This document shows positions 1 through 64,000 of a stretch of 64,000 nucleotides of DNA, one piece after another. The DNA lies in contig OZ020517.1 in the NCBI GenBank assembly GCA_963971425.1, positions 29,654,668 to 29,718,667 of the forward strand. Direction: 5' to 3'. The first letter of the stretch is position 1, and every line of letters starts with the position of its first letter. The notes under the pieces are model-generated. The model did no database searches. It was given only the letters and a program-made list of their open reading frames with translations, and was not told the origin of the DNA. The DNA is from Bryoerythrophyllum caledonicum (lineage: Eukaryota > Streptophyta > Bryopsida > Pottiales > Pottiaceae). The position numbers were made by a program, and so were the translations under genes.

Positions 1-3000
1 CATGTATACTATGCGGAGACTTTAATAGAGATATAGCATTAATCGGACGCCAAAACGGAAACCATAGTACCACTCCCCAAACCGTAGACTACCAATGGCG
101 TCACTTCACAGAAAACTTAAACCTCACTTACATTAAAACCAATACACAATTCTCTAGACAAGGCGGTTACAATTATAGCGATTGGAGTCTAATAGATGGA
201 TTTTATATAAATACCAACAACAATACACAATATACCTCTACAACAAACAAAGATGCTATTCTCAACTCGGACCACACACCTATACATTTACACATTCCAA
301 ATAACACCTTAATTAATAGAACACCCACAATCCTAAACAATGACACTATATGCATACTCAACCCCATTCCAAAAGGCAACTTAGAAAAATTCAACACAAA
401 ATTCTTTGAAGAACAATCCATGCTAATAGACTCCCTCATAAATACTCTTGAAAATAACAATCAACTATCACAAGTACAATGGCAAGAAGCATGTGAAACC
501 CTAGATACACTCATCAAAGAAATCTCCAACACACTAGAACAAACTTGTAGAGCCCATCCAACACCCCAGTTAACAAACAGAACATCTCAGCAAGGACGAT
601 ATCTACCACAAAAACTCTCTAAAACTTGGTAACAACATCTCACTACATACCATGTTATACGAAAAACTATAAGACTTGTAAAAAATAATTCTCAATGGCG
701 CAACCACCCTATATGCAATGAACTACTAACTATACAACATACCCAAATTCCTACCCCACCGCCCCCGGATCTGCCCCACAATACATGGATAAATGAGATT
801 GCACTAATTGCAAAAATTGCCAACATACAAGCCAGAAAAATAACCTCAAAACACACCAAAGATAACATTAAGGAAGCCATCTCAAAATATAGACACATAT
901 ATGAAATGAGCCCTAAGAAAATTAACAGAAAAGTATTTAAGAATCTAGAATCCCCACCACTAAATTGTATCACAGATCAATTTAATAATATTCTAACTAA
1001 CCCCGAAGACATTGCAAATGAAATATTCAACCAACAAACAAAAACCAATAGACCAATAGTACCAACATGTAATTACCAACCACAACATCAAAACAAATGT
1101 ACATGTGCAGTACGCCAATACCCATGGCATGACCTAGATGGATACAGCCTGGACAAAAGAGGCGAACCAGAAATTCCACTACATCAATACCTTAATAGAA
1201 CCACATACGACACATGCATTCAAAATCTTGGTAACAACAAAGCCCCAGGCCCAGACCGCATACCAAACTCAATACTGAAAAACATGCCGCCAAGGTTTCA
1301 TAAATTACTATTCTTATTCTTCTCCCACTGCTATGAACAAAAACAAATACCGACCTCATGGAAATCAAGTGCAACAATTTTACTATACCAAAAAGGTGAC
1401 CCATCTATACTACCCAACCATAGGCCAATTGCACTAGCTAACACAATATACAAACTCTTCACTAGTACCCTTACCTCCATACTATCCTCATACGGTGAAA
1501 AATTCAAAATCTTACACGATAGTCAAAAAGGATTTAGAGCAGAGAGAAGTACCGCCCGACAAATACAAACCATAATAGCCGCACTAGAAGACGCAAAATT
1601 CACTAACCAAGATATATAAATATTATACGTTGACTTTAAAAACGCCTTTGGCTCAATAGACCATGCCCGACTACTAACAATAATGATGGACCTTGGCTAC
1701 CCAAAAGATGCAACTACACTTGCAGGAAACATCTACTCCCAATCATCCACCTACTATATTGGTGAACACTTTGGGAAAACAAAATCTATACCCATACAAA
1801 GAGGAACTATACAAGGGGACACCCTTAGCCCATATCTATTCATTATATTCTTAGAACCACTACTTAGATGGCTAGAAAGAGGCAACAACGGATACACGTT
1901 TAGTACATCACAAGTCACAATAAACTCTGCCGCATATGCAGATGACCTCGCCGTCATAACTAACAAAATCAAACATACACAAATACAACTAAACAAAATT
2001 GATAGATATTGTAAATGGGCCGGTATGGACGAAGGTGTCCCAAAATGTGCCGCTACCGGATGCCCAAAAAAATCCAAATTGAACCCTACCACTTTCAAAG
2101 CCCTAATGTAAGCCTCGAACATCAATTACCGCAATCAACCGACCCCCATACTACACCAAAATGAACCATACATATACTTAGGCACAAACCTTGTTCCCTC
2201 ACTAAAATGGAAAATCCAAATCCACACCACAACGACGAAACTCATGAAACAATGCAAAGAACTAACAACATGCCCAGCCACCATGAAACAAAAAATAAAA
2301 ATGGTTGATACCGTACTACGCCCAGGTGTGGCATACAGTTTCTACAGTGTACCATACTCTATGCCAGCTATCAAAAAACTTGATAAAAAAATAATAGCCA
2401 TACAAAAAACCATATGTGGATTGCCAAAATGTATGTCAAACGCAATAACCCAACTACCACATAATCTATTTGGATTTGAAGCTCTCTCCCTCAAAAACGC
2501 ATACCTCCGATGTATAGGCGAACAATTGCAAAATGCTCTAAACGATAAAGGAAGACTTGGAAAAATTTATAACGGATTAACTCACTATGTCCTTGCCCAA
2601 TATGGTGGCGCCGAAAACATACCGAGAATTAAAAAAAGTGACTGCATAAGATCACCAATAACACGAACATTCTTCTTATTAAAACATATAGCTAAAGCCC
2701 ACCTTAAAAGTACGCTCCCAAACTTCCTCATTAATCCTACAACACTAGAAATACTATGGCGCCAAGAAACACTAAACCATAACTCACTCATAGCCCAACT
2801 CTCCCAAAAGCTTCTACAAAAACTCCTCTCAAAAAACATTTTTGAACTAAACCAAATTACTTTACCTAACGGCACACACATCATGAATAATGAGGATTTC
2901 AAAACCTACCACTTCACCCCATCCAAACTAATAAAAAGTGCCCTAAATGTTGCTAAACAACTATTTTGCCACCCAACATGCCCCACTACATGTCATACTC

Positions 3001-5914
3001 CCTGCAACATACACCCATACTCTCATATACTTAAAGATCCATTCATCACCCACAACAATAACATCATCCCAAGAAATATTCCCACACCAACCAATCCCCC
3101 TAACCCTCCACATACATACCACCCCGGCCCCCCAACATACATTCTCAAAAACCCTACCACATATCCCATTAATAACATCATAAACCATAAACATATCCAA
3201 CACACAGACACAAATAATATAAAAAATACATACACAAAATATTTATGCCAATGGCAACACAATGATAACACATATAATAAATGGCTTCTCCAAAGAGACC
3301 TATTTCCACGACATGATACCAACGCCTCCACACATAACACAGAAAAACTAAAATGATACTACCAAAAATCCAAAACAAAACATACTCGGATATCATCCTA
3401 GCACACCACCCCCAAGAACAATTCTCAGACTCAAGATCCGTAACACCACCCATAGTTATCCCTCTCTTAAACATCCATACAACAGAATGCAACCCCGAAA
3501 AGGATATCCTTACATCCTCAAACACAATCCAAATAAATAATAATCAAGCACATCTATACGAAGAAAATGGCCGACATCTACACACCATCCCCATTACTAG
3601 ACTCCAATGGTTATGGAATCAATATAATATAAAATTACAAACTCCTACAAACATCAAACCAACGACCCAACCCTTTGAAACCGAAATAATCTGGCTATAC
3701 CAAAGATATAAATACCGAATACCAAAAATTGACCATCTAAAAAATGCGCAATACACGATACCCACTCCCATCTTAGACTCATTAATCACATCCTTCAACA
3801 TCGAACAAACATACTTTTCTTCCCCGGTCACATGTTCTACCAAACTAAAAAAGTTCTACTCACCTTATGAAAGAGATAAAATATTCGGATCCCTAGGAAA
3901 GGCCTTTGACTATAAATGGATCGGTAAAGGTATAGCTCACCCCCACAACGAGAAAGATATGGAACAAGCAATACATTGGGCTCGACTTGCCACCAAACAC
4001 GATCCAAATAACACAAATACAATCATCATCACACCGAACAACAATTGGTACCAAAACAACAACCAACATTTAAACCCATTTTCAGATTCCCATATTATTG
4101 CAGTATTTGAGGTAGACACAATACCATACAAAGAACCTACTATCCCACCCGAACTTAAAAAACCCCGAATCGAGCCATCAACATTACAAATACTATGCGT
4201 CCATCATCAAAATCAAACCCTAGGTTCCCTAAAACAACTTGCCGAACTTACCACCATAACAAACAATTTAAACATACACCGAATATACACAAAATTGGCC
4301 CCACCAACACCCATACAAACCCCCGTAAACAAAAGTAAAAACTGGTCCAAACTAAACTATGTCAACAACACATTAAACTACTCCGTCACACCTCCCCCTC
4401 TCTCTGACTACCCAACTCATACTACACCAAAATTTAACCCCGCACACAGTTACTACACTGACGGCTCCTTTAAACCACCAGAACAAATTAGCCTGGGTTC
4501 TTGGCGCAGAGAAAAAGCCGGCTATGGCATATATAATTCTACCAAAGAAATTAAACTAGCCGAAAGACTCCATGGACTACAAAACATCCTCAGAGCAGAA
4601 CTCATGGCCATTCACAAAACACTACAAATCATCACAACAAAATACAAAAATAAACCTACACATATATTCACCGATTGTATAAATGCACTCTACCTACTAA
4701 ACACTCAAATAACACACCCTACCCTTCACAATAGCCACCCCGACCAAACCATATTAACATGAATGGTCCAAATGTTACAAAACCGTACACAAATCACAAC
4801 CCTTCACAAAGTGAGAGCCCATGCTAACATTGACAGCAACGAACAAGCAGACAAACTTGCAAAAGAAGGCCGAGAAAAAACACACAAAAATGCCAAAGAT
4901 CCACACAAACATGCCCATGCCACCCCATACTACTTTCAAAAAGAAGATTGGCCTTCCAAAGAAGATACCCCCGACAAAGGCCCAATTAGATTTTTGGGCA
5001 AATATCTCAAAAAACAAGACCTCTACAACAACCTTGACACAATCTCAGAAAATATTCCTTACATAGAAAAATGGACTAACAATAACGACATAGACAATGA
5101 ACTCTCTACAAACTTCTGGAAAAACCCCATCATCTCAGACTCACAAATAACATGCATCATCAAATTCCGTACTGGTCAATATATGGAAAACGCTCGCAAA
5201 CAACTCTTCTTTGGAATAGAAAGGTTCCCATCCATAACATGCCCCATATGCCCCTCAACGGACCCCGACACATGGCTTCATGTTCTACTCAAATGCCAAA
5301 ACCACCACATACATTCTCTAATTGTTAAAAGGCATAATAAAGCGGTAGGGGAAGTCCGAAAACTAATCACCTCCTACAATAAAGCGAGATGTTTTATACT
5401 AATGAACGCCGGCACTTTTAATAACAATCCACAAGAAAATACGGTCCCCCTTTGGCTACTCCCATGCTCATGTGTGACCCAAAGATGTCATTGCAATGCT
5501 AGGCTCAAACCGGACATCCTATGTGTTAGAGGTTTACCATACAATGATCCGCCACCCGACCACATTAATCAAGACTACACCATTCAATTCATTGAATTCA
5601 CATATTGCAACGATAGATTTTCTCCGGAAACAATCCAAAACAAAATAGACAAATACCAACCCCTCATTGACGACATCATTGCCTTTGGATGGAAGGTAGA
5701 CCCCCTTATTGTTATCACATCTGGCGCTCGTGCCACCACCTTTATCCCATCTATGAAAACTCTAGAAGATACCTTCAAAATACCCATTGAAACAATCAAA
5801 ACCACCTTTAAAAAAATTAACACCATCGCTATTCAATATGCCATGTCCATTTTGCTACATAAACGTAAAATTGAAAACAACCAAGCCCTCCCAGATACTC
5901 AAGATCCCCCTTAA
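1..5914 (+). pseudogene. Family A ORF2 remnant: APE (partial), RT, RNase H, CCHC, REL-like
   Basis: The reading frame matches ORF2 of copy 2 almost residue for residue. Visible motifs are the RT block 'NNKAPGPDRIPNSIL' (about 1231-1275), 'AYADDLA' (about 1933-1953), the RNase H blocks 'YYTDGSF' (about 4453) and 'NEQADKLAKEG' (about 4840), the zinc-finger 'CPICPSTDPDTWLHVLLKC' (5240-5296) and 'KPDILCV' (about 5507). The copy is dead. Against copy 2 it has a 4-base deletion close to the left edge, in-frame stops at 630, 1617, 2109, 3354 and 4760, and a 1-base deletion near 3365 that changes the frame. The C-terminal domains keep all the residues discussed for copy 2, so these domains were conserved until recently. 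Confidence 0.93.
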
Positions 5915-6128
5915 ATGCTTCTCCGCCCAGACTTATCTTGACTGGTTGGTTTTGTGGTTTTGGCGACTTGCTTTGTTAGTTGTTACATTGGTTGTTTGTG
6001 TGCTTGGTTGGTATTTGGTCACCTGTTACATAATGTCTACCCTCGAGAGGAGGAAGTAGTTCCAGTTTACTAATTCCTTGTCCGGTGGGCATGGTCTTAG
6101 TAGTGGAACAAACAAACACTTTATTCAC

Positions 6129-6165
6129 ATCGGCTCCTTCGGAGACCGACGTTCTTCTTCTTCTT
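6129..6165 (+). other. Family A 3'-terminal stem-loop and (TTC)n tail, copy 1
   Basis: Bases 6129-6152 can fold into a short hairpin with a CTCC/GGAG inner stem, a TTC loop, one bulged A, and an outer CGG/CCG stem. GTTCTTCTTCTTCTT follows directly. The same structure ends copies 2 and 3 with different but still pairing bases, so it is probably the 3' signal recognised by the element's reverse transcriptase. That role is inference from other LINEs with 3' stem-loops. Confidence 0.7.
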
Positions 6166-7480
6166 GTCGTAGCAATCTACCTACGGAGTTAGGCATTGAA
6201 CTTCCTTAAAATGCTTTATTAACACTCACAAGAATGTGGTTTCTGGAAAACCTTCTACACAATTTATTTTTTCTATTAAATCAAAACCCTATTGAGAGAG
6301 CCGATATCAACTATTAATATAATCTAGCCAAATTACAATTTCATCCACTACGGATGAAAATATTCAGAGGATGGAAAAGCAGTCCGTGGTTGAAAAAACA
6401 CTCTCTGGACAAAAAACAATCTCCAGAAGAAAAATCGTCTGCGAATGACTATTGCTAAGTGTTAAGAATCATCACGAACACTATTAAGAAACACTTAATG
6501 TTTGTAACCCGCTCCTTCTTTAGTCTTCCAATATTTTTTTAAATGAGTCTTTTTCTAAATATTAAAAAATATAGAAAATTCATTAAAGTGGTTGTTATTA
6601 TGTTATAATGCATTGCAAAACAAGCGCAAACCACTATTAAACTTCTATAGATGCAAACTAGCGATTGGCGCTTGCTTTGCAACGCATTAGTCCAACCATT
6701 GTAATGTAGTTTAATATTATATTTAGTTTTTCAAAATTTCATCCGCAGTCTAATTTTCATCCGCTACGAATGTTTTCATCCGCTGCAAACATTTAAACCG
6801 CAGTCTGATTTTCATCCGCATTCTGATTTTTCATCCGCAGTTTTTTTTTCATCCGCAGCCTGTTTTTAATTCGTTGCGTTGTTTTTCATCCGCTGCGAGA
6901 TTTTTCTTCCGCCGCATAGAATTTCATCCACAGTGGGTGAAACTGTTTTTTTGGCAGAATTAACTTAACAGCGAGTTAATAACTTCCAAAATATTCATTT
7001 TTTTGGAATTCCGACTTCAGATTTGGGCTTTTAGGTGCATTTTCATCTAGCAGGTAAGCAAAAATATTAGTACAAAAGTTTTGAAAGTTTGACATTTTGG
7101 AGTGTATTTAAAAATAACATTTTAGGGACTAAACTTTGGATGTAGATTATGGCTAGAGAATATGTTCATCACATTCGATCTCATGCATGTTTTTTGTGTG
7201 TTAGTGTTGGTTGTGTTTTCAAATTTGTTATATGTGGCGATATTCATTTACAAGACATGTAAGGTGTCTCGTTTGAAATCTCATTTGAAACAATAATATG
7301 ATGATGGACACGGAAAGAATACAATTGGATGGAAGGGGACGTCGCCAAAGCGTGCATGAATCCTAAACATGCAAAGTTTGAATCAAACTTTTAACTTTTC
7401 TATGTACCTGATTTAGGTGTAAATATTTAGAAGAATGTACATGACAATGTCATGGAAAACCTCATGAGAAACGATGTTTT
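6166..7480. repeat. Intergenic stretch with degenerate TTTCATCCGC tandem repeat
   Basis: No gene is recognised. At about 6735-6935 a short motif, TTTTCATCCGC(A/T)G, recurs at least ten times at irregular 15-25 base spacing with decayed variants (for example TTTCTTCCGCCGC). Single related copies occur near 6340. This is a degenerate minisatellite. The flanking 6166-6735 and 6935-7480 are AT-rich with only short open frames. Confidence 0.6.
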
Positions 7481-7489
7481 TCACCGTTC

Positions 7490-8140
7490 CCTTGAAAAAA
7501 CAAGTCTTCTCTTTATTGAAAATTTTAAAAATAGCATACCAACCCAAGTCAAACATTTTCACACATTGTCACTCATTGTCGGGCGAGGTACCAAAAGATC
7601 TTATTAATTTTCACATAAAACCTACATATCTTTGTATTTCTTACATTTTATTTTCTCTACATTAATATGTGGTGTAAACCTTCTTATTGACCATTCGGAT
7701 TAGTAATCCAAAACACATTAAGTTCACAAGAAAAAAAAGTTTGAATTGGCAAAGTTTGAACCTATACTACTTCCATGGTTGTTTTGAATACGCTACACCT
7801 GTCCTCTACCTCAAAAAATTGTTGTCTAAGGAACTAACATCATGCTTAAGGTAGTGGATTTAGACCTTGTGTAGTTCAAAATTTTGACACCAGGTAAAGT
7901 CAAAGTCTGCGGATCCACTAAACGTAGTGAAGACCCTAAACCATTTGCTTCACTTCACACACTATAATCTTTCAATCTGTGCGGTCAAAGTTTTTGAAAT
8001 TTTGTAAACATATTTTTTAATAAGTCTTAATTGAGATCCATCGGTCAGAACTAGAAATCAAACTTTTGGTTTCCTTCTATGGTCATTGCACTAGAATCCA
8101 ACAACTTTGAAGTGTTTTCGGTGCAAAACTGTCACAATAT
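7490..8140 (+). repeat. Unclassified dispersed repeat 'R7', copy a
   Basis: This stretch is strongly similar to 61300-61940. One example is the shared run from 'AGCATACCAACCCAAGTC' through 'ACATTGTCACTCATTGTC', and others are 'TAATCTTTCAATC' and 'GCGGTCAAAGTTT'. More diverged copies lie at 8330-8590, 62785-63275 and, inverted, 63300-63990. It has no clear coding capacity, no visible terminal repeats and no recognisable transposase, so I cannot assign a class. Confidence 0.7.
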
Positions 8141-8329
8141 TTTTGGGGATATAGGAGACATGTTGTATGAGTAGGGAGTCGGGCCTGAGGAGGCGTTTTA
8201 AATGGGGGTAATTTCTATAAATGCTAAATTATATTCAAGAAACATAAAATGGTTGAGGTTATGTATGATTTAGTGCCATGGGCACTATGATCTATCCCAA
8301 AAATTCGAACCCAAACTCGTAAAATTTGA

Positions 8330-8590
8330 TATACGTCTTCTCTACATAAAACCTAGAGATCATCATATTTTACACATTTTTCTTTTTCAACAACATGTAG
8401 TGAACACTGAAAACCTTCCTAAACCTAGGTTTGGATTATCATTTGAAATCTAATTTAGTTTACAAAAAACTAAAACGTGGAATGGCAATTTTTAAACTCC
8501 AGTATTTGCGCACTTGATTTGAATATGCTACAGTTCTTTTCTACCTCTAAAAATTGGTGTGTAGGGAAATATCATCATAAGGTTGGATTT
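8330..8590 (+). repeat. R7 repeat, partial copy b
   Basis: A partial, diverged copy of the same repeat. It shares 'ACATAAAACCTAGAGATC', 'TTGAATATGCTACA' and 'TCTAAAAATTGGTGTGTAGG' in the same order as the copies at 61.4-61.6 kb and 63.0-63.2 kb. It follows copy a in direct orientation after about 190 unrelated bases. Confidence 0.6.
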
Positions 8591-8881
8591 GGATATTTTC
8601 AGATCATTTAAAAAAAATTCTGAATTACAAGAAATTTGAAATAGAACACATTGATAAGTTAAAAAATCGGAACTATGCCACAACCTAAACCATACAAAAT
8701 TCAAAAAATGTCGGTCTTTGCACGGCTATATGAAATAAGGATTTTTTACTTCTTGTGCCCAAATTTGAAAGGCATGCAATACATATTAATCTAAGACTAT
8801 TGCTATAGTCACTTTAAAATGTGCATGCTATCTAGTATAGTCTAATAATGCCGAAAGGAATAAAGTAAAACCTATGTATTA

Positions 8882-10348
8882 CTAATACGTTGACCGATAA
8901 TGCTCATGAGGCGTGGGCCAATTGTATGTGTCGCTGAAGCATGTAATGATATGAAACAACCCTCCAGCGCTTTCTCGGTTTTCGTTGCAGACTCTCTCCA
9001 TGTACATATGAAATGTATCCGCAAATTCTTGATTTGAGAATACTACGGAACTCCGAGATTCTCGTTGCAGATTCTCGTAGTCTATGGACATTATCCGCGC
9101 GTTGATTCGTTGCGCGATTTGGGCCGTAGCGAACTCCTCCGAAGCCATCGATAACTTCGGAATCATTTGCACATCCGCATCTGGTTTGTGCAAGTACGCA
9201 ACCCGCGGATCCACCTACCATCGCTTTCGCAGAGTCTCGGCCATTTCTTCACGTTTTGTGAATGTGTAAAAAGACTGCATTGGTTCGTTAACCTTCGTGG
9301 TCATGCCCCAATCGCATACTCCAATATACACTCGCGATTCATCTGGAGGGAAGTGGAGGAGGATATTATCCGGAGACAAGTCATTGTGGAGATTGTTCAT
9401 AATGCACAACAACACCCATGCAAGCTCGGTCCGTTTTTTGCAAAAACAAACCAACTGTTGAACTTGAATAATCTCATCATCGGGGAATCTCCCATAGTTC
9501 AAATGTGTGATGACATCGTCATCAAACTAGATATCCCGGTTCAACATCTCTCGAATTGTCCCGCGATACCACCAATACGCATATCCTTCGAACTTGTCCG
9601 GATGAATGGCCACGAAATGGATGACACCCGGATGTGGAATCCTCACCGCCATCGACTCGTTCTGATGCTCCACTTTTGCCAAATCCGGCCATGTCTCCGA
9701 TTGGTTGGACAATTTGGCGGCAAATTCCCAGAATGATTCAATGCCCGGAGCGCCCTCAATGCGGACTTTGCGAATGGTGGTGTATCCACCTCTCCTGTTC
9801 GCATTGTCCATTCGTATAACCGCGGCTGTTGGCGGAATGGCAATGAGATGGGCTTTACGCAGCAGGTCTTCTTGGTGCCCCTCTATTGAGTTCCACCATC
9901 CCACGGAGCCACGCCGGTTTCGATTCTTGGTGAATGGCTTCATCTGGGCCACGAACAAATCCGCCTTCAAGAGCACGTCGTTGAAAAGTTCATCCGTCAC
10001 GCGATTGAACCTCCCAAACTTGGTCAACAAGTTCTTGGCATTTCAGAGTGAATCGTGCACTCTGGCATCCAAAAACTTCAAAAACCCACGCTTCTGGGTC
10101 TCTGTATTCCACATCGGGGCTTGAAGCGCGTCCATCATATGCTGTTGCGTGTCCGTCCGGAACTTCTCGAGGCCTTCATCTCTATATCTGACGTACTTGC
10201 TCTCCAATGATCGAATAGAATTTTCCTCATAGAATCTGACGGTCACTTCTATGAGGAAATTCTTGCAAGCCTCAGATGGAACGTCGTGGATTGGATGAAG
10301 TTTTACTCCGAAGTCCGCCACCTTCTGCTTCTTCTTGTCCTTCGGCAT
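8882..10348 (-). pseudogene. Intronless protein-kinase-fold pseudogene
   Basis: One minus-strand frame stays readable from an ATG at 10348 (MPKDKKKQKV) to a stop at 8882, about 488 codons, but is broken by three in-frame stop codons and no frame change. The protein has kinase-like features. There is an N-lobe strand 'GGYTTIRKVRI' followed by 'EFAAK', which may hold the ATP-binding lysine. A hinge-like region follows, then a catalytic loop 'LHNDLSPDNILL' (HxDxxxxN, near 9365-9390, with N in place of R of HRD), and 'CDWGM' in place of DFG. The first ~110 residues (to about 10045) match nothing I recognise. Lack of introns suggests a retrocopy or a naturally intronless family. It diverges from the plus-strand gene at 10756 across a GC-rich spacer. 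No kinase family can be named. Confidence 0.62.
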
Positions 10349-10439
10349 CTTCTTAAACCCGCCGCCATTCGAAGTTTCTGGATCGTCAGATTCGACGAAG
10401 TGCCACGCGGCGAGATCGGAGCCTTGAAAATGCGACAGG

Positions 10440-10745
10440 TCGTCCGATTGGTCCCTGCGGTCGGAGCGATTGGACGGCACCTTGGCCGTCCGCCTGATCG
10501 GACTGCCGGTGGACTGATCGTACGGCCGCAATTTGATCGTGCAAGCGCACGACGGCCGTCCGATCAAGCCGACGGCTTTAGGGCCGTCCGATCGGACGGC
10601 GGTGGTGGCGGTCGGCCTCATGGCCATCCGCCACCCTATAAAAGGCCGTCCGTAAAAGCATTTTACCCCCCCCCGGACGCTGCGTCTGACGTGACGTCAG
10701 GACGTCCTCGTCCTAGGACGTCCTAGGACACTCTCAAACCCCCAA
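10440..10745. repeat. GC-rich short-motif repeat with TATA box between divergent genes
   Basis: The motif GGCCGTCCG and its complement CGGACGGCC recur about ten times in both orientations between 10440 and 10655. GACGTC and CCTAGGACGTCC motifs repeat at 10690-10750. A TATAAAA box lies at 10637-10643 on the plus strand. The block separates the minus-strand kinase pseudogene from the plus-strand gene, so it may be a bidirectional promoter. The sequence shows only composition, repeats and the TATA match. Confidence 0.5.
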
Positions 10746-10755
10746 GGACGTCGGA

Positions 10756-12465
10756 TTGGTAACCCTGAGGAAGGCTAAAGGCAAGTCTGCTGCGGACGAT
10801 GACTTGGAAGAGGAGGATGATCTTCAGGTAATAGAGGAATCAAGATCTCCCGAGTCCTCCATCTGGGAACATAGAGTCGCCAGCGTTGCTCTAGACGTCT
10901 CGACACCAGCTTGCGTCACTCTGTTGGATGATAGGCCTCTGGAGGTTGAAGTATCACTACAAAAGGAGATCCCCGTACGCCCTAGGACAGAGCCAACACC
11001 AGCGGAGGATTCAGATGCTACTCCCTTAATTTTTCGGCGTATGCAGCCTCTTCGATCTCTCAAGTCATCCGCTCTTAATCCTACAGTGTCCGTTACGCAC
11101 TCCCACTCCACATCCACGAGGGTGCCGCTCGACGATCCGACCTCGAGTCTCAACATCACCCCTTTGAGTCACACGAACCCTGGTGGTGCAGATCCAACGT
11201 CGACACAACTTATCATGAACGAGTCAATGTCACGTGATGTTTCGAACCAGATCTCAGACTTTGTCACTGATTGCAATGACGGGAAGACTTGCGTACTGCG
11301 AGGGAATGTTGTTTAGAAGGGGCAAAGGGTGGACCATGACGATGGCGATTTGTTTTTAATGTTTTCTTATCATGGTCTTGTCCTTATCAGATGATAAAGA
11401 CAAGACCATGCAGATCTTTAAGGCGCACTTCGAGGGATTTGGATTCAAGATCATGAAAGAGTGAGTCGGTGTGAACAGACTGCCAGAAAGATCCGCTGCT
11501 GCGGCTTCAGGGACCGCCAACTTGTTCAAGGTTGTGCTTCTTGTGCGTGCTAACTCTGTTCAAGGTCCAGTCAAAGCATACCGCAAATCAACTTCCGTTT
11601 TCGAAAGCATCCGACGCTTGAAGAGCTCTCACTGGATATTGTTGGGAGTGATGCCATCCTCAATTTTGTGAGTAAGGAGACACTCACTCGAATTGCTGAT
11701 CGGGTGTGGCGTGGAGCAAAGGAACGTGGTCTGCACTTCTACACGTCGTTGATTCTATCTATATCAGACAAAGGGGACGTCGTAGTTGACATTACCGCCG
11801 CTACAGGTGCGCCTAAGAATTCCTCCATTTTTTTTTTTCATTTCAATCCCGCTCGTGTTCACTATGTCTGTTCTTTTTTCAGGAAACTCTATTCGAGTCT
11901 ACAAGGATCACGGCCGTCACATCGTTGTGTTGGAGGCCGATGCGGAGGTATTTGAGGCTGTTCTGAAGCCTCTCACTATCCAAGTCCCTGCGATGCGCGT
12001 CAAAGACCACATGGATGTATCTGACAACGAGTCTGACCAGTTGACTCTACCCTCCGACATACCAAGTGTCATTCCAGATGCTGCCGACATGGACTTCGAG
12101 CCCCCCCCCAAAGCGTGCCAAACAATCGAAGCCGTAAGTAGGTGAAACTCAACGGTACCTTCACCAAGAACGTTATTGATGTCATAATTTTCTTCTTTAT
12201 CTCGGCATCGATTTTCATAGACTCTTCTTTTGACTGCAGACGTCATTTCTCTGTAACTCAAAGTCCCGAACGTTTTCCTTTCTTGCCCGTGTATGTGCGG
12301 GATATGGCCAATGCACTAGCGGCTTCCAATTCCCCACCTGCTTCTCGTCATAGAAGGCAGCATTTTGATCCAGCAGTTTATAAATTTCTAGACATTCAGG
12401 CCGAGGAAGACAATGACTTTGACACTCTCTATGGGTCAGATACATGCTCTGCAAGCGAATCTTAG
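10756..12465 (+). CDS. Unrecognised intron-containing gene or gene remnant
   Basis: The open frame at 10756-11316 begins without an ATG in frame (the first in-frame ATG is near 11041). It encodes an acidic, Ser/Thr/Pro-rich segment. After an unresolved part (11317-11600), a better frame reads 'HPTLEELSLDIVGSDAIL' and 'RIADRVWRGAKERGLHFY' up to about 11804. A good intron follows (donor AG/GTGCGC near 11805, acceptor TTTTTTCAG at 11882). The next exon carries 'IVVLEADAEVFEAVLKPL', then a second intron runs from GTAAGTA at about 12130 to GACTGCAG at about 12240. The last exon ends at 12465. No domain is recognised. The 5' exon structure is uncertain and the gene may be broken. A TATA box lies 119 bases upstream. 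Confidence 0.4.
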
Positions 12466-14189
12466 CGTCGTGGTTATTAAAAACATACTAGCATTGCATC
12501 ATTAAGAGATTTCTTAAATTTTTGGGAGATTGCAACAACAATCCTTATTCCTAGACAATGCAGTCCATATTTGCTTAATTATGGCATCAAAACAATTGTG
12601 CGTCAAGGAGGTGTTTAAAATCACATAAAAAACACTCTAATTTTTTGCTATCTTAGTTTCATATAAAAATTTCATTGGAAATGGTGAACATAAAGATAAT
12701 CATTATTTCTTTAGGTAGGATGAATGAATAAACAAAATAGTGCAAAAAATAGTAAAAATTTCATTCTAATTTAGGTGGAAGAATGGCAAATATGCAATCA
12801 CAACAGGCACCCGATCCAATAACACACCAAACCTTACATTCAATTCACTGTCTTGTCGACGTGGATGCTTATCCGAGGTTTAGGGTGGATTCATGTTTCC
12901 TTGTTTGTAGATCCACACTACATAAACCTCTTCATGATAATTACGAAATCAACCACGTTGAATCTAAAAGACGATGTAATAGATCAACCCTAACCTGATA
13001 TCCAAAAACTTAAGCTCAAAGACTTCTTATTGCTCAACACTAAATGTGTATCAACCATTAACAACCATGTTGCACTTATGACATCACTACTAGAAGTTCG
13101 AGAATAAGTAATTGGCCGTTTGCGTCTATGACTAGTTGTAGGTGTGCAATTTGTAACTAAACATAGAGGCAATACCAATGCTCCCCAACTCTAATTTTGG
13201 AAACGGGCACAATTAGTACTATTGTTGTAAGATATGAATTATTGTAAATATTCTGATTTGCCACTCATGTTTCTGATCCATGTGCCAACATCAACTGTCA
13301 TCAAGGGAGAACGCCAAGGTGGCTGATGACATGGATTTGAGTTTATATGGAATTTGATTAAAGAGAGATAGCATTCTGTACAAAAGTGCTGCAAGAGAGG
13401 TTCTAGGGTTGTTAGATAATCGGGCTCGACTAGTCTATTGGCGGATGTGGCTCTGCTTTAAATGATTAAAGTGACGTTGTACCATCGATTTAAAGTTTTA
13501 GGCCGCTGTCAATCTCCCCACACTCAAGTCATGGCTTTTAATTAAGCCCGGCCATAACCATCTAATTCAGCATTATTTGTATCTTTCTAGCTCGCGGCCA
13601 AAGTCCCTACTTATGACCGGCTTGACTATCATTTGACGCCCCATGATTGTGTACAACCGCAATGGAATTTTTCGTGCACGCGGCATTTGCCACGACACAC
13701 TTGGAGCAACTCTAATGATTCATGTACAACGTTGATGGAATGTCTCAAGCTCGCGGCCATTGCCCTTACACACGTTAGTACAATCATGATGAAGTTTTTC
13801 AAGCACGCCGTCACTCTTGCTATTGAGTTAACGTCATCGCTAAAATTCTCGGCTTGAAGCTGCAAATCCATAGCCTCTCTCTCTCTACGAACACGAGCCA
13901 TATGGCGAGTCTCTACCATCTTCACTAACAACTCAAAACTCCTCGCAAATTGAAAGTATGACATGAGTTAGTTGATGTGCCACTAGTTCTCGTCTTCTAC
14001 CGGTCGCGGCAGTGGACACTTCTTTTCGTTTGTTGGTGAAGCTCTCAACGGACATGCCTTCTACCATGGAAGCTCTCGCAAACCGAGGTGAGTTTCGGGA
14101 GCTACACTTTATGGTCTTGAAAGTCTTGATTTTTGTTGTGTTCTTGTTTTCCGTTGTTTTTTTTTTGTGGTTTGCGGCTCCGTCTTCAG
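12466..14189. other. Gene-poor stretch, no supported feature
   Basis: Only short open frames are present. A minus-strand stretch at 13629-14100 translates to a charged, Arg/Glu-rich segment ('MARVRREREAMDLQLQAE') like the tail of a trihelix or transposon accessory protein. It changes frame and has no diagnostic motif, so nothing is called. Confidence 0.5.
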
Positions 14190-14640
14190 AGATGCATCCA
14201 GGGCGCTTGCCTTGGAGTTCGATGAGTACCCTCTCGTTTCCGAGAGGGTACACTTTGAAGCTCCAGGACTAGTGCTCCGAAAGCAACTCCATCAATGGAG
14301 TTGCATCCAGGGCATGCCTTTCCCTGAATGCAACTCCATTGACGGAGTTGCTTCAAGAGCGCTTGCCCTGGAACTCATGGAACTTCCAGGGCAAGTGCCG
14401 CAAATGCACTCCGTCAATGGAGTTGCATCCAAGGCATGGCTTGCCTTGGATGCAACTCCATTGACAGAGTGCATTCGCGGCGCTTGCCCTGGATGCAAGT
14501 CCATGGAGTTGCATCCAGGGCAAGCACCCCGAAAGCCACTCCATGGAGTTGCATCGAGAAAAGCTATTTTGCGAGCGTAGAGTTGCGAGCGGAGAGCGGC
14601 GAGCCTTGGTTCGCGAGCCCAGAGTGCAAAAAGTAAAGAG
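14190..14640 (+). repeat. Nested-hairpin element, copy A
   Basis: About 450 bases consist mostly of palindromes. GTACCCTCTCG/CGAGAGGGTAC forms a hairpin at 14226-14252. Then GCAACTCCAT...ATGGAGTTGC arms alternate with longer arms in which GGAGTTGCATCCAGGGC pairs with GCCCTGAATGCAACTCC. The right end is a non-palindromic block containing GCGAGCGTAGA, GCGGAGAGCGGCGAGCC and TTGGTTCGCGAGCC. An inverted second copy at 24525-24975 ends in the same block. Open frames on both strands here are by-products of the palindromes. It is probably a non-autonomous mobile element; no transposase source was found. Confidence 0.7.
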
Positions 14641-17410
14641 TTTAAGGAAAAAAAGGTAAAGTTTATGGAAATTTAAAGTTAAAGTTAAAGGAAAAGTAAA
14701 AGTGAACATTTAGGGTAGGGTCCTATAGCCGTGAAAATTGGACTAGATCTAAGATTGAAGTGCTATTAAGATGTACTAAATTGCCACTAGAAGTGAAATT
14801 AGAGCAGGGACTGACCGATGAAATGGGTATTACTACCCTATGACCGTGGATGAATTGTGTTTTGATGGAAACAATTCTTTGCACAAAAAGAGGAGAGAAA
14901 AGTTGGATTCCAAATACAATTTCAACTAGTTATTCATCAAGACTTATCAAAATCCAACGAGTAAGTGAGATTAAAAGAGGGAGACCCTGAATTTGAATTA
15001 AGTGGAAATTTTAATTGTGTTTTTTGTCGACTGAAGAACTTCAACCATGTATGTGGAACTAATATTGGTATTTAAATAATTTTCCTAAGAAGAACTCAAG
15101 AAGCAATATATCTTCAATGGACGTACTGAGGGACCACATACTGGACTGCTATATCAGATTTCCATATGAACTAATATAGAGTGATTTTAAAGGTTGCTTG
15201 GAGGGGAAGAGCATGTTTAGTAGTAGGAGAGTAGTGGTAATATTTTCCATAGTGGATATTCTATCCGTTGTAGAGTTTGAATAGGATGAAGAGAAGAGCT
15301 TGAAATCAACGACTCTGAAACATTGCAGTGATGCAATGTAATCAAAACGACGACATCAAGTAAAAAATGCAGTGGCAATCTAAAGTCATCACTTCCTTCA
15401 ATTAATGTCAATTTTGTCACTCTCTTTACTGAGGTGCTGATGCGCGATGCAACACCTTTGTGGGACCAATGAGAATGTGGCCACACTCTCCACAGAGGTA
15501 TTTTGTTCATTGGCGACAGCGACATGGATTTCAGGAACGAAGACAAAAGAATGAGTAAATTAACATAAGTGCAAAGAGTGGGAAAATAAATTGAATTTGA
15601 AAGACAAAGTTGTTCAGATTCAATACACAAACTTGAATACCAAACAATACTTCCATTATCTTCTTGATATTCGTAGGCTCAACAAAGATTGAAGCAGGAT
15701 GTGACAAAATGAAGCGGGAAGCACATCTACTTTCTACTTCAATTTCCATGTTATGAAAGAGAGAGGACTTTATCCATCCTCTTTTAACGGTAGTGGACCA
15801 AAGTAACGGCTCTAAGCAATAACCGCAATAGTTTGGATAATGTGGACTAGATCAATGATATATGTGTCGACACCTAAATCAGCTACCGCGAGGGTCTCAT
15901 TATGAGCCGCCTACTTTGTTGTCATCTCAGCAATAGCAACCTCAACAAAGAGCTTCATGTTTGCTTCGGCCTTGGTAACCACAACCTTCAAATTCATAAA
16001 ACCTTCACCCTCCGTGGCTGTTTTTTCCTCCACCGCTATTTTCTCTTTCTTTGTCTTCTCAGCTTCAAATCCCTTCTTCTGCGTTCCTCTTGTCTACTTT
16101 GTAGCCGCCGCAACATCTAGCGGTTTAACCATAATCTCAGTGCCAACTTAATCGGGCTAGATGCCATTTCTGAGTTTGATGTCAAGGATAGGGGCTTCGT
16201 CACTAGGGAGTCGAAGTATCACCTGCATTTATGCTAGAGCAGATGGGCCAACTTTTTGGGATGTTTTCAGCTAGAATACACTTGTTGCCATCACGATCTA
16301 GATAACTTTCAAAGTATGCATGCATCTTTAACGCCGCCTTCCTTGTATACAAGATGTAGAAAAGTATTTGTATAAGACCTAGGTCATGGCCTATGAAAGT
16401 CCGACGCCCAACTCTACAATGCGGTTCTTATGCACACCCTTCACATCCAACTTGTCCACAACCACCAAGTTCCATAGCTAAATGTGCATCTACTCTACAT
16501 GATCCTCAATCAATAGAATGAGACACTCTCTAAAAGCCTGAATGATGAAAGTCAATCGCCTCTCTAAGTTCAGATAATGTAAAATCAAATAAGACCACCA
16601 CTTCAATTGAAAGCTGCAGAAGCATCTCTAGTGAGATCATATGAACTAGTTTAGAATCAAGATTATTCAAGGTATCGAAACAAACATGTGCTTACCTTTT
16701 TGACTTCATCAGCTATCTAAGAAAAGAATGGTCTGCAAGTTTTTCCATTGGAAATTTCAGTAAAACACGCGAAGAAGCTAGTTTATTCTCGCACTCCAGC
16801 CACTTGACCTTTCTGGCAGCGTCCATTGCAGAGGTTGAGGGATAAATCAAAAAAATTTGAGACATATTTGGATAATCTTTCAGACTCTAATTATGTAGCC
16901 TAATTTGTTCAAGGGACTGTGGAGTATACTTAGGGTCCGCAATGGGCAGCAACTTCTTCAACATAGATGTCATTTTTTTTCACTTTCATCACAACTTTGC
17001 TGACTACATTGCGGAGTTTCTCCGTTGTCCACTCAATTGACTTATCTAGAAAATTGCTCTTGAAACATCCGAGTTGCATTGGAACGACATTATCAATCTG
17101 TTTCTGAATTAAAAAAATACGATTGCATGAGCAAAGGATGCAATGAAGGATAGGTGAGAGTGCACTAATGTTCTAAACTACGATAATAGCACGTCACGAT
17201 ATAGAGGCAATCAATATCGGCAGACCCTAGATAGAAACTTGGAACATGCCTTACGGTCTCCGCTTGACGGCAGCCGCTTGGCTGTGAGAATCTCCTAGAG
17301 TGTAGTTTACTTAAACTAGCAACTGGTGATATCAGCTACCTACAAAGGGAAGGTTGAATTTGAATGTCCGCTTGGAAGTTTGCTACTTCAGCAACCCATG
17401 GAGACAATCA
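14641..17410. other. Long stretch without a recognisable gene
   Basis: The sequence is AT-rich with short open frames on both strands (for example 15217-15630 minus and 15902-16150 plus). None has a known motif, a coherent splice pattern or repeat support. It may be decayed transposon sequence, but nothing seen here establishes that. Confidence 0.5.
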
Positions 17411-18209
17411 TACCTTTCTAAAGAGCCCTCTTATTTTTATTAGAGAACTTCAAAGAAGATGTCAACATCTACACCTATGTAGATGCCAGTTCTAAGGTTT
17501 TAAAAAAGAACCTCTGAAGGAGCTGCCAACATTGGCACCCTTCTAGATGGCCTCTTCAACTTTCATTAAAGAGACCTCCAAAAGTAGAGCCGACATTGGT
17601 GGCCTTTAAGAGGTCCCTTTATATGTATATTAGAGGAACCTCCAAAAGGGCAGCCAACATCGGCGCCTTCATAAAAGACCCCTTAAATGTATATTAAGGA
17701 ACCTTCAAAAAGATCGCCGACATCTTCCCTCTCCAAGAGGACCCCCTAAATGTATATCAAGTGAACCTTCAGCATGGCAGCCGACATCGGCGCCCCTCAT
17801 GAAAATCCCATCAATATAAATTAAGGGAACCTCCAAAAGAGCTGTTGATATTAGTGCTCTTCTAAAGAGCCTTGTAAATGAATATTAAGGGAACCTCCAA
17901 AAGGGCTGTTGATATTAGCATTTTCCTAAAATGCCCCGTAAATGTATATTAAGGGAACCAAAAAAAGGGTAGCCGACATCGACGCCCCTTTAGAAGACCC
18001 TTTAAATTTATGTTTAGGGAACCTCCAAAAAGGCAACCGACATTGGCGATCCTCTAGAGGACCTCTTCAATGTATACTAAGAAAATCTCTAATAAGGCAG
18101 CCGACATCGGCTGCCTCTAGAGGACCTCTTAAATGTATACCAAGGAAATTTCTAAAAGAGCAGCCGATATCGGCTGCCTCTAGAAGACCTCTTAAATGTA
18201 TACCAAGGA

Positions 18210-18303
18210 TGATGATAAAGAACGCCGGTCCCAAAGGGACCGGCGTGAATAAAGTGTCTGTTCGCACCACTACTAAGACCATACCCACCAGGCAAGGAAT
18301 TAC
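18210..18303 (-). mobile_element. 94-bp insertion made of the family A LINE 3' tail
   Basis: Read on the minus strand, this matches the last ~90 bases of the family A 3' UTR: TACTAATTCCTTG..., then TGGTCTTAGTAGTGG, then the terminal stem-loop (18222-18246). The stem here is ACGCCGGTCCC pairing with GGGACCGGCGT. An 11-base direct repeat, TATACCAAGGA, flanks it (18199-18209 and 18304-18314), which shows target-primed insertion into one unit of the foldback array. It is either an extreme 5' truncation or a SINE-like tail element. Confidence 0.8.
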
Positions 18304-18540
18304 TATACCAAGGAAATCTCCAATAGGGCAGCCGACATCGGCTGCCTCTAGAGGACCTCTTAAATGTATATCAAGGAAATCTCTAAAAGGGCAGTCGACA
18401 TCGACTGCCTCTAGAGGACCTCTTAAATGTATACCAAGGAAATCTCTAAAAGGGCAGCCGACATCGGCTGCCTCTAGAGGACCTCTTAAATGTATACCAA
18501 GGAAATCTCTAAAAGGGCAGCCGACATCGGCTGCCTCTAG

Positions 18541-18743
18541 AATGTGCAACACGCTCTGGAAAATTTGAAGATATTTCCAAAATGGTATTACAATTTATTA
18601 TTGGACATTTTACGGATGAGTTATCAATGGATGAAGTTCTGAATCTCATAACTTCATCCGCAAATAACTCATTCGTACAATGTCCAATAATAAAGTGTAG
18701 TACCATTTTGGAAATATCTTCAAACTTTCAAGAGCGTGTTGTA
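18541..18743. repeat. Central hairpin of the foldback, split by the Tc1-like element
   Basis: Bases 18541-18640 (AATGTGCAACACGCTCTGG..., TTTGAAGATATTTCC) are the inverse of about 18650-18743, completed by ACATT at 20843-20847. The turn lies near 18645 (GAAGTTCTGAATCTCATAACTTC region). The arms match with scattered mismatches. The Tc1-like element entered at a TA in the right arm (GTTG-TA-CATT). Confidence 0.8.
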
Positions 18744-20841
18744 CAGTCAGGTACAGTTCATTTACGAATTCTGGCCCTCAGCCTTCCCTGCTCCTCACAG
18801 TTTCCAAAATTTTCACCATTTGCCAGCATTGGTAGAGATGGCTTTTGACTTCCAAAATCTGCGACCTGGTCCCACTGCTAGACCTACTTAAAAGGCTTTA
18901 TTCTCCGCCGTCAAATGCATTACCATTGTGGGCTGAAAAAATCAAAACTCATAACTCCTTCACATGGCCTCGCCGCCACCTCATACTTATCGCCTTTGTT
19001 CTCCCGATTGAGGGGTATATCAGGCACAGATCCTCAATACAGGTTTGCTCCCCATGCACTTAGAATCAACTTTCCGTGTGATTGAAATTCTGCACTGCTC
19101 CCTCACCCTGCATTTTCCGACATCGTTGGACTGCGCCCAAAAGTTGAATGCTCACTGATTCTGTTCAATTGTGCCCAACATCTTGAGGAGGGGGTACTTA
19201 TAACTATCCGATTGCAGAGCGCCGATGCTTATAGGATAATCCGTCTGAACTTCTTCTTCATTGATCTGTTCTAGCCATGATCTAGCCATATGAAGCTCCG
19301 ACCACTTTGAGTGCATGTTGAGCTCATTTTGAGTGCATGTTGACTTCATTTGACCTCATGTAGCCTTCATCTTCAAATCAGTTCATCTCCATTTCAGATC
19401 ATGGATGAGTCAAGATGAGCTGTTTCAGCTTCTTCTGATCTCAGCTTCTTCACAATTGAACTCCACTTCAATCGTTTCTTCTCTATTCCACATCATCTTC
19501 AAATCTATACTTGGTGAGTTTTATATCCATATCTCCTTTGGTCTAATGTTACAATAAATTTTCAATTTTTTCTTCAATTCTCATAGACTTAATTGCAATC
19601 TACAGATTATCATGCGCACACGAACATTGAGCAATCATGAGAGGGGTCTAATCATAGAAATGAGAAATGGTGGGATAAAATCTGGACGAATTGCAGAAAT
19701 ACTAGGAATGCCTCGTTCTACCGTTTCCACAGTTTTGACAAAGTGGAAGAAATTTGGGTTGAATACCACTCAAAAACCTAAACCGCGACCACCAAAGCTA
19801 TCTGATCGTACAGTTAGGGATCTAGCACGCCTCATTCATGGAGATCATCGATTAAATTTAGTATCACTTGCAGAGACTTTTGGAGTTCATAGAAACACCA
19901 TCCGCAAGCACATCCGACGACTTGGATTTGGAAGTCGAGTAGCTGTAAGGAAACCCTACCTTAGTGTTATTCATAGAAAAAAGAGATTAGCCTTTGCTCG
20001 TAGATACAGGCATTGGACAGCCGAGGATTGGTCAAAGATTATCCGGACCGATGAATGTTCTTTTGAATTGGGTAAAGATTCTCGACGGATTCGAGTTTGG
20101 AGAAAAAGTCATGAAAGATATGCTGACCGATGTCTTGCGCCAACATTCAAATCAAGGAGAACATCCGTTATGGTGTAGGGAGCATTCACAGGCTTCGACA
20201 AGAGTCCTCTCGTTTTTTTGCCAGAAGGGGAGCGAACAACAATTGCTTTTGTGAAATATGTCTATGATAGTGTTCTCTGTGGCTTTTATTTCATGCACGA
20301 TGCATCACATGAACTTCTCCTAATGGAAGATGGAGCTCCTGTGCATTGTGCTAAGCTTTCTGAACTTTGGAGACAAGCACATGGCATGCAGAAATTGCAA
20401 TGGCCTGCAAGTTCACCCGACTTGAACCCCATTGAGAATGTTTGGAAAACCATGAAAGACAAGGTTCGTTATTACAAGAGACCGAGCAACAAGGAGGAAA
20501 TGAGTGCACTCATTCAAGTCATTTGGAATGACATTTCTCTTGAACAACTCCAACGGCTGATTCAAACTATGCCTAAACGAATGCAAGCTGTGATTTCAGC
20601 AAGGGGGGGGTAGCACTCGATGGTAGGCAGTTTGCACATTCATTGTACAATGCTTCATTATTTTGAAGTTCTCATGTACATATTTCTTGTGTAAATAAAG
20701 TACTCCTCACTAGGAACCCACAGCAACTTTCGGTTTGAAAATCGGACTGTTTTTGAGCATGATACAGCTTTGCCAAGTTCATGAACTTCCCTGTGCATTA
20801 CTGCTGCAGTCAAGAATTCGTAAATGAAGTGTACCTGACTG
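18744..20841 (+). mobile_element. Tc1/mariner-type DNA transposon (Tc1-like, DD34E)
   Basis: The 2,098-bp element has 29-bp terminal inverted repeats at 18744-18772 and 20813-20841. They begin CAGTCAGGTACA and differ at one base. A TA target duplication flanks it at 18742-18743 and 20842-20843. It holds one transposase gene, a likely 5' UTR intron (donor GTGAGT at 19514, acceptor ACAG ending 19605, six bases before the ATG) and an AATAAA signal at 20694-20699. Well-preserved ends and a single nonsense codon point to a fairly young insertion. It sits inside the central hairpin of the foldback, so it is younger than that structure. Confidence 0.93.
19612..20613 (+). pseudogene. Tc1-like transposase with one in-frame stop
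   Basis: The frame is 333 codons plus stop, normal for Tc1 transposases. It begins MRTRTLSNHERGLII at the first ATG after the likely 5' UTR intron. Residues about 1-120 form the paired helix-turn-helix DNA-binding region (GRIAEILGMPRSTVSTVL, then SLAETFGVHRNTIRKHI). The catalytic triad is D147 (RTDECSF), D240 (MEDGAPVH) and E275 (SPDLNPIENVW), with 34 residues between the last two, i.e. DD34E. The only break is a TAG at 20176-20178. Relatives usually have tryptophan there (VMVW.G.F), so TGG to TAG is the simple explanation. The protein as encoded would stop after residue 188 and lack the second and third catalytic residues. Confidence 0.93.
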
Positions 20842-21790
20842 TACATTCTAGAGGCAGCCGATGTCGGCTGCCCTTTGGAGGTTCCCTTATTATTCATTGA
20901 AGGGGTCTTGTAGAAGGGTGCCGATGTCGGCTACCTTTTTTGAGGTTTCCATAATATACATTTAAGGGGTCCTCTACAAAGTCGCCGATGTTGGCTGCCC
21001 TATTGGAGATTCCCTTCATATACATTTTAAAGGTCCTCTTTGTGAGCGCCGCTGTCGGCTGCTCTTTTAGAGGTTTCCTTGATATACATTTAACGGGGTC
21101 TTTTGGAGGGCACCAATGTTGTCTGCCTTATTGGAGGTTTGCTTGATAAAAACTGGACGGGCTCTCTAAAGGGATGCCATTGTTGATAGCCTTTTTCGAG
21201 GTTTGCTCCAAATATTTGGACGGGGGGCTTTTGGAGGGATGCCGATGTTGGCATCTCTTGTGGAGGTTCCCTTAATAAATATTTGAAGGGCCTTGCAGTA
21301 TAGTTTTGTTGTTGGTACCATTTTTAAAGATGTTTTTTTAAACATTGGAGGAAGATTTCTTTTAAAAGGTACCGATGTTGGTACCTATTTTGAAGATTCT
21401 CTTTCTAAACGTTGAAGGGGCCACCTAAAGAGGTACCAATGTCGAGATTCCTTTATGAAGTTTCATTAATAAACATTAAGAATCATGTAATGGGATTTTG
21501 ATATTAGCGCCTCTTGTAGAGGTTCCGCTTTTAATATTGGACAAGTGCTCTGGAGTAGTATCGATGTCGGCACCTTTTATGTAGGTTTCCTTTTTAAACA
21601 GTATAAGGCTCTTTTTAGGATTGTCCATGTGGCCATCCGCTCTGAAGGTTTCATTTTTAAACATTGAAAGGGCTCCTTAGAGGAATGTTGATGTTAGTAC
21701 CCTTTAGAAAGTTCCTTTTTCAAATATATGAAGGGCCCTCAAGAAAAGTATCAATATTAGAGACTTCTTCTAGAGATTCCTTCTACAATT

Positions 21791-24520
21791 AAAGAAGTCT
21801 ATCTTCTAGTAAGGTCAAAATTTTGTGCTCGTCAACATCGATAATGCAATCTACTCTATTAATGATTTTTCCTTTTTGTTCTACGATGACACACTGCCAA
21901 CATCGGCAGCGCATTTTTTAGTTATATTTTTCTATTTTTTTCCATGATTTTTTGGGAGTTTTCATTTCGTTGAATTTTTCCCTATCCTAATTATAAGCCG
22001 ACAATATCGGCTGCCTCTTCATAGTGTCACTACAAATGTCTTTTGCTTTGCCAATTGAACGTACCCGGCATCCGCAATGTTCTTGCTTGTAGTGACCACT
22101 CTATCAATTGCCAGTATCAATGCTTTCAAAAATATATTCCTTAGCATTTATTGGGTAGTATAATATTTCTATGGAAGCTTGTTGTGATGCCGATGCTGAC
22201 TGCGTTTACGAGCCTGACAGGATATAACATTCATCGTTGATGGCAATAAATGGTTTTGTTTGGTTCCAATTCTAAGTATGGCCGACATCAGCCACGCTCT
22301 ACGACGTCTTCCCCTATACTTATGTAGTAACTTTCAGTCTTTGTTTGCACTTCCAACTTCACCTGCTAAGTCATTGCTAATAAAACTTCCTCATGGCAAG
22401 TTCTATTTGATATTAAGATGGCGAAAATGTTGTCATGTAATTTGACATAGACGGTTCACAACAAATGAGTGCAATAGTCCGGCAAAAAAAGAGACGATTT
22501 GTATGTCGCCATTGTAGATGACATGGTGTATTCATGCAGGTTATTGTCTAATACCAATTTATCAAGAGTGGGAAGCTGAGAACTGGTCTTGACAAAAAAG
22601 AACTGCGACTTTGTAGTCTCTATCATACCGCTCAGCACATTAGAAATGCGAAGGTTCTTTGTGCCGCTCTTGCCACAATGCCTAGTGCCGACAAATCCTG
22701 CATATGAGATCCTCACTTGGAAAGTAAAGAAGAATTTGTCTCGTTGAATCGAATAGCAAAACTTCCTCTGTGTTCTCAATTTGACTCCCATTGCCTAGAT
22801 AAGATCCGTTTCTTTCATCCACGGCTTAGAAGATGGCATAATGATATGAAATTTACTGATCTTATAGTTGATGACTTTGAAATGCCCTTCGAATGCGGAC
22901 ATCTACCAATTGAGTTTGATTTGTCCTATACAATACGTTAAATCTATTCAAGAGATTGATCGTGACAAGGAGCTAGGGCACATCGCAAGACTTTCCAAGA
23001 CCTCAGGAAAAGCTTGCATTGCCATGTAGGGCAAGAAGTATTGTGTAGCAAAGATTGTGTAGAATAGGCTACCTACAGCTACTCCAACTTATATTGACCT
23101 CATGGAAATTTATAAGAAGAGCAGACTGGAGAAGATGCAATTTTTCTTCTACAAAGACAATAATTATCGATGTGTCGACAATCCTCAACGACCGTGAGTG
23201 GTTTCAAAACCCCATGTCCCAGACGTCTGGCCAGTGAAGATGGGCACTAACCTTAGGTCCAAAATACTTCCTCTCGAGTGCGGCGGCTTGAGACTTGCCA
23301 AGTTTGTAGAGATTTATCCTCAAAAACTATTCGGCAAAAAGGCATTTCAGTGAATCTCGCGTACTATCCTCCTCCTTCCAATCCTTCGGACCACTCTACC
23401 AAGAAATTTGGAAAGAACATCCGCATGAATCCTTAAGCTCCGACTACTAAACACCATAACAATTTTGCCTTTGAACTATCAATAGCTGCGAAGATCTACG
23501 ATATCCTTATCGTACCGCTTGCAACTCTTGGCTGCATTATTACTTTACAATCCAATAGCATTTCAAAGGTTTCACGCTATGTGTTGACAATGGGCCAATT
23601 CTTGTCCATATTTTACAGATATGTCAAAAAAGTCACTTGGCAAGTGCGGTGTGTGGACCTACTTCAAGCACCTCTACTACATCTTTACCATAGTATATGG
23701 ATTTTACTAGGACCTAGATGTCTTCATGCATACTCCTAGTTTCACATGGAATGAGATTAAATGATTCCTTTAGATTTTGCTTCTAAAACACTACAGTGCT
23801 TAAAATATAGGGTACTATTTTCTTTCAATTCTACAAAAATTGCGGTAAGACAAAAAATGCCACTTCAATATTTCATTCATGAGAAATTTCTTGTATACCA
23901 CATGAGAATGACGAGATGGATGTTTATTGCACATGTGTTCTACACTTGTAGAATTTTTTTGGTCTCCCTATACCTCTATGCATTCCTTTGACCCTAGTTG
24001 TCCCTTTCACAAACATCATGTCCTAACTTGATCTCCATCAAAATTCCCCTAAATCGTATTTCTATCCTAAACTAACATTTTCCATCTCTAAACCGTTACT
24101 TTCCCACTCTCCTTGTTTATCACCATTTTCCCATATGAACTCCCTTATCGATATGACTAATAGTCCCTCCATAACAATTCTTTTCACCGTCATTTTTTTT
24201 TATCCACCTCAGGTGTGTTCGTGCTACCAACTTTCTATCTGCTCTCTCACTATTCACCCATTTATGGTTACTTCTCTCTTATCTTTCTAACCTCCAAAAT
24301 GCATATATTTTCATCATTTGATAAAATTATCACCACGGTCATAGGCCTTCTTCATGATGACTTGCAATTTTTTCCTCTTGAAGTCTTTTTATTGTCAAAA
24401 ACTATTTTGGCTTGCCCAATGTTTCAGCCACCTACTCAACGGTAATAGGGCCAGTGACATAATAAATTTAGTGTTTTTTTCCCAAAATAATCTAATAAAA
24501 TTTTACTTTTTCTTCAAAAT
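21791..24520. other. Stretch without a recognisable gene; scattered array-core motifs
   Basis: Isolated decayed copies of the foldback core palindrome occur near 21895 (GCCAACATCGGC), 22000 (GCCGACAATATCGGCTGCC) and 22280 (GCCGACATCAGCC), so the array may once have extended further. Frames at 22456-23240 and 23761-24450 show no known motif and contain frequent stops. Confidence 0.5.
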
Positions 24521-24524
24521 TCTC

Positions 24525-24975
24525 TACTTTTTGTGTTTTAGGCTCGCGAACCAAGGCTCGCCGCTCTCCGCTCGCATGTCTACGCTCGCAAAATAGCCTT
24601 GTCCGAGTTGCATCCAGTGCATGGCTTGCCTTGGATGCAACTCCATGGAGTTGCATTTATGACAAGCACCCCAAAAGCCACTCCGAGAAGTTGCATTCAG
24701 GGCATGGCTTGCCCTGAATGCAACTCCATTGACAGAGTTGTTTTCGGGATGTTTGCCCTGGATCTTACTTGAGTACCCTCTCGTTCCCGAGAGGGTACTC
24801 ACTGTAGCTCCAAAGTAAGGGCCTGGAGAAACTGTCAATGTTGTTGCATTTAGGGCATGGCTTGCCCTGAATGCAACCTCATTGATAGAGTTTCTCCACG
24901 ACTCTTGACCTGGAGCTACAGTGAGTACCCTCTTGGAAACGAGTGGGTACTCCCTCATTCATTGCAATCACCTTA
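24525..24975 (-). repeat. Nested-hairpin element, copy B (inverted)
   Basis: This is the reverse complement of the element at 14190-14640. The conserved end block with CTCGCCGCTCTCCGCTCGC lies at 24560-24600. Then come alternating GAGTTGCAT / ATGCAACTC arms, and two copies of the TACCCTCTCG hairpin: a perfect one at about 24772-24801 (GAGTACCCTCTCG/CGAGAGGGTACTC) and a looser one at 24920-24952. Internal modules differ in number and order from copy A while the end block is kept, so the modules rearrange or expand. Confidence 0.7.
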
Positions 24976-25080
24976 GATGCAACTCTCGTTATTATCTTTT
25001 AGTTTCAAAGTTTCTGTTCAGTTCCTACTTGATTTGAGTTCTCATAGTGCTGAATTGTTTCTAATGTTTGTGTTTGTCAG

Positions 25081-25623
25081 ACCCTAGCGTGGATTTCAGG
25101 TTGAATGCCTTGCTGATCCCGAGCTTGGAGGACGATGTTGTCTTAGGATGCATTTGGCCACGCATCGCTAGGTCAGTGCACATGATCAACCACTGCACTC
25201 CTGATTCTGGCATCCGTGATGTTGTTGATTGCATTTACTCCATTCGGCAACTCAGTGCCCAATGGTGGTCACTTGTTGAGGGTTCATTGGAGGTCACAGC
25301 GGTGAGGGCTTTGCTACACATGGCTCTGGTTTATGGTGGCCGTGGACATGACCCTAGACCTTGACACATTTGGATTCCTCACTTTCGGCGGAGTTTTAAT
25401 CGCAATCTTCTATTGCAGGGCGCGCGGACGGTTATTCCATTGCCATTTGATACAGCGCTGCTTCGACCAGTGCGGACGCTGTCGTCATTTCAGCTTCACC
25501 AATTGATCGTCATGTTACGGAGGGTTGTTCGTCGCAACGAACGGAACGGCCAACTGCCAGTTTCATTTGGCAGCACAAATGTATGGCAACCACTTATGCG
25601 TTCGGACATTGATGTTGACTACT
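25081..25623 (+). CDS. Possible F-box-like gene fragment, two exons
   Basis: Exon-like frame 25081-25337 follows an acceptor-like TTTGTCAG. It encodes 'LIPSLEDDVVLGCIWPRIAR' and, about 30 residues later, 'IRQLSAQWWSLVEGS', the spacing and pattern of a weak F-box (helix 1 and the W.xLVE end). A putative intron (GTGGCC near 25338 to TTGCAG at 25418) joins it to 'GARTVIPLPFDTALLRP...' ending at a stop at 25623. No upstream ATG exon is visible, and it lies between two mobile elements, so it may be a gene fragment. The F-box reading is tentative. Confidence 0.3.
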
Positions 25624-25874
25624 AGTCTTAGTGCCGAGTTAGAGTGAATTTTGACATTCCATTTTTGTGTACTGGTTTCAGAACTTTATATTTTTGATAA
25701 CGGCTTTATATTTTTCGTTAACAATGACGTCGGCACATTTTTTTTGCACTCAATTCTTTTGATAATAGTTCACGATGACGTCAGCCCTAATTTTTATATA
25801 GTAACCAAAAAAGAAATTATTTGCCTATGTAAAGATTTTTTTGTTAAAAATACCACGGTAATAGGGCCCCTTTA

Positions 25875-28800
25875 ATGCAAATTTGTGCACATGAAATGTA
25901 TGATTCTCCGGTCTCATTTTCTGCTCACTGCTCTCCGCTCACATACGAGCTTTTCCCAGTCTTGAACAACCTGCTCTGGAACGACGCTCGTCTCTTTAGC
26001 TGTGAGGCACAAGCAGCCTACAACAACGACGACAATGAGGAAGAAGCTGGGAAGGGCGGGATCACCATGTGGATTGCGCCTAAACTCAACCATCTCATCT
26101 CAGCACACGGCCACTCGCAAAATGACAACACGCAATGGGTTCGGCTGTCTAGCCTTCCTGGTGGTGACGTGGCCATCCTCAACGTATATTGTCCACATAC
26201 ACCAAGCGAAAGATGTCAACTCTGGCGGGAGCTACTTAGTTCTCTCCCTCGTGATTGCCGGTGGATACTGACGGGTGTTTGGAACTTCGTGGAAACGCGG
26301 GATGACAAATCCAACCTATGTGAATCATATAGGACGGAGGAAGACAAGCAGCTTTTCCTAGAGTTACTAGACGCACTAGAAGTAGAGGATATCTTTCCAA
26401 GTAGTATTCGACTCAGGTTTTCATGGGACAACAAGAAGAGAGATGGCCGAAGGGTACTAGCCAGATTAGATAGAACATATACCATTCGGGGAAGCTTACC
26501 CAAAGCCACTAATGCCACCTATCGCATTTTAGGGGACTCGGTACACTCCGACCACCTCCCAATATGGCGGGAAGTATGGCTAGAGACACAATCGCCACGC
26601 CAGTCCCACTACGCCATGAATGCAACATGGCTGCAAGAAACGGCAGTCCAAAATGGTATAAGGAATCTGTGGACCAACCTCCCTCACCTCTCTTTTTTCG
26701 GCAAGATTAGAAGGGTGGCTGAATTCTACAAAGTATTCTGCATCACTAAGGCAAGAGAAAGCAAGCTGGTAGACGCTCAGCTAAGGGGGGAGCTTGATGC
26801 TACCTTACTCGAACTCCAAGTAGATCTAGGCTGCCCAATTATCCAAGCACGATTAGCTTCAATCACTGATCAGCTGCAAACTGTTGAGAAGAGGAGAATC
26901 GAGGGACAGAGGTTGAGAAGCCAAATGAAATGGATGAGGACAAGTGACAGGTGCTCCAAGGAGTTTTTCACCTCCTTCCTGCTCCAGATCCTAGCTACGT
27001 TCGGATTCCCACACAAGTTCTTTGGGATGATCCAGCTCCTATTTCAGGATGCTTCTTCAGCGATCAAGCTCAACGGGGTTCCTTCCCCTGCGTTCAGGAT
27101 TGGGAGAGGTTTCCGCCAAGGGTGCCCCCTAGCACCGTATCTTTTTCTGATCGCGGCAGAAGCACTGAATGCTATGGTACGGGCCGAAATCAATATGGGC
27201 AGAATTAAAGGTATCAAACTGCCAGGAGAGGACAGACAGCAGGCTCTCGCCCAATACGCTGATGATACATCATTTACGCTACTTGGACATGAGAACTCGG
27301 TTAGACACCTGGTTCACATCCTGAACGTTTTCTGCACCGCAACCGAACTTGTGATCAATTGGACTAAGTCCAGTGGATATTGGCAAGATTAGAGTAGTAC
27401 AGACCGCCCTCAATGGACGGAGCAGCTAGGAATTGTGTGGGCTAACAACACCGAAGTTAGTAAACTGTTGAGAGTTCCATTCGGCATGGCCCTTTCTACC
27501 CAATCCGTGGACCAGTTCTTGTATGAAAGGATTGCAAAGAAGCTGGTAATGTGGAGCTCAACAAAATTGAACCCTACAGGTAGGAGCATCATTGCAAACC
27601 ATGTCTTGCTCTCCGCACCGCTCTTTTTTCTCTCAATCTAGGGAGGCTCAAAAAAAGGAATAAAAAGGGTACGCAGCCTCGTGATGAATTACTTGTCATC
27701 TGGTACCATGCGGAGGTCACGAACTAGAGTAAGTTGGATTCAGTGTTGCCAAGTTAAGGCAAAAGGGGGGCTTAATCTGATCAACCTGGAGGAAGCAACC
27801 ACGGCTCTAATGGTAAAATGGATCTTGAAAGCACTCGAGCTAGGGGAGTCTAACCTCCAGATTCTTCTCCGCTCCAAGCTAGCGTCGTATCAACCGTACA
27901 AGGGAGGAAGATGGCCCAACAGCTTGGACTTTTTCACCTTGCCCAAGCACCAAATGAAGAAAGGATCGAAAGTCTGGAATCAAGCCTCCGCGGCGTGGAA
28001 GCTAATCCTCCCTTTCGTGGAAAACGTGCAACCTACTAACTTGGACGAGTTTCTCAACTGTAGCTTTTGGCACCACCCTGGAATACACACCGTAGGGTAT
28101 GGGTTTTCTAGAAATCGCGCCCTCTCCCTATACCGGAATGGTCTTAGAAAGTACAGGGACGTCTAGCACGAGGAAGGAAGATTCATGGACTTCGAGGACG
28201 TTCAACAAAGTTTTGAGATTCAAAACGATGAACGGGGTGCATGGGTTGGCCTTATAAGGGACCTATCCATTACCTGGAGGGGGTGCTCTACCATGTCAAC
28301 ATGCACGTGCATGCGAATGGTGGAGAGTGGATTGCCTTCTTCTACGACGTCAATGCTGAAGAACCGGAATTTGTGCTTCAAATTGAGGAGAGATGTAAGT
28401 TACAGTTGGGCTGGAGGACTGCTGAGATCCCTCTCAGCGTGGACACCTTTGTTGTGAGCAGGTCGTCATCCTGTCTACAACGTGTCACATGGGAAGACCG
28501 CACGAGGAATGCCGTTTGGGGTGACAACGGCGAGGACCTGGTGACGAGTCACACAGGGTTCTGGAGAAGAATACGAGTTGCTGAAGTCGTGAGGGGGCAG
28601 AAGAAATCGTCCATCATGTTTTACTATGGGAGGATTAATCTCCTGAAATGGGATCCTGCTCGCTTTCAGTGGAATACGGATGTTCCGCTTATGAAGTATA
28701 GCACGGCTCTGGGGCGGCATCTTCATCGCAATCGAAATTTGGTCCCTTCAGTGGCGGAGAACAAATAGAGAGGGATTCTTCCCAACTCTTATAACCTTTG

Positions 28801-29560
28801 TTGGCTGAATGTTTGGGACCCTGATCGTGTGCAGAAAGAAGCAGGTCTTTTATGGTCGATCTGGCATAAAGCGGTTTAGTTAACGATTGGAGAGGGAGGT
28901 GTCAAGAAGCGCTTGACGTGCAATGTCTGCTCTGCTCCTGCAATGTGCCCGAATCTGTGATGCACAGATTCTGGGATTGTGAGTATGCCAAGAGGACGTG
29001 GAAGTGGGGTGAGTCAATCATCACTAGCATGCTGCCCCTGAAACCTACGCACCCGCTGCCCTCGCAAGAGCAGAGGCATGTCGTCGGCAGGAGGCTGGTT
29101 TTGGGACTTGAACATCTGCCGCCCCCCTCAATGTCGGACAGAAATGCGAACAGCGAGGATCCGTCCCTAACTTGGAAATGCGGCATTTTTGCTCATCGCG
29201 TTCAGAACAGAGTCAAGCCTCTCAATAAAATCTAGAATTTGCTCAGGGGCCTCATCGTGTGGATCCTTTGGATTGAGAGAAATGACGCTGTCTATAACAA
29301 CACTAGGTGGTAGCAGTAGAAGGTTCAAGCTAAGATCTGGTTAGGGCTCGTGGATTATGGTAGGAACGCCTGGATTAATACCCTTAACCTGTGTAAACAA
29401 GCCCCGGAGAAGAGCGAGATCTATGCTAACCGGTTCAAGAACCAATGGTGTTGCAATGAGATCCTCGCCTCTTGGGCTGATAAGAGACCTAACTGGAAGC
29501 TTTTCTCCAGTCATTGCGCTAGGAGTAGGGGTAGTAACTAGGTCTCTCTCTAACATGGAG
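25875..29560 (+). pseudogene. L1-like ORF2 remnant (EN, partial RT, zf-RVT)
   Basis: The frame runs to a stop at 27390. It continues in the same frame past further stops at 27639 and 28164, then shifts near 28240 and again after 28770. Two damages matter for function. The endonuclease reads 'LTGVWNFVE' where active L1 enzymes have GDFN. In addition, the protein jumps near 26970 from the linker ('MRTSDRCSKEFF') straight to 'GFPHKFFGMIQLLFQDASSAIKLNG', so the first half of the RT palm and fingers, including the motif A aspartate, has been deleted. This copy cannot encode a working RT. Confidence 0.85.
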
Positions 29561-29740
29561 CGAGAGTGAGCTCCGTAATTTCTGGAGAGGAGGGTGTAAG
29601 GACTTAGTCTCAAAACAAGTGCTACAGGCCACAAGGAGTGCTGGACTTTGAGGACGAGCCCCTGTTTGCACTAGTGTTGAGGGAAGGAGTGGACTCAGTG
29701 AAGCAGAGTGTGTTGGAATGGCTCGAAATTTTCAGATCTG
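25875..29740 (+). mobile_element. L1-like LINE, decayed and internally deleted
   Basis: This second, unrelated LINE has an APE endonuclease part ('VAILNVYCPHTPSERCQLW', 'SVHSDHLPIW') and the late reverse transcriptase motifs 'GFRQGCPLAPYLF' and 'AQYADDTSF' (27250-27275). A zf-RVT-type finger, 'CLLCSCNVPESVMHRFWDC', lies at about 28922-28978, followed by a C-terminal tail with 'WILWIERNDAVYN' (29260-29300). Both ends are approximate. The layout is that of plant L1-clade ORF2. The left boundary merges into unassigned sequence, and the right end abuts the 5' leader of family A copy 2. Confidence 0.85.
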
Positions 29741-29759
29741 AGGTTAGCACTACGTTTTA

Positions 29760-31978
29760 GAACGTTTTGAAGAGAGATCTGTGGTGTGTTGCTCTGAAAG
29801 CTTGGGAAACGAGTGTTGGACCCATAGATCTACCCTCTTCTGCACTCTGGAGCGTTAGTGCGGCCGCAAATCTGAAAACAGTCCCGATCTGCAGAGCCAC
29901 CCGAAAAGCCCGTGCACCCTCTGACCCAGGCGCCTCAACATTTCAACATTGGTTCACGGATCAGCTCACCGGAGCTCACAGTCGACATCAGCGCACGCAT
30001 CCAGGCTACTCCTCACGCGAACATTATTATTGCATGTTTTGTTTTATTCACTTCCTGCTCTCCATTTGCTTTAACTACTCCTACATATGTTTTAGCTCTA
30101 ATCACTAACCCCAGTAGACAACACATAGCTTCATCAGCAACATATTACACGACACAGAGTAGTCACCATAGCCCACCACACGTAAACATATTAGGTAGAC
30201 ATCACAACCACCAGCAGAGCACCTGGCAGTATACTAGAACGACTAGATCTAGACACACTACAAAGAAACGCTACAAAAAAACTAACAAATATCATTGCTA
30301 TGTTAGATCTTCCTGCAGGCAACAAAGTCACAATCCGAAACTAGAAGACCAGTCTTCACCGCAGATCTCAACAGCACTGATCCCAGGACGTAAACGCGAA
30401 GATCCGCCCATAAACGTGGACGAGCAGCGCAAGAAAGGCTACGAACACAAAGAGCAGGGTGTATCACCACCGAACCCGAAGGCGCACAACAGCTGGTATC
30501 AAGAACGCATCCAGCTCGTAACGACCAGCTCGCGGCAGCCTGCTCATCAAAGTAGGAAGTTCAACATACACCACCAGCAGACCAAAGCCGACCACCAGCC
30601 GAAGCAAGAGAACCAACACGCACTGCCACTCCACAAACAAGAGGATCAACGTGAACTGACAGCAACCTCCACAGCACCCATCACAGAGATACGCAACCCT
30701 CTAAACTCTCTCTATCAATTCCACATAGTCCTAGGTCTGTCTAGTATAGTTCTTGTCCACACTTGCACAACACATCACAAGTTAGGCACACAAAGTCTAC
30801 ACAAGCAATCGCACAACAATAAGCACCACACTAGAAACATCAGGTTTGACAACACCAAGCGGAAGCGCTGCAAAAAATTTAAACACAGCCATCACATTGC
30901 TAGACACCAGTACAAACAATTGACTTTTATAAATTGCAAGTATAAGTGTCATACAGCTCTATACAGGAGAGATCAACACACAAAGTTGCACAGTGAGCAA
31001 CAACAGAAGAAAAGGAGCGATCCACGCAACCGAAGGAGAGCTACACCTCTACACGCCTCCAGAGAATCCTGCAGCCACAGAACGAAGAGACATCACAACG
31101 AGATCTACACCGAAAGCAAGAGCGCTGAGAAGTCACTCAACATTCAGGAACCGCAAAAACCAGATAAATCCCATCTTAACCCTCTCTCACAGTTCTTTTT
31201 TCAAAACTTTGTTATAGCCTACATTCATAAATTTACACCGTATTCATTGACGCATCACAGTTCGTTACACACCCACAAGCACAACCGAAACCCACAAAAA
31301 ATACTAGTGACAGGAAAGAAAGAAACTGAAACACTAACCTTCTTGAGGAAGATCAGCGCCACCTTGTGCAGGCCGAAACACAGAGGTGACCAAGCCGAAG
31401 TTCACAGCAGGCACACACGAAAAAAGTGCTGGCCGTCCAAGCACCGCCCCTTCCTGCAACAAAATATCAGAGTTGAACCTCGCCGAAGGAGTAACGTAGA
31501 GCGCCACAATCCTCGAAGAAAACGCCGCCCAAACAAGAGTCGCCCCCCCGTGCAGCTGCTCACCGCCAGAAACCCTCGCCCCGCGAGCACAGCCAAGCGC
31601 GCCAACTCGTGGAAAGAACAGTACGAGGCCAACACAGTACGCACTGAAGATACCAGAAGGAGACACTGTCCGCCGGAGCAGCACCGCGCAGAGCAACACA
31701 GAACCCAGGTACCGGAGAAGGAGCTAAGCGGAGCAACCACACTGCCAAAAGACAAGGCGCAGGGAGCGCTTACGGAGAACGGTGCTCAAGTCTCGCAGTG
31801 TTGCGAAGGCCGCCAAGCTGCAGTGAGCAAAAGACGGCAGAGACCCTACATTGCGGAACGGCTAACTTACGCAAGACCGACTACCCACGATCGTCCCAAC
31901 CTACAGCTAGGCAACGACGCTTCTACACAGTACCTCCCACCCACAGCCCAGAAGAATCCACAGAAGACCCCAGAGAAG
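29760..31978 (+). promoter_or_regulatory. Long 5' leader of family A copy 2
   Basis: The leader is CA-rich and stop-free for about 690 codons in the ORF1 frame (29912-31978), yet that stretch contains no in-frame ATG at all. The first is the ORF1 start at 31979. I therefore read it as 5' UTR and promoter rather than as protein. The alternative is non-AUG initiation giving an N-terminally extended 1,228-residue ORF1. Its translation is His/Lys/Gln/Thr-rich with no recognisable domain. Confidence 0.5.
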
Positions 31979-33598
31979 ATGTCTAGAAGAAACATGGAGA
32001 ACTCAGACACAGAGATGGAGGCCCAAGACAGGAGCCCAGACTCGACACCCAAGTCAAAAGCAACTAGGAGGGAAGGAGCAGCAACAAGCAGCAGCAAGAA
32101 GAAAAGAATCTCTTCAGCTGAAAAAGGTAAGTCACTCCAAACGCCAGAACTATTGAAGTTTAAATTTTGGCTAGGGTTCCCGGCTATGGAGGCCTTGGCG
32201 GTAGAGGAAGGGGCTGAAGAGTTATTCAGTGGAGAAACGGCGGAGGACATGGTCACGAGAGGACTCAAAGAGGAGGAAGCCATAGAGGCATCCAAAGCAA
32301 GAGTGGCATTCCCCCGCATCCCACAAGTACTCTACCCCATGGCAAGAACGGGAGTTGAAGGACAACATTACAACATCACTCAAATACCTTTTGACATCAA
32401 GACAAGTAAGAATTCAGGGCTATCCATTGACTTCCATGTTGCCATCTATTTTGAAACCCCCAAAACCCCTCTCATGCATGATGATGTTAAAGAAATGGTT
32501 AAGGCAAGGCTGAAAAAGATGGACATTATTCTAGGAATAGAACTCATTGACCCAATTGCAATTCAATGCTTAAGCATAAAAAACGGAAAAACTAAGGGGG
32601 TTTGGGCGGGATGCATTAAATTGCACCTCCTCAAGCCAGAAATTGATGGATTAATGCTACTCAAGGGCCTAAGGCCCTTCATTCTAACAATTGATGGAGA
32701 ATGTGTAGTGGGCAAAGTATGTAAAACCTACCATGGGATTGCCAATGGCTCCAACTTATCCGTGAAGGTCAAGAGCGAAGCCCTAGTGGGAATATCCGCG
32801 CAAGCACTCTTCAAAGAAGCACTTGGAATTAGCTTCCATCGAGGACACGAGTTTGAGATATCGGGAGTACAAAAGGCAACGAACGACTCGCATGCCTTCA
32901 TCATTGCCACGACTCCGCAACAAGTGAAGAAGATACTATTGCACCACATCACCATGCGTGGGGAAATATTGCAAACAAGACAAGTCCTTGACACAAAAGG
33001 ACCCAAAGGTACTATCGAAACTAAAGCTAAAAAAGATGCATTGACTCTTACCCTCTCACCTCTCCCCATCTTGCTTAATGTGGAAAGCACGACCCATGAA
33101 ATTTATAGAGTCATGGGTGGAGCTAATGTAAGATCAATTTGGTTTCACCGGGACAATGGCACTAACCACAATGGTAGTGCCAATGTCGTATGTTCTAACG
33201 CCATTGTCTATAGAACTTTTGTGAAGAAAACACATGTACTTGGTGGGAACTATGTGGACTTCTCACCCCACCGAAGAAGCTTGGAAGGAATCGAACCACC
33301 AACCGATGAACAAGTGAAAGCTTTTGGCTTTGACAACGTCAACACGGCAATAGTTAACACTATATCCACCTTCAACATGCAAGAGAAGAGTGACAACATC
33401 ACCAAAAGAGACATGGTGGAATTATTGGAAGAAAACAACAAGAAGATGAGGCAAGAAAATAGGGACTACACCAACAAACTACACGATGAATTGAAGATAC
33501 AAATGGAAGAAATTCAAATGTCCATGCTTGCCACACTTGAAGGTATGAGAGCCTTTGCGGGCAAAGTCAACAAACCAAGACTCGAGCCAAACATGTGA
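31979..33598 (+). CDS. Family A ORF1 protein (539 aa, C-terminal coiled coil)
   Basis: It starts at the first in-frame ATG (MSRRNMENSDTEMEAQ). Residues about 20-60 are Ser/Lys/Arg-rich (SKKKRISSAEKGK), a plausible nuclear-localisation or RNA-binding patch. Residues ~110-440 form a mixed alpha/beta region I do not recognise. Residues ~474-532 (ELLEENNKKMRQENRDYTNK onward) are strongly heptad-like and should form a coiled coil, as in many LINE ORF1 proteins that trimerise and coat the RNA. The last codons are AAC ATG TGA. The ORF2 frame is open from 33541 and so overlaps the ORF1 end by 58 bases. The C-terminal ~120 residues are conserved in copy 3 (53133-53489). A strong splice-donor-like GTAAGT lies at 32127. 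Confidence 0.8.
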   Translation: MSRRNMENSDTEMEAQDRSPDSTPKSKATRREGAATSSSKKKRISSAEKGKSLQTPELLKFKFWLGFPAMEALAVEEGAEELFSGETAEDMVTRGLKEEEAIEASKARVAFPRIPQVLYPMARTGVEGQHYNITQIPFDIKTSKNSGLSIDFHVAIYFETPKTPLMHDDVKEMVKARLKKMDIILGIELIDPIAIQCLSIKNGKTKGVWAGCIKLHLLKPEIDGLMLLKGLRPFILTIDGECVVGKVCKTYHGIANGSNLSVKVKSEALVGISAQALFKEALGISFHRGHEFEISGVQKATNDSHAFIIATTPQQVKKILLHHITMRGEILQTRQVLDTKGPKGTIETKAKKDALTLTLSPLPILLNVESTTHEIYRVMGGANVRSIWFHRDNGTNHNGSANVVCSNAIVYRTFVKKTHVLGGNYVDFSPHRRSLEGIEPPTDEQVKAFGFDNVNTAIVNTISTFNMQEKSDNITKRDMVELLEENNKKMRQENRDYTNKLHDELKIQMEEIQMSMLATLEGMRAFAGKVNKPRLEPNM

Positions 33599-36500
33599 CC
33601 TACAAAGACCACATAGTAATACATACGTACCCTCTAGTATATTATACTACTCAATATAGTCTAGACTCTACATACAATACTAGTATAGACTACATAGCTG
33701 AATTTTCCCACACACATTGTATTTCCCTCATGACTAAATACAAAAAAATATACGTATATACATATTGGAAGATACGTACGTATACGATCAAGTATACAAA
33801 TACAGCTACATATACATATACGGGGACATATATAAATACATATCAGAATACGGACACGAATACATCTACAAGTACAGATACGAATACAGGCACAAACACA
33901 TGTACGGGAAAAATTACTAATCTAAATACAAATACAAGAAACACATGTACGGGAAAAAATGGAATAAATAATAGAAGGAAGAAGAAAATAAGTATCATAA
34001 CTACATTGAATAGTAATACGTATACTGATACGTACACCAGGGAATATACTAATACGTATACCAGCAAGTACACTGATATAAATACTCGTACGATTAAAGA
34101 CAAATACACTATAACATATACTGATACCGATATAAATACGGATACATATACGGGGACACATACAAATATAGATAAGAATACAGAGACGAATACATCTACA
34201 AGTACAGATACAAATACAAGCATAAACACATATACGGAAAAAAATACTAATGTAAATACAAATACAAGTAAGGATATGGACACGGATACAGATATAGGTA
34301 TAAATACTCAAACAACAACTTATCAACCATTGCAAAAACCAATATACAAAATAGAAAGAATGATAATAATAATACACTACTTCTCACACAAACTAAGTAA
34401 AAATTCCAAAAAGAAAAGTATCAAAACCAAAATAAAAAATAAAAGGAATAAGAGAAAAGATGAGATTAAAATAAATAATAGAAGGAAAAAGAAAATAAGT
34501 ATCATAACTACATATAACAAAATAGGAAACAATATAAATGAAATAAATCATAAATTTTTTGTAATAAAGATACATAAGGGTAGAAGGGATTCTAAACCCA
34601 AAAACCATCAAAAGGCAAGGAATACAAAAATGGCTAAAAATAGAAAAATGAAGGAGAGTAAAAAGAGATATAATAAATTAAATAGGAAGAAGATAGATAT
34701 TTATAAAATTTCAGAAGTTTTAATTAGAGCAAGTAATATTAAAAATAAAATAACAAAAATGGAGAGGATATGTAAGAAGAAAAGAAAGGGTAAAGTAGAA
34801 AACCATTATCATAAGAAAAGAAATAATAAGAACATAACAATAAAGAGCAGTACTAAAAATAGAAAATGCTCCCTAAGAAATTCAAAAATAAGGGATGGAA
34901 AATTCACCAAATTAGTAATGGGAACTAGTTATAATAAGAATACAAAAGTGAAGAACATAGCTATAAACAGCAGTACTAAAAATAGAATATCCTTCCTAAG
35001 AAATTCAAAAATAAGGGATGGAAAATTCACCAAATTAGTAATGGGAATTAGTTTTAATAAGAATACAAAAGTGATGAACATAGCTATAAACAGCAGTACT
35101 AAAAATAGAATATCCTTCCTAAGAAATTCAAAAATAAGGGATGGAAAATTCACCAAATTAGTAATGGGAATTAGTTATAATAAGAATACAAATGTGAAGA
35201 AAATAGCAATAAACTGCAGTACTAAAAATAGAATATCCTTCCTAAGAAATCAAAAAATAAGGGATGGAAAATGCACCAAATTAGTAATGGGAATAAATAA
35301 TAATAAGAATACAATTAGGAAGACTATAGCTAGAAACAGCAGTACTAAAAATAGATTATGCTTCCTAAGAAATTCAAAAATAACGGATGGAAAATTAACC
35401 AAACTTGTAATGAGAAACAAAAATGTTAGAGTAAAAATAAATCCTAAACCTAGGAATAATAAAAGAGTACAGATTAAAAATAGAAATTGGAATATAAACT
35501 ACATGGATAAATGGAAAATTAATACTAATAATAAAAACTATATATATAAAGTTGGGGAGAGTTTGCGATTAAATAGTAGAAATTTGTTGAGAGTATGTAG
35601 AATGATTAAAATAGGAAGTGGGTTTTATGTTTCGCCGGCCGGATGGGCGCCGAAGGTGCCAAAAATAGACTTACTAAAAATAGAAATTCTAATAAAAGCA
35701 AGAATATATTCGAATCTGATTGAAATAAATATCAATCTGTTTTTAGAAATCATAGTTTTAGACAAATTATGTTTAGAAAGAAATCTTTTAGAAAACTCAT
35801 TTTTTCAATATACGGGTACATATACTGATACCTATACTGACACGTATACTGATATATATACTGACACGTATACTGATACGTATACTGACACGTATACTGA
35901 TACATACACCGATGAGTATACTTATAAATATACTGATACAAATACTGGTATGTATACTGATACACATACTGGTATGTATATAAATACAAATACTTGTACT
36001 TGTACAAATGCAAATACCAATACAAATAGTGATACGTGTACTCATACGAATACTAACACAAATACTAACAAAGATACTGATACAAATACCAAGACAAAAA
36101 CCGTGACATATACTAATACAAACATACAAAAGAATACTAATATAATAACACATAAAACTACATACACACACACAAAGACAACCACATACCATCAACGAAA
36201 CACATACATATACATACACACATACAAAGACAAACACACACAATCAAAAAAACACAAATACCAAAGCCATATTCAAAAACAAAAAATTCTAAAACAAAAC
36301 AAGAAACCCATCTACTACAAACTACTAATATTAATTGGAGGAGACATGGAGACTAACCCAAGACCCATGCCGAACATATTAAAAAGACACCCCGCTTCGC
36401 ACAAAAAGTATACCAAAACATATTTTATACCAAATACTAATACAAACACCAAAACAAACAATTGTACAAACGACAAAGTATATAATAACACCGCATATGA

Positions 36501-39500
36501 AAAAAAGGATTTAAAAGCCACTTTAAAAACCAACATAAACCCACATACAAATAGTCTTAAACATAATAGTTACATATGCACACGGACAAAAACAACCAAG
36601 GTAAAATACAACCAATTCTACATACATCCATACCCTACTAAAACAAAAACAACCACAAAAAACACATGGACAAAAAATAAACTAAAGACAAAAACAACTA
36701 CACCTACTATAAAAATAAATAAACCCACAACTCACACACAAAATACAAACATCCACCTACCCCCAAACCAACAAGTCATTAATAACACAACAAAGCTTTT
36801 AAAATACACCACTAAACATATATACCACAAACTTCTACTACTTCTAGGAGGAGACATTGAAACCAACCCGGGACCCATGCCCAATATACTAAAAAGACAT
36901 CCTACATCACATAAGAAAAATGCCAAAATCTACTTTATACCTAATACCATAAAACTCCAACCAGAATATGAACACATTGCAAAACCCTTCGCACCATTTC
37001 TAAAAAACACACATACATTACACCACATACAAAACACTTCCCACCCAAACATTGCCCAATACATACAACAAAAAAATACGCATCCACCACCCCACATCTT
37101 ATATGCACTAATAATCACTACTCATCCAAACATAGATGAATGTAACCAACTTCTAAATCCACAAAATTGGAACACAATTACATGGACTAATACACTCCTA
37201 CAAACCTTACTAACCTTACAAAACCCACCAGAACGACACATTTACACTCCACACCCCTATACTGAATTCCTAGTAGACAACCAAAATATTATAAACCATG
37301 AGAACTCAATACATAAAAGACTATACGACTTCTTACATAGTCAAGACATACCACCCTCAAATGATATAATAAAACTAAAATTCCCTTACCTCCCTAACAA
37401 CCTCATAAATGAATCACTAAAATGCCTAGACCCTATACCAGAATACACCCACCCACCCCCACCTCTTCCCTACATCCCTCCTCAAAACCAAAATCAAAAC
37501 ATTAGACGAAACCAAGAAAATACATACATAATCACATGGAATGCCTCCTCACTAAACACTGCCCTTCCTAGCTTACAAACTCTAGTCGCAAACACAGACA
37601 CACCACCGGCTCTTATAGTTATACAAGAAACAAAACTAACCGCCACAAAATCTACAAAATATATACAAAATATATTTCAAGACTATAAACTCATCTTTAA
37701 CAATACACATGCACTTACAAGATGCATGCAACAAAGGAGACCATACACACCGGGCCGCGGTGGCCTCCTTACATTAATACACAAAAAATATACATTCCCC
37801 GGCAACATCAACAAAATCCCTACCCCAATGCACATATCACCATACATTCAAATAATTAAAATCACTAATCACCCACTACAATCGTGGTTAATCTTTCACA
37901 TGTATATGCCATCCCATCCCGAAGATACTAGATTTCTCTTAGATATACAAAACACTATTACAACCCATATTAATAATCATCCCAATCATACATACCTATT
38001 ATGTGGAGACTTCAATAGAGACATAGCGCTAATTGGCCGCCAAAATGGAAACCATCACACCCCCCCTCAAAACATTGATTACCAATGGCGCCGCTTCACA
38101 GAAAACTTAAACTTCACTTACATCAATACCGATACACAATTCTCTAGACAAGGTGGCTACAATTATAGTGATTGGAGTCTAATAGATGGTTTCTATATAA
38201 ATACAAACAACAACATACAATACACCTCCACAACAAACAAAGATATTATTCTCAATTCGGACCACTCACCCGTACAACTGCACATCCCAAATAACACACT
38301 AATTAGTAGAACTCCTACAATCCCAAACAAAGACACTATACGCATACTCAACCCCATCCCAAAAACCAACATAGAAAAATTCAACACAAAATTCTTCGAA
38401 GAAAACACCGTACAAATAGACTCCCTCATAAACACTCTTGAAATCAATAGTCAATTAACACAAGCACAATGGCAAGAAGCATGCCACTCTCTAGACAAAC
38501 TCATCAATAAAATTTCCGATACACTAGAACAAACTTGTAGAGCACACCCAATACCCCAAATGACAAACAGAACCTCTCAACAAGGCGGGTATCTACCCCG
38601 CAAACTTTCTAAAACTTGGAAACAACACTTAACCACATACCATACCATACGTAAAACCATTAGAATTGTAAAAAACAACCCTCAATGGCGTAACCACCCC
38701 ATACACAACGAACTACTAAATATACAACACATCCAAATCCCTACCCCGCCGCCTCCGGACCTTCCCCACGATACATGGATAAAAGATATCGCGATAATTG
38801 CAAAAAATGCCAACATACAAGCCCGGAAAATAATCACAAAATACACAAAAGAAAACATTAAAAAAGCCATCTCAAAATACAGACAACTATACGAAATCAG
38901 CCCCAAAAAAATTAACAAAAAAGTCTTTAAAAACCTTGAATCCCCACCAATGAATTGTATCAAAGATCAATATAATAATATTCTAACTAACCCCGAAGAC
39001 ATTGCGAATGAAATATTCAACCAACAAACAAAAACCAATAGACCAACACTACCAACATGTAATTACCAGCCACAACATACAATAGAATGCACATGTGCAA
39101 TACGCCAATACCCATGGCACGACCTAGACGGATATACCCTTGACAAACGGGGCGAACCAGAAATTCCACTACATAAATACCTCAACAGAGCCACATACGA
39201 CACATGCCTCCAAAATCTTGGAAATAATAAAGCCCCAGGCCCAGACCGCATACCAAATTCAATACTGAAAAACATGCCTCCAAGATTTCATAAACTACTA
39301 TTCCTATTCTTTTTTCACTGCTATAAACAAAAACAAATACCAAATTCATGGAAAACAAGTGCAACAATTCTACTATACAAAAAAGGCGATCCATCCATGC
39401 TACCCAATCATAGACCAATTGCACTAGCTAACACAATATATAAGCTTTTTACCAGTACACTCACCCACATACTATCCTCATACGGCGAAAAATTCAAAAT

Positions 39501-42500
39501 CCTACATGATAGTCAAGAAGGATTTAGAGCGGAGAGAAGTACCGCACGGCAAATACAAACTATAATAGCCGCATTAGAAGACGCAAAATTTACTAACCAA
39601 GATATATACATACTATACGTGGACTTCAAAAATGCCTTTGGCTCAATTGATCATGCCAGACTTCTAGCAATAATGTCAGACCTTGGCTACCCAAAAGAGG
39701 CAACTACACTTGTTGGAAACATCTATTCCCAATCATCTACTTGCTATATCGGAGAACACTTTGGGAAAACTAAACCTATACCCATCCAAAGAGGAACTAT
39801 ACAAGGGGACACCCTTAGCCCATACTTATTTATTATATTTTTAGAACCACTACTTAGATGGCTAGAAAGAGGCAATAATGGATATACTTTCGGCACATCA
39901 CAAGTCACAATAAACTCCGCCGCATATGCAGATGACCTAGCCACCATAACTAACAAAATCAAATCAATCCAAATACAACTCCATAAAATTGATAGATATT
40001 GTAAATGGGCTGGCATGGATGTGGGAGTTCCAAAATGTGCCGCTACCGGATGCCCAAACAAATCTAAATTGAACCCTACCACTTTCAAAGCCTTAATGCA
40101 AACCTCTAACATCAACTACCGCAACCAACCAATCCCTATACTACACCAAAACGAACCATACATATACCTAGGTACAAATCTTGTTCCCTCACTAAAATGG
40201 AAAATCCAAATCCACACTACAACCACAAAGCTCATCAAACAATGCAAAGAACTAACAACATGCCCAGCCACCATGAAACAAAAAATAAAAATGGTTGATA
40301 CCGTACTACGCCCAGGTGTGGCATACAGTTTCTACGGTGTACCATACTCTATGCCAGCTATCAAAAAACTTGATAAAAAAATAATAGCCATACAAAAAAC
40401 CATATGTGGATTACCAAAATGTATGTCAAACGCAATAACCCAACTACCACATAACCTATTTGGACTTGAAGCTTTCTCCCTCAAAAACGCATACCTCCGA
40501 TGTATAGGCGAACAACTGCAAAATGCTCTAAACGATAAAGGAAGACTTGGGAAAATATATAATGGATTAACTCACTATGTCCTTGCCCAATATGGTGGCG
40601 CTGAAAACATACCGAGAATTAAAAAAAGTGATTGCATAAGATCACCAATAACACGAACATTCTTCTTATTAAAACATATAGCTAAAGCCCACCTTAAAAG
40701 TACGCTCCCGAACTTCCTCACTAATCCTACAACACTAGAAATACTATGGCGCCAAGAAACATTAAATCATAACACACTCAATGCCCAACTCTCCCAAAAG
40801 CTTCTACAAAAACTCCTCTCAAAAAATATTTTTGAACTAAACCAAATTACCTTACCTAACGGTACACACATCATGAACAATGAGGACTTCAAAACCTACC
40901 ACTTCACCCCATCTAAACTAATAAAGAGTGCCCTAAATATTGCTAAACAACTATTTTGCCACATAACATGCCCCACTATATGTCATACTCCTTGCAACAT
41001 ACACCCATACTCTCATACGCTTAAAGATCCATTCATCACCTTCAACAATAACATCATCCCAAGAAATATTCCCACACCAACCAATCCCCCTAACCCTCCA
41101 CATACATACCACCCCCGCCCCCCAACATACATCCCCAAAAACCCTACCAAATACCCCATTAATAATATCATAAACCATAAACGTATCCAACACACAGACA
41201 CAAATAACATACAAAATACCTACACAAAATATCTATGCCAATGGCAACACAATGATAATACATACAATAAATGGCTCCCCCAAAGAGACCTTTTTCCACG
41301 GCATGACGCCAATACCTCCACACATAACACTGAAAAATTAAAACAATACTACCAAAAGATCCAAAACAAAATATACTTAGATATCATCCTTGCCCACCAT
41401 CCACAAGAACAATCCTCAGACTCAAGGTCTGTAACACCACCCATAATTATCCCACTCTTAAACATCTACACAACAGAATGTAACCCCGAAAATGATATCC
41501 TTACATCCTCAAACACAATTCAAATAGATAACAATCAAGCACATCTATACGAAGAAAACGGCCGACATTTACACACCATACCCATTACCCGGCTCCAATG
41601 GTTATGGAACCAATATCATATAAAATTACAATCCCCTACAAACATTGAACCAACAACCCAACCCTTTGAAACCGAACTAATATGGCTTTACCAAAGATAT
41701 AAATATCGAATACCAAAAACTGACCCCCTCAAAAATGCGCAATACACAATACCCACCCGCATTTTAGACTCACTGATATCATCCTTTAACATTGAACACT
41801 CATACTTTTCCTCCCCGATTACATGTCCTACCAAACTAAATAAATTCTACTCACCGTACGAAAGAGATAAAATATTTGGATCCCTAGGCAAGGCCTTTGA
41901 ACACAAATGGATCGGAAATGGAATAGCTCACCCCCACAACGAGGAAGACATAGAACAAGCCATACATTGGGCTCGACTTGCCGCCAAACACGATCCAAAC
42001 AACACAAAAACAATCATCGTCACACCGAACAACAATTGGTACCAAAACAACAGCCAACATTCAAACCCATTCCCAGATTCCCACATCATTGCATTATTCG
42101 AAGCAGACACAATACCATACGAAGAACCTAATATCCCACCTGAGCTAAAAAAACCCCGAATTGAGCCATCTACATTACAAATACTATGCGTCCATCATCA
42201 AAATCAAAACCTGGGCTCCCTAGAACAACTTGCGGAACTTACCTCCATATCAGACAATCTAGACATACAACGACCATACACAAAACCGGCCCCACCAACA
42301 CCCATACAAACCCCCGTAAACAAAAGTAAAAAATGGTCAAAATTAAACTATGACAACAACACATTAAACTACTCCGTCATACCTCCCCCTCTCCCAGACT
42401 ACCCAACTCATACCACACCAAAATTTAACCCCGCATACAGTTATTACACCGACGGCTCCTTTAAACCACCGGAACAAATTAGCCCGGGCTCTTGGCGCAG

Positions 42501-43905
42501 AGAAAAAGCTGGCTATGGCATATATAATTCTACCAAAGAAATTAAACTAGCCAAAAGACTCCATGGACTACAAAATATCCTCAGAGCAGAACTCATGGCC
42601 ATTCACAAAACACTACAAATCATTATAACAAAATACAAAAATGAACCTGCACATATATTCACCGATTGCATAAATGCACTCTACCTACTAAACACTCAAA
42701 TAACACACCCAACCCTTCACAACAGTCACCCCGACCAAACCATACTAACATCAATGGTACAAATGTTACAAAAACGTACACAAATCACAACCCTTCACAA
42801 AGTCAGAGCCCATGCCAACATTGATGGCAACGAACAAGCAGACAAACTTGCAAAAGAAGGCCGAGAAAAAACACACAAAAAAGCCAAAGACCCTCACGAA
42901 CATGCTCATGCCACCCCATACTACTTTCAAAAAGAAGATTGGCCTTCCAAAGAAGATACCCCCGACAAAGGCCCAATTAGATTTCTGGGCAAATATCTCA
43001 AAAAACAAGATCTCTACAACAACCTGGATACAATCTCAGAAAATATTCCTAACATAGAAAAATGGACTAACAATAACGACATAGACAATGAACTCTCTAC
43101 AAACTTTTGGAAAAACCCCATCATCTCAGACTCACAAATAACGTGCCTCATCAAATTCCGTACGGGTCAATACATGGGAAACGCTCGCAAACAACTCTTC
43201 TTTGGAATAGAAAGATTCCCATCCATAACATGCCCCATATGCCCCTCAACGGACCCCGACACATGGCTACATGTGCTACTCAAATGCCAAAACCACCACA
43301 TTCACTCTCTAATTGTTAAAAGACATAACAAAGCGGTATGGGAAGTCCGAAAACTAATCACCTCCTACAATAAATCGAGATGTTTCATACTTATGAACGC
43401 CGGCACTTTTAATAGCAATCCACAAGAAAACACGGTCCCCCCATGGCTACTTCCATGCTCATGTATGACCCAAAGATGTCATTGCAACGCTAGGTTCAAA
43501 CCGGACATTCTTTGTGTCAAAGGTTTACCATACAACGACCCACCACCCGAGAACATCAACCAAGACTACACCATTCAATTCATCGAATTTACATATTGCA
43601 ACGATAGATTCTCCCCGGAAACAATACAAAACAAAATAGATAAATACCAACCCCTCATAGACGACATCATTGCCCTCGGCTGGAATGTGGACCCCCTTAT
43701 TGTTATCACATCCGGCGCTCGTGCCACCACCTTTATCCCATCTATGAAAACTCTCGAAGATACCTTCAAGATACCCATTGATACAATCAAAACTACCTTT
43801 AAAAATATCAACACCATCGCTATTCAACATGCCATGTCTATTTTACTGCATAAACGCAAAATCGAAAACAACCAAGTCCTCCCTGATAGGCAAGACCCCC
43901 CTTAG
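33595..43905 (+). CDS. Family A ORF2: giant polyprotein with 2A, APE, RT, RNase H, CCHC, REL-like
   Basis: The frame has no stop from 33541 to 43905. The first ATG is 33730. Numbering counts the codon at 33595 as residue 1. Residues 1-245 and 738-880 are Thr/Tyr/Asp/Asn repeats, and 255-720 are Lys/Asn-rich with five 41-aa repeats. 2A-like motifs lie at 917-924 (degenerate) and 1087-1094 (canonical). APE endonuclease ~1312-1560: N1316, E1345, D1472, N1474, D1531, D1556, H1557. Reverse transcriptase ~1850-2180: D2010 in VDFKNAF, D2113/D2114 in YADD. RNase H ~2945-3095: D2953, E2999, D3024, D3083. Zinc finger C3213, C3216, H3226, C3231, then RHN. REL-like end: KPD (D3304), E3331, K3347/K3350. 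All catalytic positions are intact. Two endonuclease types together match the Dualen/RandI architecture. Confidence 0.9.
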   Translation: MTYKDHIVIHTYPLVYYTTQYSLDSTYNTSIDYIAEFSHTHCISLMTKYKKIYVYTYWKIRTYTIKYTNTATYTYTGTYINTYQNTDTNTSTSTDTNTGTNTCTGKITNLNTNTRNTCTGKNGINNRRKKKISIITTLNSNTYTDTYTREYTNTYTSKYTDINTRTIKDKYTITYTDTDINTDTYTGTHTNIDKNTETNTSTSTDTNTSINTYTEKNTNVNTNTSKDMDTDTDIGINTQTTTYQPLQKPIYKIERMIIIIHYFSHKLSKNSKKKSIKTKIKNKRNKRKDEIKINNRRKKKISIITTYNKIGNNINEINHKFFVIKIHKGRRDSKPKNHQKARNTKMAKNRKMKESKKRYNKLNRKKIDIYKISEVLIRASNIKNKITKMERICKKKRKGKVENHYHKKRNNKNITIKSSTKNRKCSLRNSKIRDGKFTKLVMGTSYNKNTKVKNIAINSSTKNRISFLRNSKIRDGKFTKLVMGISFNKNTKVMNIAINSSTKNRISFLRNSKIRDGKFTKLVMGISYNKNTNVKKIAINCSTKNRISFLRNQKIRDGKCTKLVMGINNNKNTIRKTIARNSSTKNRLCFLRNSKITDGKLTKLVMRNKNVRVKINPKPRNNKRVQIKNRNWNINYMDKWKINTNNKNYIYKVGESLRLNSRNLLRVCRMIKIGSGFYVSPAGWAPKVPKIDLLKIEILIKARIYSNLIEININLFLEIIVLDKLCLERNLLENSFFQYTGTYTDTYTDTYTDIYTDTYTDTYTDTYTDTYTDEYTYKYTDTNTGMYTDTHTGMYINTNTCTCTNANTNTNSDTCTHTNTNTNTNKDTDTNTKTKTVTYTNTNIQKNTNIITHKTTYTHTKTTTYHQRNTYIYIHTYKDKHTQSKKHKYQSHIQKQKILKQNKKPIYYKLLILIGGDMETNPRPMPNILKRHPASHKKYTKTYFIPNTNTNTKTNNCTNDKVYNNTAYEKKDLKATLKTNINPHTNSLKHNSYICTRTKTTKVKYNQFYIHPYPTKTKTTTKNTWTKNKLKTKTTTPTIKINKPTTHTQNTNIHLPPNQQVINNTTKLLKYTTKHIYHKLLLLLGGDIETNPGPMPNILKRHPTSHKKNAKIYFIPNTIKLQPEYEHIAKPFAPFLKNTHTLHHIQNTSHPNIAQYIQQKNTHPPPHILYALIITTHPNIDECNQLLNPQNWNTITWTNTLLQTLLTLQNPPERHIYTPHPYTEFLVDNQNIINHENSIHKRLYDFLHSQDIPPSNDIIKLKFPYLPNNLINESLKCLDPIPEYTHPPPPLPYIPPQNQNQNIRRNQENTYIITWNASSLNTALPSLQTLVANTDTPPALIVIQETKLTATKSTKYIQNIFQDYKLIFNNTHALTRCMQQRRPYTPGRGGLLTLIHKKYTFPGNINKIPTPMHISPYIQIIKITNHPLQSWLIFHMYMPSHPEDTRFLLDIQNTITTHINNHPNHTYLLCGDFNRDIALIGRQNGNHHTPPQNIDYQWRRFTENLNFTYINTDTQFSRQGGYNYSDWSLIDGFYINTNNNIQYTSTTNKDIILNSDHSPVQLHIPNNTLISRTPTIPNKDTIRILNPIPKTNIEKFNTKFFEENTVQIDSLINTLEINSQLTQAQWQEACHSLDKLINKISDTLEQTCRAHPIPQMTNRTSQQGGYLPRKLSKTWKQHLTTYHTIRKTIRIVKNNPQWRNHPIHNELLNIQHIQIPTPPPPDLPHDTWIKDIAIIAKNANIQARKIITKYTKENIKKAISKYRQLYEISPKKINKKVFKNLESPPMNCIKDQYNNILTNPEDIANEIFNQQTKTNRPTLPTCNYQPQHTIECTCAIRQYPWHDLDGYTLDKRGEPEIPLHKYLNRATYDTCLQNLGNNKAPGPDRIPNSILKNMPPRFHKLLFLFFFHCYKQKQIPNSWKTSATILLYKKGDPSMLPNHRPIALANTIYKLFTSTLTHILSSYGEKFKILHDSQEGFRAERSTARQIQTIIAALEDAKFTNQDIYILYVDFKNAFGSIDHARLLAIMSDLGYPKEATTLVGNIYSQSSTCYIGEHFGKTKPIPIQRGTIQGDTLSPYLFIIFLEPLLRWLERGNNGYTFGTSQVTINSAAYADDLATITNKIKSIQIQLHKIDRYCKWAGMDVGVPKCAATGCPNKSKLNPTTFKALMQTSNINYRNQPIPILHQNEPYIYLGTNLVPSLKWKIQIHTTTTKLIKQCKELTTCPATMKQKIKMVDTVLRPGVAYSFYGVPYSMPAIKKLDKKIIAIQKTICGLPKCMSNAITQLPHNLFGLEAFSLKNAYLRCIGEQLQNALNDKGRLGKIYNGLTHYVLAQYGGAENIPRIKKSDCIRSPITRTFFLLKHIAKAHLKSTLPNFLTNPTTLEILWRQETLNHNTLNAQLSQKLLQKLLSKNIFELNQITLPNGTHIMNNEDFKTYHFTPSKLIKSALNIAKQLFCHITCPTICHTPCNIHPYSHTLKDPFITFNNNIIPRNIPTPTNPPNPPHTYHPRPPTYIPKNPTKYPINNIINHKRIQHTDTNNIQNTYTKYLCQWQHNDNTYNKWLPQRDLFPRHDANTSTHNTEKLKQYYQKIQNKIYLDIILAHHPQEQSSDSRSVTPPIIIPLLNIYTTECNPENDILTSSNTIQIDNNQAHLYEENGRHLHTIPITRLQWLWNQYHIKLQSPTNIEPTTQPFETELIWLYQRYKYRIPKTDPLKNAQYTIPTRILDSLISSFNIEHSYFSSPITCPTKLNKFYSPYERDKIFGSLGKAFEHKWIGNGIAHPHNEEDIEQAIHWARLAAKHDPNNTKTIIVTPNNNWYQNNSQHSNPFPDSHIIALFEADTIPYEEPNIPPELKKPRIEPSTLQILCVHHQNQNLGSLEQLAELTSISDNLDIQRPYTKPAPPTPIQTPVNKSKKWSKLNYDNNTLNYSVIPPPLPDYPTHTTPKFNPAYSYYTDGSFKPPEQISPGSWRREKAGYGIYNSTKEIKLAKRLHGLQNILRAELMAIHKTLQIIITKYKNEPAHIFTDCINALYLLNTQITHPTLHNSHPDQTILTSMVQMLQKRTQITTLHKVRAHANIDGNEQADKLAKEGREKTHKKAKDPHEHAHATPYYFQKEDWPSKEDTPDKGPIRFLGKYLKKQDLYNNLDTISENIPNIEKWTNNNDIDNELSTNFWKNPIISDSQITCLIKFRTGQYMGNARKQLFFGIERFPSITCPICPSTDPDTWLHVLLKCQNHHIHSLIVKRHNKAVWEVRKLITSYNKSRCFILMNAGTFNSNPQENTVPPWLLPCSCMTQRCHCNARFKPDILCVKGLPYNDPPPENINQDYTIQFIEFTYCNDRFSPETIQNKIDKYQPLIDDIIALGWNVDPLIVITSGARATTFIPSMKTLEDTFKIPIDTIKTTFKNINTIAIQHAMSILLHKRKIENNQVLPDRQDPP
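33790..34320 (+). repeat. First Thr/Asn/Asp/Tyr coding repeat in ORF2
   Basis: Hexamer-like ATACNNATA/TACNGATACGAA units encode runs such as YTNTATYTYTGTYINTYQN and TNTSTSTDTNTGTNT. A block around 33840-33960 recurs at about 34180-34260 with the same text (TNTSTSTDTNT). Unit lengths are multiples of three, so the array can grow or shrink without breaking the frame. Confidence 0.7.
34846..35440 (+). repeat. Five 123-bp coding tandem repeats (41 aa each)
   Basis: Units begin at 34846, 34969, 35092, 35215 and 35338 with AGCAGTACTAAAAATAG (TGCAGTACT in the fourth). Each encodes about SSTKNRISFLRNSKIRDGKF followed by TKLVMGISYNKNTKVKNIAIN. Units 2 and 3 are almost identical; units 4 and 5 are more diverged and unit 5 is shortened at its end. 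The protein is strongly basic, which would suit nucleic-acid binding. That function is inference. Confidence 0.92.
35806..36130 (+). repeat. Second coding repeat: TATACTGATACG array (YTDT)
   Basis: A 12-base unit TATACTGA(T/C)ACG, four codons Y-T-D-T, is repeated about ten times from 35815 to 35940, then decays into NTNTGMYTDTHTGMYINTNT and NTNTNKDTDTNTK. It lies just upstream of the first 2A-like motif. The equivalent part of copy 3 is short and built from other small repeats. Confidence 0.85.
36307..36366 (+). other. Degenerate 2A-like motif (GDMETNPRP)
   Basis: Codons at 36343-36366 read D-M-E-T-N-P-R-P, one residue off the D-x-E-x-N-P-G-P signature: the essential glycine is arginine. The hydrophobic lead-in KLLILIGG and the following MPNILKRHPASHKK closely match the second motif 510 bases (170 codons) downstream, so one arose from the other by in-frame duplication. 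With R in place of G it is not expected to work. Confidence 0.8.
36817..36876 (+). other. Canonical 2A-like ribosome-skipping motif (GDIETNPGP)
   Basis: Codons at 36853-36876 read D-I-E-T-N-P-G-P (residues 1087-1094). They follow KLLLLLGG, the type of hydrophobic lead-in seen in 2A sequences of animal non-LTR elements. 2A peptides make the ribosome skip the G-P bond, so the low-complexity N-terminal part (about 1,090 residues) would be released from an enzymatic part starting at P1094 (about 2,340 residues). Cleavage is inferred from the motif only. Confidence 0.82.
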
Positions 43906-44166
43906 GAACTTCGCCACTCTGTCTCTTCCTGATTGGTTGCCTGTTTGGTTTTGTTTTTTGTTGTTTAGTTAGTTTGGTCGTGGCTCGTCGTTGTCGGTTG
44001 GTTTCTGGCTACTCGTTACATAGTGTCTACCTCCGAAAGGGGGAAGTAGTTCCAGTTCGCTAATTCCTTGTCCGGTGGGCATGGTCTTAGCAATGGAACG
44101 AACAGACACTTTATTCACGCCGGTTCCCTTCGGGAACCGGCGTTCTTCTTCTTCTTCTTCTCTCTC
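43906..44166 (+). other. Family A copy 2 3' UTR with perfect terminal stem-loop and (TTC)n
   Basis: The 3' UTR is about 260 bases. Blocks shared with copies 1 and 3 are TAGTGTCTACC, GGGGAAGTAGTTCCAGTT, TAATTCCTTGTCCGG and ACTTTATTCAC. The last part folds into a 13-bp perfect stem with a TTC loop (44117-44143, inner stem GGTTCCC/GGGAACC), directly followed by CTTCTTCTTCTTCTTC. Confidence 0.85.
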
Positions 44167-44287
44167 TAACCCTTTGTTTCCTCTAACCACTGACCGGCCC
44201 GGGACTTGTCCCAGCCCCACCGGCTCTGGCGGGGGCTTGCCTTGTTCTTTTATCTTCCTGCAGTAAAGTTTTCCTTTACTTGTGTCA

Positions 44288-44941
44288 AAAAAAACAAACA
44301 AAACCTTGCTACAGTAGTACAAATACTTCTTTCCGACACTCTATAATAGACACTTTTACATTCTTCACATTTCTGACACTCTTTGGGACTCTTTCTTTTC
44401 TTTTTTGACACAAGCAAAGGTAACCTTTACTGCAAGAGGGCTTTGGACCCTTTCTTCAACGCTTCACCATTAACAGTCGAAATTAGAGTGACAAAATTAG
44501 CTCCACATGTGCAACAATTAAAAACGATTTAGTGATGGGAGCCACCAATATGTCACCGTGAATATTAGAGAGAGTATCGTATTTAGTACAAGATGTACAC
44601 AGAACAAGTCAAACTGGCATTGATTTTGGAGTTAGAACAGAGTGTAAGGTGCACTAATTATAATATTTCACCAGTAAGCTTGGTACATGTGAACTGTATG
44701 GGAGTTCACAATCACTATATATGAGAGCACAAAAATTCCATTTCCACAGTTAAATACAATAATTAGCGTTGAGACTTATCATCCAACCTTGTCAGTCGAT
44801 TCAGTGCCAAATTAATACTATAATTTATCGTGGATCGAAAGTGTAAGTGTATTGCAAGTAAAGTTTGCTTTTCATGTGAAAAAATAGAAGAGTAAAACGT
44901 TAACAAAAAAAGTGGGCCACCTCACATCTGCAAGTTTGATC
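44288..44941 (+). repeat. 650-bp dispersed segment, copy 1 (landing site of LINE copy 3)
   Basis: Almost identical to 60188-60836, from AAACAAAACCTTGCTACAGTAG to CTGCAAGTTTGATCA. It is not coding. Directly upstream, at about 44260-44290, CTGCAGTAAAG...CTTTACTTGTGTCAAAAAA is the inverse of TTTTTTGACACAAGCAAAGG...CTTTACTGCA at 44402-44435, forming an inverted repeat of some 30 bases that the second copy lacks on its left. The right end is cut by LINE copy 3, while the other copy continues as CCTACACTAAG. Confidence 0.8.
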
Positions 44942-45246
44942 AAGAAGAAGAAGAACGTCGGTCTCCGAAGGAGGCCGACGTGAATAAACTATCTGTTTGT
45001 TCCACTACAAAGACCGTGCCCACCGGACAGGGAATTAGTAAGCTGGAACTACTTCCCCCTTTCGAGGGTAGACACTATGTAACAAATAGCCAAGGACCAC
45101 AGAACCTACCAACCACAGAAGATAACATGGTTGTTGAAGGGGTGGGGGGAGGAGAGGGAAAGGATAGAAAGTAAGTGGGGGAGTAAAAATGAAGAGGAGG
45201 GTGTGTATTGCTATTTCAAAGATTAAAACAAAGTAAAGGAGGAGTT

Positions 45247-48200
45247 TTAGGGTGGGTCGTGTGTATCAGGGAGGGCTTGGTTATTTTCAATTTTCCGTTT
45301 ATGAAGAAGGATGGACATAGCGTGTTGTATGGCAATGATGTTGATATTTGTGAAAGTGTTAGTAATTGTATTACTAGGAATTTTGAAGGTGTCTTCTAAG
45401 ATTTTCATGGATGGGATAAATGTGGTAGCGCGAGCGCCGGCTGTGATTACCATGAGGGGGTCCACTTTCCATCCAAGGGCAGTGATGTCATCTAGAAGGG
45501 GTTGGTATTATTGGTTTTGTTTTCGATTGTTTCAGGGGAAAACCTGTCGTTACAGTATGTAAATTCGATGAATTGAATGGTATAGTTTTGGTTTATGTGG
45601 TCGGATGGGGGGTCATTTTATGGTAGGTTTCTAACGCACAGTATGTCCGGTTTAAGTCGAGCATTGCAGTGACATCTTTGGGTTTCACATGTACATGGGA
45701 GTAGCCATGGTGGGACTGTGTTTTCTTGTGGGTTGTTGTTAAAGGTGCCGGCATTCATGAGGATAAAGCATCTCGATTTGCTATGGGAGGTAATTAGTTT
45801 ACGGAGTTCCCATATGGCTTTGTTATGTCTTTTGACAATAAGGGAGTGTATGTGGTGGTTATGGCATTTAAGTAAAACATGTAACCATGTGTCGGGATCC
45901 GTGGACGTGCATATTGGGCATGTTATTGATGGGAATCTTTCTATTCCAAAGAAGAGTTGTTTACGGGCGTTTCCCATGTATTGACCGGTACGGAATTTGA
46001 TAAGGCATGTGATTTGTGAATTTGTGATGATGGGGTTTTTCCAAAAATTTGTAGAGAGTTCATTGTCTATGTCATTGTTGTTAGTCCACTTTTCTATGTT
46101 AGGGAAGTTGTCTGAGATTGTATCAAGGTTATTATATAAGTCCTGTTTTTTGAGGTATTTGTTTAAGAATCTTACCGGGCCTTTGTCTGGGGTGTCTTCT
46201 TTGGAGGGCCAATCTTCCTTTTGGAAGTAGTGTGGAGTGGCGTATGCATGTTCGTGTGGGTCTTTGGCGTTTTTGTGTGATTTTTCTCGGCCTTCTTTTG
46301 CTAGTTTATCTGCTTGTTCGTTACCGTCTATGTTGGCATGTGCTCGAACTTTGTGGAGGGTTGTGGTTTGGCTTCGTTTTAGTATCATTTGAATCATTGA
46401 TTTTAGTATGATTTTGTCAGGGTGGCTATTGTGAAGGGTAGGGTGTGTTATTTGGATGTTTAATAAATATAATGCATTAATGCAATCTGTAAATATGTGT
46501 ACCGGTTCATTGTTGTATTTTGTTGATACTATTTCCAACGTTTTGTGGATGGCCATGAGTTCTTCTCTAAGGATATTTTGTAGCCCATGTAATCTTTTGG
46601 CTAGTTTGATTTCTTTTGTAGAATTGTATATTCCATAACCGGCTTTTTCTCTACGCCAATTGCCTGGACTGATCTGTTCTGGTGGTTTGAAGGAGCCATC
46701 GGTATAGTAGCTGTATGCGGGTTCAAATTTTGGTGAGGTGTTGGTTTGGTAGTCCGGGAGGGGTGGAGGTGATAAATTGTAGTCTAATGTGTTACTATTG
46801 TAATTTAATTTTTACCATTTTTTGTTTCTGTGGACTGGTGTTTGTATAGGTGTTGGTGGAGCCACCTTTGTATATATTTGTTTTATGTTAAGAGTATTTG
46901 CTCTGGAGGTGATATCGGTAAGTTGTTCTAGGGTGCCAAGGGTTTGGCTTTGGTGGTGGACGCATATTATTTGTAGTGTAGATGATTCAATTCTGGGCTT
47001 TTTTAGCTTTGGTGGAATGGTGGGTTCTTCGTAGGGGATTGAGTCTGCTTCAAATATTGCGATGAAATGTGAGTCTGCAAATGGGTTTGATTGTGGGTTG
47101 AAGTTTTGGTACCAATTTTTGTCTGGTGTGATAATGAGTGTAGATGTGTGTTGTGGGTCATTTTTAGCAGCTAGGCGGGCCCAATGTAGTGCTTGTTGAG
47201 TCTCCACATCATTGTGGAGGTGAGCTAAACCATTACCGACCCATTTATAGTCGAAGGCTTTTCCCAAGGAGCCAAATATCTTATCTCTTTCAAAGGGTGA
47301 GTAAATTTTTTTTAATTTGGTGGGGCATGTGACGGGGGAGGAGAAGTATGATTGTTCGATGTTAAAGGATGAGATTAATGAGTCTAGTATAGGTGTAGGT
47401 ATTGTATATTGTGTATTTTTTAGGGGTTTTTTTTTTGGAATGCGGTATTTATATCTTTGGTATAGCCAAATTAATTCGTTTCAAATGGTTGGGTTGTTGG
47501 TTCAATGTTTGTAGGAGTTTGGAGTTTCATGTTGTATTGGTTCCATAGCCATTTGAGTCTGATAGTGGGGATGGTGTGTAAATGTCGGCCATTTGCTTCA
47601 TATAGATGGGCTTCTATTTTAATTGTACTCGAGTTTGTGATAATGTCTTTTTCAGGATTACATTCCATTGTATAGATATTTAGTAGTGGGATGTTTATAG
47701 GTGGGGTTACGGACCTTGAGTCTTGTGTTTGTTCTTGGGGGTGGTGGGCTTGAATGATTTCCGAGTAGAATTTGTATTTAATTTTTTGATAATATTGTTT
47801 TAGTTTTTTTGTGTTATATGTGGAGGTATTGCAATTGTGTCTTGGAAAGAGGTTTCTTTGAGTAATCCAATTATTGAATGTGTTGTTGTCATATTGCCAT
47901 TGGCATAGGTATTTTATATAGGTATTTTGTATTCTGTTGGTATCTATGTGTTGTACATGTTCATGTTTTATGATGTTACTAATAGGATATGTGGTGGGAT
48001 TTTTGGTGATGTATGTTGGGGGGCGGGGGTGGTATGGGAGTAAGGGGTTGGAGGATGCATAGGTGGTGGGGTAGTTCTTGTGAGGATGTTGTTGTTGGCG
48101 ATGATGAATGGGTCTTGGAGTATGTAGGAGTATGGGTGTATGTTGCAAGGGGTGTCACATGTAGTTGGGCATGTTGGTTGGCAAAAAAGTTGTTTAGCCA

Positions 48201-51200
48201 CATTTAGGGCACTCTTGATTATTTTGGATGGGGTAAAATGGAAGGTTTTGAAGTCTTCATTATTCATGATGTGTGTACCGTTTGGTAGAGTGATTTGTTT
48301 TAATTCAAAAATATTTTTTGAGAGGAGTTTTTGCAAAAGTTTTGGGAAAGTTGGGCATTGAGTGTGTTGTGTTTTTGTATTTCTTGACGCCATACTGTTT
48401 CTAATGATGTTTGATCAAGGAGAAAATTTGGAAGCGTGCTCTTAAGGTGAACTTTAGCTACGTGTTTTAATAAGAAGAGTGTGCGTGTTATTGGTGATCT
48501 TATACAGTCGGTTTTTTTGATTCTAAGTATGTTTTCGTCACCCCCATATTGAGCAAGAATATAGTGAGTAAGTCCTTTATATATTTTTCCGAGTCTACCT
48601 TTGTCATTTAGGGCATTTTGTAATTGTTCCCCTATACATCGTAAGTAGGCATTTTTTAGGGAGAAAGCCTCAAGTCCAAAGAGGTTGTGCGAGAGTTGTG
48701 TTATTGCGTTTGACATGCATTTTGGCATACCACAAATGGTTTTTTGTATTGCTATAATTTTTTGATCAAGTTTTTTTATTGTTGGCATAGAGTATGGTAC
48801 ATCATAGAAGCTGTATGCTACACCTGGGCGTATTACGATGTCAACGATTTTAATTTTTTGTTTCATGGTGGCCGGGCATGTTGTTAAATCTTTGCATTGT
48901 TTAGTGAGTTTTGTGGTTGTAGTATGAATTTGTATTTTCCATTTTAGGGAGGGGACAAGGTTTGTGCCTAAGTATACGTATGATTCATTTTGATGTAGTC
49001 TGGGGATTGGTTGGCCACGGTAGTTGATGTTATATGTCTGCATTAGGGCTTTGAATGTAGTTGGGTTCACTTTGGATTTATTTGGACATCCAGTAGCAGC
49101 GCATTTTGAGACGACTACGTCCATATCAGTCCAATTACAATATCTATCGATTTTTATCTATTTGTGTTTGTAATGATTTTATTTTGTTAGTTATAGTGGC
49201 AAGGTCATCAGCGTAGGCGGCTGAATTTATGGTAATTTGTGATGTACCAAAAGTGTATCCATTATTGCCTTGCTCAAGCCATCTGAGTAGTCGTTCTAGG
49301 AATATGATGAATAGATATCGGCTAAGGGTGTCCCCTTGTATTGTTCCTCTATGAATGGGGATGGGTTTAGTTTTGTTAAAGTGTTCACCGGTGTAATATG
49401 TAGATGATTGGGAGTATATATTTCCAATTTGTGTAGTTGCATCTTTTGGGTATCCAATATCAGTCATTATTACTAGTAGTCGAGCGTGGTCTATAGAGCC
49501 AAAGGCATTTTTGAAGTCAATATATAAGATATATATATCTTAGTTTGTGAATCGTGCGTCTTCTAGTGTCGCTATTATGGTTTGTATTTGTCTGAAGGTA
49601 CTTCGTTCTACTCTAAAGCCTTCTTGACTGTCGTGTAGGATTCTGAATTTTTCACCGTATGAGGATAGTATTGAGGTGAGTGTACTGGTGTATAGTTTAT
49701 ATATAGTGTTGGCTAATGCTATTGGTCTATGGTTTGTTAGTATTGAAGGATCTCCTGTTTTGTATAGTAGAATTGTTACACTTGTTTTCCATGATGTTGG
49801 TATTTGTTTTAGTTTGTAACACTGAGAGAAGAATATAAATATTAATTTATGAAATCTTGGAGGCATGTTTTTGAGTATTGAATTTGGTATGCGGTCTGGC
49901 CCTGGGGCTTTGTTATTTCCAAGGTTGTGTAGACATGTATCGTATATGGCTCTATTGAAGTATGTGTGTAGTGGAGTTTCGAGATCTCCTCTTTTATCTA
50001 GGGTAAAACCGTCAAGATCATGCCATGGGTATTGACGTACGGCACATGTGCATTCGATTCGGTGTTGTAGTTGGTAGTTGCATGTTGGTACTGTTGGTCT
50101 ATTATTTTTTGTTTGTTGTTTGAATATTTCGTTTGCAATATCTTCGGGACTAGTTAGGATGTTGTTGTATTGGTCCATGATACAATCTAGTGGTGGGGTT
50201 TCAGAACTTTTAAAAACATTTTTATTTATTTTCTTAGGGCTGGTTTCGTATAGTTGTCTGTATTTTGAGATGGCTTTTCTAATATTCTCTTTTGAGTAGT
50301 TTGTAGTTACTTTCCGTGCTTGAATTTTGGCATGTTTTGCGATTAGTGCAATGTCTTTTAACCATGTATCATGGGGTAGTTCTAGGGGAGGTGGGGCGGG
50401 AATTTGGATATGTTGTAGAGTTAGTAATTCGTTACATATGGGATGGTTACGCCATTGTGGGTTATTCTTTACGGTTCTAATTGTTTTACATATTATATGA
50501 TATGTAGCTAGGTGTTGTTTCCATATTTTTGAAAGTTTTTGGGGTAAATAGCCGCCTTGTTGTGTTGTGCGGTTTGTCAATTGTGGTATTGGTTGGGCTT
50601 TGCAAGTTTGTTCCAATGTATTAGAGATATTGTTGATAATTGTATCTAGGGTGTGGCATATTTCGTGCCATTGTGTTTGAGAGAGTTGATTGTTATTTTC
50701 AAGGATGTTTATTAGTGAATCTATTTCTATAGAATTTTCTTCAAAGAACTTTGTGTTAAATTTTTCTAAGTTATCTTTTGGGATGGGGTTGAGTATGCAT
50801 TTATTGGTATTGTTTGTGATTGTGGGGTTACGACTTATTAATATGTTATTTGGGATTTTGAGTTGTATCGGTGAGTGGTCTGAGTTAAGAATAATGTCTT
50901 GATTTGTTGTGGAGGTGTATTATATGTTGTTATTTGTATTTATATAGAAGCCGTCTATTAGGCTCCAATCATTATAGTTGTAGCCGCCTTGTCTGGAGTA
51001 TTGTCTGTCAGTATTTATGTAGGTGAAGTTTAAGTTTTCTATGAAGTGGCGCCATTGATAGTCTATGGTTTGAGGGGGGGTGTTATGATTTCCGTTATGT
51101 CTATCAATTACTGCTATGTCTTTGTTAAAATCTCCACACAATAAGTAAGTATGATTAGGGTTTTGATTTATTTGGAATGTGATAGTGTTTTGTATATCTA

Positions 51201-52431
51201 TAATAAATCTAGTATCTTTAGGGTGGGATGGCATATACATGTGAAAGATTATCCATGGCTATAATGGTTGATTAGCTATTCTAATTGTTTGTAGATAAGG
51301 GGATATGTGCATTGGGGTAGGAATTTTTTTGATGTTGCCCAGGAAGGCATATTTTTTATGTATTAGTGTGAGGAGGCCGCCTCAGCCTGGCGTGTATGGT
51401 CTCCGTTGTTGGATGCATCTTGTTAGTGCATGTGTGTTATTAAAATTAAGTTTGTAGTCCTAGAATATGTTTTGTATCTATTTGGTGGATTTTGTGGCGG
51501 ATATTTTTGTTTCTTGGATGACTATGAAGGCCGGTGGTGTTTCTGCATATGTGGTCAAAGTTTGTAAGTTGGGGAGAGCAGTGTTTAAAGATGATGCATT
51601 CCATGTAATGATGTTTGTATGTCTGTAGTTTGTGTTATTGTTTTGATTTTGTGGGGGGGGGGAAAGGGGGGGAGGGGGTGGTTGTGTATATTCTGCTATG
51701 GGGTCGAAACATTTTAGTGTTTCTTTAATTAAGTTGTTAGGGAGGTAAGGAAATTTTTGTTTTATTGTGTTGCTTGAGGGTGGCGTGGTTTGGTTATGTA
51801 GAAAGTTGTATAATTCTTTATGTATTGAGTTCACGTGATTTATAATACTTTGGTTTTCTTCCATAAATTTTGTATTTGGGTGTGGGGTGTGAACGTGTCT
51901 TTCAGGTGGATTTTGTAGGTTCAGTAAAGTTTGTAATAGTGTGTTAGTCCATGTGGTTATATTCGGGTTGTGAGGGTTGAGAAGATGGTTGCATTCTTCT
52001 ATGTTTGGGTGGGTGGTAATTACTAGGGCATACAATATGTGTGTTGGTGGGTGTGTGTTTTCTTGTTGTATATATAGGGCAATATTTGGGTATATATTAT
52101 TGTGTGAGTGATGTAGTGTATGTGTGGCTTTTAAGAGAGGCGCAAATGTGTGAGCAAGGTGTTTGTATTCTGGTTGTAATTTTATGGTATTAGGTATAAA
52201 GTACATTTTGGCATTTTTCTTGTGTGGTGTAGGGTGATTTTTTAGTATGTTGGGCATTGGTCCTCGGTTTGTTTCTATGTCTCCTCCTAGAAGTATTAGG
52301 AGTTTCATGTGTTTAGATTTGTGTTTTAGAATTCTTATCTTTTGTGTGATGTTTTGGGGTTTTTTGGTGTTCTTGAGGTTATGTTTGTTTGAGGATGTGT
52401 TGTTTTGTTTATAGTTGTGTTTATGATGCAT
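45247..52431 (-). pseudogene. Family A ORF2 remnant of copy 3
   Basis: The same domain order as copy 2 is visible: a 2A-like motif GDIETNRGP near 52260-52285 (its NPGP is changed to NRGP), 'WNASSLNTALP' (about 51585), the APE 'LLCGDFNKDI' (about 51130), RT 'NNKAPGPDRIPNSIL' (about 49900) and 'AYADDLA' (about 49210), RNase H 'NEQADKLAKEG' (about 46310), the finger 'CPICTSTDPDTWLHVLLKC' (about 45870-45930), RHN, and 'KPDILCV'. At least five frame changes and several in-frame stops break it. Only one 2A-like motif is present, and the basic 41-aa repeat region is absent. Confidence 0.9.
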
Positions 52432-52458
52432 GTATGAATTATTAATATATATTGAATA

Positions 52459-53130
52459 TTGGATGTTTTAGTTTTTTTTTTGGTATGTGGGGTTACTTTT
52501 TTCTTTGTGATTATGGTGTTAGTTTTCTTTTTGTTGTGTGTTTTTTGTGTGGTTTTAGGTGTGTGTTCGCATAATTTTTCGTATATTTTTTTGTTTATGT
52601 TTGTTTGTTGTTGTTTTTTTTTGGATGATTTGTGTGTATATGTATGTGTGTTTGTGTTTATGTATAGGTGTTTGTATGTGTATGTTTTATTTTGTATTTT
52701 TGTGTACGTTTGTTTATTGTTTGTTTTCTTATTTGTTTGTGTATATATGTATATATTTAATGGTTTATGTGTGCATGTATTTATTACAATATTGTATATA
52801 TGTGTGTACGTAGATGTATAAATTTCTATATTTGGTATTTGGTATTTGGTATTTGGTATGGTAATTGGTATAGTAATTGGAGTAGTATTTGGTATAGTAC
52901 CAGTATTTAATAAATGTTTGGTAGACGGTATAGTAGTTGGATATTATGTGAATATACGCAATGTATTTAGTATATGTATGTAAGACCATACAATGTATTT
53001 TTTTGAGGTATGTGAGGATTGCTACGCGTAGAATACTATAAAAAGGGAGGTATTTATCTAGGTTAAAATACCATGTGTAGAGAGTATTAACTACTAGTTG
53101 GTAATTATGCATTACCTTGCGGTCTTTAGT
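52459..53130 (-). repeat. Repeat-rich N-terminal ORF2 region of copy 3
   Basis: Read on the minus strand, this holds TACCAAATACCAAATACCAAA-type 7-base repeats (52830-52860) and CATACACAAA-type runs translating to Tyr/Thr/His-rich text. It occupies the place of the 3.2-kb low-complexity region in copy 2 but is about 0.7 kb and built from other units. Confidence 0.6.
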
Positions 53131-53132
53131 CT

Positions 53133-53489
53133 CTATATGTTTGGCGGCCTATCTTCGAGTCTAGGTGGTATTCTTCCCTTCATAGCTTGAAATGCGAGTC
53201 TTGTGGCATTCATGGCTTCCTCCATCTTGTCTAGATGTTGCATCAAAGAGTTGTGTAGGGTGTCGGCGTACTTCTTGCTTTCTTCTATCACCTTTTTGTT
53301 GTTTTCCTCCAAGGCTTCCTTCAACTCTTTTTTGGTGATGGCGGCAGGGGCATCTTGTATTTTGAAGGTTGCAACGGTGTTGACCATGGCGGCATTGATG
53401 TCATTGAACCCGAAGGCATTGATTTGCTCTGCCATGGGGGGTTGTGTGCCTTCTAAGCTCTTCCAATGTGGGGTGAAGTCCACATAGTT
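53133..53489 (-). pseudogene. Family A ORF1 C-terminal remnant of copy 3
   Basis: The frame from about 53489 to the stop at 53133 encodes 'NYVDFTPHWKSLEGTQPP', 'INAFGFNDINAAMVNTVATF' and a heptad-rich end ('KELKEALEENNKKVIEES'), collinear with the last ~120 residues of copy 2 ORF1. It confirms that the coiled-coil C-terminus is a conserved part of the family. The ORF1 stop is followed by only ~0.85 kb before the 2A-like motif, against ~3.25 kb in copy 2. Confidence 0.88.
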
Positions 53490-53908
53490 CTCTCTATATA
53501 TGAGAATGTGAAATTTCCCCATAAAATAAAATTATAAAACTTAGGCAGATGAGTCAACGTTTTCTCACCTTCTCAGGCAAGGTACTTCTAGAGGAAGCAT
53601 GAACATATGTTTGATTGTTTGGATTTGCAATTTGTATCTAAATGAAATAGGTGCCATAACGGTAGCAAAGTAAATATCTCTCCAATCTTTGCCATAGATT
53701 GAATAAATGTAGAAGAAATTGGCACCCAACCCAGACATCATATATTCCCATTTCAGTTGGTTCTATACCTATACAATGAAGTTATAAATGAATGAGGCCC
53801 CCTACAAAACATTCTAAGCAATATTGCTTCTTCACATTTGAAGCAGCAATAATGTTTCTAAGATATCAAACCTTACCCCTAACCTTAATGTACAACTTTT
53901 AAGCTTGT
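53490..53908. other. MLO 3' flank
   Basis: About 420 bases between the MLO stop codon and the truncated 5' end of LINE copy 3. They presumably hold the MLO 3' UTR. No certain polyadenylation signal was picked out. Confidence 0.5.
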
Positions 53909-56900
53909 TCAATGTGTTGTACTCGCACTCCGTTTCATGGGTAGTAGTTTAGGAGTACTTGCCACTGCCTCCGTTTGGAAGGCTGGAATATGGAGATTCA
54001 TTTCCACTCTGGGAGATGTTCGTCTCCGTACTGCATCATGGCCATGGCTTTGTTGGCCATGGCTTTGTTGTCCACGTTCACCCCCTCTCACAAACGTTGC
54101 TGCTTGGTTTTGGTTTTGCGGACCACCCCCATCCATAGCTGCCATGTTATTCCTGTTATTTGTACCGGGCAACCTGCAATTCACCTAGAAGTTAGCATTT
54201 TCATTTCATCATTTGATGATTTTCTGGTTTATTATGTTGGTGGTTTTCAATGCTATGTCATTCTTGTGCTAAGCTTTTCTAGGTGGGAATTCTAAGTGAC
54301 CACTTCTCATTTCAGCCATTTTTGTTTTCTATGTAGGCTCTGTTATCTTACTACATGCTAGATTTATCAAGTGAGTAGAAAAAAGAAGGAACTCAAATTG
54401 GTCAAACAGACATGACATAATTTGCAAGTTTGTGGGTCTGCGGTTTCAACAAGTGCATGGGATGTAAAACTTGATGGAGTTGTGGTTTACACATACCTTG
54501 GATCAGGGAGGGAGGTTCCTTCTTCCATGATGAGAGTCATGGGTGTGGAGCGCTCCCCATGACGACCATCAGTAATGGCAAACACGATGTCATTGTTCTC
54601 AGTTTGAAGGAAATAGCGTTCATCGAGAGGCGTAATGGTGCCTTCACGTCTCTTGGCCAAGCGCTCCATGTGGTAGTTCTCTTGCACTTTGGTCTTAATC
54701 CTGTGTTGGGCATCCTCGTGCCATCTTCGCAGGCCTCGCTCCACATTCTTGGGTACAAATGCCTTCTTGGGCATGCTACTCATCTGAAACCATTAGATGG
54801 TCGTGTTAGATTGTAGGACCGGACTCCATAAACCATCAGCTAAAATATACTAGACCGACGTAATGCCTTCTTGGAGGAAATTAAGATGGGTTTTACCTGA
54901 GAGACCAGCGTGTAGAGGGGAAATGTGACGAAGGAACACAGCATCTGTGTAGCAATTCTGCAGAAGCAGATAATCCACACTTTAATCAGATCCGAATTTT
55001 CCATCAAAAAATTCATGCATGTTTCAAACATATTATGCATAAATGATGGTTACAAAAAGCAAGGCTTAATGGTTGCTCTCAGAGTTGAGTAGTTTACCCC
55101 ATGGATAAGCGCAAGTACAAGGATACCTTGTCATCGTCCAGCAAACACGTCTTGTAGTTGAATTGCCACTGCAATCAATATTCACAGCAACATTCAGTCA
55201 CCCTATCCACACGGCATGAGGCCATCTTCATTCAATGTTATAAACCAAGCTATCTCTTTTCGTAAAGAAAAACCTATTTGAATACATTTCAAAACAATCT
55301 CTGCTTCTCGAACATGTCTTTGGATCAGGGAGGATATGGATACGTACCACATGCCAAATGAACAATGCCATCTCAAAAGCTGACTGCAAGAGAAGGCAAC
55401 AAAATATTCTTAGTGCTTGAATGTGAGCTGAAATAATATTACAAAAAGTTGAAACATGAGTAGTAAGGTGGATTCTGTATACCACCGAGAATGGTTGCAG
55501 TTTATACCCAGCTAGGTGTGAACAGCAATCGTACACTACAGAGACCACCTTTCCCGTACTAAATTGTTTTGTGTTGAAGTTATAGAGCTCGTACCTCGAA
55601 GAGGATGAAGTGGATGGCATGGAGGAGGAATTTGGGTCGATTGAACCAGAACAACTGATCACGAGGCTTTAGGAGCACACCCACAAAGGGGCCGCTCACC
55701 CCAGTATGCTCCAGCGCAAGTGTTGCTATCACATGCTCCAGCTTCATCCCTATGATCAACACCGCCACCAGAGGCACGAGTGCTACCCACAAGTGAGCGT
55801 ATGGCTCTGCACAATCACCACAACACACACAAAAAAAATTAAAAAATTAAACCTCAAGCATGTATCTCACTCTGTAGAATACAAAAAATGTGTTCAAGTT
55901 TAGCAAGACTTACACCCTTGGATTGAAGATTGTTCAACTAACATCTTTCATTTGGAGGTCATTTCAATATCTCAACCTTATCATGTTCAAATACAACACC
56001 ATACATGTAGAATACTGTGGCCAAATTCGTGCATACAATTGATGATTTGGATGACAAGAGAAAGTTTGGAGTGGAATGATTTGTGAGATAATTGCTTACC
56101 CAAGACACTGAATAAGAGATAGATGATGACGAATCCCCACTGCCAAATGCTGCACAAAAAATCACAAAATAAATCAATTATACTAATGACAATGTGGTTC
56201 TTTCACATATTAACCATTTGAAAGTTGCACAGGCTGTGAGAAGGTCTTTCGATAACCGAAGGTTTTTTGTGAGTGGTCTTCGTGATGTGTTTTTCTAGTG
56301 TGAAATTACTGTAATTGGATACTACAAGATAGCATAATTTGTTCAATGGCAAGGGTCAAATCTTATGTACACTTTCTAACTTGTCTGTGGAAAACTGTAC
56401 CTTATTCCCACAATTGTCTCGAATTCATCCTCCATGCACCGAATCATGTAGGAGTGGAAGTTGTAATTTTCCTGCAAATTATGAGTCTGCAATACATTCA
56501 CAAGTCTTGCTGAAATGAGTATTATATGGTTTGATTCACAAAATTATACTACATGGATCCAGGATCAATGTGATAAGCGTAAGATGATTTGCAGCTTCAG
56601 CACTTACTGTGACAAAACTCAAGCGCAAAGTAAGGTAGTCCGCTCGAGGCACATGAAACTGCTTGAAAAAACAAACCTGTTGCAATGCCAAAGACATTGT
56701 TAGTACTACAGCCCTTTGATCTTTGCAAGCTGTGCATCATTCCCCCATAAACAAATGAGAATCTCCACTTCAAGACTCAAAGTCTAATACATACTTAAAG
56801 AAGATTACTGAAAATATCGTGAATGACTTCCACATGTGAGCTACAATTAGAGAAATAATCAAAGAATGGATGGATGAAAATAATGACTATTTTGTTCATA

Positions 56901-58972
56901 ATCCAATGTTTGTGCAATTATGGGTTTACTCCTAGTATTTATTTTAATTATATTTCTATCACTAATGTAAAAGCTGTAACGTACATATTTGATAGTGCTA
57001 CTACATTGATAAGATAAAATAATTAACTCACCACCCACACAAGGAACTTCATGCCCAGAGGCTTCGATGCATGATACCGCACAAATGTTGATTGCCGTGA
57101 GAAGTTAACATCGTCTGTGAACCCTGCATAAATGCCAATTTAGAGTTGCAATTTGGTACTAAAATTGATGCCTTGGCACTTCAACATCGAAAATGCTCTT
57201 CTTTTGGTATTTAGGGTGCAATATCAGTCGATACATGTTGCCAATTGTGCTCTCTTTTTGAATGATTCTTTTTTCAATATTTGTGTGATAACCAAAACAT
57301 GTACACAATAGAGCCTATTTCTGATATACAAATGCCTTGAAAAGCCTTTAAAACATTGGAATTGTTGCATGTCAATGTTGAAAACGTGCAGACATTCAAT
57401 GAATTTAGCCTTCTTATTAGATTGTGTTCAGAGCAGGGTTACCTTCTGAGCTATTCGGAAGTACTCCTTCACGAGTCTCATTTTCCCATTTCCTCCATGT
57501 GTACACCTGAACCATATATTTTCATCACACAAATTATAATGCAGAAGCTTTGATATAATCTAAATTCAGCAATAGTGTAAAAGTATTATTAAAAAAAATT
57601 TAAAACTACTTACTCATGAATCACTAGCAAAACAGTGGTGTCTAGAGAACCACATGTAACCAAGCTCAAGACCTTATCATGGTTTTGATGGTCCATTGGG
57701 GGTAAAGATCACATTAGGATTGTACTATTAAGGTAGTTCATAGAGGTAGTGGGGGAACAAACAAACACTTAATTCATGCCCATCTCGGTCTTTACCTCTT
57801 GCTAAAGTGTTGATTACATACAACAGATGTGAAGAGTAATTTACCTTAACAAGTGCAAGCAAAGTGGTCAAGCAAATGTAAACCACATGGACCCCAGCCA
57901 GGATAAAAATGAATATGTGAAGCTGAGAGAGCGTTTTGTATGTCACAAAAGGCTCATATCCCTGCCACATAAATGATAACATTGCAGATAAAATCATTAG
58001 TCCCTTTACACTACCCTTTACATTACAAAAATTGTATTGAAATTAAGCAAGGCTTACACCTTTGAATTGAAGATTTTCCCACTAACGTCTCTCATATGGA
58101 GGTAATTTCAAGATCTGAACCTTATCATAATCAAATATGACATCCACGTGGCCACCAGCGGCACCCTCTCACGTTTAAGGGTTAAATCAAAGTTAGAAGT
58201 AGGTCCAACCACTTTTGAGAACGAAGAAGAGAGGTCGTGTCGTACCATGAACCTTAGCTACCTTTTCCCTCTTGTGAGACTTTAGAGCTGGTTAGGGCTG
58301 ATTTCAATGATGGAAAAATAAAGAGGTGGAATTTTTGCCTCTCTTACCTCTTTGCAAGTTTTGGAGGGGCCACTCTCTGGCCTTGATGATACGTCACAAG
58401 GCGTCCATTTGTTGTACAGGCTCGACTTGACGCACAAATTCGACATGGGGGTCGTAAATATGGCGATTGTCAAGGAGATGAACCCCATCAACATCAGCTC
58501 TGCCACACAAAACAACAAGTGCAGGTTACTTTCAGGAGCATATATCACCTCTCGTCCACAATCAAGTCTGATACTCAAGCGTAAATATACCAGTGTGTGT
58601 GTAGAGAAACTCACCATCTTTCAGCTTCTGGAGGGCTAAATTGAGGGATTTCCGTTTGGTCCGATGCAGATACTGCACATCAATAGTAGTTCAAGTTCCA
58701 CTTCCAGTTAATATCAAGTGCATAGTTCCACTCCGGCGGTCTCCTACAGCTACCTCTTCAATAAACTTAGTGATCAACCATGTGAGGCTTTTGAAGAGAT
58801 GAAGTTAGTCTAGATTTGATGATCTAAGTTTTGTAGAGCTAGGTCGACGTACATGGCCGAGGGAGTGCAGGCTGCGCTCGACGATGAGGGAGATCACGAT
58901 GAAGACGGCGCTCACGGTTGCTAGAGCCCACGCCGGCGTGTACTCCAGCGTCCTCTCGTCGGCATACGCCAT
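53909..58972 (-). CDS. MLO-like: MLO-like seven-transmembrane protein, 15 exons, 579 aa
   Basis: Exons (minus): 58972-58853, 58672-58615, 58499-58348, 57961-57845, 57506-57443, 57123-57032, 56676-56608, 56486-56401, 56149-56100, 55806-55595, 55383-55348, 55168-55098, 54957-54897, 54783-54497, 54173-53909. All introns are GT-AG and phases join into one 579-aa frame from the ATG at 58972. MLO hallmarks: 'LEYTPAWALATVSAVFIVIS' (TM1), 'KLKDELMLMGFISL' (TM2), 'GYEPFVTYKTLSQLHIFIF', 'FVRYHASKPLG', 'PRADYLTLRLSFVT', 'NYNFHSYM', 'FPLYTLVSQ', and a calmodulin-binding helix around 411-428 ('ERGLRRWHEDAQHRI'). MLO proteins are plasma-membrane proteins linked to calcium signalling and, in some clades, powdery-mildew susceptibility. 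Length and exon number are typical. The hydrophilic tail (GQQSHGQQSHG) is distinctive. Sub-clade not assignable. Confidence 0.93.
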
Positions 58973-59641
58973 CGAACTAAATAACAACTACCAGTACGAG
59001 AACAACGTGCGAGATATCAATTGCAATCCCTGTACCTTCCCAACCCCAACCAAGTACTATGGTACGACGACACTCCCAATCCAAGACTAAACCCTAAACA
59101 AGCTCCGTGCAAACTGTCGACGAGAAGCGGTGTCGCCCTGACAGTTTCTTCTTCACCATGCAGCTAGTATCTACTGCGTCCTTGCAGGTTGAACTTGTGA
59201 GCGAACAATTGAGGTCCACGGATGAGTCGATCTCTTATGTACCGCTCTGATTTATACCAGTAGGTCATGACCACCACAGCTCTTCATCATGGAGTGAGAA
59301 GCACTTCTAGAATTAACTGCGAGGCTGAGAGGACTTCCGATGGCCGCCTTGTTTCGATCGGACGCTCTAGAACGACTCGACGACTATTTCAGCGGACTAA
59401 TTCGGGACCTCGGAAGCTGTTGACCGCAAGCTGGGAAATAGAATAATATGGACTTTCCATCCAGCGCTTCCACTTGGCTACGCTTCTATATTAGCTGACT
59501 CCCGCGAATCGCGACAACCAGAAGAATATTATGGTCCGCGCAACGCGCATCCGCATTCAGTCGTCGACGAAATCAGGCTCTCGTCCATCGCTTCACAAAG
59601 CAGGTGAACTGATGGCGGCGGCTTCAATAACACTACAGTTG
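58973..59641 (-). promoter_or_regulatory. MLO 5' flank
   Basis: This is upstream sequence of the MLO gene. It is more GC-balanced than the surroundings and no convincing TATA box or other gene was recognised. A MITE begins 670 bases upstream of the ATG. Confidence 0.35.
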
Positions 59642-60063
59642 TAACGTCAAAATACCTTAAACCGACACTCAACCCTGAAGCGACACTGCAGACCTCGTCG
59701 AAACCGGATTTCTTCGTCTCTTTTTTGTCATAATTTCTGTCAGAAATATTCCAAGTCTATTCCAAGCCCACCAATGAATGCAAGGATGGAGCTGGATGGA
59801 GCTGGCGGTTTGGTGGGATAGAGGTGACGGTTTAATGTGCTTTTAAGGTTTGGTTTTGTCACTAAACCTGGTCGCTTTAGGGTTGATTGGAGGAAACCCA
59901 CTTTTTTTTTTTTTCCTCACAATCTACAACGTTAATTTCAAATTTTTTTTCTCTCACAAATCAGAACCTTATTTCTCTACCCAAGCATATTTTTTTTGCA
60001 ATTAAATCTCAACTTTTGAAACACAGAATCACTAAAGTGTCGGTTTAAGGTATTTTGACGTTA
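59642..60063. mobile_element. 422-bp MITE with perfect terminal inverted repeats
   Basis: Bases 59642-59669 (TAACGTCAAAATACCTTAAA...) are the exact inverse of 60036-60063, a 28-bp perfect match if the outer TA is counted. The outer TA may be the target duplication, making it a Tc1/mariner (Stowaway-like) derivative. Subterminal CAACCCTGAAGCGAC (left) and GTCGCTTTAGGGTTG (right) also pair. There is no coding capacity, and the interior has a poly-T run. Perfect ends suggest a young insertion. It shares no ends with the Tc1-like element at 18744-20841. Confidence 0.85.
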
Positions 60064-60187
60064 GATAGTATATTTTTGAACTGGGACCACCTGTTTGGTC
60101 TGAGCGAATCAAACTTGCTTCCGCCACGTTTAGTCCACCAGTCCCCGCCTCTGTCCCCTGGACTCCCCTCCGAGTTTGTGATACCAA

Positions 60188-60836
60188 ACAAAACCTTGCT
60201 ACAGTAGTACAAATACTTCTTTCCGACACTCTAAAATAGACACTTTTACATTCTTCACATTTCTGACACTCTTTGGGACTCTTTCTTTTCGTTTTTGACA
60301 CAAGCAAAGGTAACCTTTACTGCAAGAGGGGCTTTGGACCCTTTCTTTAACGCTTCACCATTAACAGTCGAAATTAGAGTGACAAAATTAGCTCCACATG
60401 TGCCACAATTAAAAAAGATTGAGTGATGGGAGCCACCAATAGGTCACCGTGAATAATAGTGAGAGTATCGTATTTAGTACAAGATGTACACAGAACAAGT
60501 CAAACTGGCATTGATTTTGGAGTTAGAACAGAGTGTAAGGTGCACTAATTATAATATTTCACCAGTAAGCTTGGTACATGTGAACTGCATGGGAGTTCAC
60601 AATCACTGTATAAAAGAGCAAAAAAATTCCATTTCCACAGTTAAATACAGTAATTAGCGTTGAGACTTATCATCCAACCTTGTCAGTCGATTCAGTGCCA
60701 AATTAATACTAGAATTTATCGTGGATCGAAAGTGTGCGTGTATCGCAAGTAAAGTTTGCTTTTCATGTGAAAAAATAGAAGAGTAAAACGTTAACAAAAA
60801 AAGTGGGCCACCTCACATCTGCAAGTTTGATCACCT
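60188..60836 (+). repeat. 650-bp dispersed segment, copy 2
   Basis: Nearly identical to 44288-44941, with only scattered substitutions and one or two single-base length changes. No open frame of note. It continues into unique sequence (CCTACACTAAGTCAC) on the right. Confidence 0.85.
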
Positions 60837-61149
60837 ACACTAAGTCACATGAAGCACATGTCAAATTATAGTTTTCAAGCAAGTGTGTGCGAAGTTGACG
60901 ATCATATGTAAATCTCCAAGTAGTGTGGAAACTCAAACTACTCTAGTCCACACTACCGTCCAATTGGTCTAGTTCGGACACCCCCTCTACTAACCAATTT
61001 TTTTTTAACCCCTAAAAGACCAAGTGTCCAAAAAGGTCCATTTTGAAAGTTCGGTCAGGTTAATATGGTGTCAATTTCCAACATTCTTCTTTGAAATTTT
61101 TACTATAGAAAGGCATTACCAAGACCTTAGTGGGAAAACAATTTTTTCC

Positions 61150-61940
61150 TAAATTGGACATTTGATGAAAAAGTTATAGGGTTTTGAATTTTAAATGGAG
61201 AGGGCAAGCACCTCGGGCACCTCCAAAAACTTTTGATAGGAGACTCTATTGAAAGTGAGATTTTCAGTACTTGCAAGTAATATTATTTCCCTTCATTTTG
61301 TCAAAAAAAAGTTCTTGTCTTTAGTGAAAAATAGCATACCAACCCAAGTCAAACATTTTCACACATTGTCACTCATTGTCGGGCAAGGTACCAAAAAAAC
61401 TTCTTCTTTTCCACATAAAACCTAGAGATCTTCATTGTTTTCACTTTTTATTTTTTCCACACCAATATGTAATGTAAACCTTCATATTAACCATTTGGAT
61501 TATCAATCAAAAACATATTAAGTTCAAAAAAAATTAAAGTGTGAATTAACAAATTTCGAGCCTCCACTCCTTGTACACTTGTTTTGAATATGCTACACCC
61601 GGTCTCTACCTCTAAAAATTGGTGTGTAAGGAGCTAACATCATGCTTAACAAGATGGTAATAGAATTAGACCTTGTGTAGTGAAATTTTTTGACACCAAC
61701 TGAAGTCAAAGTCTACTGATCCACTAAACGCAGGGAAGAAAATGAACCATTTGCTTGACTTCAAACACTATAATCTTTCAATCCGTGCGGTCAAAGTTTA
61801 TGAAATTTTGTGCATATATTACTTAATAAGCCTTTATTGAGATCCTACGGTCAGAACTAAAAATCAAAGTTTTGTTACCTTCCTTATTCATTGCACTAGA
61901 ATCCATTAATTTTGAAGTGTTTTTGGTGTAAAACTGTCTT
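61150..61940 (+). repeat. R7 repeat, copy c
   Basis: The best match to copy a at 7490-8140, extended on the left by a block (CACCTCCAAAAACTTTTGATAG, TCTATTGAAAGTGAGATTTTC) that is also found in copies d and e. Confidence 0.75.
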
Positions 61941-62406
61941 GGTACCTTAGGGGTTAACACATTGGTTCACACACAATGGATATCACCAAGGTACTACTTA
62001 AATATTGTCTAGATATTACAAGGGTATGACCTTGGCAAGACATGGGTATCACCTTAGAGAAATATTTTATATTTTCCGAAAAAATTGGACACAATTTTGG
62101 CATGTACAAACCCGAGCAACGCGTAAGGTAGACTCAGTGAGCAGTGGACTGAAATAGTATGTTATTCCGACGACTGGTCCACGATTGATAAACTTCGATC
62201 GGGTTGGATTAGGCTTGTGGCCAGAAGCGCCTTGCAAAGCACATCTTTGAGGTGCTACAGGCACACTTTTGATCCAGCGCCAACGCGTCACATCGTACTT
62301 CTACTACATGATTGTATACAGATGTATGGACCTCCAGACTTCACTAGCCGGTTGTGGAAGCCCTTCTGAAAGGACCGGGGGAAGGCCTTCCGCTTACGAT
62401 GACGTC

Positions 62407-62531
62407 GTAATTACAGGGATTTTGTATGATAGACGTTGCTCCTCTGTCGGTAATTACAGGATTTTATATGATAGGTGTTGCTCCTCACTCGGTTGTTACA
62501 TTACTTTATAGAATAGCTGTTGCGTACGCGG
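62407..62531 (+). repeat. Three-copy ~42-bp tandem repeat
   Basis: Units at 62407-62449, 62450-62491 and 62492-62531. The first two share GTAATTACAGG(G)ATTTT, TATGATAG and GTTGCTCCTC; the third is decayed (GTTGTTACATTAC...GAATAGCTGTTGCG). No gene association. Confidence 0.7.
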
Positions 62532-62784
62532 CATGATTGTTGAATCCAACTGCCAATCCATCTCGATCGTTTGGCAAAAGGTCATGTGACAGACTGACAC
62601 CATCCAACTTTTTTTGGGAGCACGTCACAAACCATGGCATTGAACCCTCTGTTTTTTTTTTATCGAAAAATAAAAAATAAAAAATCTGAAACTTTCACAC
62701 GAGATTTTCCCTGATAAGAGCTCCATGGAGATTTTTTTATTTTTTATTTTTTGGATTCATGGTTTGAAAGTTAGTTCCACTGAA

Positions 62785-63275
62785 AGTTTGAAATGGGGAC
62801 TCCAGGCAGCTCCAAAAAAATTCTTGAAGTCTCTATTGATATTGAGATTTTCCGTACATGTAGAGAATATTACCTTCTTTGAAAATGTCAAAAAAAATTC
62901 TTGTCTCTGGTGAGAAAAAACATTTCAACTCAAGTCAAACATTTTTATCCATTTTGGGCAAGCGGGGAAAAAAACTTCATCTTTTCTACATAAAACCTAG
63001 AGATCTTCATATTTTTCACTTTTTATTTTTTCTACAACAATATGTGGTGTAAACCTTCTTATTGACTATTTAGATTATCATCTTTAAACATGTTAAATTC
63101 TCCGAAAAATAAATTGTGAAATGACAATTTTTTAACCTCCACTTCTTGCACACTTGTTTTGAATATGCTACACCCCCTTCTCTGCCTCTAAAAATTGGTG
63201 ATTAGGGAACTAACATCATGCTCAACACAATGGTAAAAGATTTAGACCTTGTGTAATGCAAAATTTTAATACCAA
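62785..63275 (+). repeat. R7 repeat, copy d (left arm of an inverted pair)
   Basis: A diverged direct copy (ACATAAAACCTAGAGATC, ATATGTGGTGTAAACCTTC, TTGAATATGCTACACCC). It faces copy e head to head with only ~25 bases between them. Confidence 0.7.
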
Positions 63276-63299
63276 GTGAAGACAATGAATCAAAAGATT

Positions 63300-63990
63300 A
63301 TAGTGTTTGAAGTACAGAAAAGGGTTCATTTTCCTCCCTGCATTTAATGGATGAGCAGACTTTGACTTCACTTGGTGTCCAATTTTTGCACTACACAATG
63401 TCTAAATTCATTACCACCATGTTAAGCATGATATTAGTTCCTTGTACACCAATTTTTAGAGTTAGAGGAGGGGTGTAGCATATTCAAGAATATTGTGCAA
63501 GGAGTGGAGGTTCAAAAATTGTCAATTCACATTTCAATTTTTTGAGAACATAATATATTTTAGAACAAGAATCCAAATAGTCAGTGAAAAGGTTTACACC
63601 ACCTAATGCTGTGGGTAAATAAAAAGTAAGAAATGTGAAGATCTCAAAGTTTTATGTGGAAAGGAAGAAGAATGTTTGGTACCTTGTCCAACAATGTGTG
63701 AAAATATTTGACTTGGATTAATATGCTATTTTTCACTAAAGACAAGAGATTTTTTTGACAAAATGAAAGAAAATAGTATTATTTTCTTTTTTTGGATATC
63801 TCACATTCAATAGAGTGTCTTAGCAAAAGTTTTTGGAGTTGCCCGATGCGCCCGCTCTCCCCATTTGAACGTTAAAAGCCTATATCTTTTTCATTAAATG
63901 TTGGATTTAGGAAAAAAATTGGACTCAGACAAAGCTTTTAGTAATGTCCATCTATAGTAAAAATCTCAGAAAATAATGTTACAAATTGAC
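63300..63990 (-). repeat. R7 repeat, copy e (right arm of an inverted pair)
   Basis: Reverse complement of the R7 order: GACTTCACTTGGTGTC, TAAGCATGATATTAGTTCC, GGTTTACACCACC, TTTGACTTGGATTAATATGC, CAATAGAGTGTC. It extends to the window edge. Copies d and e can pair over roughly 490 bases. Confidence 0.7.
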
Positions 63991-64000
63991 ACAACAGGAA

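Follow-up and report, generated by a model that had tools for sequence, protein, structure and literature searches.

We consider it quite likely that the window, the whole 64,000-nucleotide stretch of DNA that was analysed, carries an autonomous and recently active LINE with two endonucleases, one of about 2,000 or more land-plant copies. This element would release its enzyme at a 2A peptide and insert at unspecific sites by target-primed reverse transcription. The initial annotation had described the two endonucleases and an RNase H, while the PCIF1-like domain, the 2A peptide, the exchangeable 5′ half and ORF1 with the 14.6-kb unit were absent from it.

Extent, copies and insertion sites of the element

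Three copies of the element lie in the window, and the unit was delimited on copy 2.

29555–44158, + strand: full-length LINE (copy 2), 14.6 kb, 98.3% colinear with the copy on contig C15 over 29555–44154
29543–29554, + strand: left target-site duplication TCTCTCTCTAAC, 12 bp
44159–44170, + strand: right target-site duplication TCTCTCTCTAAC, 12 bp
44091–44158, + strand: 3′ end with hairpin GCCGGTTCCCTTCGGGAACCGGC and (TTC)n tail, source of a 29-base tag
1–6137, + strand: copy 1, cut off by the window start
45250–53531, − strand: copy 3, with broken frames and about 81% identity over the main blocks

The similarity between copy 2 and the C15 copy started at 29555. Because of this colinearity and the flanking duplications, we defined the unit as a LINE of about 14.6 kb consisting of ORF1, ORF2 and a 3′ UTR. 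An assembly artefact was ruled out by the second copy, which is colinear across 14.6 kb. The 3′ UTR was about 250 bases long and terminated in the hairpin and (TTC)n. The right edge of copy 2 is uncertain by a few bases, since the (TTC)n tail merges into the duplication. The ORF1 part at 53136–53531 appeared to belong to copy 3.

Duplications were also found around other copies. The C15 copy had a 12-bp duplication (TCCATGTGGTCC), with 14 additional bases between the duplication and the shared 5′ start, and a truncated copy (L013) had one of 13 bp. The duplication script was run on 37 sequences, several of which were the same place twice, and a possible 5′ boundary was obtained at five places. 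Three of these gave a duplication, namely the window copy, the C15 copy and L013. The test returned merely a 7-base chance match at L012 and no duplication at L020, where the boundary was probably not the true one. Reading of 5′ ends by eye covered cC4 and cC7a. The duplication measured 14 bp at cC4, where about 37 additional bases separated it from the shared 5′ start, and 12 bp at cC7a.

The 3′ end was matched 40 times in the DNA searched, corresponding to 36 distinct places (four were matched twice). No common target was seen by eye in the 3′ flanks at these 36 places. Site-specific insertion, a trait of the R2 clade, was rejected because the flanks were unrelated. The 3′ end of copy 3 itself was not matched in this search. 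One of the 40 matches, diverged by four differences, lay elsewhere, at 18236–18269 on the minus strand, within a Tc1/mariner-like item. This item (17509–21139) encodes a Tc1/mariner-like transposase that a stop divides into two parts (HTH_Tnp_Tc3_2, 5.2e-11; DDE_3, 1.3e-12). It has 203-nt inverted repeats that are 73% complementary, and an inner ORF of 63-base repeats.

Several other repeats were noted around the element. Another LINE (25848–29232; RVT_1, 1.3e-9) lies directly 5′ of the giant element and is L1-like by a weak zf-RVT end (0.0016, below cut-off). A direct repeat, 95–96% identical between 44295–44737 and 60185–60628, begins shortly past the 3′ end of the element. Dispersed repeats of about 60–85% identity, with inverted partners, occupy 7527–8068, 61327–61874 and 62902–63625, and a weak kinase-like fragment (9218–9526) was found near the first of them.

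The 29-base tag had 2,068 matches in the genome at one mismatch or fewer, and the reversed control had none. A search with the 250 C-terminal residues yielded 8,806 first-look candidates, of which 150 places were scored, all 98–100% identical. The number of tags and the identity of the scored places implied that the family is young and very abundant.

The 3′ part of the window copy was 97.1% identical to cC4 over 10.4 kb and 97.8% identical to cC7a over 9.4 kb. These two copies had in common a 7.0-kb block at 98.3%, which included an alternative 5′ half. The ORF1 of the alternative 5′ module was 35% identical to the window ORF1 (6e-79). Comparison of 29555–33779 with cC4 and cC7a (L054, L055, L045, L046) revealed two 5′ halves on a near-identical 3′ part, as in a module exchange. 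These distinct 5′ halves suggest that the 5′ half is exchangeable, through recombination of different lineages or a switch of template from one to another.

By gene content, the host genome looks like that of an embryophyte, which is probably no flowering plant. There were 31 NAM matches in the genome, representing about 17 genes; of the 15 dirigent matches, 14 exceeded the cut-off. MLO exons were located in the window, and NAC genes on the contig of the window. We take NAM, dirigent and MLO to be land-plant markers, and the plastid rbcL to be of the streptophyte type. Two different types of rbcL were present in the assembly (contigs C821, C590 and C894; L009–L011), and the plastid of a second plant may be present.

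Reading frames, 2A peptide and domains

Both reading frames of copy 2 are open. The order within ORF2 is 2A, APE, reverse transcriptase (RT), chromodomain-like stretch, PCIF1-like domain, RNase H, CCHC finger and restriction-like endonuclease (RLE).

29876–33598, + strand: ORF1 frame, no in-frame stops, conserved part from ATG 31979 (539 aa)
33541–43905, + strand: ORF2 frame, 3454 codons open, stop at 43903–43905, candidate start only
33730–36831, + strand: low-complexity ORF2 leader before the 2A, more than 1,000 codons, stop-free
36322–36366, + strand: degenerate 2A-like motif (GGDMETNPRP), from motif reading
36832–36876, + strand: 2A peptide LLLLLGGDIETNPGP, fitting the StopGo core
37525–38274, + strand: APE endonuclease, PF03372 (1.1e-5) and motif residues
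39085–40194, + strand: reverse transcriptase, PF00078 (1.4e-26)
41152–41295, + strand: chromodomain-like stretch (tentative), PF00385 (0.003–0.0098) in three of four copies, sub-cut-off
41677–42048, + strand: PCIF1-like (cap methyltransferase-derived) domain, PF12237 (1.4e-10), over the curated cut-off
42400–42894, + strand: RNase H, PF00075 (2e-12)
43231–43902, + strand: CCHC finger and putative RLE, from the ordered motif, hhalign to R2 and dN/dS
43456–43485, + strand: CxCx4CxC insertion preceding KPD, a possible second zinc site, from sequence alignment

The leader was open in all six other copies. From 33730 to 36819 the ORF2 frame is free of stops, whereas the other forward frames contain 106 and 119, and composition predicts 85.7. 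Its dN/dS was 0.47–0.70 in five copies and 1.18 in a near-identical one. The StopGo core is given as (D/G/C/N)(V/I)ExNPGP in PMC12846837, and LLLLLGGDIETNPGP satisfies this core in an open frame upstream of the APE. GDIETNPGP occurred nine times in the DNA searched. GELEINPGP, which belongs to the other 5′ module, occurred three times and departs from the core in two residues, having E where D would stand and L where V/I would stand. In copy 3 the 2A motif was lost (NRGP). An open and weakly constrained leader followed by a 2A is best explained if the leader is translated and then released at the 2A, which would presumably be active. That a plant element has a 2A motif is noteworthy, because PMC12846837, in its treatment of natural StopGo use, reports no evidence of such use by plant viruses.

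The initial annotation placed a complete APE before the RT in ORF2 of copy 2, and this was borne out. The motif set was complete (WN, QET, HMYMP, GDFN, SLIDGF and SDHSP within 37525–38274), PF03372 matched at 25.7 bits (cut-off 24.5), and the RNase H was also present. The signature residues of APE, RT and RNase H, whose meaning is general knowledge, were all readable in place. Values of dN/dS were 0.10–0.11 for the APE (two comparisons), 0.07–0.10 for the RT (four comparisons) and 0.07–0.14 for the RNase H (six comparisons). Taking the APE, RT, PCIF1-like domain, RNase H and RLE together, dN/dS remained at 0.06–0.18 in 23 of 24 comparisons, with dS saturated in the other one. The kinship of the RT was judged by score, against R2 and human L1 references only. 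The best solved-structure score within this set was with R2 9nl2 (3.5e-30), followed by a second R2 type (9nl3/9dou, 3.4e-26). Human L1 (5.2e-21) and then R2 8gh6 (6.9e-16) scored lower.

The PCIF1-like domain sits between the RT and the RNase H. Across the genome, PF12237 gave 2,614 first-look candidates, and the 150 places scored were all over the cut-off. With human PCIF1, hhalign gave an E-value of 3e-6 over 127 columns at 24% identity, and the score of 43.1 compared with at most 25.2 in 40 shuffles. The corresponding hmmsearch E-value was 0.012 for a PDB-sized search. PCIF1 was not found in the PDB profile search with the seven-row alignment of the domain, and the PDB search with a single sequence gave chance-level matches only. 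The AlphaFold model of the region, from a three-row alignment with the window's own copies only, was discarded at a pLDDT of 33.1. The name of PF12237 mentions WW, and the matched part includes the NPPF stretch of the solved PCIF1 chain.

PCIF1 writes m6Am adjacent to the mRNA cap, and its NPPF motif contacts the target adenine. This catalytic motif was found in none of 13 element copies. The site reads AHPH in 11 of the 13 (the window copy has AHPH within 41914–41949), AYPH in one and AHLH in one. The dN/dS of the domain was 0.11–0.18 in all six comparisons, implying that it is of use to the element even though the canonical catalytic motif is missing. It is improbable that methyltransferase activity persists in the domain through an altered motif, with DNA or the element's own RNA cap as substrate. 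Elsewhere the domain is indeed conserved, and the seven-copy alignment retains the FGSLGKAF block and H-x-H, but NPPF, the motif that contacts the target adenine, is absent from all 13 copies.

The stretch at 41152–41295 tentatively resembles a chromodomain. Pfam Chromo ranked first in two of four copies and second in another; it was missing from the remaining one, which is the most diverged. The curated cut-off was not reached (best 17.9 bits versus 25.1), and the Pfam scan of the whole ORF2 gave Chromo an E-value of 1.9. Two of the three matches in the PDB profile search were CBX4 chromodomains, with E-values of 0.53 and 0.58.

The C-terminal restriction-like endonuclease

The C-terminal motifs were all present where they had been placed before, with the CX2CX9HX4C finger at 43231–43287, RHN at 43321, KPD at 43498, IEF at 43582 and KIDKY at 43633. 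Sequence comparison also agreed with the claim that the finger and KPD are kept in all three window copies; copy 3 was disrupted past KPD by one stop and by a frameshift falling in K..KY. When the C-terminal 336 residues were shuffled 200,000 times, the order CCHC-RHN-KPD-acid-K..KY never appeared. In a set of seven copies, diverged ones among them, KPD was present in six (RPD in L060), as was K..KY (frameshift in copy 3). The dN/dS of the RLE was 0.06–0.10 in five of six comparisons, and the sixth was saturated.

Comparison with three solved R2 endonucleases by hhalign covered 114 columns, with an E-value of 0.0029 and a score of 26.6, and 40 column shuffles scored at most 21.0. RHN, KPD and K..KY were aligned with their R2 partners. 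In HMMER, the element reached 8.1 bits with the R2 profile, at an E-value of 19 for a PDB-sized search, and the highest of 500 shuffles reached 6.7. R2 8gh6 reached 7.8 bits with the element profile (E 17; best of 510 shuffles 3.1). With the element profile, R2 9nl2 scored under five shuffles and 9dou was absent from the list. On its own, HMMER gave the link between the RLE and R2 no significance in either direction. PDB searches with the single RLE sequence and with the RLE alignment returned chance-level matches only and no R2. No relatives were found in viral_contigs with the RLE, RT and PCIF1-like alignment. The AlphaFold model of the RLE, from a four-row alignment with the window's own copies only, had a pLDDT of 31.3 and a pTM of 0.23 and was discarded.

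The position of the catalytic acid differed between alignments. The R2 aspartate (DVTV) faced D3324 in hhalign and a glutamine in MAFFT, and E3331 in neither. By eye, FIEFTYC fits VVDVTVR better than the D3324 alignment does. E3331 was kept in all seven copies; D3324 was replaced by N in two and missing from a third. We tentatively propose E3331 as the catalytic acid of the RLE. The spacing from D3304 to E3331 is longer than in R2 (27 residues versus 13), as the initial annotation had pointed out, and its active-site assignment stays tentative. Relative to R2 9nl2, the interval from RHN to KPD, which holds the CxCx4CxC cluster, is longer by 25 residues, and that from KPD to the acid by 14. The "SGAR" at 43711 resembles, by eye, the R2 "LGARG" after the last strand.

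The reading of this end as an R2-type RLE therefore held in its ordered motifs, its modest hhalign match and its purifying selection, and did not hold in HMMER significance or in alignment of the acid. We regard an R2-type RLE as supported by motif, with a modest profile match. An alternative is that the APE alone cuts and that the C-terminus is a finger with a degenerate nuclease fold, which binds DNA or RNA. Such a single-endonuclease LINE would account for the deviation of the putative active-site spacing from R2, for the acid that the programs did not align, and for insertion that is not site-specific, unlike that of many RLE elements. Nevertheless, this alternative seems unlikely, though it carries real weight. 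KPD, E3331 and K..KY are retained in six, seven and six of seven copies at the low dN/dS given above, and a lost motif in this element looks like the missing NPPF of the PCIF1-like domain. It is far less plausible, and indeed very improbable, that the C-terminus is the zinc-binding tail of a plant L1 with coincidental nuclease-like letters. Plant L1 elements do end in a similar finger, as the neighboring LINE at 25848–29232 seems to do at its sub-cut-off zf-RVT score. Against this stand the ordered motif that no shuffle reproduced, the three motif blocks facing R2 partners, and the RT, which scores above L1 with two of three R2 types.

Relation to known elements and proposed mechanism

Elements with both APE and RLE are described as the Dualen/RandI group in PMC3636483 and PMC4640811. 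In Table 3 of PMC3747384, RandI families are entered for green algae, and L1 and RTE for flowering plants. Dualen elements of Chlamydomonas and related species are reported in PMC8226300. As far as these four sources treat the subject, they agree with the earlier statement that Dualen/RandI are the dual-enzyme elements of green algae. The present element likewise combines APE, R2-type RLE (by motif and profile), RT and RNase H. It differs in its embryophyte host, its PCIF1-like and chromo-like stretches, its 2A peptide and its tail, which is (TTC)n rather than the (ATT)n or (CTATTT)n given for algal RandI in PMC3747384. No cysteine protease was recognised by Pfam in ORF2 or ORF1, where a diverged one could escape. 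Such a domain was reportedly part of the original Dualen description. The proposal of a land-plant Dualen-like element was largely borne out, as regards the APE, the RLE by motif, the RNase H and the embryophyte gene content. The element seems to resemble Dualen/RandI in its working. We have not classed it as a member, because no protease was found and the RT was set against R2 and human L1 scores only.

With R2 (9nl2, 9nl3, 9dou and 8gh6), the element shares the order CCHC-RHN-KPD-acid-K..KY and an RT that is nearest by score to 9nl2 and 9nl3/9dou. However, it has an APE and an RNase H, no site specificity was seen, and its RLE contains insertions. Plant L1 LINEs have an APE and an RT, an RNase H in some, and a C-terminal finger. 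The element resembles them in these features and has an L1-like neighbor at 25848–29232, but it carries RLE motifs, and two R2 types outscore human L1 in comparison with its RT. Odon reportedly described APE-type LINEs with 2A peptides in 2013. The 2A motif is common to them and to the element, whose 2A differs in following a leader of about 1,000 codons and in having a second form (GELEINPGP) in the other 5′ module.

The cap-adjacent m6Am methyltransferase PCIF1/CAPAM shares the 127 aligned columns at 24% identity, whereas the element lacks NPPF and has the domain fused into a LINE. A narrow search of open-licence literature found no description of PCIF1 or PF12237 in retrotransposons, and we found no description of two endonucleases, a PCIF1-like domain and a 2A combined in one LINE. 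Many algal proteins are annotated with the PF12237 name, and algal Dualen elements may share the PCIF1-like domain. If so, the novelty of the domain would be lower and that of the host unchanged.

From the domains, their conservation and selection, the duplications and the flanks without a visible common target, we infer the following course of replication. The mRNA would encode ORF1, the low-complexity leader, the 2A and then a separate enzyme (APE-RT-chromo-like-PCIF1-like-RNase H-CCHC-RLE). ORF1 would package the element RNA. The ribosome would free the leader at the 2A and continue into the enzyme, provided that the 2A functions in the host. Target-primed reverse transcription would start at a nick in an unspecific site, from the (TTC)n tail beside the 3′ hairpin, and insertion would leave duplications of 12–14 bp. 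The APE would most likely make the first-strand nick, because it does so in other APE elements, and this agrees with the unspecific targets. The RLE and finger would most likely bind DNA and cut the second strand, and the RNase H would remove the RNA. The PCIF1-like domain might bind without catalysis, its ligand perhaps being the capped 5′ end of the element RNA, and chromatin may be selected through the chromo-like part.

A broader reading is conceivable, though we hold it to be doubtful. A land-plant LINE lineage would have kept both endonucleases and captured a PCIF1, now a non-catalytic reader that probably recognises the element's own capped 5′ end, with chromo-like targeting and 2A release. 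If this is true, the LINE would use its two nucleases after checking both RNA ends (cap and 3′ hairpin) and the chromatin, and such checking would explain the full-length persistence of 14.6-kb copies. As set out in PMC4640811, the case for a replacement of RLE by APE during the evolution of LINEs rests on dual-endonuclease elements. With a young and abundant family in a land plant, in which selection acts on both enzymes, one could test in a plant how the two share the work, and a PCIF1-derived domain would connect LINE replication with the cap-methylation machinery.
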